Origin: an uncultured Clostridia bacterium
GTDB taxonomy: Bacteria; Bacillota; Clostridia; Christensenellales; Borkfalkiaceae
Length of the DNA: 64,000 bases
Direction of reading: 5' to 3'
Assembly (NCBI GenBank): GCA_947631905.1
Contig: CANRND010000007.1
Coordinates: 16,077-80,076, forward strand
This document shows positions 1 to 64,000 of this stretch, piece by piece (position 1 is the first letter of the stretch; every line of letters begins with the position of its first letter). The translations under genes were made by a program, and so were the position numbers. The notes below the pieces were generated by a model. The model was given only the letters and a program-made list of their open reading frames with translations. It searched no databases and had not been told where the DNA came from.

Positions 1-857
1 ATGTGCGCCACGGAGTCCCCTCTCGCGGGCGTTGGCGCAAGCGACAGATCGACGACCCCGAACGGAACGCCGAGCCGCCGCGCCGCTTCCTTTGCAACGA
101 GCTGCCCCGCGCGCGTGATTTTGAACGCCGTGCGTTTGATGATCTCCGCCGCCTCGGTGAGGTCGGCTTCGGGCGCGAACGAGAGCGCGTGTTGCACGAC
201 CCCCGGACCCGAAACGCCCACGTTGATCGTACAGTCCGCCTCGCCCACGCCGTGGAACGCCCCCGCCATGAACGGATTGTCCTCCGCGGCGTTGCAGAAC
301 GCGACGAACTTTGCGCAACCGATCCCCTCAGGCGTGAGCCGCGCCGTCTCCTTGACGAGTTCGCCCACCAGCTTGACGGCGTCCATGTTGACGCCCGAGC
401 GGGTGGAACCCACGTTGACGGAAGCGCAGAGCTTTTTGGTAGAAGCGAGCGCTTCGGGGATGGTTTTGAGAAAGGCTCTCTCGTAGTCCGCCGTCGCCTT
501 GTGGACGAGCGCGGAATAGCCGCCCAAAAAATCAACGCCCAACGCGTCCGCGGCGCGGTCGAGGGCGAGCGCGACGAGCGCGCTTTTCTCGGGAAACGCC
601 GCCGTGATGAGGGAAACGGGCGTGACCGACACCCGCTTGTTGACGATGGGAATGCCGTATTCGCGGGAGACCTGCTCCACCGTGGGAACGAGCTTTTCCG
701 CGCATTTGCAAACGCGGCCGTACACCGCCTCCGCCGTTTTTTCCGCGCTTTCGCGGACGCACGGCAAAAGGGAGATCCCCATCGTGACGGTGCGGACGTC
801 GAGGTGTTCTTTTTCGATCATATCGATCGTTTCGATAACGTCTGTGGAATTAAACAT
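1..857 (-). CDS. UPF0210 / DUF711 (PFL) family protein, 3' end cut by window edge
   Basis: Minus-strand ORF starting ATG at 857 (MFNSTDVIETIDMIEKEHLDVRTVTMGISLLPC...VNVGVSGPGVVQHAL...), directly downstream of the ACT-domain partner; plus-strand ORFs here are antisense. Confidence 0.85.
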   Translation of the reverse strand, partial: MFNSTDVIETIDMIEKEHLDVRTVTMGISLLPCVRESAEKTAEAVYGRVCKCAEKLVPTVEQVSREYGIPIVNKRVSVTPVSLITAAFPEKSALVALALDRAADALGVDFLGGYSALVHKATADYERAFLKTIPEALASTKKLCASVNVGSTRSGVNMDAVKLVGELVKETARLTPEGIGCAKFVAFCNAAEDNPFMAGAFHGVGEADCTINVGVSGPGVVQHALSFAPEADLTEAAEIIKRTAFKITRAGQLVAKEAARRLGVPFGVVDLSLAPTPARGDSVAH

Positions 858-866
858 AGCGCCGAC

Positions 867-1136
867 CTAAACCGTGTGCATGGCGTTGAAGATGTCCTCG
901 TGCTGGACGCGCACAGACATGCCGATGTCTCTGCCCATTTCGGCGGCTGCCGCGGAGACCGACGCAAGGTCCTCCGAACATTCCGAGGTATCCACCAGCA
1001 TGATCATCGCAAACCGGTCCCCCAAAATGGTCTGGGAAATATCGAGGATATTGATATTCTTTTCGCTGAGAAAGGCGCTCACCTGCGCGATGATCCCCTT
1101 TCTGTCCGTACCCGTTACGGTGACGACCGCTTTCAT
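867..1136 (-). CDS. ACT domain protein, UPF0237 family
   Basis: 89 aa MKAVVTVTGTDRKGIIAQVSAFLSEKNINILDISQTILGDRFAMIML; typical partner of UPF0210. Confidence 0.9.
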   Translation of the reverse strand: MKAVVTVTGTDRKGIIAQVSAFLSEKNINILDISQTILGDRFAMIMLVDTSECSEDLASVSAAAAEMGRDIGMSVRVQHEDIFNAMHTV

Positions 1137-1654
1137 GTCTCTTCCTCCGAAAGTTCATAGGCGATGAGGAGGTTCCCCTGCGTGATGAGCTTAGCCGTCT
1201 TGCCCTCTTCGAATGCGGGGAACTCCTTTTCGCCGTCCACATAGATCTGGCGGGTCATGGTCTCGTCCTTTTTCACGTTCTTCACCGAAAAAAGCGCCAC
1301 GTTCACGTCTACGCCGTCCTTTACCGTCCAGTCGTCGATGCCCTCGAACGGAAGCACGGAATATTCTTTGAGTCCCACCGAGATAAATTTGAGCATCTTG
1401 CAGTAGGCTTTGCTCCGCTTGTAGCTGATCCCCATGTAGGGAAAGCAGAAGATGATGTAAAGCCCCGTTAAAACGCTTGTCCCCACCACATACCACACCG
1501 CGGTGGGATCGTTATAGGGCAGAAGGATATAAAACGCGAGAAGGGTCGCAAGGCCCGCGAGATAGACCGCGGTCGCGGCTAAGAAGCCCGCAAGCAGTCT
1601 CCGCTTTTGCCGCATCGCGTACACGAGGTCGAGATCGCCGTACAATTTTACCAT
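1133..1654 (-). CDS. hypothetical membrane protein (two TM segments)
   Basis: 173 aa ORF, hydrophobic hairpin near N-terminus, overlaps next gene by 4 bp. Confidence 0.75.
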   Translation of the reverse strand: MVKLYGDLDLVYAMRQKRRLLAGFLAATAVYLAGLATLLAFYILLPYNDPTAVWYVVGTSVLTGLYIIFCFPYMGISYKRSKAYCKMLKFISVGLKEYSVLPFEGIDDWTVKDGVDVNVALFSVKNVKKDETMTRQIYVDGEKEFPAFEEGKTAKLITQGNLLIAYELSEEET

Positions 1655-1657
1655 AGG

Positions 1658-2500
1658 TCACTCCGCAATGAACAGCACGCCGAGGGTATTTTTGCCGCAG
1701 TGGCCCGTGATCACGGAACCCGCCACCGTTTCGATGACTTCCTCGAAGTCGAACAGTTCCTTTACTTTCTGCCGCGCGACTTCCACGATGGATTCCTCCG
1801 CCGTGCTGTGCGTGATGAACGCCCGCGTCCTGTCGTAAGCGGGATATTGCTCTTTAAGATCGGCAACGTAATTTGCGATGCACTTTTCCATCGTGCCGCG
1901 GTATTTTTTGCCCGCATAGAGCTGTCCGTCCTGCATTTCGATGAGCGGATGGATTTTGAGCAGGTTCGCCCCATACATCGCCATGCGGGAACATCTTCCC
2001 CCCTTATAGAGGTAGTCGAGACGGTCGGGGACGAACGAAGTGTTGATCTTGGGGGCGAGGGCGGCGGTTTTTTCCGCAATCGTTTTGGCGTCCATGCCCG
2101 CTTCGCGGTAGTCGACCGCTTTCATCACCATGAGGCCCTGCCCCGAGGAGAGCGCCATGCTGTCCACGACGAACACTTTTTTCCCGAACTTTTTCGCCGC
2201 TTCCGTCGCATAGTTGTAGGAGGAAGAGGACTTCACCGAGATGTCGAAGTGGACTACGGTATCCCCCCCGTCTACGTAGCGGGCGAAAAATTCCTCGTAA
2301 TCGCCGATGCTCGGCGCGGCGGTCTTGGGAAGATTGCCCGTCTTGTCCACATAGTCGAAGATGTCCTGCGGGGTGATGTTCACGCCGTCGCGGAAAGCTT
2401 CTCCGCCCAAAATGACGGAGAGCGGCATTACGCCGATGTTGTGTTTTGCGATCAGTTCTCCGAGATCGCAGGTGCTGTCTGTCGTAATTTTAACGCTCAT
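1658..2500 (-). CDS. DegV family fatty-acid-binding protein
   Basis: MSVKITTDSTCDLGELIAKHNIGVMPLSVILGGEAFRDG... classic DegV N-terminus; start chosen after an AGAGGGGT SD-like sequence. Confidence 0.9.
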   Translation of the reverse strand: MSVKITTDSTCDLGELIAKHNIGVMPLSVILGGEAFRDGVNITPQDIFDYVDKTGNLPKTAAPSIGDYEEFFARYVDGGDTVVHFDISVKSSSSYNYATEAAKKFGKKVFVVDSMALSSGQGLMVMKAVDYREAGMDAKTIAEKTAALAPKINTSFVPDRLDYLYKGGRCSRMAMYGANLLKIHPLIEMQDGQLYAGKKYRGTMEKCIANYVADLKEQYPAYDRTRAFITHSTAEESIVEVARQKVKELFDFEEVIETVAGSVITGHCGKNTLGVLFIAE

Positions 2501-2528
2501 GTTAATACCCCTCTCGATTTTTATATTT

Positions 2529-3146
2529 TTAAGCAAGAATGTTTTTGACCCACTTGAAAAAGGCGCCCCATCTTGAAACCTCTTTGTCCATCAGCGACCA
2601 CTTTTCGACCACTCCGACAACGTCGCCGAGCCGTAAACAGCCGACGGCGCGGGAATCGGTGCTGTTGGTGCGGTGATCCCCGAGGAAAAAGATCTCTCCC
2701 TCTCCCACCGTACATTCGAAAACTTCTTTCTCCGTGTAAGTGGCGCCTTTGGTGTAATCCTCTTCGAGCGGCACAAACTCCGTTTCGCCCGCGGCGCGGA
2801 GATAAACATTTCCTCCCGTGATACGCACGGTGTCCCCCTCTACCGCGATGAGGCGCTTGATGATGTTGTCGCCCGAGAAGCCGAACTTCTCGCGGTAATT
2901 CGTCACGTCGATGATGACGACGTCGCCCCGCGCGGGGACCGCATTGCGGTCGGCATAGAGGAAATCTCCGTTTTTAAGCGTATCTTCCATAGACACGCCG
3001 CTCACGTTTACGCCGTAAATATCCCGCAAAAAGCGGAAGTTGAGCAGTGTGAACGCGATCAAAATGCAGAGAAGCACCGCGGTCGCCGCGTTCCACAGGC
3101 TTTCGGGCTCCTGTCCGAGCATGTAAGGTCTCTTGATCTGTTTCAT
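2529..3146 (-). CDS. lepB: signal peptidase I
   Basis: N-terminal TM, SGVSMEDTLKNGDFL, KRLIAVEGDTV, FFLGDHRTNSTDSRAVG motifs. Confidence 0.92.
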   Translation of the reverse strand: MKQIKRPYMLGQEPESLWNAATAVLLCILIAFTLLNFRFLRDIYGVNVSGVSMEDTLKNGDFLYADRNAVPARGDVVIIDVTNYREKFGFSGDNIIKRLIAVEGDTVRITGGNVYLRAAGETEFVPLEEDYTKGATYTEKEVFECTVGEGEIFFLGDHRTNSTDSRAVGCLRLGDVVGVVEKWSLMDKEVSRWGAFFKWVKNILA

Positions 3147-3147
3147 A

Positions 3148-4827
3148 TCAAAGCCATTTGAGATTGTTGACAAGCACATCCCCCTCGCCTAAAAAGACGA
3201 CCGAGACCGCCTGCGAAAAATCGGGGAGGGATGCGCCCGTCTCCGATTTGAAGTCGGTGCATTTCAAAAGGAAGTTCTTCCATCTGCCGCCCGCGGGGAC
3301 GTCTCCGCGGAAGAGATACCCCTTCTTTTCGTCTGCGTCCATATAAAAGACGATGTTGAGCGCGCCGCCCGCCGCGCAGTAAGCGTCGAACTGGAAGCTC
3401 GCGCCCTCCTCGGGCTGGAAGCGGGGTTCGCTCACGCGGTAACTGATCACGCCGTTTACGGTATTCACGCCCACGATACCGCCGTAGCCCTCCGCAAGTT
3501 TTACGTCCGAACGGGCGCCGTCGGCAAAGCAATCGGCAACAGAGCTGGCGCGGCGGCGGAAACTCGCCACGCCCGCAACGCCCTCCGAACCCGCATAAAG
3601 AATGCGGCTTTTGAGGCAGGCGTTACGGTAGGGTTTTTTCAGGCTGACTTCCTGTATCTTGGACGTGACGGAAAAGCCGTTGGAATAGCGCACAAAGGTA
3701 TAAACGAGTACTTTTTGGCTCTTTTCGTACACTTCGAGCGGAAACACGACCGAACTATCTTTCATGTCGCGGAGATTGCCCATGACTCTCGTCCAGTCGC
3801 GCGCGCGGAAGCTGTCCGTCTTTTCCGAGAAGAAGATGCCGCATTCGATGGGATCGCCCTCTATATCGTAATTGCCGCGCACTTTGAGGTTCTCCTCTTC
3901 GTCGAATACCGTAAAGCCGATGGGCTTGCTGATATAAACCGCCCTGCCGCGCAGATATTTGTCGAGGAACATGTCCATATCCACGAACGAGTGTTGGCCG
4001 ATGAGTCCGTTCCCGTGCGCGGAATAGAGGATCGCCTTTTCCACCTCGGGATTGATCTGCTGGAAAGTGTCGTAAACGCGGTCGTAATTGCACTTTTTAT
4101 CGTTGATCGCCGAAAGCATCAAAACGGGGCATGCCGCGCGGGGGGCGTAGCTCTGCGAATCCAGGCCTGCGATAAAGCGGTGGCGTTCGGGATCGAAGCT
4201 CTTCTTCTCCCCGTCGCCGAATTTTTCCATATCGCGGTAGGCGAGCCAGCCCGCCGCGCACACGGCGATAAAGCAGGAAAGAGAGGCGTAAGGCGTGATC
4301 TTCCACAGCACTTCGCCGCCCGTTCTCAGCCCGATCGCGCCAAACGAAGTCACTTCTTTTTTGCTCTTTAAGTATTGCGCGGCATAGCGCGCCACCGCCG
4401 CCCACTCGTACCAGCTCGTCTCCTTTGCGGTGTTGTCGGCATATTCCATCGCCCTGCCCGCCCGCAGATAGTTCGCATAGTCGATGTCGCGGGGGTAGAT
4501 GGTGTGCCTGCCCTCTCCCATGTCTCCGCAGTAATCGACGCACAGCACGCCGTAGCCGAGTTCCACGAAATGGGAGACGAACTTTTCGTCGCACGGAAGC
4601 CCCGCCTCGAATAAAACCATTACGGCGGGATAGCTCTCCGCGCCTTTCGGGACATAGTATTTCGCGTATACTTTCACTCTGCCGTATACGCATTTCCTGC
4701 CCAGAAAGTAGACTTCGCGGAAGATACAGTTTTCCCGTTCCTCTTCCGAGAGGATCTCCTCGCAGAGGGGCAACGTGTCGTCGAAGTCCTTCCAAAGGGT
4801 GACGGGGGTGAGAATCGAATTTGCCAA
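3148..4827 (-). CDS. alpha/beta hydrolase-like protein with C-terminal beta-sandwich-like domain
   Basis: 559 aa, hydrolase-like region (YPAVMVLFEAGLPCDEKFVSHFVELGYGVLCVDYCGDMGEGRH...) and a carbohydrate-binding-like C-terminus; no signal peptide. Confidence 0.7.
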   Translation of the reverse strand: MANSILTPVTLWKDFDDTLPLCEEILSEEERENCIFREVYFLGRKCVYGRVKVYAKYYVPKGAESYPAVMVLFEAGLPCDEKFVSHFVELGYGVLCVDYCGDMGEGRHTIYPRDIDYANYLRAGRAMEYADNTAKETSWYEWAAVARYAAQYLKSKKEVTSFGAIGLRTGGEVLWKITPYASLSCFIAVCAAGWLAYRDMEKFGDGEKKSFDPERHRFIAGLDSQSYAPRAACPVLMLSAINDKKCNYDRVYDTFQQINPEVEKAILYSAHGNGLIGQHSFVDMDMFLDKYLRGRAVYISKPIGFTVFDEEENLKVRGNYDIEGDPIECGIFFSEKTDSFRARDWTRVMGNLRDMKDSSVVFPLEVYEKSQKVLVYTFVRYSNGFSVTSKIQEVSLKKPYRNACLKSRILYAGSEGVAGVASFRRRASSVADCFADGARSDVKLAEGYGGIVGVNTVNGVISYRVSEPRFQPEEGASFQFDAYCAAGGALNIVFYMDADEKKGYLFRGDVPAGGRWKNFLLKCTDFKSETGASLPDFSQAVSVVFLGEGDVLVNNLKWL

Positions 4828-4836
4828 AATATACCT

Positions 4837-7401
4837 CTAAACGTGGATCTGCGAACCGTGTCTGTCGGTCGCTTTTTCCACGGAAATTTTTTTTTCGACG
4901 CGGTGTTTGAGTTCTTCCACGTGGGAGATGATCCCGATGGAGAAGTGTTCGCTGCGGAGCTTTTCGAGACTGTCCATCACGGTGTCCACGAGGCTCGAAT
5001 CGAGGGTGCCGAACCCCTCGTCGAGGAAAAAGAACTCCATCGGGCGGGACGAGCGCGCGCAGATTTCCGCCGAGAGCGCCAGCGCGAGGGAGAGGGAAAC
5101 GAGAAACACTTCCCCGCCCGAGAGGGTATGCACCCCCCGCAAAACGCCGCCGTTGAGGTTATCGCCCACCGCGAACCCGCCGTCGTAGCGCAAAAAGTAC
5201 TTGCCCGAGGTGAGAGAAAGCAATCGCGCGCCCGCGTTTTGCGCCACGTTTTGCAGATACTCTTCCGCGATAAATTCCATGAATTTATTTGCTTCGAGCA
5301 ATTTTTTTAACCGCTCGGCAGTCGCCGTTTCCCGCCCGAGCGCTTCCGCCTGTTTTTCGAGTTCCGCTTTGCGCGCGAGCGCCTCTTCGCCCTTTGCAAG
5401 CTCCGTTTGTTTGAGAACGAGCGACGCCGAAACTTCGCGCACGCGCTCTTCGAGTTCCGCGATTTTGAGCCGCGCCGACGAGAGCGCCTCCTCGGTGGCG
5501 TCCGAAAGATCGCCCGAAAGTTCCTTTGCGCGCGCCGTGAGCGCCGCATATTCCTCGCGGAACCGCTTGATCTTCTCCTCCGCTTTTTCGGCTTCCCCGA
5601 ACCGTTTGATAAGCTCCACAGCCTCCTTGACGGAAGCGAATTTCCCCCGCCCGAGAGCTTCCTGCGTCCGTTTACGCGCCTCCCGCTCCCGTTCTTCCGC
5701 CGCGTTCTTCTTCTCCGCCGCGGCGGCGTATGCGGAGAGCGCCCGCTCGTTCCGCTTCCGCGCGTTCTCCCGTTCCTCCAAGCGGAATTTTCTCTCCCGC
5801 TTCTTTTCGAGCAATTCCCGTTCGACCGCCGCGCAAGGCTCGCCCACGCCCGCTTCCGCGAGCGATCCGAGCCGGTCCCGCAGTTCCACGCCCTCCGTCT
5901 GCAACTGTTGCAGGCGTTGCATGTGGTTGAGATAGCGCGCGTTCCGCTGTTCGAGCGCGACCCGCTCTTCCTGCAACTTCTTGCGCCGCGCTTCTCTCTC
6001 TTCGTACGCCGCGCGGAGCTTTGAAAAGTCCGTCTTTTCCCCCGATGAAAGGGCGGCATATTTTGCGGCGAGCGGGGAAACGTCCTCCTCCGTCTCGGGG
6101 TACTTTTTCACGATCCCGTTCAGCTCGTCCGCAAACACCGCGTATTCTCCGCGCAAAAGCGCGGCTTTTCCGTTCTCTTCGGCAAAGGAGAGAAAATCCC
6201 CCCCGCCGAGCGCGTGCAGAGCGCCGCCCAGACGGGTCCGCTCCTCTTCGTATGAAAAATCTTTGAACGCGTCCCTCTCGTCCGCGTACTCCCTGCGCAC
6301 CGCCGCGAGCTTTTTTTCGAGTTCCGCCCGATGTTTTGCGACGGTTTCCGACTGTTCCGCTCTCGCCTTGCGCGCGGTGAGCGCGTCGATCTCCGCCTGC
6401 GCCTTGTCCTCGTCCCAAAGGGAACATTGATCGAGAAGGCGTTCCGCCTCGTCTTTTTCCCGCGCCGCCCCGGAAAGCGCCGCCTCCGCATCACGGACAT
6501 TTTCGAGTACCATCATGAGATCCCCTGCGACGCGGCAGACTTCTTCTGCGGCATTCAGGCGGGACAGCTCCCCTTCGAGCGCGGCGATCTCTTTCTCCTG
6601 CCCCGCAAGCTGATTCAGCCGTGCGGAAACTTTCTCCTGTTCCCGCCGCTGTTTGCAGCGTTCGAGCAACCCGCTCTCTTCCGTCCGCGCGGTTTGCAGC
6701 TCTGCGCGCAGGGCGCGTTCCTCTTCCCCGAGGGCGGCCGCCTCGCGGGACAGCTCCGCATTGTGCGCTTCCGACACCTCGGCATACGGTTCGAGCCGCG
6801 TTTTGGCGACTTCGAGCGCCGCCGCGCAGTCACGGTAACGCATATTCGCTCTTTTTACTAGCCGTTCGCCGTAGATTTCGAGGTCGAACAGCCGCGAGAT
6901 GAGTTTGAGCCGCTCCGAGGGCGCCGCCTTTACAAATTGGGCGAACTCCCCCTGCGGCAGGGAAATACACTTTTCAAAGTCGCGCTGTTCCAGCCCGACG
7001 ATCCTTTTGAGCAGGCTCTCCCCGCTCGTGACCCCTTCCGCACGCACCACGCTCCCGCCGTCTTCGGACAATTCGATGACTTTGAGCGTCTGCGCGGAGT
7101 TTTTGCGTTTGAGTTCCCGCTCGATACGGAAGATCTTGCGCGCGCCCTCAAAGTAGATCTCAAATTCGAAATAGACGTACGCCCTGTCGAGACGGGTATT
7201 GATGATGTCGGCAAGTCCCGTGCGCACGCGCGGCGTGCCGCCGTAGAGCGCGAGGCTGATACAGTCTAAAATGGTACTCTTGCCCGAGCCGGTATCCCCG
7301 AAGATGCCGAAGATCCCGCTCTGCAAAAGTTCCGTAAAGTCGATTTTGGCGGGTTCCGAAAAAGAGTTGATCCCGCAAAATTCAAGATAGCGCGGCCTCA
7401 T
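4837..7401 (-). CDS. sbcC: exonuclease SbcCD subunit C (SMC-like AAA ATPase)
   Basis: Walker A GDTGSGKSTILD, long coiled coil, C-terminal LSGGE...FFLDEGFGTLD; 4-bp overlap with sbcD. Confidence 0.93.
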   Translation of the reverse strand: MRPRYLEFCGINSFSEPAKIDFTELLQSGIFGIFGDTGSGKSTILDCISLALYGGTPRVRTGLADIINTRLDRAYVYFEFEIYFEGARKIFRIERELKRKNSAQTLKVIELSEDGGSVVRAEGVTSGESLLKRIVGLEQRDFEKCISLPQGEFAQFVKAAPSERLKLISRLFDLEIYGERLVKRANMRYRDCAAALEVAKTRLEPYAEVSEAHNAELSREAAALGEEERALRAELQTARTEESGLLERCKQRREQEKVSARLNQLAGQEKEIAALEGELSRLNAAEEVCRVAGDLMMVLENVRDAEAALSGAAREKDEAERLLDQCSLWDEDKAQAEIDALTARKARAEQSETVAKHRAELEKKLAAVRREYADERDAFKDFSYEEERTRLGGALHALGGGDFLSFAEENGKAALLRGEYAVFADELNGIVKKYPETEEDVSPLAAKYAALSSGEKTDFSKLRAAYEEREARRKKLQEERVALEQRNARYLNHMQRLQQLQTEGVELRDRLGSLAEAGVGEPCAAVERELLEKKRERKFRLEERENARKRNERALSAYAAAAEKKNAAEEREREARKRTQEALGRGKFASVKEAVELIKRFGEAEKAEEKIKRFREEYAALTARAKELSGDLSDATEEALSSARLKIAELEERVREVSASLVLKQTELAKGEEALARKAELEKQAEALGRETATAERLKKLLEANKFMEFIAEEYLQNVAQNAGARLLSLTSGKYFLRYDGGFAVGDNLNGGVLRGVHTLSGGEVFLVSLSLALALSAEICARSSRPMEFFFLDEGFGTLDSSLVDTVMDSLEKLRSEHFSIGIISHVEELKHRVEKKISVEKATDRHGSQIHV

Positions 7402-8555
7402 GCTTCTTCCTCCTCCCGCAAGAGCGACAAAAACGCGCGGGTGAGTTCCTCATTCGGTTCCTCGCCGTAGACGGAACGGTAATAGAGGGAGAACAGTTCT
7501 TCCCGTTTCAGCAAAGCCCGCCGCTCCACCGCGATCTTCTCCTCGGAATGCACCTGCGGAATAATGGAGACGAGTCCCTCGCTTGCGTCGCGGAGAGACT
7601 TGGTCTCCCCCGCCGTGAGCGGCCCCGAGAGGTGGATCGTAAGTTCTATGTAACAATTTTCGTATTTCGGCAATAGTCCGAGCGCGGAGGCAACGGAATC
7701 GCATTCGAGCCGCACGAGCTTCCTCCCCGCATGCAGGGGGATGGTGCGGACCGCGGAAAAGCCCTTGCCCTCGGTGGAAAACAACAATACGCTCTTTTCC
7801 GTATTTGCCTCGTCGAAAGAATATTGCAGGACCGAGCCGCTGTAACGGGCGTTCCCGATCTGCTGGGGGCGGTGCAGATGCCCGAGGGCGACGTAGCCCT
7901 CTTGCGGCAACAGGCGCACAGGTACGGCGCGCGCACCGCCGAGGTCGATGTCCCGCTCGCTCTCGCTGACTTTTCCGCCCGCCACAAAGAGGTGGGAAAG
8001 GAGGATATGCGGCATGTCGCCGCGGTAGCCCTCGTCTCCGCGGGCGATCCAGCGCTCCATTTTTTCGGAGAAAGTCTCCTCCGACTTCCCCTCTTTGAAC
8101 CTCGCCTCGTTGGGATAGGGCAGGGCGTTGATATACACTTTGTCGCCCCTTTCGTCCTCGATGACGACGTAATATTCCCCCGCCTCCGCGGCGTGGACGG
8201 GGCGGCTTCCGCCCGTGGGGAACACTCTCGGGCGGTTTCCGAAGAGATAGATGCCCTCCTCTTCCGCAAGGGGCGCGCCCGCGGCGAGCCGCACGCCGTC
8301 GTCGTGGTTGCCGCTGACGATCACGACCGCGCGCCGATCTCCCGCAAGTTTTTTTACGGCGCGGAAAAACAGCTCCTCCGCTTCCGACGGTGGCAAAAAC
8401 GTATCGAAGACGTCCCCCGCGATGAGGACGAGGGAAACGTTCTCTTTTTCGCAAATCTCCGCGATTTCGCTTAAAACTTCCTCTTGCTCCGAAAGGCGCT
8501 CCCTGTCGAAGAGCCGTTTGCCGAGATGAAGATCGGAAGTGTGCAGAATGTTCAT
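7398..8555 (-). CDS. sbcD: exonuclease SbcCD subunit D
   Basis: MNILHTSDLHLGKRLFDRERL...GDVFD...VSGNHDDG; start set at MNILH rather than the upstream M. Confidence 0.93.
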   Translation of the reverse strand: MNILHTSDLHLGKRLFDRERLSEQEEVLSEIAEICEKENVSLVLIAGDVFDTFLPPSEAEELFFRAVKKLAGDRRAVVIVSGNHDDGVRLAAGAPLAEEEGIYLFGNRPRVFPTGGSRPVHAAEAGEYYVVIEDERGDKVYINALPYPNEARFKEGKSEETFSEKMERWIARGDEGYRGDMPHILLSHLFVAGGKVSESERDIDLGGARAVPVRLLPQEGYVALGHLHRPQQIGNARYSGSVLQYSFDEANTEKSVLLFSTEGKGFSAVRTIPLHAGRKLVRLECDSVASALGLLPKYENCYIELTIHLSGPLTAGETKSLRDASEGLVSIIPQVHSEEKIAVERRALLKREELFSLYYRSVYGEEPNEELTRAFLSLLREEEEA

Positions 8556-8653
8556 GTGCTTTCCGCCGGAAAAATATTGCAAATCCCCGAAAGTTATGCT
8601 ATACTATTATACAACAGCTTGCGGGAAAAAGCAAGCATATAAGAGGAAAGAAG

Positions 8654-10360
8654 ATGTCTTTCGCCGCCTTTTCCAAAGATTTTACCGCGAATATGTTCAC
8701 AAGCGTGGAAAATCAGTTCATCACAAAATATCTGCCGCAAGTGGACGGCGACGCCGTGCGCGTCTATCTGTACGGACTCTATCTCTGTTCCTTAAAGACG
8801 GATACGGACGCCGAAGCGCTTGCCGCGCTCTTGAAGATCCCCTATCCGAAGCTCCTTGAAATCTTTGATTTCTGGGAAGAATGCGATCTCGTGCATGTCC
8901 TTTCCCGCGCGCCGCTCATGGTGGAATATCTCCCCGTGAACGCCGCCGTGGGCAAGCCCAAGCCCCTGCGGCCCGAAAAGTACGCGGAATTTAACCGCGA
9001 GCTTCTGCGCAGGCTCTCCAAGATCGGCAAAGACCTCAAACCATACGAGATCCGCCGCATTCTCGAATTTCTCGAAAACAACCCGATGGAACAGCAGGCG
9101 TTCTTGCTCGTTGCGGAGTACTGCATCAAAAAGGACGGGGAAAAGGTCACGGCGAACCACATCCTCAACAAGGCGAAAAAACTTTGCGAAGCGCATAAAT
9201 TTACATACGAACAGGTCCAGCTCGACCTTGCCGACTACAACAAAAACGAAAAAACTTTGACGAAGATCTTCTCCCTGCTCGGCATCTACCGCAAGCCGCA
9301 GGAGGAGGACTATGAGTTCCTCGAAGAGCGGCTCGCCCGCGGCACGGAACCCGCCGCGGCTATCGCCTGCGCGGGAACGCTCAAAAAAGGCACGCTCGCA
9401 AGCCTCGGCATGCTTCTCGACGAGCTGGAAGAAAAGGGGCTTCACACCAAAGCCGAAGCGGAAGAATATCTTGCAAAGCGGCAGGAACGCACCGATCTCG
9501 TGTACAAAGTGGCGCGCAAGCTGGGGGTAAAAGTGCAAAATCCCCGCGCCTACATCGAAACTTACGCCGAAAAATGGACGGAACGGGGGTACGACGAAGA
9601 GAGCCTGCTTTTGCTTGCGGGACAGGCGTTCAAACTCGGCTACGGGTTCGAAGAATTTGATTCTCTGATCGACAGCCTCTACCGCGGCGGCGTGGTGGAT
9701 GCGGCGGGCGTGAAAGAGTACTGCGCAGGACGGGAGCGCCAGATCAAACTCCTGCGGCAGGCGCGGTCGGTATGCGGCGCGGTGAAGATCAACGCAAGTT
9801 CCCTCGACATGGCGGCGGCATGGCTGAGCTGGAATTTTTCCGAAAGCATGATCCTCGAAGCTGCGAAGCGGAGCGCGGGGGCGGCGGCTCCCCTCTCGTA
9901 CATGAACAAGCTCCTCTCGGAATGGAAGCGCACAGGCGTGTTCACGCCGTCGGAGATCCCCGAGCGGCCCGCGGCGGCCGTCAGGGAGCTGAAAAGCGAA
10001 GCCGCCGTTGCCGCAGACAGGCGGGCAGACAGGGAGCGCTACTATGCGGCTCTCCGACAAAAGGCCGTGGACGGCGCCGAAGCCGTGCGCGCGCGGGCAG
10101 AGCAAGACGGCGCTTTCAAAGCCGCCGACAGCGCCTGCAAAAAAGCGGAGATCGAACTTGCAAAGGCGGAGGTCTTCTCCCCCGATACCGTTCCGGGCAT
10201 CCTCGCAAAACTCGAAGAAAACCAAAAAGCGCGGGCAAACGCGCTCGCGCGGCTCTCTCTTACCGAGGAAGATCTTCTTCCGAAATATCGTTGCGCCAAA
10301 TGCTCGGACACGGGCTTTTTGCCCGACGGCAAGGCGTGCGATTGCTATCCGGATAGCTGA
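8654..10360 (+). CDS. DnaD/DnaB-like replication initiation / helicase-loader domain protein
   Basis: 568 aa with DnaD-like repeats and a C-terminal zinc motif CAKCSDTGFLPDGKACDC. Confidence 0.75.
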   Translation: MSFAAFSKDFTANMFTSVENQFITKYLPQVDGDAVRVYLYGLYLCSLKTDTDAEALAALLKIPYPKLLEIFDFWEECDLVHVLSRAPLMVEYLPVNAAVGKPKPLRPEKYAEFNRELLRRLSKIGKDLKPYEIRRILEFLENNPMEQQAFLLVAEYCIKKDGEKVTANHILNKAKKLCEAHKFTYEQVQLDLADYNKNEKTLTKIFSLLGIYRKPQEEDYEFLEERLARGTEPAAAIACAGTLKKGTLASLGMLLDELEEKGLHTKAEAEEYLAKRQERTDLVYKVARKLGVKVQNPRAYIETYAEKWTERGYDEESLLLLAGQAFKLGYGFEEFDSLIDSLYRGGVVDAAGVKEYCAGRERQIKLLRQARSVCGAVKINASSLDMAAAWLSWNFSESMILEAAKRSAGAAAPLSYMNKLLSEWKRTGVFTPSEIPERPAAAVRELKSEAAVAADRRADRERYYAALRQKAVDGAEAVRARAEQDGAFKAADSACKKAEIELAKAEVFSPDTVPGILAKLEENQKARANALARLSLTEEDLLPKYRCAKCSDTGFLPDGKACDCYPDS

Positions 10361-10370
10361 AAAATAGGCC

Positions 10371-10415
10371 TATTATGTCACGCATAGTATTGTTATGTGT
10401 GACATAATACTATGC
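10371..10415. repeat. TATGTCAC(G/A)CATA palindromic element, locus A
   Basis: TATTATGTCACGCATA / TATGTGTGACATAATA (15/16 inverted match) overlapping GCATAGTATT / AATACTATGC (perfect). Confidence 0.8.
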
Positions 10416-10423
10416 AAACGGGC

Positions 10424-10462
10424 AAAAAGCGGGAATTTTTTCGTGGAAAATCCCCGCTTTTT
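10424..10462. terminator. bidirectional intrinsic terminator
   Basis: AAAAAGCGGG...CCCGCTTTTT between convergent genes. Confidence 0.8.
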
Positions 10463-10466
10463 CGGT

Positions 10467-10829
10467 TTATTCGTATTCTCCGTAATCGCGGCGGTCGGAG
10501 GGACCCCCGCGGTAGAAAGGCGGCGGATCGCGCGGCTCAGGGGGCGGCGGAGGCGGGTAATCCCCCCACTTCCCCTTTTTCTTATCCTGCTTGGCGGGTG
10601 CGGAGCGGATCTCCACGAGAACGACGTCCACGCCGATCTTCGTGACGTTTTTCAGATCGATGAAGAGGTCCGCTTTCCCCCAGCGGAATCCCCTCCCGCC
10701 GGGCGCGACGATCCCCTGCACCTTTCCCTCGGGATAGCTGAACACCACGTCGCACACCTTTCCGAGGCGCTTGCCGTCGCAGAGATTGACGACTTCCTTT
10801 TGCTTCAATTCCAAAAAACTCGTTTCCAC
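10467..10829 (-). CDS. PRC-barrel domain protein, YlmC/YmxH family
   Basis: METSFLELKQKEVVNLCDGKRLGKVCDVVFSYPEGKVQGIVAPG; proline-rich C-terminal tail. Confidence 0.85.
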   Translation of the reverse strand: METSFLELKQKEVVNLCDGKRLGKVCDVVFSYPEGKVQGIVAPGGRGFRWGKADLFIDLKNVTKIGVDVVLVEIRSAPAKQDKKKGKWGDYPPPPPPEPRDPPPFYRGGPSDRRDYGEYE

Positions 10830-10935
10830 GCTATCATTCTATGCGGCGAAGAAAAAAAAGTTTCTGCTATACGGCATAAAAGCGCGCAAGGTTGCGGATA
10901 CTTTTAATCCGAGGGCTACATAAGGAGGAACGAAA

Positions 10936-11706
10936 ATGCTTCAAAAGGTGGTGATATGCGGCGTAGACACGTCGGGGCTTCCGAAACTTACGGCGGAAGA
11001 GAACGAGTCGCTCATGCGGGCGCTCAAAGCGGGCGATGAAAAGGCACGGGAAAAATTCATCATCGGCAACATGCGCCTCGTACTCTCCCTCGTGAAGCGG
11101 TTCTGGGCAAAGAACGCGGGCGCGGACGACGTGTTCCAGGCGGGCTGTGTGGGGCTTATCAAGGCGATCGATCACTTCGATCTCAAATTCAACGTCAAAT
11201 TTTCGACATACGCCGTGCCGATGATCTTAGGCGAGATCAAGCGGTACCTGCGCGACGGGAACTCCCTGCGCGTGAGCCGCTCCATCCGCGACACCGCCTA
11301 CCGCATCCTCAAAGTGCGCGAGGGGCTGGAAGAGCGGGACGAGGAGGCGACCATCGAGCGCATCGCCGCCGAGATGCAGGTGCAGGAGCGCGAAGTGGTG
11401 TATGCGCTCGACGCGATCTCCGATCCCGTGTCCATTTACGACCCCGTCTACAACAAGTCGGGCGACACTTTGGAGCTTTTGGACCAGCTTTGCGATGAGA
11501 CCCAGAGCGACGAGATCTGGACGGAACGGGTCGCCCTGCGGGAGGCAATCGCACGCCTTTCGGAGCGGGAGCGGAAAATTTTGCAGCTTCGGTACTTCGA
11601 GGGAAAGACGCAGACGGAGATCTCGGCGGAGGTCGGCATCTCGCAGGCGCAGGTGTCCCGCCTCGAAAAGAACGCCATCGGGAGCATCCGCAAGGAAATC
11701 GGCTGA
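10936..11706 (+). CDS. sigG: RNA polymerase sporulation sigma factor SigG
   Basis: VVICGVDTSGLPKLTAEENESLMRALKAGDEKAREKFIIGNMRLVLSLVKRF...; sigma regions 2-4 with a SigG-type N-terminus. Confidence 0.93.
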   Translation: MLQKVVICGVDTSGLPKLTAEENESLMRALKAGDEKAREKFIIGNMRLVLSLVKRFWAKNAGADDVFQAGCVGLIKAIDHFDLKFNVKFSTYAVPMILGEIKRYLRDGNSLRVSRSIRDTAYRILKVREGLEERDEEATIERIAAEMQVQEREVVYALDAISDPVSIYDPVYNKSGDTLELLDQLCDETQSDEIWTERVALREAIARLSERERKILQLRYFEGKTQTEISAEVGISQAQVSRLEKNAIGSIRKEIG

Positions 11707-11717
11707 CCGCAGACAAT

Positions 11718-11756
11718 ACGGCCGCCGCCGAGGCATTTTGCCTCGGCGGCGGCCGT
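11718..11756 (+). terminator. intrinsic terminator of sigG
   Basis: ACGGCCGCCGCCGAGGC-ATTTT-GCCTCGGCGGCGGCCGT followed by TTTTA. Confidence 0.85.
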
Positions 11757-11769
11757 TTTATTTTCGCAT

Positions 11770-11955
11770 TTATTCTTTTACAAACAGTTTACAGCCCGCA
11801 CGCAAGAATTCTTCGATCTTTTCTTTCAGCCGCTTTTCGCTCACATTCAGCCGCACGGAAAGACATTGCAGGCAGAGCGCCTCCCCGTCCGCCAAAAACT
11901 TCTTGCTCAGTCCCATTTCGTTGTAAGTGAGCGGCTTTCCGCAGACGCAATTCAT
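11770..11955 (-). CDS. small zinc-ribbon-like hypothetical protein
   Basis: MNCVCGKPLTYNEMGLSKKFLADGEALCLQCLSVRLNVS..., CxC...CxxC. Confidence 0.65.
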   Translation of the reverse strand: MNCVCGKPLTYNEMGLSKKFLADGEALCLQCLSVRLNVSEKRLKEKIEEFLRAGCKLFVKE

Positions 11956-11962
11956 CTGTCTT

Positions 11963-13078
11963 TCACCGAAAGCCGCCACACGGCGCAGTTATGGGGGCAA
12001 GTTCCTTGCAGAGTACGCCGTTCACCGCACGCACGGGCGCGTTCGTGTATGCCTCCACGCCGACGAGTGTCTTTCCGCTGAATTCGGGTACGCCGACGTC
12101 GTCCGCGGTGACCCAAAGATTCGCACCGCCGTCCGAAAGGTTGAAAAACCCTACCGCAATGTCGCCGTTCGCCAAAAGCCGCACAAAAATCGTCCAGTCC
12201 TCGTTTTCCCAGTTACGGAACAAATACGGGCGGTTGCCGCGTTCGTCTTTTGCGATCGAGAGAAGAACGGGGTCGGTCAGAATTGCTTTCGTCGTCTTGT
12301 CCATGTTCCGAACGTCGCAACCGATCATGAGCGGAGAGGCAAGCATGCACCACGCCGCAAAATGCAGGCGGTATTCGTCATCCGTGCAACCCTGTAATCC
12401 CACGTGTCCCTTGCCGTGCATACCCACAATGAGCATGTCCATATCGTTGAAGCACCCCGCGCCGCCATAGGGCAGAATGGCGTATTGCTGCTTGATAATG
12501 CTCTTGACGGAATCCCACGTGTCCACGATGTCCCCCGTCGAGCGCCAGATGTTTGCACCTGTGGTCCCGATCCACTCGTGGGTGTTGTCCGCCCCCCAGC
12601 TGCAACCGCTGAATAAAATATCTCTGCCGCAACCCGCAAGCGCCGCGCCCATACGGCGATACAGCGTCTTTCCGTCGAGCGAGAAAGGCTTGAAGCAGTA
12701 ATCGTATTTGAGATAGTCCACTCCCCAAAGGGCAAAGGCGCGTGCATCGGAAAACTCGCGGTTGAGGCTCGCGGGATAGCAGGCGCAGGTCATGCCGCCG
12801 CAACAGGAATACATGCCGAATTTCAGCCCCATTTTATGAAGTTCGTCGGCAACATACTTCATTCCGTGGGGAAATTTTTCGGGATCGGGTACAAGCTCGC
12901 CCGCCTTGTTGCGCTCGCGGAGCGACCAACAATCGTCTACGACGACATATTCATAGCCCGCCTCTTTCAGACCCGAAGAGACGAGCTTTTCTGCCGAGGA
13001 AAGTACGAGTTCCTCGTTGATCTTCTCGGCAAAGGTGTTCCAGCTATTCCAGCCCATGGGCGGAACGTTTTTGATCAT
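11963..13078 (-). CDS. glycoside hydrolase family 27 alpha-galactosidase
   Basis: PPMGWNSWNTFAEKINEE...YVVVDDCW...GVDYLKYDYCF; no signal peptide. Confidence 0.9.
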   Translation of the reverse strand: MIKNVPPMGWNSWNTFAEKINEELVLSSAEKLVSSGLKEAGYEYVVVDDCWSLRERNKAGELVPDPEKFPHGMKYVADELHKMGLKFGMYSCCGGMTCACYPASLNREFSDARAFALWGVDYLKYDYCFKPFSLDGKTLYRRMGAALAGCGRDILFSGCSWGADNTHEWIGTTGANIWRSTGDIVDTWDSVKSIIKQQYAILPYGGAGCFNDMDMLIVGMHGKGHVGLQGCTDDEYRLHFAAWCMLASPLMIGCDVRNMDKTTKAILTDPVLLSIAKDERGNRPYLFRNWENEDWTIFVRLLANGDIAVGFFNLSDGGANLWVTADDVGVPEFSGKTLVGVEAYTNAPVRAVNGVLCKELAPITAPCGGFR

Positions 13079-13134
13079 CCTCTTTCTCCGTTTTTTCTTT
13101 ATTATAACAGAGCGCGAAAAAAGACGCAAGCAAT

Positions 13135-13845
13135 TCAAACCATCTTGGAAATCTCCCGCTTCAACCGCTCGATGATCTTTTTTTCAAGGCGGGAGATGTA
13201 GCTCTGCGAGATGCCGAGTTCGTCGGCTACGTCCTTTTGGGTCATCTCCTCCCTGCCGCCCAGCCCGAAGCGCATGTACATGATCCTGCGCTCCCGCTCG
13301 GGGAGCTTGCCGAGCGCCTCGGCGAGCAGTTCTTTCTCGACCCCGCTCTCCACGCCGCCGTACACAACGTCGCTGTCCGTGCCGAGTACGTCGGAAAGAA
13401 GCAGTTCGTTCCCCTCGAAATCGGTGTTGAGCGGCTCGTCGAAAGAGACCTCGCTTTTGAGCTTCACGGTGCGGCGGAGATACATCAGAATTTCGTTTTC
13501 GATGCAACGGGAAGCATAGGTTGCGAGCTTGATGTTCTTGTCCGTGCGGAAAGAATTGATCGCCTTGATCAGCCCGATGGTGCCGATGGAGATGAGATCG
13601 TCGGGGTCCACGCCCGTGTTTTCGAACTTGCGGGAAATGTAGACAACGAGCCGCAGATTGTGTTCGATGAGCTTTGCCTTGATCGCTTCCTGCTCCTCCC
13701 CCTCTTCGAGCTTTTTGAGCATTTCCGCCTCTTCCTCGGCGGAGAGCGGCAAGGGCAGCGCCTCGCTCCCGCAGAGGTAGTGAACGACGTTCTCGTTCCC
13801 CGTGATCTTTCTGATCCATTCTTTCAGCAACAACAAAAGTTTCAT
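13135..13845 (-). CDS. sigE: RNA polymerase sporulation sigma factor SigE
   Basis: [24 protein letters not shown]...[31 protein letters not shown]; 4-bp overlap with spoIIGA. Confidence 0.94.
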
Positions 13846-14627
13846 ATATTCTCCTCAAACGAAGTATGCAAGATGACGGAATATTCTTTGGACTCCACGT
13901 CCCCCACCGTAAAATACACTTTTTTGTTGACTTTCCCCCCGAGTTCGAGGCTGTCGCAGACGAACACGGGCGAAACCCTGCTTCCGTTCACGGTGGAAAT
14001 GCGGAGCCTGCCCACGGGCGGCGACCCCGAAAAGAGCGCCAGCGCGCCGAGCGCCGACACCACGCAGACGGGCTTTCCGCGGAAAGAGAGGCGGTTTCCG
14101 CTGTCCGCAAGTCCAGTCCAGCGCACCGTGTGCCGCCCTACCGTCATGCGGCAGGGGAAAAGGTCTTTCATGCGCCGCCTGTGGCGGTAAAAGGCGCGCG
14201 AGGCTTTGGTGACGGCGATGAGCAAGATCCCGCCGCCTGCGAGGACGAGCGCGACGGGCGCGCCCTCCACGAGGTAGCCCTCCCCCTCCGCGTAGGAGAC
14301 GCCGCAAAAAGAATATACGGCGACGAGCATTCCGCCGAGGACGAAAGTGAGCGCAAAGAACGCGCAGGCGACGATGAGGCTTGTTTTCAGCCCTCCTTTG
14401 GCGGCGATGAGCGCGAGGATCGCCCCGCCCGCAAATTTGACGAGATAGACGAGCGGCGCGGGCAGGGAAAACAGAGGAAAGAGCAACGCCTCTCCCGCGC
14501 CCGCCGCGGCCGCCAAAATGAGGCGCAGAGGACGGACTTCCGCGCGCGCGCATTTGAGCGCGAGATAGAGCAACAGACCGTCGATCAAAAAGTTTTCGGC
14601 AAAAGCGATTTCGATGTAAACGGTCAT
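13842..14627 (-). CDS. spoIIGA: sigma-E processing peptidase SpoIIGA
   Basis: Polytopic N-terminus [28 protein letters not shown]-terminal aspartyl-protease-like [16 protein letters not shown]; immediately upstream of sigE. Confidence 0.9.
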
Positions 14628-14761
14628 ACCGCGCCCCCTTTGTGCAAGTATTATAACTTGATAGAAAAGGAGAAGAGTGGCTTTCTACGTCGCAGAGGCG
14701 CGAAATTTGGCTTGCCACTCCATGCAATTTTTTGCGCACGAAATCTACAAATTTACCGAAG

Positions 14762-14801
14762 TTATCCACAAATTGTCCACATTATTCCATGGTTTTCCAC
14801 T
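14762..14801 (+). promoter_or_regulatory. cluster of DnaA-box-like 9-mers
   Basis: TTATCCACA (14762), TTGTCCACA (14773), TTTTCCACT (14793). Confidence 0.45.
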
Positions 14802-14845
14802 TTTCGGGGAAAAAATTGTGCAAACGGGGCGTTTTTTCTCATATA

Positions 14846-14880
14846 ACACAAGAGTACGCCCGAAAGGCGTACTCTTGTGT
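14846..14880. other. 15-bp perfect hairpin abutting the tRNA 3' end
   Basis: ACACAAGAGTACGCC-CGAAA-GGCGTACTCTTGTGT; no U-tract on either side. Confidence 0.8.
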
Positions 14881-14957
<77 letters not shown>

Positions 14958-15069
14958 AACTTACTCTGCTATATTATTATAGCTGTTCCGATGCGGTTTG
15001 TCAATGATTTTTTGCGGGCAACCAAAATTCCACGCAAAAAATTTTTTGCGGAATTGAGGATGGCGATTT

Positions 15070-15245
15070 CCCCCCTCCCCTACCCCTCCCCCAACAAGTT
15101 GGGGGAGGGCAAGATAAGGCAAGTTTTGAGGCTTGCCTCAACAAGTTGGGGGAGGGCAAGATAAGGCAAAATTGAGGCTTGCCCCAACAAGTTGGGGGAG
15201 GGCGAGATAAAAAAGCAAGGGCAAGATAAGGCAAAATTGAGGGAA
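15070..15245. repeat. C-rich/G-rich element plus ~46-47-bp tandem repeats
   Basis: CCCCCCTCCCCTACCCCTCCCCC then CAACAAGTTGGGGGAGGGC units starting at 15092, 15139, 15185. Confidence 0.9.
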
Positions 15246-15278
15246 AAGACCGCGGCGATTGCGGGGTTTTGATATACC

Positions 15279-15311
15279 AAAAAAGAGAAGCGTGGAGCGC
15301 TTCTCTTTTTT
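15279..15311 (-). terminator. intrinsic terminator downstream of the LRR gene
   Basis: AAAAAAGAGAAGCG / CGCTTCTCTTTTTT stem. Confidence 0.8.
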
Positions 15312-15343
15312 GAGTTTTGTTTGGGAGATGTTCCCGTTTGGGA

Positions 15344-18300
15344 TCAGTCGGCCTCGGGTTCGGGATCGATGATCTGCGCATAGCAACCGCGCGCCCAATT
15401 CTGATTCCATTTGCTGCTATTGGCGTCAGTGGTTCCCGTATCCATCGAAAGCTCGCTGCGAGGCGTTGCCAAATAGATCTTTTGGTCCGCCGTCCAGCCC
15501 GAGAACGCGTCCGCCTGCACGGTGGTGATGGCTTTCGTGAACGTGAAACTTTCAAGCGAAACGCACCCGCGGAACGCATTTACGCTGATCTTCTTGATGT
15601 AGGTAAGCGCGTCGTCGCCGAAAGTAAGGGTGCTGAGAGACGAGCATCCGTCGAACAGCGCGGTGCCGATCTCGGTAATGCGCGAACTCGTGTTAAGATG
15701 CACGGTCTTCAACTCCTTGCAATTCGAGAAGACGTTGTTGCTGAGAGTTGTCACCGTACTGCCGACCGTAAATTCGGTGATGCCCGTTCCAGCAAACGCG
15801 TAGGCGTTGAACTGCGTTGCGCTCGGGAAAGAAAGAACTTCTTCGGTAAGCAGCTTGCAGTTCTCGAACGCATTGCCGGAAATCTGCCCGATGGGTTTAT
15901 CCTCGATTTCGGGGAACTGAATCTCTTTGAGCGAGGTGCAGTTCTTGAAAATCGCCGAGCTGATGGAAATTGTGGTCCCCGAACCCGTAAATGTTTGAGG
16001 ATACTTGAAGCTTTCGAGGCTTGTGCATCCCTCGAAGAAGCTGCTTCCGGGCATACCCGAAGCGGTGAGCATACTCATATCTACGCTTCTCAAACTCGTG
16101 CAACCCGCAAATACGCTGGAACTGTTCAAGCTACGCGCAGTCCTTATATTAGGGGAAAATTCCACCGTTTGGAGATTTACGCAGTTCTGGAACACATTGC
16201 TCACGACGCTGCCGAGGTTATGGACGGCGGTAAGGTTCTTACAGCCCGCAAAGGCGTATGTTCCCATATTCGAAGTTGTGGAGGCGTCTACAACTTCGAG
16301 CGGAAGGGTCACTTCACGGATACCCGAGTTACGGAAGGCGTATTGTCCGATGATCAACACTTCTCCGCCGAGATGGGAGAAATCGAACTCTTCGAGCGAA
16401 GCGCATCCGTCGAACACATAGTTGCCGATCTTTTTCACGCTCTCAGGCATGTTGATGGACGAAAGACTTGCGCAGTTCTGGAACGTATTCGTCCCGAGCG
16501 AGGTGAAGCCTTCGGGAAGTTTCACCGTAGCGAGTTTTTCGCTTTCGGCAAACGCGTAGTTCCCGAAGCCCGTGAAGCGGGCGGGGATGTTGATACTCAG
16601 AAGCGAATCGCAATTATAGAACGCGCGTTGGCCGATCATCGTTCCTTGCTCCGCAGGTTCGTCTGCTCCCGTGAAGTTCACGTCGCGGAGTTTTGCGGCC
16701 TCCGCAAAGGCATAATCGCCGATCTCCGTAACGGTTTCGGGAATGAACACTACGCTGATGTCCGAGCCGCGGAACGCGCCGCTACCGATCTTGGTGACGC
16801 CTTCGGGAATGTTGAACACATCGACCGCGCTCAGAACGGAGACAAGCGTTCTCATTCCGTCTGCATAGAGCGCCTTGCTCACATCCGTCTCTTCGAGATC
16901 GAACGTATCGTTCAAAGTGGACACGGTGACCTCTTTTACGCCGAGGAACGGGTTCGCGCCGACGGAGAGAAGGCTTGCGGGGATTTCGAGTTCGGTGATG
17001 TTGATATCGCCCGAGAATGCATAGTCGCCGAGCGTTTCCACGCCGACCGCGAAGCTGACTTTTTGAAGCCCCGTGCATCCCTCGAACGCGCTGTTGCCGA
17101 CGGTGGCAACGTTGCCGGGGATATTGATGGTTGTGAGCGAAGTGCAATCCTTGAACGCCTCGTTGCCGATGGCAGTGAGCGTAAGGGACTGAGGAATGTC
17201 GATCGCAGGCAGGGACGAGCAACCCGAGAACGCCTTGGCCGCAATGGAGGTAAGCGTATCGGGTAACGTGATATTTGCAAGCGAAGAGCAATTCAGGAAT
17301 GCGCCCTCCCCGAGATTTTCGAGACCATCGGGCAACACGACCGTTTCGAGCGAGGTGCAGTTCTTGAACAGGCCGCCCAACGTTCCGCCGGGAAGCGTGG
17401 TGACGGGGCTATTCTTTTCGAACGTGACTGTGTGCAGCGAAGCGCAATTTTCAAACGCACTGCTGTTAATAGTATCGACGGTAGCGGGGATCGTGATCTC
17501 TTCGAGCGCGCTGTTTGCAAACAGGCTGGCATTGAGCGCCGTAACACCCGCAGGGATCTTCAACGTTTTGAGGCCCGTGCCATAGAACGTGGAACCGCCG
17601 AAATAGGTGACGCTTTCGGGGATATTGATCTCGGTGAGCGAAGAGCAACCCTTGAACGCGTTCCCGTCTATCGACTTCAACGTATTGTCGCTGAGGAAGG
17701 TGACGGAAGAAAGGCTCGTGCAACCCTCAAACACACTGCCGTTGTTGCTGTTGCCGCCGAGTTCGGTGACGCCCGCGGGGACCTCGATGCTTCTGAGCGA
17801 AGAGCAGCCCTTGAACAGGTTCCCCCAGAAAGACGTCAGTTTGCATCCGGGCGCAAACGTGACCGTTTCAAGCGCCGTACAACCGTCGAAGATCGTAGTG
17901 GTGTAGCCGCTACCGTAATGGAGTTTTGTAATGGTGGAGGGAAGAGACACGCTTACAAGTTGCGCACACTTCTGGAATGCGCCGCTCTCCACCGCGGTCA
18001 CGCCCTCGGGAACTACCACGTTTCTGAGCTTTGTTCCATTGAAGGAGTCGCTCTGAATGAGCGTGATACCCTCGGGCAGGGTGACGGTTTCCAGCTCGGT
18101 CTCCTGGAACAACTTATACTGGATCTCTTCCAACTGGGCGCCGTTGAAGTCCACGGTCTTCAGTTTGGAGTACTGGAACGACTGTCCGCCGAGGTAGGTA
18201 AGACGTTTCGGGAACTTGATGCTGGTGATCGAGGTAGCGCTGAATACGGCGCTCTTTGTATCACGGTCTCCGACCTTAGTCGGTTTAGTACCGATCACGA

Positions 18301-21300
18301 GTTCCGCTACGCCGCCGCCGACGGGCGCGTCCACATCTTCAAAGGTCACTTTGTTCAACGGGTATATGGCACTCTTGCTCGTACCGCCGCTGAACGCGTA
18401 TGATTGGATCAGTTGCACGCTGACGGGGATCGTGATCTCGGTAAGTCCCGGGTGCTGATAGAACGCATATGCCGCGATGGTCAACACGCCGTCGGGAACC
18501 CGATACGCACCCTTAAACCCGAGCGGGCAATAGTAGAGCGTCGTCTTATCCGCGTTGAAGAGCAAACCGCTGTCATCCGACGAGAAGTTCTTCTGGGCGC
18601 CCGTCCCCTCGGTGACGATGAATTTTTCCAGAGAGGTCGTACCCTTAAAGATAAGCACCTGACCGCTCCACGTATTTTCCAGCGTATCGGGGAAGGAGAC
18701 CGTTTCGAGCGCGACGCAGGAGTCAAAGACGCTGGCCCCGATCTTTTTAAGGGAAGCGGGGAACGTGATTGTTGTAAGGCCGCTCTTGCTGAACGCATTG
18801 TTCCCTACCTCCGTGAGCCGGTTGCCGTCGGCAAAGGTGAACGTAGTGAGCGCTTCGCAGCTGTCGAACGCATTCGTCGAAATGACGGTAACGTCTTTGG
18901 GAAGTTCGAAACTTCTCAACGCGCTGGCCTGGAACGCATAAGTGCCGAGCGAGTTGAGTTTGCTCTCCTTGGTGAAGGTGACCGTCTTCAAGCCAGAAGC
19001 CTGGAACGCATAATTGCCGATCGTCGTCAGACTGTCGGGAAGTGCGATCGTCGTAAGGCCGCTCTTCCAGAACGCATACGTGCCGATCGTAGTGAGATTT
19101 TCGTTCGAGGCAAACGTGACTGTGGTGAGGCCCGTTGTGCTTTCAAAGGCATTGGTCCCGATCTCGGTGATGGACGCGGGCAGGGTGAAACTTGCAAGCG
19201 CACTGCACTGGCGGAACATGTATCCCGAAAGCAGGGTGAACTCTTCGCTCGTCGTTCCGAAGTCGACTTTCTGCAAGTTTTCGGAAACTTCGAACGCGCG
19301 TTCGCCGATCTCTTTGATGGAGTTGGTCCCCTCCGTCGGGAAGGTGACTTCTACGAGTCCGCTTGCCGAGAACGCCTTTTCTCCGATCGAGATGAGCGAA
19401 GAAGGCAGACGGAGATACTTCACTTTGGTCTGGTAGAAGGCGTAAGCGCCGAGCGAAACAAGGCGTTCGGGGAGTTCTACCGTTTCCACACCGCCGAAGC
19501 CGCCGAACACGCTCGTATCGGAAAGGTACGACGTTTTGTTGGTGTTAAGAGCTGCGTCTACAACGGTGAGGCCCACCGCATCGGTCCCCTCGGGCGTGGG
19601 CTGGAACGTCAAGCCCGTAAGGCCCGTTACATTATAGAACGCGGCGATGTCGATCGTTTCTACCGTGTAAGGCACGGTGACGGAATTTGTATTGCCGCCG
19701 GGGCAGACGATGAGCTTCGTCTTGTCGTAATCGTACAACACGCCGTCCTGCACGGAGAAAGTCTTGTTATTTGCGCCGAGCTTGATCTCTTTCAAGCTGT
19801 TCGCCGTGGAGAACGCGCGAGCGCCGATCGTCGTGACCGACGAGGGAATTGTGATCTCGGTGATGCCGCTGCTCTTGAACGCTTGCTCGCCGATCTCCGT
19901 CAACTCCGTATCGCTTGCGAAATTCACCTTCGTGAGATCGTGGCAGGCAAAGAAGGTTTTCTCGGGGATCACGGTTACGCCCGCGGGAATGGTAATTTCG
20001 CCCGCAAGGCCCGAAGAATCGAATGCGCTTGCGCCGATCTCGGTGACCTTTTCGGGGATCTTGAACTCACCGAGCGCCGTGCAACCGTTGAACGTATTCG
20101 CGCCGATCGACGTGACGGAAGCGGGAAGTTCAACATCATGCAACTTCTTGCACCCGCTGAAAGTGCCGGATACAGACTCCAACTTGCTACCGGGCGAGAA
20201 CGTGACCGTTTCGAGGCCGTTCATGTCTGTAAACACCGCGCCGAGCGAGGTGATGCTGGCGGGAATATTGACGGACTTGATCGCATGGCAACCCTCAAAC
20301 ACCTTTGTACCGAAGGTCGGGTTGATGCCCTCTTCGAAAATGACTTCTTTCAAACCGCCGACAGGGTCGCCGTTTTCGTCCGTGATGATTGTGTCTGATT
20401 TGACGTCTTTCGACACGCAATCCTTAAACACGCCGTCGCCCAAACTCGTAACGCTCTTGGGAATGGTGATCGAGGTGAGGTTCTGCGCTTCGCGGAAGAC
20501 ATAATTCCCGAGTTTTTCCAGCTTCTGCGGAAGCGTGATTTCCGTGATGTTGGTCTTATAGAATGCGCTCAGCGCAATCTCCGTCACGGTTTCGGGAATG
20601 TCGATATGAAGAGGCTTTTCGGCGTCGTACCTTGCCGTAGACGGCTGGAAGGCCTGATCGCCGATTCTGACAAGTTGGCTCGGATGGGTCTCGTCGCCGA
20701 ATGTGACCTCTTCGAGGGTGTTGGTCGCATAACCTGCCCTCACCTCCGTCATACGGGCGGGGAAGTGAATGACTTTCAGCCCGCTCCCCGTAGCGATGTT
20801 TGTTACGTTAGTGGGATTTGTCGTAGGACTGCTCTTGAATTGCCATTTGATATCTTCGGTGCCGCCCTCTTCAAATTCGATCTCTTCGAGGCCCAACATG
20901 TAGGAGAACGCATTACTGCCGACATACGTAACGGTGTTGGGGATCACGATCTTCTTGACTTTGGTCGGCAAAAAGGCGCTGTAAGTGGAAGTGGAGCTAC
21001 CATAGAACATGCCGTTGGCGATCTCCGTAACGCCCTCTTCGATGGTGATCTTTTCAAGGTCGCGCAGGTAAGCGTAAATGCCGTTGCTTGTGCTGTACGC
21101 ATACGTCACGCCCTTGCGGACGGTAACTTCTTTGAGACCCGTGAATTGGAATGCCTGCAAGCCGACCGTCGTCACGCTTTCGGGCATATCGAACTCTGTC
21201 AAACATATTTGCCCGATAAACGCCTGCTTGCCGATCGAGGTAAGCTCGCTCTTATGGGTCTCGTCGCCGAACGTCACTTCTCTGAGTACTGCTTTCGGCG

Positions 21301-24300
21301 GGTTGGAGGGAGCAGAGGTACCTACAAAGAATACGAAATCGGGCAATGCTTTCAAACGCGCGGGGAAATGGACCTCGGCGAGCGAGGAGCAACCTGCAAA
21401 TAAGCCCGTCGAAGAGGAGGTCGCATTCACCAGTTCGAGCGACTCTGCTTCTTCCCCGTCCTTGGGTTCGAGGAACGTGACCGTTTCGAGCGCCGTGCAA
21501 TTGTAGAACGCGCCCGCAGCGATTTTCGTCACGCTCGCGGGGATCACGATGCCCGTGATCGATGTGTTTTTCTGGAATATGTCTTTGGAGATCTCCGTGA
21601 TCGTTTCGGGCAATTCGAAATCGCCCGCCTTGCCCAACGGATAGAAGACAAGTTTCGTCATACCCTTGTTGAACAGAACGCCGTTTACAAGTTCGAAACT
21701 CGCATTGTCGGGATCGAGATAGAGATTGGCAAGGGAAACGCATCCCGTGAACACGCTGTCCATGCTCGTGACATTGGCGGAAATGTGCAACGTGGTAAGC
21801 GCTTCGCACGTGTCGAACGCGCCCGCCACCAACGTGAGGCTGGGGGAATCTTTCGTGCCGTCCATGAAGATCTCGGTGAGCTTCGCGCATTTCTGGAAGG
21901 CATTCTTATCGATCTTCACGACGGTTGCGGGGATATGAAGCACGGTGACCCCTGCGCCGCTGAACGCCTCCTGCCCGATCGTCACGATCTTGGTCCCCTC
22001 TTCGAACGTCAGAGTTTCGGCTTTGGTGCAACCGCTGAACGCTTTGGAGCCGATCGTAACGTCGCCGATCGCGTTTTTGTTACTGAACTTGATATAGGTG
22101 AGCGCGGAGCATCCGCTGAATGCGCTCGTATCGATCGTGGTGATGTACCCAGGGATGGTAACGCCCTCGAGCTTGGTGCAGCCGCTGAACGCGCTCGCGC
22201 CGATCTCCGAGATGCCGTTCCCAAGCGGGATCGTCAGTTCGCCGCTCTTCCCTTTCGGGCAATACACGATCTTCGTTGCCTGGCAGAGCATGCCGTCCAA
22301 CGATTCATAGTGGGTGTTGCCTGCCGTGATCGTGATGCTTTCCAGCGAGGAGCAACCGCTGAACAGCGGCTTGTCGCCCGTGAGCGGGAGTTCGCCCGTC
22401 TGCTTGGGAAGTTGCACCGACGTCAAAGCGGTACAGTCATAAAACGCCCTCTCGGCGAACGTAAGCTCGGTCGTCACCACGCCGTCTACGTCCTCTATGC
22501 TCACGCTTCTGAGCTGTTTGCACTGGTAGAACGCCTGCGATTCGATGCTCGTGACCGAAGCGGGAAGGGAAACTTCCTCGATCATCGCACTTGCAAACGT
22601 ACGGGTGGGAATGGATTTTACGCCGTATTCTTCGGGAAGAGAGAACGAACCCGTCTTGCCCTGCGGGAAGAACACAAGCCTGTTCGTGGGGGTATCTTCG
22701 ATGTCGCGCTTTTCGATGAGCGCGCCGTCGTGCGAAGCATAGTGCGCTTCCGCCCTCTTGTTATTGAGCAGTTCGGACTCATAGACCACAACTGCCTGCA
22801 AGTTATCGCAACCCTGGAAAGCGTTCGAGCTGACGAGCATGATGCTGTCGGGGATCTCCACCGTGAGCAACTTCTTGCACTTCTCGAAGCCGAGCGCATT
22901 TATAAGGGTAACGGGTTTTTGGTTGTAGGTCTCGGGAATGGTGACCTTGCTGACATTGTCGATATACGGTCCCTTGCCCACCGAGTACTCTTTTACCGTG
23001 ATGCCGTCTAATTCATAGGTAGGCGTAAATTTGAGAACTTCCGCCCAATAAGGGTAGACCGTCATATCGGACGCGATCGTCCACGGCGCCACGCTGTTGC
23101 CGTCCGAATCGGTGTACTGGGTACCCATCCCGTTCACCGCGCTGAACCAGCCGTAGAAGCCCGAAGTCTCGTCTTTGGGCGTGGGAACGTCGAGCCGGTA
23201 ATTCTCGCCGTACACCACCGTATCCGTTCCGGAAGTCCCTTCCGTATAAGAATAGGTAATGGTGTAGCTCTTCGGCTTCCAGTTCGCGTAGAGCATGATG
23301 CCCGTGTTTTCATTATAATATTCGTCGGTATATTCTTTGGCGTTGCCGTTCGCTCCGCCGAGCGCGTTATACCAACCGTCGAAGTCATATCCCGCGAGGG
23401 TCGTATCCGTGGGAAGCGTTACCTTGTCCCCCGTCGCCAGATAGATCGGGTCCACCGCGCTGCCTTTGCGAGTGTCGAACTCCACCGCATACGCTTTCAC
23501 CGTGATGGATACCCAGTCGGAATAGCGCCTGCCGTTGTAGAAACGCACGGAGAGAACGTTGTCTCCCTCTTTCGTGAGGGTGATGGGCGCCGAACAGCCG
23601 TCTTCGACGTCCACCGCCTCGCCGTCGTTCACTTTCACCTGATAGCGCGTCGCGCCGATCACGGGTTCCCAGCTCAGAACGCTCTTCCCATAGGTGAGCG
23701 CCTCGGAGAGCGCAACGTACCGCACGTCGAGCGGTTCGCTCCACGCCGAGTCGTTGGTACCCTTTGCGCGTACCGAGAGGGTGTAATCGCCGCCTTCGCT
23801 GAGCGTAAGCCCCGACAGCGTGGCGATATCCACACTCGTCCCCGTCACGGGGTATGTTTTGCCGTTGATCCGCACTTCGTAAGAGAGCGCGCCCTCTATG
23901 GCGGACCAGCTCAGTTCGGTGCCTTTGATTTTGAGGTTTGAAGGCGTAGCCAGTTTGTTCTTATGATAGGTCAGCGAAGTGGGCTGGGGCGAGTTGTAAC
24001 CTTTGGTATAAGGATACACGTTGATTATGATGCCGCCGTCCTGCTCCTCGCATTCTTTCAGATCGAAATAGGTGTTGCTCCCCACGTTCACCAGAGAGTG
24101 ATCGTGCGCGGGATTACCGCAGGAGACCGACACCACATAGTTCGCGGCGTTGGGAACGGAGTTCCAGGTCACGACCTGGTTTTCTTCGTCCACATGCAAA
24201 TTGGTCACCGCCGCTAGCGATCTGTCGTACTTGAACACCTCCGACTCGGACGAAGCATAGCCGTTTGCCGCGGCCACGACCGTAAACTCGATGCCGCCCG

Positions 24301-25531
24301 CTTTCATCTCGCAGTTGGAGAAGTTGTAATTCGTGGAGGGACCGTTATCCACCATCTCGTGGCGGTGTCCCTCGTTCCCGCACTTTACCGTAATATAATA
24401 CTTCTGCGCGTTTTCCACCGCATTGAACAAAAGGGTGGAAGGCTCAATCACGCTGAACAGCGATACGCGCGCCAACGCCTTGTTTTTATAAAATCTCACG
24501 GTGGGCGCCGCGCCGTTCGCCTTGACGGTGATGGTATAATCCCCCGCAGGCGCGTTTGCAAAGTCTACGGGTACGGTCGTCGCGGCGACGGTCCCCGAAA
24601 TCGTCTTAAATTCCGAGGGGCCTTTCACTTCATATTCATAGCTCGCGGCAACACCCGTACTGCTCCAACTGATGCTGTCGGATTTGACGCTCACGAGCGG
24701 CGACGCGGGAAGCGCCGAAGCGGAATTGTCCGTCCACACCGCGTACAGCGTGGTATTCGCATTGAACGCCGTCTCCGCCGTCCATTCCGCCGTGAGTTTG
24801 TCCGCATCTTCGTAATCGCTCATCCACCAGCCCACGAACTTATGGCCTTCCCATTCGACGGAGGGCAATTCGTACAGCTTCTGGCCGATCGTTTTGACGG
24901 GTTCGGGCGTCTCCGCTCCCGTGTACCCCGGGTCAAAGTTGATTGTATACTCGGGCTTTCCTTCGTAGGTCTCCGCCCAACGCGCATACAGCGTAAGGTC
25001 GCCCGTTACCGTCTGCGTGCCGAAGATAAAGGGATGCTCATACTCCTTATCCGTATACCAACCCAAAAACGCATGGCTCTCTTTGGAGGGATCGCCGGGC
25101 TTCTCCATCGTTTTTCCGTTTACAACGTACTCCTCCCCGACGGCGCTTCCGCCCTCGGAATCAAACGTGACGGTATACGTGATCTTTTTCAAAAATCTCA
25201 TCTGTGAGCCGTCTTTTTCGAGCGTAAGCACGTTGTCTTTGAGCGTTGCGCTCACCTGTGCGTCCGTCTCGGTGGAAAACCGCAGATCGAGCGTTTCGCC
25301 CTCCAACGCATATGTACCCGACTTGTTCTCTCCGTCTACCGAGTAGGTGAACATGTGTCCGCTGCTCAAAGTGATGAGATATTCGTCGTTGCGGGCGTCG
25401 TAGTAATACACGCCCATTTCGGGACCGTCTTGGAGAACATCGCCCTTGCACGCCGCGACCGCAAACCCCATGAGAGCTACGGTGAGCGCGAGCAGCGAGC
25501 AGATCCAATTCCTCTTGGTCTTCGACTTCAT
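15344..25531 (-). CDS. giant BspA-like LRR_5 surface lipoprotein with InlB-type and Fn3/Ig-like N-terminal modules
   Basis: ~3395 aa from MKSKTKRNWICSLLALTVALMGFAVAAC (lipobox AVAAC); InlB-like YTVTFDSEGGSAVGEE...FLGWYTDKEY; dozens of ~23-aa LRR_5 repeats (SIGANTFNGCTALGEFKIPEKVTEIG...); SD GGAGAAGG before start. Confidence 0.93.
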   Translation of the reverse strand: MKSKTKRNWICSLLALTVALMGFAVAACKGDVLQDGPEMGVYYYDARNDEYLITLSSGHMFTYSVDGENKSGTYALEGETLDLRFSTETDAQVSATLKDNVLTLEKDGSQMRFLKKITYTVTFDSEGGSAVGEEYVVNGKTMEKPGDPSKESHAFLGWYTDKEYEHPFIFGTQTVTGDLTLYARWAETYEGKPEYTINFDPGYTGAETPEPVKTIGQKLYELPSVEWEGHKFVGWWMSDYEDADKLTAEWTAETAFNANTTLYAVWTDNSASALPASPLVSVKSDSISWSSTGVAASYEYEVKGPSEFKTISGTVAATTVPVDFANAPAGDYTITVKANGAAPTVRFYKNKALARVSLFSVIEPSTLLFNAVENAQKYYITVKCGNEGHRHEMVDNGPSTNYNFSNCEMKAGGIEFTVVAAANGYASSESEVFKYDRSLAAVTNLHVDEENQVVTWNSVPNAANYVVSVSCGNPAHDHSLVNVGSNTYFDLKECEEQDGGIIINVYPYTKGYNSPQPTSLTYHKNKLATPSNLKIKGTELSWSAIEGALSYEVRINGKTYPVTGTSVDIATLSGLTLSEGGDYTLSVRAKGTNDSAWSEPLDVRYVALSEALTYGKSVLSWEPVIGATRYQVKVNDGEAVDVEDGCSAPITLTKEGDNVLSVRFYNGRRYSDWVSITVKAYAVEFDTRKGSAVDPIYLATGDKVTLPTDTTLAGYDFDGWYNALGGANGNAKEYTDEYYNENTGIMLYANWKPKSYTITYSYTEGTSGTDTVVYGENYRLDVPTPKDETSGFYGWFSAVNGMGTQYTDSDGNSVAPWTIASDMTVYPYWAEVLKFTPTYELDGITVKEYSVGKGPYIDNVSKVTIPETYNQKPVTLINALGFEKCKKLLTVEIPDSIMLVSSNAFQGCDNLQAVVVYESELLNNKRAEAHYASHDGALIEKRDIEDTPTNRLVFFPQGKTGSFSLPEEYGVKSIPTRTFASAMIEEVSLPASVTSIESQAFYQCKQLRSVSIEDVDGVVTTELTFAERAFYDCTALTSVQLPKQTGELPLTGDKPLFSGCSSLESITITAGNTHYESLDGMLCQATKIVYCPKGKSGELTIPLGNGISEIGASAFSGCTKLEGVTIPGYITTIDTSAFSGCSALTYIKFSNKNAIGDVTIGSKAFSGCTKAETLTFEEGTKIVTIGQEAFSGAGVTVLHIPATVVKIDKNAFQKCAKLTEIFMDGTKDSPSLTLVAGAFDTCEALTTLHISANVTSMDSVFTGCVSLANLYLDPDNASFELVNGVLFNKGMTKLVFYPLGKAGDFELPETITEISKDIFQKNTSITGIVIPASVTKIAAGAFYNCTALETVTFLEPKDGEEAESLELVNATSSSTGLFAGCSSLAEVHFPARLKALPDFVFFVGTSAPSNPPKAVLREVTFGDETHKSELTSIGKQAFIGQICLTEFDMPESVTTVGLQAFQFTGLKEVTVRKGVTYAYSTSNGIYAYLRDLEKITIEEGVTEIANGMFYGSSTSTYSAFLPTKVKKIVIPNTVTYVGSNAFSYMLGLEEIEFEEGGTEDIKWQFKSSPTTNPTNVTNIATGSGLKVIHFPARMTEVRAGYATNTLEEVTFGDETHPSQLVRIGDQAFQPSTARYDAEKPLHIDIPETVTEIALSAFYKTNITEITLPQKLEKLGNYVFREAQNLTSITIPKSVTSLGDGVFKDCVSKDVKSDTIITDENGDPVGGLKEVIFEEGINPTFGTKVFEGCHAIKSVNIPASITSLGAVFTDMNGLETVTFSPGSKLESVSGTFSGCKKLHDVELPASVTSIGANTFNGCTALGEFKIPEKVTEIGASAFDSSGLAGEITIPAGVTVIPEKTFFACHDLTKVNFASDTELTEIGEQAFKSSGITEITIPSSVTTIGARAFSTANSLKEIKLGANNKTFSVQDGVLYDYDKTKLIVCPGGNTNSVTVPYTVETIDIAAFYNVTGLTGLTFQPTPEGTDAVGLTVVDAALNTNKTSYLSDTSVFGGFGGVETVELPERLVSLGAYAFYQTKVKYLRLPSSLISIGEKAFSASGLVEVTFPTEGTNSIKEIGERAFEVSENLQKVDFGTTSEEFTLLSGYMFRQCSALASFTLPASITEIGTNAFESTTGLTTVTFASNENLTTIGTYAFWKSGLTTIALPDSLTTIGNYAFQASGLKTVTFTKESKLNSLGTYAFQASALRSFELPKDVTVISTNAFDSCEALTTFTFADGNRLTEVGNNAFSKSGLTTITFPASLKKIGASVFDSCVALETVSFPDTLENTWSGQVLIFKGTTSLEKFIVTEGTGAQKNFSSDDSGLLFNADKTTLYYCPLGFKGAYRVPDGVLTIAAYAFYQHPGLTEITIPVSVQLIQSYAFSGGTSKSAIYPLNKVTFEDVDAPVGGGVAELVIGTKPTKVGDRDTKSAVFSATSITSIKFPKRLTYLGGQSFQYSKLKTVDFNGAQLEEIQYKLFQETELETVTLPEGITLIQSDSFNGTKLRNVVVPEGVTAVESGAFQKCAQLVSVSLPSTITKLHYGSGYTTTIFDGCTALETVTFAPGCKLTSFWGNLFKGCSSLRSIEVPAGVTELGGNSNNGSVFEGCTSLSSVTFLSDNTLKSIDGNAFKGCSSLTEINIPESVTYFGGSTFYGTGLKTLKIPAGVTALNASLFANSALEEITIPATVDTINSSAFENCASLHTVTFEKNSPVTTLPGGTLGGLFKNCTSLETVVLPDGLENLGEGAFLNCSSLANITLPDTLTSIAAKAFSGCSSLPAIDIPQSLTLTAIGNEAFKDCTSLTTINIPGNVATVGNSAFEGCTGLQKVSFAVGVETLGDYAFSGDINITELEIPASLLSVGANPFLGVKEVTVSTLNDTFDLEETDVSKALYADGMRTLVSVLSAVDVFNIPEGVTKIGSGAFRGSDISVVFIPETVTEIGDYAFAEAAKLRDVNFTGADEPAEQGTMIGQRAFYNCDSLLSINIPARFTGFGNYAFAESEKLATVKLPEGFTSLGTNTFQNCASLSSINMPESVKKIGNYVFDGCASLEEFDFSHLGGEVLIIGQYAFRNSGIREVTLPLEVVDASTTSNMGTYAFAGCKNLTAVHNLGSVVSNVFQNCVNLQTVEFSPNIRTARSLNSSSVFAGCTSLRSVDMSMLTASGMPGSSFFEGCTSLESFKYPQTFTGSGTTISISSAIFKNCTSLKEIQFPEIEDKPIGQISGNAFENCKLLTEEVLSFPSATQFNAYAFAGTGITEFTVGSTVTTLSNNVFSNCKELKTVHLNTSSRITEIGTALFDGCSSLSTLTFGDDALTYIKKISVNAFRGCVSLESFTFTKAITTVQADAFSGWTADQKIYLATPRSELSMDTGTTDANSSKWNQNWARGCYAQIIDPEPEAD

Positions 25532-25714
25532 ATTGCCTTCTCCTTTCCAAATTTTTCGTTTTGAAACGTCCGATCTTCGCGGTTCTCTTTTATGCAAAAA
25601 ATATGTATACCGTTTTTTGCTCCGAAAATGCGCCGCAATGGAATGTTTTTTCCTGTTTTGTTACTTTTTTACGCTTTTTGCAAGATAGAATGCTCCACGA
25701 TCGGATTATTTATT

Positions 25715-25743
25715 ATTTTATTAAATTTCCGTTTATTTGTCAA
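25715..25743 (-). promoter_or_regulatory. sigma-A-type promoter for the LRR gene
   Basis: Minus strand TTGACA-17 nt-TAAAAT. Confidence 0.7.
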
Positions 25744-25846
25744 CTAAAATAGTATTTATTCTATCTTTATAAATTCTAATCATCTTCTTAAATAGTATAA
25801 GATGTGCTTATGGCCGACAAAAAGGGATAATTTTTTTGAATTTTTC

Positions 25847-25875
25847 TTGACATCGCGGACCGCGCTCGATATAAT
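25847..25875 (+). promoter_or_regulatory. consensus sigma-A promoter for DUF1295 gene
   Basis: TTGACA-17 nt-TATAAT. Confidence 0.85.
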
Positions 25876-25903
25876 AAGTAGTAGAAAAATATCGGGGGCA
25901 ACT

Positions 25904-26779
25904 ATGGTCAACGGAAAAAGAGAACCTTTCCGGTTCCTTATCGTGTTTTTTGTGTATCTTGCCGCAGTCGCGGTGGGCGTAGCTGTCATGTACGCACTTC
26001 CCCTGCAATTCTGGCTCTCTCTTCTCATTGCGGACGTTGCGGCGACTCTCGTGGTGTTTGCGTTCAGTCTCGTCTTCCGCAACGCGTCCGTCTACGATCC
26101 CTATTGGAGCGTCCAGCCGATCGTCATCGTGATCGGGCTTGCATGCCTGCAAAAATCTTTCCCCGTCACGGTGATCCTGCCCATGATCGCCATCTTCCTC
26201 TGGGGGATCCGCCTTACGGCGAACTGGGCGTATACGTTCAAGGGCCTCGACCCCGCCTATCAGGACTGGCGCTATACCATGCTCCGCGAAAAGACGGGCG
26301 GCAACTATATCGCCGTGAACCTCTTTGGCATCCATCTAGTTCCCACGCTGATCGTATATGCGTGCATGTTGCCCGTGATCTTCGTCTTTGAGAAAACGCC
26401 CGCTTTCAACGCGGGTAGCGCGGTTTTCTTCGCGGTATCCGTTCTGGCGGTCCTTCTCGAACTCGTTGCCGACTGCACGATGCACAAATTCAAGCGCGGC
26501 GGCGGAGAGGGTTTCCTCCGCAAGGGGGTATGGAAGTATTCCCGCCATCCCAACTATTTGGGCGAGATCGCCTTTTGGTGGGGAATCGCCCTCGCCACAG
26601 TGTGCGTGCTTCCCTCTTATTGGTGGACGATCGCGGGAGCTTTCCTCAATACCCTGCTCTTCCTCTTTGTCAGCATTCCGATGGCGGACGGACACCAGGC
26701 GCGGAAAGAAGGCTTTGCGCTCTACAAGAAAAACACGCGCAAACTCTTCCCGATCTACAAAAAGCAATCCGAAAACTAA
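25904..26779 (+). CDS. DUF1295 / steroid 5-alpha-reductase-like membrane protein
   Basis: Multiple TMs, KYSRHPNYLGEIAFWWGIAL motif; start set at MVNGKREP downstream of promoter. Confidence 0.88.
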   Translation: MVNGKREPFRFLIVFFVYLAAVAVGVAVMYALPLQFWLSLLIADVAATLVVFAFSLVFRNASVYDPYWSVQPIVIVIGLACLQKSFPVTVILPMIAIFLWGIRLTANWAYTFKGLDPAYQDWRYTMLREKTGGNYIAVNLFGIHLVPTLIVYACMLPVIFVFEKTPAFNAGSAVFFAVSVLAVLLELVADCTMHKFKRGGGEGFLRKGVWKYSRHPNYLGEIAFWWGIALATVCVLPSYWWTIAGAFLNTLLFLFVSIPMADGHQARKEGFALYKKNTRKLFPIYKKQSEN

Positions 26780-26787
26780 CTGCTCAG

Positions 26788-26821
26788 AAAAAAGAGCGCT
26801 CCGCTACGGAGCGCTCTTTTT
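26788..26821 (+). terminator. intrinsic terminator
   Basis: AAAAAGAGCGCTCCGCTACGGAGCGCTCTTTTT. Confidence 0.85.
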
Positions 26822-26993
26822 GATACGGGACGGCAATTCTACCCTAAGTAGAGTTCATTTTGGCGCGGTAGAGCCGAATTTCCCGAAATAGACCCGCGGC
26901 GGGCAACAGGAGAGCGGTTTTCGGGAAAAGTAGGTTGTAAAATCGCCCGTTTTGCGATATGCTGTAATATAGAAATGCACGGAGGTTTTTCCC

Positions 26994-27941
26994 ATGAAAG
27001 CATTCGATATTTATGCGGACTCGGGCGCGAACATCCCGCAGGAGATCTCAAAGAGCCGCGGGATCCGCACCATTTCCTACCGCATGACGGTGAACGGCGA
27101 GGAGCGGCTCTGCTATGAAGAGGGCGTCTCTTTTGAAGAGACCGCCAAAAAATTCTATGACGACATGCGCGCGGGTGCGGAAGTAAAGACCTCACTCATG
27201 AACGCGTACACCTTTTACGAAGCGCTCCTCCCCTCTTTGCAAGCGGGAAGGGACGCGATCTTATTTACGATCTCCTCGGGGATCAGCGCCACGAACAAGC
27301 AGGCGCAGGAAGCGGGCAAAATGCTCGAAGCCGACTTTCCCGGGCGGAAAGTGTATGTGATCGACAGCGAGAACGCCTCGATGGGCGAGGGACTGCTCGT
27401 CCTTAAAACGGCGGACCTAAGGGACCTCGGCGAGAGCGCGGAGGCCTGCGCAAAGTGGGCGCGGGAGAATGCGTTCAAAACGAACAGCTACCTCACCGTG
27501 GGAGACCTCAAATACTTAAAGCGCACGGGGCGCATCTCCGCAACGCTTGCCATCGCGGGGACCCTCCTCAACATCAAGCCCGTTCTGCGGGCGGACGGGA
27601 GTGCGAACACCAAGATCGTATTTTACGGCAAGGAGAGGGGCAGGAAAAAAGCGCTCATGGCGCTCGCGGAAGCGTACAGAGAGCGCGCCACGGAATATGA
27701 AAAACAGACCGTCGCCATCTGCCACGGCGACTGCGCGGAAGACGCGGAGTACCTTGCGGGCCTCATCCGCGAGATCGGCGCGGCGGAGATCATTACCGAA
27801 TATTACGACCTCTGCACGGGTTCGCACGTAGGTCCCGGCACGGTGGCGCTCTTCTTCTTCGGAAAAGACAGGCGGGGCAATCTCCCCGCGGCAGAGGCGG
27901 AAAAGAAGCCTCACGGAAAAGTCGTGACCGATAAAATTTGA
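26994..27941 (+). CDS. DegV family protein (second copy)
   Basis: MKAFDIYADSGANIPQEISKSRGIRTISYRMTVNG...ISSGISATNKQA. Confidence 0.9.
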   Translation: MKAFDIYADSGANIPQEISKSRGIRTISYRMTVNGEERLCYEEGVSFEETAKKFYDDMRAGAEVKTSLMNAYTFYEALLPSLQAGRDAILFTISSGISATNKQAQEAGKMLEADFPGRKVYVIDSENASMGEGLLVLKTADLRDLGESAEACAKWARENAFKTNSYLTVGDLKYLKRTGRISATLAIAGTLLNIKPVLRADGSANTKIVFYGKERGRKKALMALAEAYRERATEYEKQTVAICHGDCAEDAEYLAGLIREIGAAEIITEYYDLCTGSHVGPGTVALFFFGKDRRGNLPAAEAEKKPHGKVVTDKI

Positions 27942-27955
27942 AAAGCATGAGAAAA

Positions 27956-27991
27956 GCCGCGGGGCGCTTTCGGAAGAAAGCGCCCCGCGGC
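27956..27991. terminator. intrinsic terminator between convergent genes
   Basis: GCCGCGGGGCGCTTTC-GGAA-GAAAGCGCCCCGCGGC. Confidence 0.8.
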
Positions 27992-28002
27992 ATATTTTAT
28001 AC

Positions 28003-28497
28003 CTACTTCTTTTTGAAAAACAAAACGAGCGCGGAAATGAGGAGTCCCGCAGCAACCACGCAAAGGGGGATCCCGCCGAACATCGGCGTAAAGATAACGA
28101 CCGAACTCGTCGTGTTGCTTTCGTAGGGCAATACGATGAGTACGATCCCGACCGCAATGAGTGTGGCGGCAAGCATGGCGAGTAACAGGGCAAACACCGT
28201 CCCTCTCCGCGTCTTAACGGGTGTTCTCGGCTTCTCTTGCGGAACGTTTACGCTTTCTTGCGGCGCTTCCGCGGAAATTTCCGCAGGCGCAATGTCCGTC
28301 TCCAAGAGCGCGTCCGCACTCACATGCAATGTTTCGCACAGCTGTTTGAGCTTATAGGCGTCCGGAGTCGCCCTGTCATTCTCCCAGTTGGAGACGGTCT
28401 GCCGCGACACACCGAGCAGTTCCGCAAGCTCCTCCTGCGAAAGCCCCCTCTTCTCCCTCAGCCGCCAGATCTTTTCACCCAACAATTTCATGCCCAC
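28003..28497 (-). CDS. XRE-family HTH regulator with C-terminal membrane segments
   Basis: GEKIWRLREKRGLSQEELAELLGVSRQTVSNWENDRATPDAYKLKQL followed by two TM segments. Confidence 0.88.
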   Translation of the reverse strand: MGMKLLGEKIWRLREKRGLSQEELAELLGVSRQTVSNWENDRATPDAYKLKQLCETLHVSADALLETDIAPAEISAEAPQESVNVPQEKPRTPVKTRRGTVFALLLAMLAATLIAVGIVLIVLPYESNTTSSVVIFTPMFGGIPLCVVAAGLLISALVLFFKKK

Positions 28498-28513
28498 ATT
28501 ATAACACGCCGTC

Positions 28514-28762
28514 TTACCTTTTGCAACGGCTTTTTCTCACTGCGCGGAGAGATAGCGAAGTCACGAGCCAAGCGAGCAGTACCGCCGCAACGCCAAGGGC
28601 ATAAAAAGGAAGAGGCAGTACAAACGCTCCCCATGTTGGGAAACTCGTGAGATAGGGATCCCAGGTAATTTCGGCAATGATCCACGCGACCATGCCGTGG
28701 ATGAGTCCAGCAGCAAACGCGCACAACGCGGCGATCCCGAATCCGAGGTGTAATTTTTTCAT
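28514..28762 (-). CDS. small hypothetical membrane protein
   Basis: MKKLHLGFGIAALCAFAAGLIHGMVAW...; SD AAGGAG before start. Confidence 0.6.
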   Translation of the reverse strand: MKKLHLGFGIAALCAFAAGLIHGMVAWIIAEITWDPYLTSFPTWGAFVLPLPFYALGVAAVLLAWLVTSLSLRAVRKSRCKR

Positions 28763-28856
28763 GGAAATACTCCTTTCCTTTTTTCTCCATTGTCGCAGAC
28801 CGCCGCGAAAAAGACAAGAAAAGAAGTTTGTCAAACACGTAAAAATGTTGGTCAAT

Positions 28857-29426
28857 TCAGCGCAAATACTTTTCGAGCCGCGCCGTGAGAAAGGCGGCGG
28901 CGGCGAGCTTTACGAGATCGGGCAGAATGTATGGCGTAACGCACAACATGAGCGCATAGCCCACCGTGCAGTCGAACATCAACACGAACCACACCGTGCC
29001 GAAGAAATAGCACACGGCAAGGCCGAGTAAGTTGCCGAGATAAAAGAGCGCGGTCCTCGCCCAAAACTTTTTGACGGGCAAGAGTTTGAAAAGGGCGGGC
29101 AAAAGCGCCGCGAACAAAAAGCCGAAGATATAGCCGCCCGTAGGGCCGAACAGCGCGACGACGCCGCTTTTGAACCCCGCGAACACGGGAATTCCGACAA
29201 GGCCCATGAGAATGTAGACGGCGACGGCGGCTGTCCCCCGCTTCCACCCGAGAAGTCCCCCCGCGAGTGCGACGGAAAGCGTCTGCAAGGTGAAAGGAAT
29301 GGGGCCGACGGGCAGGGAGATCCACGCGCAGACGGTGATGACGGCGACCGCAAGCCCGATATAGGCGGTCTCCCTCGCCGCACTGCGGAAGCGTTTGGAA
29401 ACGGTGTTGTTTGCAGAGTTTTTCAT
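28857..29426 (-). CDS. bioY: biotin transporter BioY
   Basis: AYIGLAVAVITVCAWISLPVGPIPFTLQTLSVALAGGLLG...GFKSGVVALFGPTGGYIFGF. Confidence 0.92.
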   Translation of the reverse strand: MKNSANNTVSKRFRSAARETAYIGLAVAVITVCAWISLPVGPIPFTLQTLSVALAGGLLGWKRGTAAVAVYILMGLVGIPVFAGFKSGVVALFGPTGGYIFGFLFAALLPALFKLLPVKKFWARTALFYLGNLLGLAVCYFFGTVWFVLMFDCTVGYALMLCVTPYILPDLVKLAAAAFLTARLEKYLR

Positions 29427-29509
29427 GCGGTTATCATAGCACAATTTTATGAAAAAATCAAGCGGAACGGCATTGTTGCCGCCTTTTTTCCCTTCCCTTG
29501 CCCGAAAAA

Positions 29510-29535
29510 CACGCCGAAGCAAATGCTTCGGCGTG
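29510..29535 (-). terminator. intrinsic terminator of the SipW-TasA-like gene
   Basis: CACGCCGAAGC...GCTTCGGCGTG followed by TTTTT on minus strand. Confidence 0.8.
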
Positions 29536-29549
29536 CCGCATTTATCCCG

Positions 29550-30818
29550 CTATGCCGCATTGATCTTCTGCACGGCGTGGATGCAAAGGTCGAACAGGAC
29601 AAATTTACTTTCCACTTTGTTGTTGTTTGTATCGTCGAGGAATTTCAGCGTCACGGTAAAATTTTCCGATTCGCCGACGCCGACCGACCCGACCGCCTCG
29701 CTCTCTTCGCCCAACGTAAGCCCGTCGCTAAGACGCACTTCGCGCTGCTCGCCGTCCTCTGTCGAGACGGTAAGCTGCAACATGGAAGCGAACGTCGGAT
29801 CGCTCACGACCGCATTGCAAAAAGTTTCGAGATAGTAATAAAACGCCACGTTGCCGCCGTTTGCGATCCGCATTTCGGCGGTAAATGTGCTGCCGGGCGC
29901 GGCTACCGTTCCCGCGGTGATGCCGAAAATATTGTCCTGATTTGCCGTAGAAAAGTCCTTGACCTTGTCATCGACGACGCTCGAAAAGTTGCCGTCACTG
30001 CCGAGATTGTAGGTCGTGAGTTTCACCCGTTCGAGCGTCGCTTTCAGTGAGCCAGCCACGAGATGGGTTTGGAAGGACACTGTTTCGTCGTACAGACCGT
30101 AAGATACACCGATCAAAAGCGCAACACAGCACAAAAAAAGTGCAACAATCGGTACAAATATCTTTTTTTTCATAGTTCCCTCTGTGCGGAGGGACTTCGG
30201 CCCGAAAGAAAGACTGCCCTTATCTTTGAGCGTTTCCATGAGCGTTGCCGCCAAAACGGCCATACACAAGACGACAAAACTCTGCGGTTGCCGCAAGATG
30301 CATAGCAGGACCCCGAGGAAATGGCTTTTGGCGACGACTTTGCCGATCACACGGTTAGGACTCTGCGGGTCGGACGTATCGATTTTTTGCGTCCCCACAT
30401 TCGTCCCATTGTCGCCGCTAAGAACAATGGTGTACCCGTCTCCCCGCCGTTCGATGCTCTGGATCCTGTGCGTGACCACCGTGCTTCCGCCGATGACCCG
30501 ATAAGAAAACGTCAGAACGTCGCCCGCTTTGAGGCTTGAATAAAATCTGCCGCGCGCGCGTTCGCTCTGCGGGACAAGTTTTATCAAGATCAAACTCCCA
30601 ACGGGGATCTCCTCTATGGCATAAGGTTCGGAGCCCGCCTGCGGGTCTTTCTCCATCGACGAGGACATCACGATCCGCGCCTGGTAGCCGAACAGCCCGC
30701 GGCCGCCGAGGCAAAATATCATGATAACGCCGCCTGCCGCGATGAGGAGCAGAACGGAGACCAGGATATATTTGATGATACTTCGGGTACGTTTGCGCCC
30801 GTCTTTTGTGTTTGTCAT
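29550..30818 (-). CDS. SipW-type signal peptidase fused to TasA/camelysin-like SipW-dependent substrate
   Basis: N-terminal S26B peptidase (VMSSSMEKD, VVTHRIQSI, LSGDNG, C-terminal TM), then MKKKIFVPIVALFLCCVALLIGVSYGLYDETVSFQTHLVAGSLK, a SipW-type signal and N-terminus. Confidence 0.85.
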   Translation of the reverse strand: MTNTKDGRKRTRSIIKYILVSVLLLIAAGGVIMIFCLGGRGLFGYQARIVMSSSMEKDPQAGSEPYAIEEIPVGSLILIKLVPQSERARGRFYSSLKAGDVLTFSYRVIGGSTVVTHRIQSIERRGDGYTIVLSGDNGTNVGTQKIDTSDPQSPNRVIGKVVAKSHFLGVLLCILRQPQSFVVLCMAVLAATLMETLKDKGSLSFGPKSLRTEGTMKKKIFVPIVALFLCCVALLIGVSYGLYDETVSFQTHLVAGSLKATLERVKLTTYNLGSDGNFSSVVDDKVKDFSTANQDNIFGITAGTVAAPGSTFTAEMRIANGGNVAFYYYLETFCNAVVSDPTFASMLQLTVSTEDGEQREVRLSDGLTLGEESEAVGSVGVGESENFTVTLKFLDDTNNNKVESKFVLFDLCIHAVQKINAA

Positions 30819-30894
30819 GGGATAGGGAAATCCTTCTTCTCACAAAGAACCCTCCATTATAATTTATGAATTTTTTTCAAAATGTGAGTATTTA

Positions 30895-31055
30895 CCCCCC
30901 TCCCCTACCCCTCCCCCGCGCGGAACGCGCGGGGGAGGGCGGGAATAAGCGCGCACCATTCTTAATTACGTCATTCCGTGCGTAGTCGAGGAATCTCTAC
31001 CTTATTTTTTTAATGCTGAGATTTCTCGATTCCGCTCCGCTCCACTCGAAATGAC
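30895..31055. repeat. C-rich/G-rich hairpin element followed by GTCATT...GAGATT inverted repeat
   Basis: 23-mer CCCCCCTCCCCTACCCCTCCCCC identical to 15070-15092; imperfect inverted arms 30970-30997 and 31018-31055. Confidence 0.75.
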
Positions 31056-31118
31056 AAATAAAAGAATGTGCGGGGCGAAATGACAGAAAAGAGAAAACAC
31101 GCGGCCGGGGCATAAAAT

Positions 31119-31150
31119 AGCGGCGCGGCCTCGAACGAGGCCGCGCCGCT
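31119..31150 (-). terminator. intrinsic terminator of metK
   Basis: AGCGGCGCGGCCTCG-AA-CGAGGCCGCGCCGCT. Confidence 0.75.
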
Positions 31151-31192
31151 TCCTTTAATATTCACAATTCAATATTCAATCTTTATCCGCTC

Positions 31193-32353
31193 TTACAAAT
31201 ACTTTTTCAAGTCCTCGGTGCGGTCGACAAGCTCCCACGGGTAGGCGTCCCGCCCAAAATGCCCGTAAGAAGAGGTCTGCGCATAGATGGGCGCGCGCAA
31301 GCCGAGCTTTTTGATGATCGCCGCGGGGCGCAGGTCAAATTCCTTTTTCACCACTTCCGCAATCTTGTCGTCGGAGAGCTTCCCCGTGCCGAACGTATCC
31401 ACAAACACCGAGACGGGCCGCGCCACGCCGATCGCATAGGCAACTTGCAGTTCCATTTCGTCCGCAAGCCCCGCCGCCACCATGTTTTTGCAGATGTACC
31501 GCGCCATGTACGCCGCGCTCCTGTCCACTTTGGTGGGGTCCTTGCCCGAAAACGCCCCGCCGCCGTGCGGGCATCTGCCGCCGTAGGTATCGACGACGAT
31601 CTTCCTGCCCGTCAGCCCAGAATCCCCCTCGGGACCGCCGATCTCAAACCGCCCCGTAGGGTTGATGAAGTACTTTGTATTTTCGTCCAAAAGCTCTGCG
31701 GGAATGACCGCCTTTGCCACAAGCTCTATCATGTCGCGCTCGATCTGCTCGTGCGTAACGTGGGTGTTGTGCTGGGCGGAAATGACGACCGCGTCCACGC
31801 GCACGGGCGTTTTGCCCTCGTATTCGACGGTGACCTGCGTCTTGCCGTCGGGGCGGAGATAGCCGACGATCTTTTCCTTGCGGAGTTGCGCCAAACGGAA
31901 CGCGAGTTTGTGCGCGAGGACGATGGGAAGCGGCATCAGCTCTTCCGTTTCGCGGCAGGCGTAACCGAACATCATGCCCTGGTCGCCCGCGCCGATGAGG
32001 TCGCTCTCGTCGCCGCCCGCCTTGTTTTCGAGCGAGCGATCCACGCCGAGCGCGATGTCGGGCGACTGCGCATGCACGAGCGCGATAACGTTGCACTTAT
32101 CGTAGGCAAAGTCCCCCGCGTAATATCCGATCTTTTGAATGACCCTGCGCGCGACCGCCTCGTAATCGACATGCGCACGGGAAGTGACTTCCCCTGTGAT
32201 AAAGAGGGTATTGTAGGCGGCGCAGCACTCCACCGCCGCGCGGGTGGAGGGGTCCTGCTTTAAGAGTTCGTCTAAAATGCTGTCCGAAATGCAATCACAC
32301 ACTTTGTCGGGATGCCCTTCCGTCACGCTCTCACTCGTAAAAAATCTTCTCAT
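31193..32353 (-). CDS. metK: S-adenosylmethionine synthetase
   Basis: [31 protein letters not shown]...[12 protein letters not shown]. Confidence 0.96.
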
Positions 32354-32380
32354 CGTGTTTCCTCGCTGTTGTACCTTATT

Positions 32381-32409
32381 ATTATAGAAAGCGCGCGCGG
32401 AAAAGTCAA
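32381..32409 (-). promoter_or_regulatory. sigma-A promoter of metK
   Basis: TTGACT-17 nt-TATAAT. Confidence 0.85.
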
Positions 32410-32552
32410 CCGAAAACACGATCTTTTTGCGCCGCAAAGCGCGGGGATATAAGCGCCCTCCCCCCCCCTTTTACTCTATATGGAAAGGAGCCGACGGCAA
32501 TTTGCCGTCGGCTCCCCTTTTTCGGTTTGTTGCTTAGGCAAGAAACCCGATT

Positions 32553-35500
32553 TTAAGTAGCCTCAACCCACTCGCCCGTGATGACAATGTCACTCGTGTC
32601 ATAAAGCGTTGCACCGTTATAGGTGTACTTGATTTGCACATGTGCGCGCGGCGTATCGGCGGGTTCTACTCTTTCTTGTTGCGCGGAAATTACGCCCTCC
32701 GGAGGATATTCTCCTGTCGTAGTCTTTGTCCCGATTGCTCGTACAATATCGCCGAGAACCGCTCTTTCAGTAAAGGCCTCGAAAGAATACGTCAATTCGA
32801 GCGTCACTTGATCTGCGAATGCGCCGACGAGTTTCCCGCCCGAAAGCACCGCTTCCATCGCGTAATCGCAGTACGTTGTTCCACCGACATGGCCCACAAA
32901 GGGGATGTCACGACCTCCTTCAACTCTTTCATTGCTTTTCTCCGTCTTTGTGAGCGTCACGGTGAGGTTGCTCACCCAAAGGGCTTCGAGGGTCGTTTCC
33001 TTATGATCCGCACCGAGTTCATATTTGGCGCCGACATTTACCTTTGTCCACGAGCCGTCCTCTCTCTGCTCATACCAACCAACAAACGTGTAGCCTTTGG
33101 CGGTGGGTTCATACACGGTGTGATCTGTGCCATAGTCCACCGTAAGCTCATACGCGTTCTTTATGACGCCCTTGACTGTAAACGCAACGTCGCTCCGATA
33201 GACAATGCGATCGGGATCGTATTCCGCAACAAATGTTGCGCCGTCCAAATCGATCTCGGGGTTCTTCTGCCAATGTCCGTCGCGGGTTCCGAATGTAAAG
33301 TCGGGAACAGGATAATCATCGAGATCGAATACGGTCTTGTCGTCCGTCACGGTCTCGGTGGTATTGCCGAAGGTAATTTGCGCGCCGTACCACATATCAA
33401 CCTTATAGTACCAATCATCTTCCGCTTCGTCATAAAGCCAGTTGTTGCCGAGTTCCGTTTTTGAGCGGAAGGTGACTTCTAAGGGGCGTCCGTGCGCCAT
33501 TGTCCAAACAACGTAGTCTCCGGAAAGGGTCTCGCCGGGATCGACTTCCGCCCAACCCATGACCTGCGTGGGATCGGCGGGTGCATACTTTTCGGCGGAA
33601 ACGTCGGGATAGCCGAGCGCACTATACAGTGTATTTGCGGAATTGCCGTCGGCACCCGTGGAGGCGATGACTTCCTGCGTGCCGAGCGTCTCCTCTCCTT
33701 CTGTGCCGTGGTGCTTGAAAGTGACGGTCTGCCTCTGTCCTTCGAGGAAAGTGGCAAAACCGATGTAGTCCTCCGTACCCCAGCCCTGGGCAAACAGTTT
33801 CTCCGTCATGCCGCCGAAGCCGCTCGCCTTATCGTCGAGATTATCTTCTTTGATAATGTCATGCGTTTGATCGGTGACGCCGTCCTCCATCGATCCACCG
33901 GGATTGCGCCAATGAAGCGTAACCGTAGCGTCGATAATCGAAACGACCGAGGTGCTCGCGGTGATGTCATGAATATAGCCGTTTGTATTCTCTGCGATTG
34001 TGACATGAAGGTCACCGAGAACGCCCTTGACAAGCGCATCGCCGTTGAGCGTGAGATCCCACGAGGCGGGCTTTGTAATTTCTCCCTGTTCGTTCTTCTG
34101 CTCAGCTGTGAATGAGTATGCGCTAAGCACATCGGAAAGGCGTTTGCCAAAGTCAACCTTTACCGCCGTTGACGACGTGGAACCAGAACCGGAGCCAATC
34201 GCGGAACTGAGAGCGTTCGTAACCGTATCGCCGAAGTTGAGGATAAATCCGATATGGTCGAGGATATCCGCCGTGAAGCTGCTGAGCGGTGCGACACGGT
34301 AGAGCGTGATAGGCGTATCGTAATCTGTCCAACCAGAACTCCAATCTAATAAAGTGGCTGTTTTATAATAGCTCGTCTGCACGCGCTTCATGTAGACCAT
34401 GCCGCCCTTGATGGTGATATCCACCGTCGAACTGCCGTTGATCAGCGTAACCACCGCGCGCGAACCCTCATACGCGAGACGGATATTGATCCCAAGCTCG
34501 CCGTTTTCATCCACAGTGACCGAAATTGCAATGACGTTGATTGTGATGTCTGTCAATTTCAGTCCGCCGAGGTGGAGTTTGATCGTCGCTGTCCCGTCGA
34601 TATAGAAGTTGTTATTTACCACATAGTGGTGCGGGGTCTCCTCGCCCGAGATGATCTTATCCGTCTGTTCGCCCGCCTCGTTGACGCCGTGCGTGGCGCT
34701 CTTTGCAATGGCGAGAATGAGTTTCTCCGCGCCGAGGAAGCTCTGATATTCGCCGCTCGGAACATCGGGCGTTACGACATTGTAATCAATGGTACCTTGT
34801 AGCGAAGTGTTGAGTTTGCCCGTCTTATCATAGATGTTGAAAAGATCGAGGCTTGTAAAGTTGCCGTAATGATAGCCCTTTTCGTCCTCTGTATCGGCCT
34901 CTTTTTGAAGGGTCGCCGTGACGTTTTGAAGCCCCGCTATGCCGTAGAGTTTCTCAGAGTTGAGTTCAATGGAGAGTTCCTCCGCCGTGACCGTAAGCCC
35001 TTTCAGATAGTCTTTTATGAGCAACGGCTCTGCGGGCGTTTCGGGTTCCGCGGTATCTGCGGAGTCTGCGGGTTCCGTTGTGTCTGCGGGTTCTTCGGAC
35101 GTTTCTTTTGCGCCGAGAAGACCCGAAAGAAGCGGGGAAACAAGGTCGCCAAACGCTTTGAGCTGCGCCACGTTTTCGAGCGAGAGCCACTTTGAGATCA
35201 TGTAGTTGTTGAGGATCTCCACGTCGATGCCGAACATGGGAAGCGCCGAAGAGAGAATGGTGAGGATCTCGTCCGACGGCGCGTACAGCCGCACGGGATT
35301 GTAGCCCGCTACCGTCTCCGCAGTGGAATCTGCGGGGCCGAACTGCGAGAGGGTGACGTAGAAGTCGAGCATGTTGTCCGTTTTATATTTTACTTTGCCC
35401 GCTTCGTCCAAAACGGTATTGCCCTCTGCATCCTTCTCGGCGGCGCCGTCGAGGATAAACAGGTCGATATAGAGGCTGTTGTCCGCTTCGTGCGTCGCCT

Positions 35501-38500
35501 TAATATTGATGGAGGCGTGCGCGAACACATCGGTATCTACCCAGAGATTATTTCCGTCTACATCGAGATGGATGAGGTTGCTCTGGCCGCGGTGGGTCGA
35601 CATGGACGCTTCGATCGTGTACTTGGTCCCGAACTCCTCTCCCTCTGCGGGCGGATAGGCCTCCTTATCCGTCGAGGTGACTTTGCCGCTAAACGTGAGC
35701 GTAAGGTCTTTCGTATTGAGCAGGTCTACCGCAGAGCCGAGATAGCCGATGAACGCCTTAAATTCTTCCGTGCCGAGATAGGTGATCTCAGGCATTTCGG
35801 GGAACTCAACAATGTTCTTCCCCGTCTCGTCCTTACCGCTGTACGGTGCGTTTTTCAGATGGAGCATGCCGTCGAGTTTGAGCGCAGAATTTCCGAGAGA
35901 GCCGCTCAGTTCCACACCGAGGAAGCCGTTAGCGGACGGGAAGAAGAGCCGCGCAATGAGATCGCCGTATGTGGCGAGGATGTCCGTCTGCCTCGTTTGG
36001 AATGCGAGCGCTTTGACGATTTCCGTCCATACGGGCGCGGCAGGCTCGCCATCGCCCGAGGTCCCATTGAGCGTCTTCTCGAAATCTTCGGGTGCGGGAA
36101 GCGGATTTTTACTCTTGTCTACAAGCATATCCCCGACGATCGAGTACAGATCGCCGTAGACATCAAGGAGCGCCTCTTTCAGAGAGCCGAGTTCACTGAT
36201 GACGATCTCCGCGCCGAGCGCGCCGCATGCAAGCCGCACCGTTCCGTTGTCGTAGCCGAGGAACACTTCGAGCTTCACTTGCTTCTGCAAGTAGATGAAA
36301 GCATGCAGGCGGAACATTATCCCCTTTTCAAAGGAGAGTACGGCGTTTTCGATCTCCACGTCGATTTCAAAGTCATCATTCAATGTAAGTACGACGTCTC
36401 CGCTCAGTGCAAGAGCCTTATCCGTAAGGACCGTTGCAACATTTTCGAACAAGGGCGTGAGATCGAGGTATCCCTCGGTCGCCACGGAGAAATCGCTCCC
36501 GCTCTTTACCGTAATTTCCGCACCCAAAACCTTTGCGGTGATCCCCGTTTGGGTAATTTCCACTTCCACGTTCCCGAGTTTGAACTCCACCCCGAGCGCG
36601 CTCAGAAGTTCGTTGCCCGCAACGGTAAGTTGAAGAATATTTTCTTCGGATACTTCGCCTTCTTCGGATACATAGCTTCTTTGGACTTCTTGGAATACGG
36701 GAATAAGTGTTTTCAGATCGACGGAGAGCAGCTTTTCGATGAGCGCTTCCGCTTTCGTATCCCCGCTTGCTCCCACAAGAGAGGTGACAAGCGCGACCGC
36801 TTTCTTCGCGTCGAGAGACACTTTGAGGCTTTCCGCGGGGTTCCCGTCATATACCGTGAGATAGAGACCGTCTTCCGCGTACACGATCCCGATCTGTTTG
36901 AGCGCATCCTCGCCATATTTGAGCGCGAGCTGTGCGCCGGCTTTAAGGGGATCGATACCCAGAGCTACGGTTCCCGTGACGATGAGATCGCCCGCCGTGT
37001 AAGTGACGTCCGCGCTGAGATACCCGCTCTTGATCATCGTTGCAATGGTGCTTGCATAGTCGACGATGCCGATATAATTATCCGTGTTCGTCTCGAAAGA
37101 CGCACCCTGTTTGATTGTGATCACTGCGCCGAGCGCTTCGGCCGTCACGCTGTCGCTGTCTACCGCAAGCGTCACTTGCCCGAGTTTGAACTTCACGCCG
37201 AGGGCGTTCAAAAGTTCTGTACCTGCGATCGCAAGGGAGAGCGTATTCCCTTTTTCCGTGAGCGTGAATACCTTTTCAAAGTTCAGGGAGAGCAATGTTT
37301 CGATGAGGCCGGTTGCCTCGGTATCGACCGTGGGAATATTTACAAACTGCCCGATGAGAGCGATCGCCTTGTCCACATCCGCAGAGAATTTCATCCCGTC
37401 CGCTTCGAGATAGACAACGCCCGCGCCGTAGATGATATTGATGTCTTTGCTTGCTGTTCCGTAGGTAAGCGTGAGGTTACCCTGCACTTGAAGAGTTTTT
37501 TCGAGCGCGATTTGGAGATTTCCCGAGACGGATAAATCATCCGCGGTGTAGGAAACATCTGCGGACAAATACCCGCTCTTGATCATGTTTGCGACCGTGC
37601 TTGCGTAATCGATGATGTCTATGTAACCCGTAGTTTCTACGTCGAACGGTTTGCCTGCCTTTACCGTAATTACCGCGCCGAGCGCTTCGGCCGTCACGCT
37701 CTCGCTGTCTACCGCAAGCGTCACTTGCCCGAGTTTGAACTTTACGCCGAGGGCGTTCAAAAGTTCCGTTCCCGCAATGACAAGTAAAAGCGTATTCCCG
37801 TTCTCTTTGAGCGTAAATACCTTTTCAAAGTCCAAAGAAAGCAACGATTTGAGGAGGTCTTTCTCTTCACTGTTGCCCGTGGGAAACTGCCCGATGAGGG
37901 CGATCGCCTTGTTCACATCCGCAGAAAGTTTCATCCCGTCCACTTCGAGATAGACCGTGTTCTCGTCGTAGATAATATGGATATCTTTGCTTGCCGTCCC
38001 GTAAGTGAGCGTGAGGCTTCCCTGTACTTGAAGAGTTTCAAGCGCGATTTGGAGATTTCCCGTGACAGAAAGATTACTCGCGTTGTAAGTGACATCCGCG
38101 CTGAGATACCCGCTCTTGATCATGTTTGCGATCTTGCTTGCGTAATAGACTACATTGATATAGCCCGTGGTGTCTACGGTGAACGGTTTGCCAGCCTTTA
38201 CCGTAATTACCGCGCCGAGGGCTTCGGCTTTCACGCTCTCGCTGTCTACCGAGAGGGTGACTGTTTGAAGATCGAACTCCACCCCGAGCGCGTTCAAGAG
38301 TTCCGTTCCCGCGATCGCAAGGGAAAGAGTATCTCCCTTTTCCGTAAGCGTAAATACCTCTTCAAAGTTCAAAGAAAGCAACGATTTGAGGAGGTCTCTC
38401 TCTTCGCTGTTGCCTGCGGAAATATTTGCAAACTGCCCGATGAGGGCAATCGCCTTGTTCACATCCGCAGAGAGCTTCATTCCGCCCACTTCGACATAGA

Positions 38501-41500
38501 CCGTATTCTCGCAGTAGATAATATGGATATCTTGGCTTGCCGTTCCGTAAGTGAGCGTGAGACCACCCTGTACTTGAAGAGTTTCGAGCGCGATTTGGAG
38601 ATTTCCAGAGACGGAGAGATCGCCCGCCGTGTAGGTGACCTCTGCGGACAAATACCCGCTCTTGATCATGGTTGCGATTGTGTTCGCGTAGTCCATGATG
38701 TCAATGTAATGATCCGTGTCCGTCTCGAAAGGCGCACCCTGTTTGATTGTGATCGTTGCGCCGAGGGCTTCGGCTTTCACGCTTTCGCTGTTTACCGAGA
38801 GGGTGACTGTTTGAAGCTCAAACTCCACGCCGAGCGCGTTCAAGAGTTCCGTCCCTGCGATCGCAAGGGAAAGCGTATCTCCTTTCTCCGTGAGCGTGAA
38901 TACTTCTTCAAAGTCCAGAGAAAGCAATCCTTCGATGAGATCGGTTGCCTCGGTATCGCCTGCGGGAATATTTACAAACTGCCCGATGAGGGCGATCGCC
39001 TTGTTCACATCCGCAGAGAGCTTCATCCCGCCTACTTCGAGATAGACCGTATTCTCGCCATAGATGATGTTGATGTCTTGTTTCGCGCTTCCATATTCCA
39101 GCGTGAGCGAGGCTTTCACTTTGAGCGTTTCAAGCGCAATTTGGAGATTTCCCGACACGGAGAGATCACCCGCCGTGTAGGAAACATCCGCGGACAAATA
39201 CCCGCTCTTGATCATCGTTGCAATGGTGCTTGCATAATCGACGATGCCGATATAGCCCGCGGTTTCTACGGTGAACTCCGCGCCCGCCTTTACCGTAATC
39301 ACCGCGCCGAGCGCCTCGGCTTTCACGCTCTCGCTATCTACCGACAGGGTAACTGTTTTAAGATCAAACTCCACGCCGAGGGCGCTTAAAAGTTCCGTTC
39401 CCGCGATCGCAAGCGAAAGCGTATCCCCTTTCTCCGTGAGCGTGAATACTTCTTTAAAATCCAACGAGAGCAATGCTTCGATGAGATCGGTTGCCTCGGT
39501 ATCGCCCGCGGGAATATTTACAAACTGCCCGATGAGCGCCACAGCCTCATTGATATTGGCGGAGAGTTTCATGCCGCCTAATTCGAGATACACAACGCCC
39601 GCGCCATAGACGATGCTGATGTCTTGGCTCGCGCTTCCATATTTCAGCGTGAGCGCGGCTTTTACCGCGAGGGAATTGAGTGCAAGCTCTATCTTGCCCG
39701 ACACAGAGAGATTGCCTGCATTGTAGGAGACGTCTGCGCTGAGATACCCGCTCTTGATCATCGTTGCAATGGTGCTTGCGTAGTCTACGATGTCGATATA
39801 ATGATCCGTGTCCGTCTCGAAAGGCGCACCTTGTTTGATTGTGATCGTTGCGCCGAGGGCTTGCGCCGTCACGCTGTCGCCGTTTATGGAGAGAGTAATG
39901 GTGTCGAGTTCGAACTCCACGCCGAGCGCGTTTAAGAGTTCCGTCCCTGCGATCGCAAGGGAAAGCGTATCTCCTTTCTCCGTGAGCGTGAATACTTCTT
40001 CAAAGTCCAGAGAAAGCAATTCTTCGATGAGATCGGTTGCCGCGGTATCACCTGCGGGAATATTTACAAACGGCCCGATGAGGGCAATCGCCTCGTTGAT
40101 ATTGGCAGAAATCTTCATCCCGCCCACTTCGAGATAGACCGTATTCTCGCCGTAGATGATGTTGATGTCTTGTTTCGCGCTTCCATATTTCAGCGTGAGC
40201 GCGGCTTTCACCGCGAGGGAATTGAGTGCAAGCTCTATCTTGCCCGACACGGAGAGATCGCCTGCCGTGTAGGAAACCTCTGCGGACAAATACCCTCTCT
40301 TGATCATCGTTGCGATCGTGCTTGCGTAATCGATGATGTCGATATAGCCCGCGGTCTCTACGGTGAACGGGCTGCCCGCCTTTACCGTAATTACCGCCCC
40401 GAGCGCTTCGGCTTTCACGCTCTCGCTGTCTACCGAGAGGGTGACAGTTTGAAGATCAAACTCCACCCCGAGCGCATTCAACAGTTCCGTACCTTTGAGC
40501 AAGACTGTGAGCGTATCGTTTTCTTCACCGAGGGTGATTACCGAACCGAAATCGAGCGCAAGCACCTTGTTGATGAGCGCTTTTGCGTCGAGGTCGCTCT
40601 CCGCGCCCGTCAGCGAGGAGACAAGCGCGGCCGCCTCGTTGACGCCTGCTTTGATCCGCAATCCCTCTACGTCCAGATAGACAGAGCCACCCTCGTAGAT
40701 CACGGAGAGCGTCTTCTCTGCATTTTGATAGCCGAGAACGATCTCCCCTACCGCCGTTTGCGAAGCGAGATTGAGCATGATTTCGCCCGCCGCCGTAAAG
40801 CCGCCCCCCGCATAGGAGACGGAAATCAAAAGATTTTCATGGGAGAAGAGGTCTATGAGCGTCTGCACATAGGGAAGGACCGATGTGTAGCCGTCCGTAT
40901 CGAGCGTAACGTCTGTTCCCGCCGTGAGATCGATCTCCGCGCCGAGAGCGGTTGCGGATAGGCCGTCCCCTACCGCGATCTTCACGTCGCCGAGGGCGAA
41001 ATTTACCCCGAACGCCGAGAGCAATTCGCTCCCCTTGACGGCAAGGAGGAGCCCGTTCTCTTCCGAAGAGGAGAAGAGCGCGGCAAACTCATCCGAAAGC
41101 AGGGTGTTGATCAGCGCGCCGAGATCGAACCCCGAGAGCGCGCCCTCATCGGGCAATTCGGGCAATGCGACATATTGTTCAAGAAGCGCAATGTCTTCCT
41201 CCAAAGTTGCCTGCACCTTAACGCCGTCGAGATCGAGATAGAACGTGCCGTCCGTAAAGGAGAGGCCGACCGTTTTGGAAAGTTCAACGCCGTCCAAAGA
41301 GACGTCCACCTGCAACCGGCCCGCAAGGGCAAGCTCTTTGATCCTCAGATCGAACCCGCCCGAAAGCGCGATCCCCTCGCCCATGTAGGAAATATCCGCA
41401 TGCAGAACGTCCGAAGAAAAGAGTCCGATGAGTTTGTTCACATAGGGCATGAGCGGGACATATTCCGTCTTTTGGGAAGCGCCGAGCGCGGGAAGATGAT

Positions 41501-42749
41501 CGCTGCCGAAGCCCAACTGCGCGCCGATCGAAAGGGTATCGCCGAGCGACACGGTTGCGGTAACTTTCTCGACCGAAATTTCGTTATTTTCTCCGATGGA
41601 GAAGTAGAAGTCAACGGGGATATTCAGCCCGAGAAGAGGCAGCACGGAATGGAGTTCCGCCTTGCCGTCCGCCAGCGTAAAATCGCCGCTCCCGAGCGCA
41701 GAGAGAAGATCGTCCCCCTCTTCCGCCTGCACGTCCGGCTCCGCCTCCTGCGTCAAATCTTTGACGAGCGAAATCAGCTCGTCTAATTTGACCGCAAATT
41801 TCAAACCGCCGTAGTTGAGATAGGCGTTGCCCTCTTCCACCCAGAGCGAAAGCGGGCCGAGCTTGACCTTAGCAGCGAGTTTCGTCGGATCGAATGCGGC
41901 AAAGTCCGTTTGGCTCAGGTCGAGATCGACGGTCCCGCGGTAGGGCGTGTCGCCGACCGTGAGGTCGAGGTCGAGAACGGTCGGCTCGGTAAGCACGCTC
42001 CCGAAGCCTTCCGCAAGGCAATCGAGCGCCGTGATCTCTTTCACGACGGGCGCGTTGTTCGCTTCTCCCTCGGCGTATTGGTAGAAATACTCCTCGTATG
42101 CGTCCGAATGCGCCTTTTCGGTGTTATATTCATATCTTGTGGTGGATGTGGATACGCAGGGCGCCGCGATGGGGCCGTACTTTGCCGAATATTTTTCCTC
42201 AATATCCGTTTGGAATACCTGCCAGTTCTCGTCGAAAGTAAAGGTAACGGAGATGGCGTTGAACTCGGGAGGCGTGGTGAGGCCGCCCGTGAAGATCATT
42301 TGATTGATGTAATAGGCGGTGGCGCCCTTTGTGGTGAGAACGCCGTCCACCTCTTCCTGCCACGTTTCGGGCTTCAACTCGTAGGTGATCTTGAATTTGC
42401 CGTCCTCCGTGGGCGTGACGGGGCTTGTACTTGCCACCGTGTCCTCTTCGATGACGTACACGCTGAGTTCGTAGGCGGGCAAGCCGTTTGTGGCTTTGAA
42501 CCCGTGTTCGCCGCCGATCGTCATGATGTTGTAGGGCGCGCCCGTCTTCCATTCGGTATCCAGGCCGTTGTAGTTTTTGGAGGCGGGTTTGCGCCAAATC
42601 ACCCTGTCTTTTTCTTTGAGATAGCAAAACTGGCTCGCGCCCTTGATGAGCGAACTCTCCGTGAGGTCGGCGGAGATGAGGACGCCGTTCTCATACTGCT
42701 TGTATGTAGTGACGGACTGTTGGATGACCGTATCTACGGTGCCGTGCAT
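32553..42749 (-). CDS. body of giant repetitive surface protein (~3398 aa), InlB-like module near C-terminus
   Basis: About nine ~182-aa repeats (DYASTIATMIKSGYLSADVSY...LSVSGNLQIALE...VYLEVGGMKLSADVNKAIALIGQF...TELLNALGVEF...), C-terminal YGTDHTVYEPTAKGYTFVGWYEQ. Listed start is only the first ATG after an in-frame stop; likely one gene with 42768-43097. Confidence 0.85.
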   Translation of the reverse strand: MHGTVDTVIQQSVTTYKQYENGVLISADLTESSLIKGASQFCYLKEKDRVIWRKPASKNYNGLDTEWKTGAPYNIMTIGGEHGFKATNGLPAYELSVYVIEEDTVASTSPVTPTEDGKFKITYELKPETWQEEVDGVLTTKGATAYYINQMIFTGGLTTPPEFNAISVTFTFDENWQVFQTDIEEKYSAKYGPIAAPCVSTSTTRYEYNTEKAHSDAYEEYFYQYAEGEANNAPVVKEITALDCLAEGFGSVLTEPTVLDLDLTVGDTPYRGTVDLDLSQTDFAAFDPTKLAAKVKLGPLSLWVEEGNAYLNYGGLKFAVKLDELISLVKDLTQEAEPDVQAEEGDDLLSALGSGDFTLADGKAELHSVLPLLGLNIPVDFYFSIGENNEISVEKVTATVSLGDTLSIGAQLGFGSDHLPALGASQKTEYVPLMPYVNKLIGLFSSDVLHADISYMGEGIALSGGFDLRIKELALAGRLQVDVSLDGVELSKTVGLSFTDGTFYLDLDGVKVQATLEEDIALLEQYVALPELPDEGALSGFDLGALINTLLSDEFAALFSSSEENGLLLAVKGSELLSAFGVNFALGDVKIAVGDGLSATALGAEIDLTAGTDVTLDTDGYTSVLPYVQTLIDLFSHENLLISVSYAGGGFTAAGEIMLNLASQTAVGEIVLGYQNAEKTLSVIYEGGSVYLDVEGLRIKAGVNEAAALVSSLTGAESDLDAKALINKVLALDFGSVITLGEENDTLTVLLKGTELLNALGVEFDLQTVTLSVDSESVKAEALGAVITVKAGSPFTVETAGYIDIIDYASTIATMIKRGYLSAEVSYTAGDLSVSGKIELALNSLAVKAALTLKYGSAKQDINIIYGENTVYLEVGGMKISANINEAIALIGPFVNIPAGDTAATDLIEELLSLDFEEVFTLTEKGDTLSLAIAGTELLNALGVEFELDTITLSINGDSVTAQALGATITIKQGAPFETDTDHYIDIVDYASTIATMIKSGYLSADVSYNAGNLSVSGKIELALNSLAVKAALTLKYGSASQDISIVYGAGVVYLELGGMKLSANINEAVALIGQFVNIPAGDTEATDLIEALLSLDFKEVFTLTEKGDTLSLAIAGTELLSALGVEFDLKTVTLSVDSESVKAEALGAVITVKAGAEFTVETAGYIGIVDYASTIATMIKSGYLSADVSYTAGDLSVSGNLQIALETLKVKASLTLEYGSAKQDINIIYGENTVYLEVGGMKLSADVNKAIALIGQFVNIPAGDTEATDLIEGLLSLDFEEVFTLTEKGDTLSLAIAGTELLNALGVEFELQTVTLSVNSESVKAEALGATITIKQGAPFETDTDHYIDIMDYANTIATMIKSGYLSAEVTYTAGDLSVSGNLQIALETLQVQGGLTLTYGTASQDIHIIYCENTVYVEVGGMKLSADVNKAIALIGQFANISAGNSEERDLLKSLLSLNFEEVFTLTEKGDTLSLAIAGTELLNALGVEFDLQTVTLSVDSESVKAEALGAVITVKAGKPFTVDTTGYINVVYYASKIANMIKSGYLSADVTYNASNLSVTGNLQIALETLQVQGSLTLTYGTASKDIHIIYDENTVYLEVDGMKLSADVNKAIALIGQFPTGNSEEKDLLKSLLSLDFEKVFTLKENGNTLLLVIAGTELLNALGVKFKLGQVTLAVDSESVTAEALGAVITVKAGKPFDVETTGYIDIIDYASTVANMIKSGYLSADVSYTADDLSVSGNLQIALEKTLQVQGNLTLTYGTASKDINIIYGAGVVYLEADGMKFSADVDKAIALIGQFVNIPTVDTEATGLIETLLSLNFEKVFTLTEKGNTLSLAIAGTELLNALGVKFKLGQVTLAVDSDSVTAEALGAVITIKQGASFETNTDNYIGIVDYASTIATMIKSGYLSADVTYTAGDLIVTGTVALGIDPLKAGAQLALKYGEDALKQIGIVYAEDGLYLTVYDGNPAESLKVSLDAKKAVALVTSLVGASGDTKAEALIEKLLSVDLKTLIPVFQEVQRSYVSEEGEVSEENILQLTVAGNELLSALGVEFKLGNVEVEITQTGITAKVLGAEITVKSGSDFSVATEGYLDLTPLFENVATVLTDKALALSGDVVLTLNDDFEIDVEIENAVLSFEKGIMFRLHAFIYLQKQVKLEVFLGYDNGTVRLACGALGAEIVISELGSLKEALLDVYGDLYSIVGDMLVDKSKNPLPAPEDFEKTLNGTSGDGEPAAPVWTEIVKALAFQTRQTDILATYGDLIARLFFPSANGFLGVELSGSLGNSALKLDGMLHLKNAPYSGKDETGKNIVEFPEMPEITYLGTEEFKAFIGYLGSAVDLLNTKDLTLTFSGKVTSTDKEAYPPAEGEEFGTKYTIEASMSTHRGQSNLIHLDVDGNNLWVDTDVFAHASINIKATHEADNSLYIDLFILDGAAEKDAEGNTVLDEAGKVKYKTDNMLDFYVTLSQFGPADSTAETVAGYNPVRLYAPSDEILTILSSALPMFGIDVEILNNYMISKWLSLENVAQLKAFGDLVSPLLSGLLGAKETSEEPADTTEPADSADTAEPETPAEPLLIKDYLKGLTVTAEELSIELNSEKLYGIAGLQNVTATLQKEADTEDEKGYHYGNFTSLDLFNIYDKTGKLNTSLQGTIDYNVVTPDVPSGEYQSFLGAEKLILAIAKSATHGVNEAGEQTDKIISGEETPHHYVVNNNFYIDGTATIKLHLGGLKLTDITINVIAISVTVDENGELGINIRLAYEGSRAVVTLINGSSTVDITIKGGMVYMKRVQTSYYKTATLLDWSSGWTDYDTPITLYRVAPLSSFTADILDHIGFILNFGDTVTNALSSAIGSGSGSTSSTAVKVDFGKRLSDVLSAYSFTAEQKNEQGEITKPASWDLTLNGDALVKGVLGDLHVTIAENTNGYIHDITASTSVVSIIDATVTLHWRNPGGSMEDGVTDQTHDIIKEDNLDDKASGFGGMTEKLFAQGWGTEDYIGFATFLEGQRQTVTFKHHGTEGEETLGTQEVIASTGADGNSANTLYSALGYPDVSAEKYAPADPTQVMGWAEVDPGETLSGDYVVWTMAHGRPLEVTFRSKTELGNNWLYDEAEDDWYYKVDMWYGAQITFGNTTETVTDDKTVFDLDDYPVPDFTFGTRDGHWQKNPEIDLDGATFVAEYDPDRIVYRSDVAFTVKGVIKNAYELTVDYGTDHTVYEPTAKGYTFVGWYEQREDGSWTKVNVGAKYELGADHKETTLEALWVSNLTVTLTKTEKSNERVEGGRDIPFVGHVGGTTYCDYAMEAVLSGGKLVGAFADQVTLELTYSFEAFTERAVLGDIVRAIGTKTTTGEYPPEGVISAQQERVEPADTPRAHVQIKYTYNGATLYDTSDIVITGEWVEAT
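36961..40480. repeat. ~546-bp direct tandem repeats inside the giant gene
   Basis: Anchor tacccgctcttgatcat (last copy taccctctcttgatcat) at 37021, 37570, 38107, 38653, 39199, 39745, 40291: spacings 549, 537, 546, 546, 546, 546. Confidence 0.9.
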
Positions 42750-42767
42750 CTCGGCATACCAGAGAGA

Positions 42768-43097
42768 TTATTGGGAAAATTTCCAGTTCAGGCGGGCAAA
42801 GACGTCCACGGGGGAATAGTCGCCCGTGAGGGAATACACCTCCCCTTCCGCCACGGCAACGGACGGAGAACCGTAGTTGAGGTCGACGGTATTCCGCTGG
42901 GTCTCTTTGAAAAACGCCGACCCGACGCCGTAGATCCCCAATACCAGCACAAGCGCCGAACAGAGGGTTACGACCGCTTTCGACGTGCGGGACATTCTCC
43001 TTTTGGCGTGCAGATGCAGGCCGTCCTTTTTATTTTTTACGGCGCGCGGACGGCGCTTATTTTTGATCTCATGCATTCCGTTTTCGGCTTTTTTCAT
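42768..43097 (-). pseudogene. N-terminal signal/anchor part of the giant protein, ended by in-frame TAA
   Basis: Basic N-terminus plus TM (SKAVVTLCSALVLVLGIYGVGSAFF); stop at 42770-42768 is in the same frame as the 3398-aa ORF, 6 codons before its ATG. Confidence 0.75.
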
Positions 43098-43155
43098 ATT
43101 TTTTTTCTCCTTTCCCGCGCGGCGAAAAGCTCCGTCACTCCGAGAAATTACATTA

Positions 43156-43204
43156 TCATAAAAGTTTATGACAATATTCTATCAGATTTATGACGGGATG
43201 TCAA
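43156..43204 (-). promoter_or_regulatory. promoter and candidate operator of the giant gene
   Basis: TTGACA-17 nt-TAGAAT (43204-43176) overlapping palindrome TCATAAAAGTTTATGA (43156-43171). Confidence 0.7.
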
Positions 43205-43309
43205 CAGAATCTTGAAAATTTTACCGGAAAATACTACAAAAAAATTTAAATTCCTGCAACAGAAAAGGCTCCCCCGCTCACGGGGAAGCAAAGGCGGGCA
43301 ATATAGAAT

Positions 43310-43344
43310 GTCGCGGGCAGGCGCATATAGCGCCCGCCCGCGAC
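43310..43344 (-). terminator. intrinsic terminator of MATE gene
   Basis: GTCGCGGGC...GCCCGCGAC stem. Confidence 0.7.
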
Positions 43345-43368
43345 TATTATAAACTGTATATTTTCCCT

Positions 43369-44772
43369 TTATGCCGCAAGAGGGAGCGGAGCCGAAACGC
43401 GGGGAGAAAACTTTTTGCGCATGACCCCCGCGAGCATGACAAACGAGACCGCCGCCGTGAGGGCTTCGGCAATGGGAAACGCCCACCAGACGAGTTCGGC
43501 CGCGTCCGGCGCGAGGGTAAACAGCCAGACGGCGGGAAAGACGAACACCGCGAGCCGCAGGCAGGAGATAAGCAGAGGAAAGAACGCATACCCGAGCGCC
43601 TGCAACACGCCCTGCACGGCGATACTCAATGCCATAAAGACATATCCGATACTTGCGATCCGCACGGCGAGCGCGACGGTGCGGATGAGCGCTTCGCCGC
43701 CCTCCCCGCTCGCCATGCCGAAGAGGTGCGCGAGCGGCGACGCCAAACTTTCGAAGAGCGCCGTAATGACCGCCGCCGCGGCGACCGTGAACAGGATCCC
43801 CCACTTGATACATGCGCGGGAGCGGGCTTCGTCCCCCATGCCGAAGTTGTAGGAAAGCACGGAGATGATGGTGTTGGAAAGCCCGAAACAGGCGAACAGC
43901 GCGAACTGCATGATCTTATAATATACGCCGAAACTCCCTTGAAGAAGAGAGGCGTTTTCCGCCGTGCCGAGAATGAGATTTACGCCGAGCATCATCACCG
44001 AGAGCATGCCTTGCATGAGCGCCGCCGAAAGCCCGATGTGATAAATTTCCTTGATGATCTTCCCGCTCGGAACGAGCGCTTTCAGACGGTTGCCAAGCTC
44101 TTTGTTGGCCAAATAATGGAAGAGCATGGCGACAGCAAGAGACAAGATCTGCCCGATGACCGTTGCCCACGCCGCGCCCGCAACGCCCATGCGGAGAGGG
44201 TAAATGAACACATAGTCGAGCAAAATATTCGCCGCCGCGCCCGAAATTTGGGAGACCGTGGAAAACATCGTCTTGCCCGTACTCTGTAAAAAGCGTTCGT
44301 AGATCGTAAAGCCGATCGCGCCGAACGAGAAACAGCAGCAGATCGTGAGATATTCCGCCCCCATTTCGGCGACCCGTTCATTCCCCCGCGCCTGCATGGC
44401 GATAAACGGCTTTGCGCCGAACAGCCCGAAAAGAAGAAAGACGAGATAGATGACAAGCCCCAAAAAGATGCCGTTTCCCACCGTTCTGTCCGCCTTTTCG
44501 CGGTCGTTTTCGCCGAGGGACTTGGAGAGCAACGCGTTCAGCCCGACGCCCGTTCCCACGCCGACGGCAATGATCAAAAGCTGGATGGGAAAGGCATAGG
44601 TGAGCGCGAGATTGCCCAAAGCGCCCTCTTCGCCCATGTTGATGACGAACGCTGTGTCCACGATGTTATAGACGGCTTGCAGGATCATGGAGACGATCAT
44701 GGGAAGCCCCATCCCGAGGATGAGTCTGCCGACAGGCGCCGACGACATCTTGTTTTGTTTGATTTCTTTCAT
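43369..44772 (-). CDS. MATE family efflux transporter
   Basis: MKEIKQNKMSSAPVGRLILGMGLPMIVSMILQAVYNIVDTAFV; SD GAGG before ATG 44772; frame continues upstream to ATG 44841. Confidence 0.94.
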   Translation of the reverse strand: MKEIKQNKMSSAPVGRLILGMGLPMIVSMILQAVYNIVDTAFVINMGEEGALGNLALTYAFPIQLLIIAVGVGTGVGLNALLSKSLGENDREKADRTVGNGIFLGLVIYLVFLLFGLFGAKPFIAMQARGNERVAEMGAEYLTICCCFSFGAIGFTIYERFLQSTGKTMFSTVSQISGAAANILLDYVFIYPLRMGVAGAAWATVIGQILSLAVAMLFHYLANKELGNRLKALVPSGKIIKEIYHIGLSAALMQGMLSVMMLGVNLILGTAENASLLQGSFGVYYKIMQFALFACFGLSNTIISVLSYNFGMGDEARSRACIKWGILFTVAAAAVITALFESLASPLAHLFGMASGEGGEALIRTVALAVRIASIGYVFMALSIAVQGVLQALGYAFFPLLISCLRLAVFVFPAVWLFTLAPDAAELVWWAFPIAEALTAAVSFVMLAGVMRKKFSPRVSAPLPLAA

Positions 44773-44791
44773 AATATACCTCTTTTTGCAC

Positions 44792-44829
44792 AAAAAAAGG
44801 GCGCAAACCCAACTGGATTTACGCCCTTT
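44792..44829 (-). terminator. leader terminator/attenuator upstream of MATE
   Basis: AAAGGGCGTAAATCC-AGTT-GGGTTTGCGCCCTTT + TTTT between promoter and start codon. Confidence 0.85.
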
Positions 44830-44850
44830 CAAGCTACGCATTGTAAGAAT

Positions 44851-44879
44851 ATTATATGAAATTTTTCGGAAAAAGTCAA
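44851..44879 (-). promoter_or_regulatory. sigma-A promoter of MATE gene
   Basis: TTGACT-17 nt-TATAAT. Confidence 0.88.
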
Positions 44880-44979
44880 CCGAATTTACGCGGGCGGCGG
44901 GCAATTTTTTCCGCCGCCCGCGGCGAATTTTCCGAAAAATACGCTGATTTCGTGCCGATACGCCCCCCCTTTAATGCGC

Positions 44980-45471
44980 TCACGGACGGAAGACAAGTTC
45001 CAGATCGGTTTCCAAAATGGAACAATCGATCGTGTCCGCACCCGTTTCATCGGGGAAATACACAAGCCAACTTCCGTAACTCTTTTCCGGTTCGAGGATC
45101 GTCCCGACCATCCCTTTATGCACCCCGAATTTTGCATAGTTCTCTTTTTCGACCAACACTTTCACAGAGTCGTATTCCCGCAGATGTGTTTCCGTAAATC
45201 TTGTCTTTTTTGTGGGGTCTTGCGTTTTGAACCATTCCGCCGTGTCCAAAGCAGTCTCTTTGCAGTACGGTTTCCGGTAATATTCCAAATCGTCATTTCC
45301 CACCCATGCGAACGCATAATCTCCGAGGTCTTCCCGATTATAAAATATCACAAGACTGCGCTCCTCTCCCGTTTTCATGACCGTACCGAAACACCCCTTG
45401 TGAATGCCGCACTCTGCAAGCTCTTTCACTTCGTTTTTTAAGTGAATATCGTCTAATTCTTCCAGTTTCAT
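44980..45471 (-). CDS. uncharacterised two-module protein, paralogue 1
   Basis: 163 aa; modules HLKNEVKELAECGIHKGCFGTV... and YDSVKVLVEKENYAKFGVHKGMVGTI... Confidence 0.8.
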   Translation of the reverse strand: MKLEELDDIHLKNEVKELAECGIHKGCFGTVMKTGEERSLVIFYNREDLGDYAFAWVGNDDLEYYRKPYCKETALDTAEWFKTQDPTKKTRFTETHLREYDSVKVLVEKENYAKFGVHKGMVGTILEPEKSYGSWLVYFPDETGADTIDCSILETDLELVFRP

Positions 45472-45489
45472 TTTGTCACCCCAAAAACT

Positions 45490-45978
45490 TCACGGACGGA
45501 AGACAAGTTCCAGATCGGTTTCCGATATGGGACAGTCGATCGTATCCGCTCCCGTTTCATCGGGAAAAAATACAAGCCAACGCCCCTCGATCTTCTGCGG
45601 ATCGAGGATCGTCCCGACCATGTCTTTATGTACCCCGAATTTTGCGTAGTTCTCTTTTTCGACCAATACTTTCACCGAGTCATATTCCCGAAGATGTGTT
45701 TCTTCAAAACGAAGTTTTTTTGTGAAATCTTCGGTCGCCATTTTTTGCATCATCTCTTTTTTGATGTGATCGAGCAACTTTCTGTAATATTCAAGATCGT
45801 CATTATTCGCCCATGCGTAGGCATAATCCCCGAGATCTTCGGGATTATAAAAAAGGACAAGGCTTCGTTTTTCGCCCAATTTTATGATGACGCCCCTGCA
45901 ACCCTTGTGAATGCCGCACGCCGCAAGTTCTTCCACTTCGCGTTTCAAATGAACGCCGTCATACTCTTCCAATTCCAT
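45490..45978 (-). CDS. uncharacterised two-module protein, paralogue 2
   Basis: MELEEYDGVHLKREVEELAACGIHKGCRGVI...; tandem copy of the neighbour. Confidence 0.8.
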   Translation of the reverse strand: MELEEYDGVHLKREVEELAACGIHKGCRGVIIKLGEKRSLVLFYNPEDLGDYAYAWANNDDLEYYRKLLDHIKKEMMQKMATEDFTKKLRFEETHLREYDSVKVLVEKENYAKFGVHKDMVGTILDPQKIEGRWLVFFPDETGADTIDCPISETDLELVFRP

Positions 45979-46036
45979 TTTGCCACCCCCGTAAAAGCTG
46001 TTGAACAACTCCGCGTTTCCCGAAAATACGTTACTT

Positions 46037-46813
46037 TCACTCTCCATGCGTTGCATGCGCTTCCAAAAAGCGGACCGCCGCGCCGATTGCACGTTTGAGC
46101 GCATCGCCCGAAAAACCGTGTCCCGCGCCCGCGATCACGGTGAGCGCCGCCCGCTCCGCGCCGTATGCCTTTACCGCGCCGCCGATAACTTCTTTCGGCA
46201 CGATCATGTCGCGGTCCCCCCACACGATGCACACATCTCCCCGAAAATTCCCGATGACGGAAAACGGGTCGAGCGTCTGCACGGACCTTACGTATTCCGC
46301 GCCGACAAAATAGCCCATGAGCGGCGTTTCCCGTTCGGGCTTGCACCGCCAATCGGCGGGAATGTTGAGCGCGGGGAAGTAAAGCACGATCGCACGGACC
46401 CGCTCCCGTATCTCCTCATCCGCCGCCGTGAGCGCCGTCACCAACCCGCCCTGGCTGCCTCCGAAGAGAAAAAGACGGGTCTTATCCACCTGCACGAGCT
46501 TTTCCACGTCCGCGATCGCCGCGCAAAGGTCCTCTTTCATCGTGAACGGCGTGTAGGCGGAAGCCGTTCTCCCCTCGCTCGCGCCGTCTGTCTGCGCGCC
46601 GCAGAAGTCGAACGCATAGCACACGAAGCCGCGCCTTGAAAGCGCCGCGCACTCCGCGGAAAAATCGCCGCCGTGACCGTTGAAGCCGTGGCTGAAAATA
46701 ACGGCGGGATACTTCCCCCCGCCCTGCGGCTCCCAAAGCGTGCCGCAGAGAGTGATCCGCCGCCCCGCTTCGTCCGTATACTCCAACCGATGTTCCCTTT
46801 TTTGGATCTCCAT
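46037..46813 (-). CDS. alpha/beta hydrolase
   Basis: VIFSHGFNGHGGDF...LFGGSQGGLVTAL; start at MEIQKREH. Confidence 0.9.
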   Translation of the reverse strand: MEIQKREHRLEYTDEAGRRITLCGTLWEPQGGGKYPAVIFSHGFNGHGGDFSAECAALSRRGFVCYAFDFCGAQTDGASEGRTASAYTPFTMKEDLCAAIADVEKLVQVDKTRLFLFGGSQGGLVTALTAADEEIRERVRAIVLYFPALNIPADWRCKPERETPLMGYFVGAEYVRSVQTLDPFSVIGNFRGDVCIVWGDRDMIVPKEVIGGAVKAYGAERAALTVIAGAGHGFSGDALKRAIGAAVRFLEAHATHGE

Positions 46814-46912
46814 ACCCTTATTGTAGCACAGCCCGCCGCGCAAGTCAACGGGCAAACGTTTGAACCGCATGAGCTTCCGAAGAAGAAACCGCAAACGCCG
46901 CGTTGGCGGGAG

Positions 46913-46941
46913 TTGACTTTTGCTTGAAAATCTGTTACACT
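46913..46941 (+). promoter_or_regulatory. sigma-A-like promoter of radical SAM gene
   Basis: TTGACT-17 nt-TACACT, 6 nt before the ATG. Confidence 0.6.
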
Positions 46942-46947
46942 TCCCCT

Positions 46948-47808
46948 ATGGAATGTCATCTTTGCCCCGTGAACTGCGGGGCGGACAGAACGGCGCGGGC
47001 GGGGCGGTGCGGCGTTACGGGGCTGACCGTCGCAAAATACTATCTGCACCCGTTCGAAGAACCCTGCCTTTCGCCGAACGGCAAGAGCGGCACGGTGTTT
47101 TTCGGCGGATGCAATCTGCGCTGCGTGTTCTGCCAAAACTACGAGGTGAGCAGAGCGATGCGCGGCAGAAGCGTCACGCCCAAAGAGCTTGCCGAAATTT
47201 TCAAAGAGTTGGAAGAAATGGGGGCGGAGAACCTCGATCTCGTCACGCCCGACCACGTCTCCCCGCTCATTGCCGAGGCGCTTTCCCTCTATAAGCCGAA
47301 AATTCCCGTCGTGTATAATTCGAGCGGATACGCTCTCCCCGCCGCGCTCCGCGAGATCGACCCCTTGATCGACGTGTATCTGCCCGACTTCAAATTTTTC
47401 TCGCCCGAACTTTCGGAGCGGTACACTGGCAGACGGGACTACGGCGAGGTGGCCCGCGCCGCCCTCTCCTTTATGGCGCAAAAGCCGATCATATGGAGCG
47501 AAGACGGAAAATTGCTCTCGGGGATCGTGGCGCGGCACCTCGTTCTGCCGATGTGTACTTCCGATTCTCTGCGCGTTCTCGACGCGTTGAAAGAAATTCT
47601 GCCCGCGGGCGCGCCCGTCTCTCTCATGCGGCAATACACGCCGATGGCCGAGATTTCGGGCTTCCCCGAGCTGAACCGAAGAGTTACTTCCCGCGAGTAC
47701 CGCCGCGTGGCCGATCATGCCCTCGCGCTCGGCTTTTCGCCCCTCTACACGCAGGAAAAGGACAGCGCGGAGAAGAAATTCATTCCCGATTGGGACGACG
47801 GAACATGA
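46948..47808 (+). CDS. radical SAM protein (pyruvate-formate-lyase-activating-enzyme-like)
   Basis: MECHLCPVNCGADR...GGCNLRCVFCQNYEVS, CxxxCxxC. Confidence 0.88.
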   Translation: MECHLCPVNCGADRTARAGRCGVTGLTVAKYYLHPFEEPCLSPNGKSGTVFFGGCNLRCVFCQNYEVSRAMRGRSVTPKELAEIFKELEEMGAENLDLVTPDHVSPLIAEALSLYKPKIPVVYNSSGYALPAALREIDPLIDVYLPDFKFFSPELSERYTGRRDYGEVARAALSFMAQKPIIWSEDGKLLSGIVARHLVLPMCTSDSLRVLDALKEILPAGAPVSLMRQYTPMAEISGFPELNRRVTSREYRRVADHALALGFSPLYTQEKDSAEKKFIPDWDDGT

Positions 47809-47817
47809 CAAATACAA

Positions 47818-47852
47818 GGCGCGGCGGCGGGCAATTTGCCCGCCGCCGCGCC
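47818..47852. terminator. 17-bp-stem hairpin between convergent genes
   Basis: GGCGCGGCGGCGGGCAA-T-TTGCCCGCCGCCGCGCC. Confidence 0.8.
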
Positions 47853-47870
47853 GTATCGATCGGTTTTCGG

Positions 47871-48884
47871 TTACTCTCCGTAGCCGTCCGGATTGTTCTT
47901 CTGCCAGTTCCACTGGTCGCGGCACATCTTTTCGAGGTCGTACTCCGCACGCCAGCCGAGTTCCTTTTCCGCCTTTTCCGCCGAGGCATAGCAGGCGGCG
48001 ATGTCCCCCGCTCTCCGCGGCTTGATCTTGTAGGGAAGCTCCTTTCCGCACGCTTTGGAAAACGCCTTGATCATGTCCAGCACGCTGTATCCGACGCCCG
48101 TGCCGAGATTGTAGACATAAACGCCCGCCTTTTTAAGTTTTTCGATCGCCGCAACGTGACCGCGCGCGAGATCGACAACGTGGATGTAGTCCCTTACGCC
48201 CGTGCCGTCGGGAGTGGGATAGTCGTTGCCGAACACGCCGATCTCGGCAAGTTTCCCGCTCGCCACCTGCGCCACGTAGGGCATGAGATTGTTCGGGATT
48301 CCCTTGGGGTCCTCGCCGATCAGCCCGCTCTCGTGCGCGCCCACGGGGTTAAAGTAGCGCAAGAGCGCCACCGTCCAGCCGTTGTCCGCGGCATACACGT
48401 CGCGCAGGATGTTCTCCTGCATCACCTTTGTCGCGCCGTAAGGGTTTGTGGTCGGGTTAAGACGGGTCGTCTCCTTTAAGGGCAGTTCGGCGGGGTCTCC
48501 GTACACCGTTGCCGAGGAGGAGAACACAATCTTTTTCACGCCGAATTTTTGCATCGTTTCGAGCAGTACGAGGGTGGAAACGAGGTTGTTGTCGTAATAC
48601 GCCACGGGTTTTGCAACGCTCTCCCCCACCGCTTTGAGCCCCGCAAAGTGGATGACCCAATCGATCTCGTGCGCCGTGAAGATGAGTTCCATCGCGGCGC
48701 GGTCGCGCACGTCGTTCTCGTAGAACACGACCTGTTTGCCCGTGATCTTCTCCGCGCGGGAGATCGCCTCCCTGCTCGCGTTGGAGAGATTGTCCACGAC
48801 GATCACACAGTATCCCTTGTCCAAAAGTTCCACCACGGTATGCGAGCCGATGAAGCCCGCGCCGCCCGTCACCAAGATATTCAT
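47871..48884 (-). CDS. galE: UDP-glucose 4-epimerase
   Basis: MNILVTGGAGFIGSHTVVELLDKGYCVIVVDNLSNAS. Confidence 0.96.
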   Translation of the reverse strand: MNILVTGGAGFIGSHTVVELLDKGYCVIVVDNLSNASREAISRAEKITGKQVVFYENDVRDRAAMELIFTAHEIDWVIHFAGLKAVGESVAKPVAYYDNNLVSTLVLLETMQKFGVKKIVFSSSATVYGDPAELPLKETTRLNPTTNPYGATKVMQENILRDVYAADNGWTVALLRYFNPVGAHESGLIGEDPKGIPNNLMPYVAQVASGKLAEIGVFGNDYPTPDGTGVRDYIHVVDLARGHVAAIEKLKKAGVYVYNLGTGVGYSVLDMIKAFSKACGKELPYKIKPRRAGDIAACYASAEKAEKELGWRAEYDLEKMCRDQWNWQKNNPDGYGE

Positions 48885-49010
48885 ATTACACTCCTTTTTC
48901 CCATTATAGCAGAAATGCGGAAAGATTGCAACCGAACGCAAGGGCAGAACGCATTCCGCGCAAAAGTTTTCGGTTGACTTTTTTCCGCTTTTCCGTTACA
49001 ATGGACAAGG

Positions 49011-49142
49011 TCAGCCGTTGAGCCAATCGTCTTTGAGCTTTACAAGCTCTTTGGCGAGTTTTCCGCACTCGGCGGGCGAAGCGCCTTTCAAGCGCTCTTC
49101 GAGGGCGCGCACGGCGAAAAGCTGTCTGCATTTTTTCTTCAT
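49011..49142 (-). CDS. possible 43-aa small protein
   Basis: MKKKCRQLFAVRALEERLKGASPAECGKLAKELVKLKDDWLNG; no clear SD, antisense to the probable ABC-F leader. Confidence 0.3.
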   Translation of the reverse strand: MKKKCRQLFAVRALEERLKGASPAECGKLAKELVKLKDDWLNG

Positions 49143-49172
49143 ATTCTTAGTTTCGGAAGGCGGCGGAAAGTT

Positions 49173-51029
49173 ATGCTTCTCTCCCTCGAAAACGTCACGT
49201 TCGGCTATCTCGGCGTTCCCACGGTGGAAAACGTCTCTTTTTCTCTGCACGAAAAGGAGCGCGTGGGGCTTTTGGGCGGCAACGGCGCGGGAAAAACCAC
49301 CCTTTTGAAACTCATTTTGGGCGAACTTTCCCCCGACGGCGGCAACGTGTTCGTAAAGAGCGGGCTTCGCATCGGCTACCTTGCGCAGAGCGGCGGGTTC
49401 GAGTCGGACTCCACCGTGTACGAGGCGATGAAAGAGGTATTTGCGGAGGACGAACGGCTCATTTCCCGCCTTGCCGAAACGCAGGAGCAATTTGCCCGCG
49501 CCGCGGAAGCGGAACGCCCCGCCCTCTCTTCGCAGATCGAGAGCCTGCAAAAACGCATCGCCGCGCGGGACAGTTACCATACCGACGTGCGCATCCGCAC
49601 CGTTCTCGGCGGCATGGGGTTCGGGGAGATGTTCGATCAGACCGTTTCCACGATGTCGGGCGGGGAAAAGACGCGGTTACAGCTCTGCCGCCTCCTGCTC
49701 GAAGATCCCGAACTGCTCATTTTGGACGAACCGACCAACCACCTCGACGTAAAGACCCTCTTCTGGCTCGAAGACTATCTGCTCACCCTGAAAGGCGCGC
49801 TCCTCGTCGTCTCGCACGACCGCTATTTTTTGGACCGACTGACTTCGCGCACCCTCGAACTCGAAGGCAAAAAGGTGACCGCTTACAAGGGCAACTATTC
49901 CAAGTATAAAATTTTGAAAGAGGAGCGGTACAAAGAAGAACTCCGCGCCTACGAAAAACAGCAGGAAGAGATCGCAAAACTGCAAGGATATGTGGATAAA
50001 AACCTTGTCCGCGCGACCACCGCAAAGAGCGCGCTCTCCCGCATGAACAAGCTCGAACGCATGGAAGTTCTCGAAAAACCGGCTCCCCCGCCCGCGCCGC
50101 CGCGCTTCCATTTCGAATACGACGAACGGCCGTATGAAACCGTGATCTTCGCTCCCCGCTTCGACCTCTATGCCGAGGAAAAACTTCTGCTTAAAGACGC
50201 GTCGTTCACCCTCATGCGCGGGGAAAAGTGCGCGCTCGTGGGCGAAAACGGCACGGGAAAATCCACTCTCCTCAAATTTTTGAAGAAAGAAAGCGACAAA
50301 GTGCGGCACGCGAAGTTTGTGAAGATCGGCTATTATGACCAGGAGAACGCCGACCTCGACCCCGAGGAGCGGGTCCTCGACGCCTTTTGGGGGAAACATT
50401 CCCGCCTTACGCAAACGGACGCGCGAAAGGTTCTGGCGCAGGCGGGACTTTTTGCCGAAGACATGGAAAAGAAAGTGAAAGAGCTTTCGGGGGGACTTCG
50501 GGCAAAACTCTCGCTCGCGGTCCTCGAAGAGGAGCGCGCAAACGTCCTCTTTCTGGACGAGCCTACCAACCACCTCGACCTGCCCGCGCGCGAATCGCTC
50601 GAAGAAGGCCTGAAAAATTTCGGCGGCACCCTCCTCTTTGTCTCGCACGACAGGCGGTTCATCGAGGCGCTCGCGGATAAGATCGTTCTCATCGAAAACG
50701 GCAGGCTGAGGGTATTTGCGGGCAATTATGCGGCCTTTCTCGAAGAACAGCGAGCGCGGGAAAGCGCGCCCGCCGCAAAAAAGGAAGAGAAAGAAAAAAG
50801 CGCCTCCTACCGCAGCAGGGAGGAGCGCGCCAAAGAGGCGAGGACGAAACAGCGCACCAAAGAGATCGAAAGCCGCCTCGAAGCGCTCGAAGCGGAGGAA
50901 GAGGCGCTCAACGTATCGCTTGCGGAATGCGCGGCGGATTACCGCAAAGTGCGGGAGATCACCGCGCGTTTAGAAGAACTGCACGCCGAGTCGGACGCGC
51001 TCTACGCGGAATACGAAACGCTCATCTGA
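49173..51029 (+). CDS. ABC-F family ATP-binding protein
   Basis: Two Walker A (GGNGAGKTTLL, GENGTGKSTLL) and LDEPTNHLD motifs, no TM. Confidence 0.94.
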   Translation: MLLSLENVTFGYLGVPTVENVSFSLHEKERVGLLGGNGAGKTTLLKLILGELSPDGGNVFVKSGLRIGYLAQSGGFESDSTVYEAMKEVFAEDERLISRLAETQEQFARAAEAERPALSSQIESLQKRIAARDSYHTDVRIRTVLGGMGFGEMFDQTVSTMSGGEKTRLQLCRLLLEDPELLILDEPTNHLDVKTLFWLEDYLLTLKGALLVVSHDRYFLDRLTSRTLELEGKKVTAYKGNYSKYKILKEERYKEELRAYEKQQEEIAKLQGYVDKNLVRATTAKSALSRMNKLERMEVLEKPAPPPAPPRFHFEYDERPYETVIFAPRFDLYAEEKLLLKDASFTLMRGEKCALVGENGTGKSTLLKFLKKESDKVRHAKFVKIGYYDQENADLDPEERVLDAFWGKHSRLTQTDARKVLAQAGLFAEDMEKKVKELSGGLRAKLSLAVLEEERANVLFLDEPTNHLDLPARESLEEGLKNFGGTLLFVSHDRRFIEALADKIVLIENGRLRVFAGNYAAFLEEQRARESAPAAKKEEKEKSASYRSREERAKEARTKQRTKEIESRLEALEAEEEALNVSLAECAADYRKVREITARLEELHAESDALYAEYETLI

Positions 51030-51044
51030 CGATTGTGCGTAAAA

Positions 51045-51075
51045 AACCGAGGCTTTTCCGCCTCGGTTTTTCCTT
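51045..51075 (+). terminator. intrinsic terminator of ABC-F gene
   Basis: AACCGAGGC-TTTTCC-GCCTCGGTT followed by T-rich tract. Confidence 0.85.
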
Positions 51076-51079
51076 TTTT

Positions 51080-51193
51080 AGTACTATGTCTGTCATAATC
51101 GCAATACTATGTCACGCATAATAACCGTGTTTATGTCTGACATAGTATTACTAAAAACGCAAGGCGTAGTATTATGTCACACATAGTATACTA
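51080..51193. repeat. array of four TATGTC...CATA palindromes, locus B
   Basis: TATGTCTGTCATA, TATGTCACGCATA, TATGTCTGACATA, TATGTCACACATA within ~110 bp. Confidence 0.85.
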
Positions 51194-51202
51194 TATTTTG
51201 TT

Positions 51203-51616
51203 TTAATCGATGTTGATGGTTTTGGACACGGGCTTTTTTGGCTGCATCTTGGGAACGCTGAGGCTGAGGATCCCGTTTTCATACTTTGCTTTCACGTTTT
51301 CCTGCTCCACGTCCTCCCCCACGTAGTAGCTTCTGCGGCAGGACACTCTGCACTCCCTGCGCAGATAGCGCGCGTTCTTGTTCTCCTCTTTCTCCGCCTT
51401 TTCCGCACCGACGGTGAGATAGCCGTTTTCCAAAGAGACGCTGATCTCGCTCTTCTCAAAACCGGGAAGTTCGATTTCAAGCTCGTAGCTTTGGTCTGTT
51501 TCGCGGATGTCCGTGCGCATGCTGTCGAGCTTTTCGTCGTAGAACATGGGGCGGAAGAAGTCGTCGAGCGCGTCGAAAATGTCGTTTTGGGGTCTTGTCT
51601 GTAAATAATTTTTCAT
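51203..51616 (-). CDS. Hsp20/alpha-crystallin family small heat shock protein
   Basis: DIRETDQSYELEIELPGFEKSEISVSLENGYLTVGAEK...VKAKYENGILSLSVPK. Confidence 0.94.
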   Translation of the reverse strand: MKNYLQTRPQNDIFDALDDFFRPMFYDEKLDSMRTDIRETDQSYELEIELPGFEKSEISVSLENGYLTVGAEKAEKEENKNARYLRRECRVSCRRSYYVGEDVEQENVKAKYENGILSLSVPKMQPKKPVSKTINID

Positions 51617-51747
51617 CCTTTTTTCTCCTTTCCCTTGCGGGAGTTTCTTTTCATCTTATTTATACCTCTTTTTCGAAGTTCTAAAACGATCGGAAAAAAA
51701 TTTCATAAAAAAAGGAGGGGCTCGCCCTCTTTTTTTGTGAAATTCCG

Positions 51748-52545
51748 TCAGTTGTTCGAAGAACCGCTGCTCGCGCTCCCCGCCGCCGAAGCGATTTGGA
51801 GAATGTAGTAGAGCAGTTCGAGCGCCGAGAGGATCAGATCGTTGACATATTGGATGTTGTAGAGCTTAAACAGCTTCTTTATGTCCTCGATCTCCTCCTC
51901 GGTCGCCATTTCGTTTTCGCGGAGAAGTTCATAGGCCCTTTCCTGCGCTCTTTTTTCCGTTTTAAGCGTCATCAGCGAAAGAACAAAGGAGAGCAGATAG
52001 AACCCCGCGCCCAGCGCCGCGAAGACGATCGTCACCCAGCCGTTCGTATGTAACAGCAGAAAATCGAGCAAAACGCCCACGACAATGAGCGGGATAAAGG
52101 CAAGGGGACCGAACGTGATGAGCGGGATGAGCCGTATCCGCGCTTTCATTGCGGGATCGCCCTCCTTGTCGAGTACGGCAAGCGCGGACTTCTGCACCCC
52201 CATAGCGAGCGCGGTAACGCTCTTTTTGTGCCTTGTGAGCCTTCTGAGACGCACTTTCTTGAAATAGTGGCTGTAACTGTTGCCGAACATGAGCGAACCC
52301 ACCGTTTTTACCTTGATGTGTTCCAGCCCGTTGGCGTCCAAGATCTTTCTCGCCGCTTCCACGCCCGTGAGGCCCGCGCTGTTCTCTTTGCGGTTGAAGC
52401 GGAAGTACTTGATACCGAGTACGATGCTTACCGTCAGGGAAACGAGCGCGACAAGAATGATGAGCGCGCCCACGACCAGGATGGCAAGCCCGAGCGACGG
52501 GTTGCCGTTGCCCGCTTCGTTGAGCAATTCTTCCCAAATATCCAT
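51748..52545 (-). CDS. hypothetical membrane protein
   Basis: MDIWEELLNEAGNGNPSLGLAILVVGALIILVAL..., several TMs. Confidence 0.75.
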   Translation of the reverse strand: MDIWEELLNEAGNGNPSLGLAILVVGALIILVALVSLTVSIVLGIKYFRFNRKENSAGLTGVEAARKILDANGLEHIKVKTVGSLMFGNSYSHYFKKVRLRRLTRHKKSVTALAMGVQKSALAVLDKEGDPAMKARIRLIPLITFGPLAFIPLIVVGVLLDFLLLHTNGWVTIVFAALGAGFYLLSFVLSLMTLKTEKRAQERAYELLRENEMATEEEIEDIKKLFKLYNIQYVNDLILSALELLYYILQIASAAGSASSGSSNN

Positions 52546-52660
52546 GACAAATCTCCCTTTTTTTGATTTTATTCCATTATACGACAAATATTTTAAGCGG
52601 TCAAGCGTTCCCGAAAAAAATGCCCGCCGCGGAATGTCCGTAGCGGGCTATCGAAACATC

Positions 52661-53833
52661 CTAAATTTTGGCTACGCCCGAGGCCCTCGCCGCCGCCGCG
52701 ACCGCTCGCGCCACCGCCTCGTGCGCCCGCATATCGTAGGCGTAGGGCAGGATATAGCCTCTTCCGAGTTCCTCTTCCTCTACACAGGAGGCGATCGCCT
52801 GCGAAGCCGCATACATCATGCCGAAGTCGATCTTTTTCGCCCGCACGTCGAGCGCGCCGCGGAAAAGCCCCGGGAAGACGAGAACGTTGTTGATTTGGTT
52901 GGGTTTTTCGGAGGAACCCGTGCCGACGACCGCCGCGCCCGCCTCCAAAGCGTCCTCCCGCGAAATTTCGGGGGTGGGATTGGCGCAGGCGAACACAACG
53001 GCGTCCCGCGCCATCGAACGCACCATCTCTTTCGTGACGCAATCCGGACCCGAAACGCCGATAAACGCGTCGGCGCCCTTCATCGCGCCGGAAAGCAGGC
53101 CTCTGCGGCGTTCCCCGTTGGTTTTCAGGGCGATCTCCCGTTGCGCGGGCGGAAGCCGTCCGTCCCTCTCGTCGAGGATCCCCTGCCTGTCGCAGAGAAC
53201 GACGTCCCCCACTTTCATCTTCAACAAAAATTCGGCAATGGCAACGCCCGCCGCCCCCGCGCCGTTGATGACGACGCGCACATGTTCCATTTTCTTCCCC
53301 ACAAGTTTGAGCGCGTTGAGAAGCGCCGCCGCCACGACAATGGCCGTCCCGTGCTGGTCGTCGTGAAAGACGGGGATATCGAGGTCCTCGATGAGCCGCC
53401 GCTCGATCCCGAAACAGCGGGGGGCCGCTATATCTTCGAGGTTGATGCCGCCGAACGAACCCGACAGAAGCTCTATGGTGCGGACGATCTCCTCGGGGTC
53501 TTTCGTGCGGAGGCACAGCGGAACGGCGTCTACGCCGCCGAACGCCTTAAAAAGGGCGCATTTGCCCTCCATGACGGGCATGCCCGCCTCGGGGCCGATG
53601 TCGCCCAGGCCCAAAATTGCGGTGCCGTCCGTGATCACCGCAACCGTATTCCAGCGGCGGGTGAGTTCGAAGCTCTTTTCAAGGTCCTTTTGGATGGCAA
53701 GGCACGGCTCCGCCACGCCGGGGGTATAGGCGAGGGAGAGTTTTTCGCGGCTGTCCACCTCCACGCGGGGCGTAATTTCGATCTTGCCCCGCCACTCGGC
53801 GTGTTTTTTGAGGGATTCTTCTCTGTAATTCAT
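52661..53833 (-). CDS. NAD(P)-dependent malic enzyme
   Basis: YTPGVAEPCLAI...AVITDGTAILGLGDIGPEAGMPVMEGK...FHDDQHGTAIV. Confidence 0.95.
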   Translation of the reverse strand: MNYREESLKKHAEWRGKIEITPRVEVDSREKLSLAYTPGVAEPCLAIQKDLEKSFELTRRWNTVAVITDGTAILGLGDIGPEAGMPVMEGKCALFKAFGGVDAVPLCLRTKDPEEIVRTIELLSGSFGGINLEDIAAPRCFGIERRLIEDLDIPVFHDDQHGTAIVVAAALLNALKLVGKKMEHVRVVINGAGAAGVAIAEFLLKMKVGDVVLCDRQGILDERDGRLPPAQREIALKTNGERRRGLLSGAMKGADAFIGVSGPDCVTKEMVRSMARDAVVFACANPTPEISREDALEAGAAVVGTGSSEKPNQINNVLVFPGLFRGALDVRAKKIDFGMMYAASQAIASCVEEEELGRGYILPYAYDMRAHEAVARAVAAAARASGVAKI

Positions 53834-53926
53834 CTTGCGCTTCTCCTGTTCCGCACCATTATAGAGCAGAACCCCCCTTTCCGTCAAGCGTTTGCCCTGC
53901 GCGGTCCGCTTGAAAACGCGCCCGCG

Positions 53927-54634
53927 TCAGGAAAAACAGTCGCCCGCATTCACAATGGCAAGGCACAGTTCCGCTTGCAGGTACCTTAAATCCTTTGCAT
54001 AGAGAATGCCGTCCGCGATCTCCGTTCCCCGCCGCTCCGCCGCGGCAAGGCGGACGTTCCAAAGCCCGAAAAGGTTTTCTTCATTCCCGCCGCGCAACCC
54101 TTTGAGCGCTTTTACCACGCCGCGCACCGCGACCCGCGCTTCTTCCTGCGAAAGGTCGGCGCGTTCCAGCCCGTTGGCCGTGTCATAGAGAATGCGCGCG
54201 CAGGTCTCCGCCGTTTCGAGATTTCCCTCCACACGGCTTTTTTGCGCCGCATTTTTGCCCTCTAAGACGAAATCCGAGCCGCTCAGGGTGAGAATGCGGG
54301 TTGCGATCTCTTTCTCTTCCATCGCGCTTTGCACGCGCTCTGCGTCCGTCACGCGGAAGTAACAGGCGAGAACGACGCAGCTCCCGCCCGCCGTATCCAG
54401 ACGGAATCCCGCGCCGCCCGAAAGATATACCTGCCCCGCGACCGCCGCCGCGGTGGTCTCCTCGCAGTCGCGCACGAGAAAGTAGTACTCCCTCTCCGCC
54501 GAGACGCGCGCGTAATCCCGCCCGTACCAGAAGAACACGCCCACGAACAGCCCCACCGTCAATAAAAACACCGCGAGAGCGGCAAGAAACGTCGCCGCGC
54601 TCAGACGGCCCCCGCTCTTTTGAAAACTTCCCAT
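53927..54634 (-). CDS. hypothetical membrane-anchored protein
   Basis: One N-terminal TM then soluble domain; ORF track gives upstream start 54670. Confidence 0.65.
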   Translation of the reverse strand: MGSFQKSGGRLSAATFLAALAVFLLTVGLFVGVFFWYGRDYARVSAEREYYFLVRDCEETTAAAVAGQVYLSGGAGFRLDTAGGSCVVLACYFRVTDAERVQSAMEEKEIATRILTLSGSDFVLEGKNAAQKSRVEGNLETAETCARILYDTANGLERADLSQEEARVAVRGVVKALKGLRGGNEENLFGLWNVRLAAAERRGTEIADGILYAKDLRYLQAELCLAIVNAGDCFS

Positions 54635-54689
54635 ACCCCATTTTATGCAGAGCCGCGCGGCGTTTATCACGCCGCGCGGCTCATCGGGT

Positions 54690-55880
54690 TTATCGCCTGC
54701 GTCTTAACATGTCTCCCTCTTGAAGGGGATACGGGCATTCGAACGTGTACCGCTCTTGCACGAGTTTTGCATCGGGACAGGGTTCTCCCGCAGCGTTGCG
54801 CAGATCTTTTACGGCGATCTCTCTCCCGAAATACCCGTCGGGAGACAAAATTTCGAGCGTGTCGCCCTCGCGGAAGCGGTTGCGCATCTCCACGAGGACC
54901 CGCCCGTCCCGTGAGCCGAGAACGTTTGCGATATATACGCATTTCCCCTCGGGGACGGAATTTTCATAGTCCTCCGTTTCGCGGTTTTCGCCCAGCGCAT
55001 AGGCAGTGGTGAACGCGCGGCGGGCGGCGCAGCCGAGTTCCCCGCCCAAAGCCGCGGTATATCCGCCGTCCATGATGCGGCGGTAGGCGTTTACGACCGT
55101 CGCAAGATAGTATTCGCTCTTCATTCTGCCCTCGATTTTGAACGAACACACGCCCGCGGCGGCAAGTTCTTTGAGATAGCGGCTCATGTTGAGGTCGCGG
55201 CTGTTGAGAATGTACGCGCCACGCCCGTCCTCTTCGATCTCGTACCACTCTTTCGTCCTGCTCTCCCCGCTCTGGATGCGGTAACGCCAGCGGCACGCCT
55301 GCACGCACTCGCCGCGGTTGCTCTTCCTGCCGTCGAGGTAGTCGGAAAGGAGACACCTGCCGCTGTAAGAGATGCACATCGCGCCGTGGACGAACGCTTC
55401 CAATTCCAGATCGGGAACTGCGGCGTGGATCTCGGAAATCTCTTCGAGGGAAAGCTCGCGGGCAAGCACGGCGCGGACTGCGCCGAGATCGCGGTACATG
55501 GCGGCAGTCTCGCGGTTGAGGGTGTTCGCCTGCGTGGAAATGTGAACGGGAAGCTCGGGCGCGACTCTCCTGCAAAGGCGGAACGCCCCGAGATCGGAGA
55601 TGAGGACGCCGTCCGCTTTGAGTTCATTAAGAAGCCCGAAATACCGCGTAAGCGCGGCGAAATCGCCGTTCCGTGCAAAGATATTGGCGCAGATGTACAC
55701 CTTTTTGCCGCAACCGTGGGCAAAGGAGAGCGCGGCGGCAAGTTCCTCGTCGGTAAAGTTATCCGCAAAAGAGCGCAAAGAAAACGCCTTGCCGCCGAGG
55801 TAGACGGCGTCGGCGCCGTAGTAGATCGCGGTTTTGAGTTTTTGGAAATTGCCCGCGGGGGCGAGAAGTTCGGGTTTCAT
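54690..55880 (-). CDS. trhP: U32 family peptidase, TrhP-like tRNA hydroxylation protein
   Basis: MKPELLAPAGNFQKLKTAIYYGADAVYLGGKAFSLR...EAFVHGAMCISYSGRCLLSDYLDGRKSNRGECVQACRW. Confidence 0.85.
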   Translation of the reverse strand: MKPELLAPAGNFQKLKTAIYYGADAVYLGGKAFSLRSFADNFTDEELAAALSFAHGCGKKVYICANIFARNGDFAALTRYFGLLNELKADGVLISDLGAFRLCRRVAPELPVHISTQANTLNRETAAMYRDLGAVRAVLARELSLEEISEIHAAVPDLELEAFVHGAMCISYSGRCLLSDYLDGRKSNRGECVQACRWRYRIQSGESRTKEWYEIEEDGRGAYILNSRDLNMSRYLKELAAAGVCSFKIEGRMKSEYYLATVVNAYRRIMDGGYTAALGGELGCAARRAFTTAYALGENRETEDYENSVPEGKCVYIANVLGSRDGRVLVEMRNRFREGDTLEILSPDGYFGREIAVKDLRNAAGEPCPDAKLVQERYTFECPYPLQEGDMLRRRR

Positions 55881-56467
55881 CGTTTGATACTGACGGCGAT
55901 TCCCTCGCCGTAATCGTAAAATTTTGTCTCAAAGACGGGATCGTTTTGCAGTTGCTGCCGATATTCTGCAAGGTGTAAGGCGAGCATCCTCCGCTTCTTC
56001 GGCACGGCTTCCATCTCTTTCCCGAGGAAAAAAACGTCGTCCGAGAGCAAAACGCCGCCCCGCTTCAACAGCCGCTTGCAGTCGGGAAGATAGCGCAGAT
56101 ACTGCACTTTCGGCCCGTCCGCAAAGATCAGGTCGTACTCCCCTTGGAGCAAGGGCAGGATCTCCCCCGCGTCCCCCTCGAAGAGGGTCACGCGGTCGGA
56201 AAATGCAAACCGTATGAAGTTTTCGCGCGCTTTTGCCGTGCGCACGGGGTCAAGCTCGATCCCCGTATAGCGGGCGCCGCACACCGTGAGCATGGCGCAC
56301 GCCGTCAGCCCCTCGGCCGTCCCGATCTCCAAAATGCGCGCGGGAGAGCGCTCCCTGCACAGGGACAAGAGATATGCGAGCGTTTCGTCCGCGCATGTGG
56401 GGTCCCGCACCGTTTTAGCGGCTTCCCTGAGCGCAAGCAGGGCGGGCGGCAATCCGTTCAGTTCCAT
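55877..56467 (-). CDS. trmR: O-methyltransferase, TrmR-like
   Basis: RILEIGTAEGLTACAML...YDLIFADGPKVQYLRYLPDCKRLLKRGGVLLSDDV; 4-bp overlap with trhP. Confidence 0.8.
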   Translation of the reverse strand: MELNGLPPALLALREAAKTVRDPTCADETLAYLLSLCRERSPARILEIGTAEGLTACAMLTVCGARYTGIELDPVRTAKARENFIRFAFSDRVTLFEGDAGEILPLLQGEYDLIFADGPKVQYLRYLPDCKRLLKRGGVLLSDDVFFLGKEMEAVPKKRRMLALHLAEYRQQLQNDPVFETKFYDYGEGIAVSIKR

Positions 56468-57126
56468 TCCGCTTCGCTCGCGGCAACGCGCGCTTCATAG
56501 GCCCTTCCCAAAATACGCCCGAGGACGGGGAAAGGAGAATTTACCGCCGCCTGCGGGAGCGGTTCGTTGTTGTTCGTGCAGAATACGCGGTGAAAGACCG
56601 CCGTTAAAACCGCGATCTGGTCCTTGTAGATCTCGGCATGGGCGCACTCGGTGCGAAATTCCTCGTACTCGGTGCGGGCGGTGGAAATATCCCCCTCGTC
56701 GAGCTTGATGAGGATGAAATAATACGCCGTCATGTACTTCCAGCCCTTGCCGCCGTTGTGGCGGAGAACGTCGACGTACCGCTTGGCGGCGGGAAGATCA
56801 TCGAGCGCCATGCTCGCGCGGATGTACCGCATGATCGCCACGATGCGCACGAGGAAGAAAAAGGGACTCTTCATCTTTTTTTCGATGAGGGCGCGCTCCT
56901 CGTCGTATTTTTTCTCCTCGCAAAGTTTGCCGCATTTCAGATTGAGATTGTCCTGCATGACGATCTTTGCAAGGAGAAGAAGTACAAACACGGCAGCGGC
57001 GAGAAGAATGACGCCGCCGACGATCTCGCGGGGCTCGCTGTCCAAAACGAGGACGACGATCCCGAACGCGAGGAAGATCGCCGCGCAGATCGGCAAGCCG
57101 ATGTAGACAAACAAATTCCGTTTCAT
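56458..57126 (-). CDS. hypothetical membrane protein
   Basis: Two N-terminal TMs then soluble helical domain; SD before MKRNLFVY. Confidence 0.75.
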   Translation of the reverse strand: MKRNLFVYIGLPICAAIFLAFGIVVLVLDSEPREIVGGVILLAAAVFVLLLLAKIVMQDNLNLKCGKLCEEKKYDEERALIEKKMKSPFFFLVRIVAIMRYIRASMALDDLPAAKRYVDVLRHNGGKGWKYMTAYYFILIKLDEGDISTARTEYEEFRTECAHAEIYKDQIAVLTAVFHRVFCTNNNEPLPQAAVNSPFPVLGRILGRAYEARVAASEAEWN

Positions 57127-57179
57127 ATTTTTTCTCCTTTCACGGTGTTTGTTTCGGAAAACCGCCAAACGCCGCGGTC

Positions 57180-59207
57180 TTACACATCTACGAGAATGGG
57201 AATGATCATGGGCGATTGTTTCGTCTTTTTGAAGAGATAATTTTTCAAAGCGCGTTTGAGCGCGGCGCAGAGTTCTTCGCGGTTTTTCGCGCCCGTACTC
57301 TCGATCGTCTTTTCCGCGATCTCTTTGAGGTCGCGCATATAGTCGTGTTCATCCGAAAAGACGAAGCCGCGGCTCTCGACGCCGACGTCGGACAGCACCG
57401 CGTTCCCCGAAACGGCGACCGTGACGATGAATACCCCCTCGCTCGACATGCGGAGACGGTCTTTGAGGACCTCGCCCGTGGAATCCTCGTACCCCTCCCC
57501 GTCGATGAGACGGGAACCCGCGGGGAAGCTCTCGCCCTGCGTGAGGCTTTCGTCCGTGACTTCCACGCACGTGCCGATGTCGGGGATAAAGATGTGCTCG
57601 GGGCGCATGCCCAGCTCCTCGGCAAGGAGGGCGTGGCGCTTCAAGTGGCGGTACTCCCCGTGGACGGGGATAAAAAACTTGGGGCGGAGCAAAGAGTGCA
57701 TGATCTTATGCTCTTCCTGGCAGGCGTGGCCCGAAACGTGGATCTTTTCGAGGCTCTCGTACACGACGTTCGCCCCCAGCTTGAACAGGTTGTTGATGAC
57801 GCGGTAGATCATCCGCTCGTTGCCCGGGATGGGGCTTGCGGAGATGATAATAGTGTCGTTTTTGCCGATGGCGATCTTGTTGAAATCGCCCGCGGCCATG
57901 CGCGTGAGCGCGCTCATCGGCTCGCCCTGCGAACCTGTGGAGACGATCACGATCTCGCGGTCGTAAAAATTCTTAATCTTTTCCACGTCCACAAGCACGC
58001 CCTCGGGAATGACCAGCTCCCCGATTTTGAGCGCCGCGTCGACGACGTTGAGCATGCTCCTGCCCGAAAGCGCCACTTTTCTGCGGTACTTCACCGCAAT
58101 GTCGATGATCTGTTGCAGGCGGTGTACGTTGGACGCAAACGTCGCAATGATGAGACGGCGGTCGGCATTCTCCGAAAAAAGATGTTCGAGGGTGGTACCC
58201 ACCACCGTCTCGCTCATGGTGTATCCGGGGCGCTCGATGTTCGTCGATTCGCCGAGATATAGTAGCACTCCGCGCTTGCCGTATTCGGCGATCTCGGCAA
58301 GGTCGATGGGTTTGCCCGCAACGGGCGTCAGATCGATCTTGAAATCCCCGCTGTGGAAGATCACGCCGTAAGGCGTTTCCACGGCGAGCGCCAAAGCCCC
58401 CGCAATGGAGTGGTTTACGTTGACGAAATTCACCGTAAACACGCCCGCTTTCACCTTTTCGCCCGGGGAGACCGTGATCATTTTTACGGTATTCAGGCGA
58501 TGTTCGCGCAGCTTGTTGTCTACAAGGGCGAGCGTGAGTTTGGTGCCGTAGACGGGGGCCGAGATCTCTTTCATGAGATAGGGTACGCCGCCGATATGGT
58601 CCTCATGCCCGTGGGTTAAAAACACGGCGCGGATCTTGTGCTTGTTCTTGACGAGGTAGGTGATGTCGGGGAATACGAGGTCAATGCCCGGCATCTCCTC
58701 CGTGGGGAAAATGATGCCCGCGTCGATCACGATGATGTCGCTCCCGTACTCGATCGCCGTCATGTTCTTGCCGATCTCCCCCACGCCGCCGAAAAACAGC
58801 ACTTTTACGGGCTGTTTTTTGCGCTTTTTGGGAGCGCGTTCTCGCGCGGGAACGGGAGCGGGAACGGAAGCGGCCGCGCTCTCCTGCGTTTCCCGTCTGG
58901 CGGGAGCGGCCTGCTTTTGCCGCTTTCCTTGTTTTTGCGGCCCGCCCGTTTTTACGCGGCTCTCCTGCGCGGGCGCTTCGGGGAGCCGTGCGGGCGTTCC
59001 CTTGCCTTTGGCGCGGGACTTGCGGCGGGGCTTTAAGCCCGCCTCTTCCATCGCCTCTTTGGTGCGGGTCTCGCCCGTGTGCGCGGGTGCGGATCTTGCG
59101 GGAGGGTTCTTTTTCGCCTGTTCGCGGTTATACGCCTCGATGCCATTGAGGATCGCCAGCTCGATGGCGCTCTTCCCCTCCTGCCCTTTTTTGCCTTTCT
59201 TATCCAA
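57180..59207 (-). CDS. rnj: ribonuclease J with N-terminal disordered extension (TTG start proposed)
   Basis: GGVGEIGKNMTAIEYG...FLTHGHEDHIGGVPYL; AAGGAG SD 8 nt before TTG at 59207. Confidence 0.9.
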   Translation of the reverse strand: MDKKGKKGQEGKSAIELAILNGIEAYNREQAKKNPPARSAPAHTGETRTKEAMEEAGLKPRRKSRAKGKGTPARLPEAPAQESRVKTGGPQKQGKRQKQAAPARRETQESAAASVPAPVPARERAPKKRKKQPVKVLFFGGVGEIGKNMTAIEYGSDIIVIDAGIIFPTEEMPGIDLVFPDITYLVKNKHKIRAVFLTHGHEDHIGGVPYLMKEISAPVYGTKLTLALVDNKLREHRLNTVKMITVSPGEKVKAGVFTVNFVNVNHSIAGALALAVETPYGVIFHSGDFKIDLTPVAGKPIDLAEIAEYGKRGVLLYLGESTNIERPGYTMSETVVGTTLEHLFSENADRRLIIATFASNVHRLQQIIDIAVKYRRKVALSGRSMLNVVDAALKIGELVIPEGVLVDVEKIKNFYDREIVIVSTGSQGEPMSALTRMAAGDFNKIAIGKNDTIIISASPIPGNERMIYRVINNLFKLGANVVYESLEKIHVSGHACQEEHKIMHSLLRPKFFIPVHGEYRHLKRHALLAEELGMRPEHIFIPDIGTCVEVTDESLTQGESFPAGSRLIDGEGYEDSTGEVLKDRLRMSSEGVFIVTVAVSGNAVLSDVGVESRGFVFSDEHDYMRDLKEIAEKTIESTGAKNREELCAALKRALKNYLFKKTKQSPMIIPILVDV

Positions 59208-59430
59208 AAAATATCTCCTTCCTGCGGAACATACGGAAAAACGAGAGCAAACGCGCTCCCATTCCCGAAGAAGTTCCGTTTTCCAATCTTTTCCGGTAAT
59301 ATTGTACAACAAATCCGCGCAAAAGGCAATCCCTTTTCCCCGCTTTTCTCAAACGGGGACAGAATTTTTTGCAAAAGTTATTTCGATATATATCGAAATA
59401 ATGAAATTTTTTATTTTGATAAGTGTCTAA

Positions 59431-60231
59431 TTATAGGGTTTTATGCTCCAAATTGCGTAAATTCATGCGGTGGCGGTTGAATACGACCCCCGCCGTGAAG
59501 CAGATCATCATCCAATAGAGCCACAGAAAAAAGATAATGAGAAGGGAAAGCGCGCCGTAGAGCCGCTCCTGGTTTGTGAAATGCAGGTAGACGGAGAACG
59601 CGCCCGAGGCGATGAGCCATGCCGCCGCCGTCAACAAACTTCCGAGTAAAGTCTCATACGGCTTGCAACGGTAGGGACAGATGTAAGCGTTGAGCATCCA
59701 CGCCGCGAGAAACCCGAGGCAGAGGACGAGGGAATACAGCACGAGATAAAAGAGCCATTTCGGCAGTGTGCGGGCGAAGTAGTTGACCCCCAACAAAAGA
59801 GACCCCGCCGCGGCGAAGAAGAGAAGTACGGCAAAAGTGAGCAAAACTGCCGACAGGCGCACTTTCCAGCCGTGCTTTTTGCGGCGGTAATCGTATAAAA
59901 TTTCCCCGCTGCGGCGGAGATGGTAGAAAAAACTTGTGCTTGACCAGAGCGTGGTAGCCAAAAACAGCGCGCTCACCCCCGCCGTTGCGCCCACGGCGTT
60001 CTGTTTGAGATAGACGAGCAGTTCCCGCGCCCAGCCGAACAGTTCGAGGCTCATGATCTGCTCCACGCCGAAAGCGGAATTTCCGAAAAGCAACACGAGC
60101 CAAAAACTGAGCGGTACAAGGGACATGATGAGAAAGAACGTCAGCGTCCCCGCCACTGTCGTATATCTTCTTGCCGAAAGCGCGCCAAACGCGCGTTTCC
60201 CCCACCGCCATGCCCTTTTCGCAAATTCCAT
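59431..60231 (-). CDS. YihY/BrkB family inner membrane protein
   Basis: FLIMSLVPLSFWL..., LIIFFLWLYWMMICFTAGVVFN. Confidence 0.88.
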   Translation of the reverse strand: MEFAKRAWRWGKRAFGALSARRYTTVAGTLTFFLIMSLVPLSFWLVLLFGNSAFGVEQIMSLELFGWARELLVYLKQNAVGATAGVSALFLATTLWSSTSFFYHLRRSGEILYDYRRKKHGWKVRLSAVLLTFAVLLFFAAAGSLLLGVNYFARTLPKWLFYLVLYSLVLCLGFLAAWMLNAYICPYRCKPYETLLGSLLTAAAWLIASGAFSVYLHFTNQERLYGALSLLIIFFLWLYWMMICFTAGVVFNRHRMNLRNLEHKTL

Positions 60232-60257
60232 ACGGGCAGTATGCGCAACTCCATAAA

Positions 60258-60283
60258 AAAAGCACGGCGCAAAGCCGTGCTTT
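60258..60283 (-). terminator. hairpin between tuf and BrkB gene
   Basis: AAAGCACGGC-GCAAA-GCCGTGCTTT. Confidence 0.65.
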
Positions 60284-60348
60284 CCCCGTTTCTGCCCCCG
60301 CCGCAGGGAAAAACCGCATGCGGCAGGAAAACGGATGATACGACAAAA

Positions 60349-60367
60349 AGCACGGACGAGCCGTGCT
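60349..60367 (-). terminator. intrinsic terminator of tuf
   Basis: Minus strand AGCACGGCTCGTCCGTGCTTTTT. Confidence 0.75.
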
Positions 60368-60390
60368 ATTTATCTTGTCGTTTCAAATCC

Positions 60391-61611
<1,221 letters not shown>

Positions 61612-61782
61612 TTTGAGTGATCCTCCGATTATTTTATAATTTTGATAACTTCTTCCCTCAGGAAGCGCAGCTATCTATCATCCGATAAAGAGCTGATTTT
61701 TGCTTATCGAGGTTATTATACCCCAATCTTTGAAAATTTGCAAATGTTTTTATGCAAATTTTTCCGAAAACGGGAAAACTGC

Positions 61783-63864
61783 TCAGTCCCTCTTTGTGCG
61801 GCCCGAAATGATCTTTTCGGAGAGGCTCTTCGGGACTTCCGCATAGTGGTCGAACTGCATCGTGAACTGTCCTCTGCCCTGCGTTCTCGAACGCAGATCG
61901 GTGGCGTAGCCGAACATCTCCGAAAGCGGCACTTCCGCGTCGATGATCTTCGCGCCGTTCCTATCGTCGGTGCCGAGGATGTTGCCGCGGCGGCCCGAGA
62001 TGTTGCCCATAAGGTCGCCGAAGTAATCTTCGGGGGTGACGATCTCCACTTTCATGATGGGTTCGAGCAAAACGGGCTGCGCTTTTTCCAAACCGTTTTT
62101 GAGCGCCATGGAACCCGCGATCTTGAACGCCATTTCCGAGGAGTCGACCTCGTGGTAGCTTCCGTCGTAGACCTCGACTTTGAAGTCCATGATCTCATAG
62201 CCCGCGAGGAAGCCGTTTTTGGCGGCCTCCTGGATGCCCTTGTCGATGGCGGGGATATATTCTTTGGGAATAGAGCCGCCCACCGTCTGGTCCTCAAAGC
62301 TGTAACCTGCGCCGCGCTCCTGCGGGATGAGCCTGATCTTGCAGTGGCCGTATTGGCCCTTGCCGCCCGACTGCCGCTTGTACATGCCCTCCGCTTCGAC
62401 CGCTTTTTTGAACGTTTCGCGGTAGGCGACCTGCGGCGCGCCGACGTTGGCTTCCACATGGAACTCGCGCAGAAGCCTGTCCACGATGATGTCGAGGTGC
62501 AACTCGCCCATGCCCGCGATGATGGTCTGCCCCGTCTCCTGGTCGGTATAAGTGCGGAACGTGGGGTCCTCCTCGGCGAGCTTGACGAGCGCCATCGTCA
62601 TCTTCTCCTGCCCCGCTTTCGTCTTGGGTTCGAGGGAGAGCTGGATGACGGGTTCGGGGAACTCCATCTTTTCGAGAATGATGGGGTTCTTCTCGTCGCA
62701 GAGCGTATCGCCCGTCGTGGTGTTTTTAAGCCCCACGATCGCGCAGATGTCGCCCGAATAGATCTTGTCGATGTCCCGCCGCTCGTTCGCGTGCATCTGC
62801 ACGAGACGGCCTACGCGCTCTTTTTTGCCCTTTGTGGAGTTATACACATAGGAGCCCGCTTCGAGTACGCCCGAGTAGCAACGGAAATAGGCGAGCGTTC
62901 CCACATAGGGATCGGTCGCAATTTTGAATGCAAGCCCGGAGAAAGGTTCCTCGTCCGAAGTCTTACGTTCCTCTTCCTGCTCCGTGTCGGGATTGACGCC
63001 CTTTACGTGGTCGACGTCGAGAGGGCTGGGCAGGAAGTTGATGACCGCGTCGAGCAAGAACTGCACGCCCTTGTTGCGGTAAGAAGAGCCGCAGAGCATG
63101 GGAATGGCGTCCGATTTCAGACAGCGCATACGCATGCCCTTGATGATGTCCTCTTCGGAAAGATCCCCCTCTTCGAGGAATTTTTCCATCAGTTCGTCAT
63201 CTGCGAGCGCCGCTTCCTCCGCGAGCTTCGCGCGGTATTCTTTGGCGGTCTCCATGAGGTCGGCGGGAATGGGTTCCTTGCGGAAATCCTTGCCGAGATC
63301 GTCGTAGTAGACCTCCGCCTCCATCTTGATGAGGTCGATGATGCCGCGGAAAGAGCCTTCCTTGCCGATGGGAAGCTCGATCGGAACGGGGTTCGCGCCG
63401 AGCCGTTCGCGGATCATTTGCTCCACATGGAAGAAATCCGCGCCGTTGATGTCCATCTTGTTGACATAGGCGATACGCGGGACCTTATACTTGTCCGCCT
63501 GCCGCCATACGGTTTCGGACTGCGGCTCCACGCCGCCCTTTGCACAGAAAGTGGCGACGGCGCCGTCGAGGACGCGGAGCGAACGCTCCACTTCCACCGT
63601 AAAGTCGACGTGGCCAGGCGTATCGATGATGTTGAAACGATGCCCTTTCCAGATACAGGTGGTGGCGGCGGAAGTAATGGTGATGCCGCGTTCCTGCTCC
63701 TGCACCATCCAGTCCATCGTCGCGGCGCCCTCGTGGACTTCGCCCAGCTTGTGCGTCTTGCCCGTGTAGAACAAAATACGCTCGGTGGTGGTGGTCTTTC
63801 CGGCGTCGATATGCGCCATGATCCCGAAATTTCTGGTATGCGCTAAATCGTATTCTCTTGGCAT
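61783..63864 (-). CDS. fusA: elongation factor G
   Basis: [53 protein letters not shown]. Confidence 0.98.
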
Positions 63865-63882
63865 AAGTTACTTGTTCTCCTC

Positions 63883-63957
63883 TCAGAATCTGAAATGAGC
63901 AAACGCCTTGTTGGCTTCCGCCATTCTGTGGGTATCTTCTTTCTTCTTCACGGACGC
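63883..63957 (-). CDS. rpsG: ribosomal protein S7, C-terminal fragment only
   Basis: ASVKKKEDTHRMAEANKAFAHFRF-stop; the frame is broken by TAG at 63960-63958 where the inverted repeat loop begins. Confidence 0.85.
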   Translation of the reverse strand, partial: ASVKKKEDTHRMAEANKAFAHFRF

Positions 63958-64000
63958 CTATAACAATACGGGCGCGTCCGTGAAGAAGAAAGAAGATACC
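63931..64000. repeat. 27-bp perfect inverted repeat at window end
   Basis: GGTATCTTCTTTCTTCTTCACGGACGC (63931-63957) and its exact reverse complement (63974-64000). Confidence 0.95.

Follow-up and report, generated by a model that had tools for sequence, protein, structure and literature searches.

The analysed stretch of DNA, hereafter called the window, comprises 64,000 nucleotides and contains on its minus strand a giant reading frame which is interrupted by a single in-frame TAA. The open reading frame upstream of this codon (43097-42768) corresponds to 109 amino acids, with the C-terminal end ...ARLNWKFSQ, and is closed by the TAA at 42770-42768. Its 109 codons (42771-43097) encode a basic N-terminal tail, a hydrophobic signal or anchor segment (approximately residues 41-63) and the first part of an exported domain. 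After the TAA, which is codon 110 of the gene (42768-42770), the same frame reads on as SLWYAEMHGTVDTV..., and the remaining 3,404 codons and their TAA stop codon occupy positions 32553-42767. The first ATG is found six codons on, at 42749, and the open reading frame that begins there (42749-32553) corresponds to 3,398 amino acids, remaining open until the TAA at 32553. The initial annotation had described this pair of open reading frames in one frame around a single TAA, and both the coordinates and the translation were confirmed, as was its estimate that approximately 10.2 kb of frame is open behind the stop (no further stop codon in 10,212 bp). It had also assigned the only membrane segment to the upstream piece, in agreement with the hydrophobicity profile, in which residues 41-59 of that piece form the maximum (19-residue mean 2.25, compared with at most 1.72 in the downstream piece) and the sole strong hydrophobic stretch.

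Adjacency of two open reading frames in one frame is by itself common, 32 loosely defined same-frame pairs being present in the window; such pairs were considered as a base rate and rejected as too frequent to be informative. Family searches with selected same-frame pairs gave different families or no match, and never two halves of one family. That the two pieces are one split gene is shown by homology that is continuous across the stop, not by the in-frame adjacency of the open reading frames. The residues flanking the stop align without a break, in a single frame, to homologues from many genomes, and searches with either piece led to one and the same gene in congeneric relatives, where it is a single open frame. 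The relatives are homologous along the full length of the upstream piece (83-87 % amino acid identity for the closest), and the first 305 amino acids after the stop have 89-91 % identity with the closest relatives, in frame with their N-termini.

The expression signals lie ahead of the upstream piece. A putative sigma-70-type promoter, TTGACA-17-TAGAAT with a TG ahead of the second hexamer, was found at 43176-43204 (minus strand) on consensus matches only (11 of 12), 0.5 promoter-like sites being expected per shuffled region, and a Shine-Dalgarno sequence of the GGAAAGGAG type, kept in the relatives, precedes the start of the upstream piece. No promoter-like site was found around the stop and, on inspection by eye, no Shine-Dalgarno-like run before the first downstream ATG, in line with the initial annotation, which had placed the promoter and Shine-Dalgarno sequence before the upstream piece. 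Two strong terminator-like hairpins (43268-43344, minus strand) are located between the MATE transporter gene, which they closely follow, and the promoter of the giant gene.

Pfam and NCBIfam searches with both pieces identified no covering family, and the matches of any meaning were weak or below threshold. Matches to Cas_NE0113 and PolC contained no stretch that passed alone and were taken as repeat-driven noise. The first exported domains (41505-42764, minus strand) belong to no Pfam family. AlphaFold2 modelling of the 420 residues that follow the stop gave a structure of fair confidence (pLDDT 79) which resembles half-barrels of the LolA/LprG type; LolA and LprG were matched by Foldseek at its highest probability (1.00), but with TM scores of only 0.42-0.49 on the target. 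Approximately ten tandem repeats of about 182 amino acids (546 bp) each follow at 36177-41786 (minus strand; residues about 328-2197 of the downstream protein), the inner copies being 62-78 % identical to the reference unit. The model of two repeat units was of low confidence (pLDDT 53), and LprG, again at probability 1.00, was the sole match interpreted. No sequence match was found in the PDB. Near the C-terminus (33015-33185, minus strand; residues 3194-3250) there is a Listeria-Bacteroides (InlB-type) repeat below threshold (PF09479, E 1.8e-5, 25.2 bits against a cut-off of 27; TIGR02543, E 0.0018, 18.6 bits against a cut-off of 20.95). The giant exported InlB-repeat proteins of Clostridia (PF09479/TIGR02543) are comparable in their length of thousands of residues, their signal or anchor, their tandem repeats and the InlB-type repeat towards the C-terminus, whereas here the N-terminal domain and the 182-amino-acid repeats have no convincing Pfam match and their resemblance to LolA/LprG half-barrels is weak. 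These features can safely be read as those of an exported surface protein with several domains; binding of a lipid or another ligand would be a guess.

Other genes with features of secreted or surface proteins are found in the same window. A second giant open reading frame (15344-25597, minus strand; 3,417 amino acids) is intact and has a signal-like start and InlB-type repeats, after which many leucine-rich BspA-like repeats were seen by eye in the translation. At 29550-30818 (minus strand) a SipW-type signal peptidase (residues about 1-200) is in one frame with a camelysin/TasA-like protein, which by resemblance, without a family match, looks like the peptidase's own substrate. The substrate-like half runs from an ATG inside the frame (30173; residue 216), and a weak GAGGGA run is located three bases ahead of this codon. 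The fused frame is also present in the genomes G007 and G005 (76 %) and G010 (49 %), and in G008 and G020 the peptidase and the substrate-like half are separate, adjoining genes. The end of the signal region of the interrupted giant gene (42867-42929, minus strand), GVGSAFFKETQRNTVDLNYGS, resembles a SipW-type signal, although the family models gave no match; going by the look of this sequence, the giant gene would be linked to the peptidase at 29550-30818.

The DNA around the interrupted junction was matched in 58 of 103 genomes of the genus, the nearest being 84-88 % identical over the junction. Among the 43 distinct sequences aligned over the stop, only that of the window has a stop codon; the others have CAG (26), CAA (12), AAG (3) or GTC (1), i.e. 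a sense codon in 42 of 42 homologues (38 Gln, 3 Lys and 1 Val), the GTC belonging to a distant, poorly aligned copy. The ten homologues with at least 75 % identity have CAA (nine) or CAG (one). The TAA is thus one C-to-T step, on the coding strand, from a conserved glutamine codon, and is private to this genome. The comparison of the same position in related genomes, which the initial annotation had proposed as a check, accordingly gave a stop in 0 of 42 homologues. When homologues were followed over long stretches, 17 reached their own end stop and nine reached contig ends, often inside the repeats; none was interrupted at the position of the stop. No second copy of the gene was found in the window's own genome, a 2.0-Mb draft of 58 contigs. 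A possible second interrupted copy, in G002, was rejected, the flagged TAG being located upstream of the real start of the G002 gene.

The homologues themselves vary in length and copy number. A short complete homologue of 1,155 amino acids in G001 (L131, 1138-4602) may lack the C-terminal part. The 4,917-amino-acid homologue of G005 (L097, 2836-9147) has repeats that score identically against the window in several steps of 1,146 bp, a pattern that suggests recent duplication or an assembly effect. Two copies (L094 and L095) are present in G036; the complete one is an open frame of 3,479 amino acids with about 62 % identity to the window, and the other, with about 90 %, is cut by a contig end. 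The named relatives are titled uncultured Clostridia bacterium and most are from samples named 'Lapin', a name which, as we read it, suggests rabbit gut.

Calculated from the codons present in the 10,212 bp behind the stop, 237-344 stop-creating changes would be expected per neutral substitution per site, and none was observed. This limits the neutral divergence since the stop arose to at most about 0.9-1.3 % (95 %), provided that the downstream part has evolved unconstrained and untranslated, as continued suppression of the stop would likewise preserve the frame. For comparison, the two closest relatives are at a dS of about 0.37-0.55. Pairwise dN/dS in the downstream part is 0.11-0.22, which is constraint as strong as that between other relatives; undiminished pairwise constraint is expected, since the event would be very recent. 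Private changes downstream of the stop numbered 12 nonsynonymous and 5 synonymous in the window, compared with 142 and 125 in the other taxa; the window thus leans towards nonsynonymous change, but the difference was not significant (Fisher P 0.21) and gives no demonstration of relaxed constraint.

We consider it likely that the TAA is a recent, private nonsense allele which causes loss of function of a giant exported repeat protein. The intact gene would encode one exported protein of approximately 3,500 amino acids, in which an N-terminal signal or anchor segment is followed by a genus-specific domain, about ten repeats of 182 amino acids and, close to the C-terminus, a repeat of the InlB type. 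Its conserved glutamine codon 110 would have been converted to TAA in the sequenced lineage by one C-to-T substitution on the coding strand. Translation would then halt about 50 residues past the membrane segment, and the body of 3,400 amino acids would either not be made or not be exported. The frame behind the stop would not yet have decayed because the stop is evolutionarily recent. Two points of this reading are inferred: the base would be genuine and not introduced during assembly, and the allele would have lost its function. No new mechanism is required. Premature-stop alleles are common in gut bacteria: in a Bacteroides fragilis data set, 28 of the 325 nonsynonymous mutations that had arisen de novo within hosts were of this kind (PMC11379459). 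As in those alleles, the change in the window is a private single-base nonsense change, recent, in an otherwise intact gene for a likely surface protein; unlike there, a single genome is known here, from which frequency, selection and reversion cannot be judged.

An error in the consensus or assembly, with the organism keeping a sense codon and an intact gene, would have the same appearance and is the main rival, though unlikely. The difference is one base, in a codon that is otherwise conserved, and was seen in only one draft genome (58 contigs). This genome is probably a metagenome assembly, as are the named relatives, whose contigs have SPAdes-style names and whose samples are called 'Lapin'. 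An error is made less likely by the rest of the gene, 10.2 kb of which show no frame damage, by the ordinary nature of a C-to-T mutation and by the generally low error of short-read consensus sequences. A mixture of strains, moreover, would yield a true minor allele, not an error.

The stop could also be one phase of a reversible switch, in which a giant surface protein is turned off by nonsense mutation and on again by reversion, under pressure from host or phage; the genome would then have been sampled in the off phase. This reading is one form of the recent nonsense allele, in which the stop is locally favoured and later reverts, and it seems distinctly improbable. An exported giant repeat protein with an intact frame behind the stop would suit it, as would a model, published for gut bacteria, in which premature stops and their reversion are adaptive (PMC11379459). 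However, no second nonsense allele was seen at the position of the stop in any relative compared, the surroundings of the stop contain no switching device, a point mutation by itself does not amount to a programmed switch, and the case consists of a single genome.

Functional readthrough of the stop, or a suppressor tRNA, yielding some full-length protein is very unlikely. Programmed readthrough and stop recoding share with this locus an in-frame stop with a long open frame behind it, and the survival of that frame, together with a tRNA set in which tRNA-Gln, -His, -Lys and -Ile are missing among the binned tRNAs, is what can be said in its favour. In contrast to programmed cases, the stop here is not conserved (0 of 42), and the sense codon of the relatives leaves no conserved readthrough signal. 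The context is an ordinary one, UAAU, which has been ranked as the most efficient bacterial terminator (PMC5289835). None of the 38 tRNA genes found, a set without tRNA-Gln, -His, -Lys and -Ile, reads a stop codon, and the genes for both release factors, RF1 and RF2, are present and free of internal stops. Reassignment of TAA had been judged unlikely in the initial annotation, which took it for a genuine stop elsewhere in the window; this is borne out by the two release factors and by ordinary genes of the window that end with TAA, e.g. those for S-adenosylmethionine synthetase and the MATE transporter. Among the four options that the annotation had left side by side, the relatives thus favour a recent nonsense substitution, or a consensus error mimicking such a substitution, and speak against conserved or programmed readthrough and recoding.

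That the locus comprises two separate genes, the downstream one starting at its own ATG six codons past the stop, is hardly credible, given that this ATG has neither a Shine-Dalgarno sequence nor a promoter, that the product would have no signal segment and that the region is in the relatives the middle of one conserved reading frame.

With the recent nonsense allele as the preferred explanation, the case mostly advises caution: when one draft genome has an in-frame stop, its relatives should be consulted before readthrough is invoked. Should the base be real, this would be another gut bacterium shedding a very costly surface protein through one mutation. More deserving of study than the stop is the intact gene family, which is large, spans the genus and has no description in the libraries searched.
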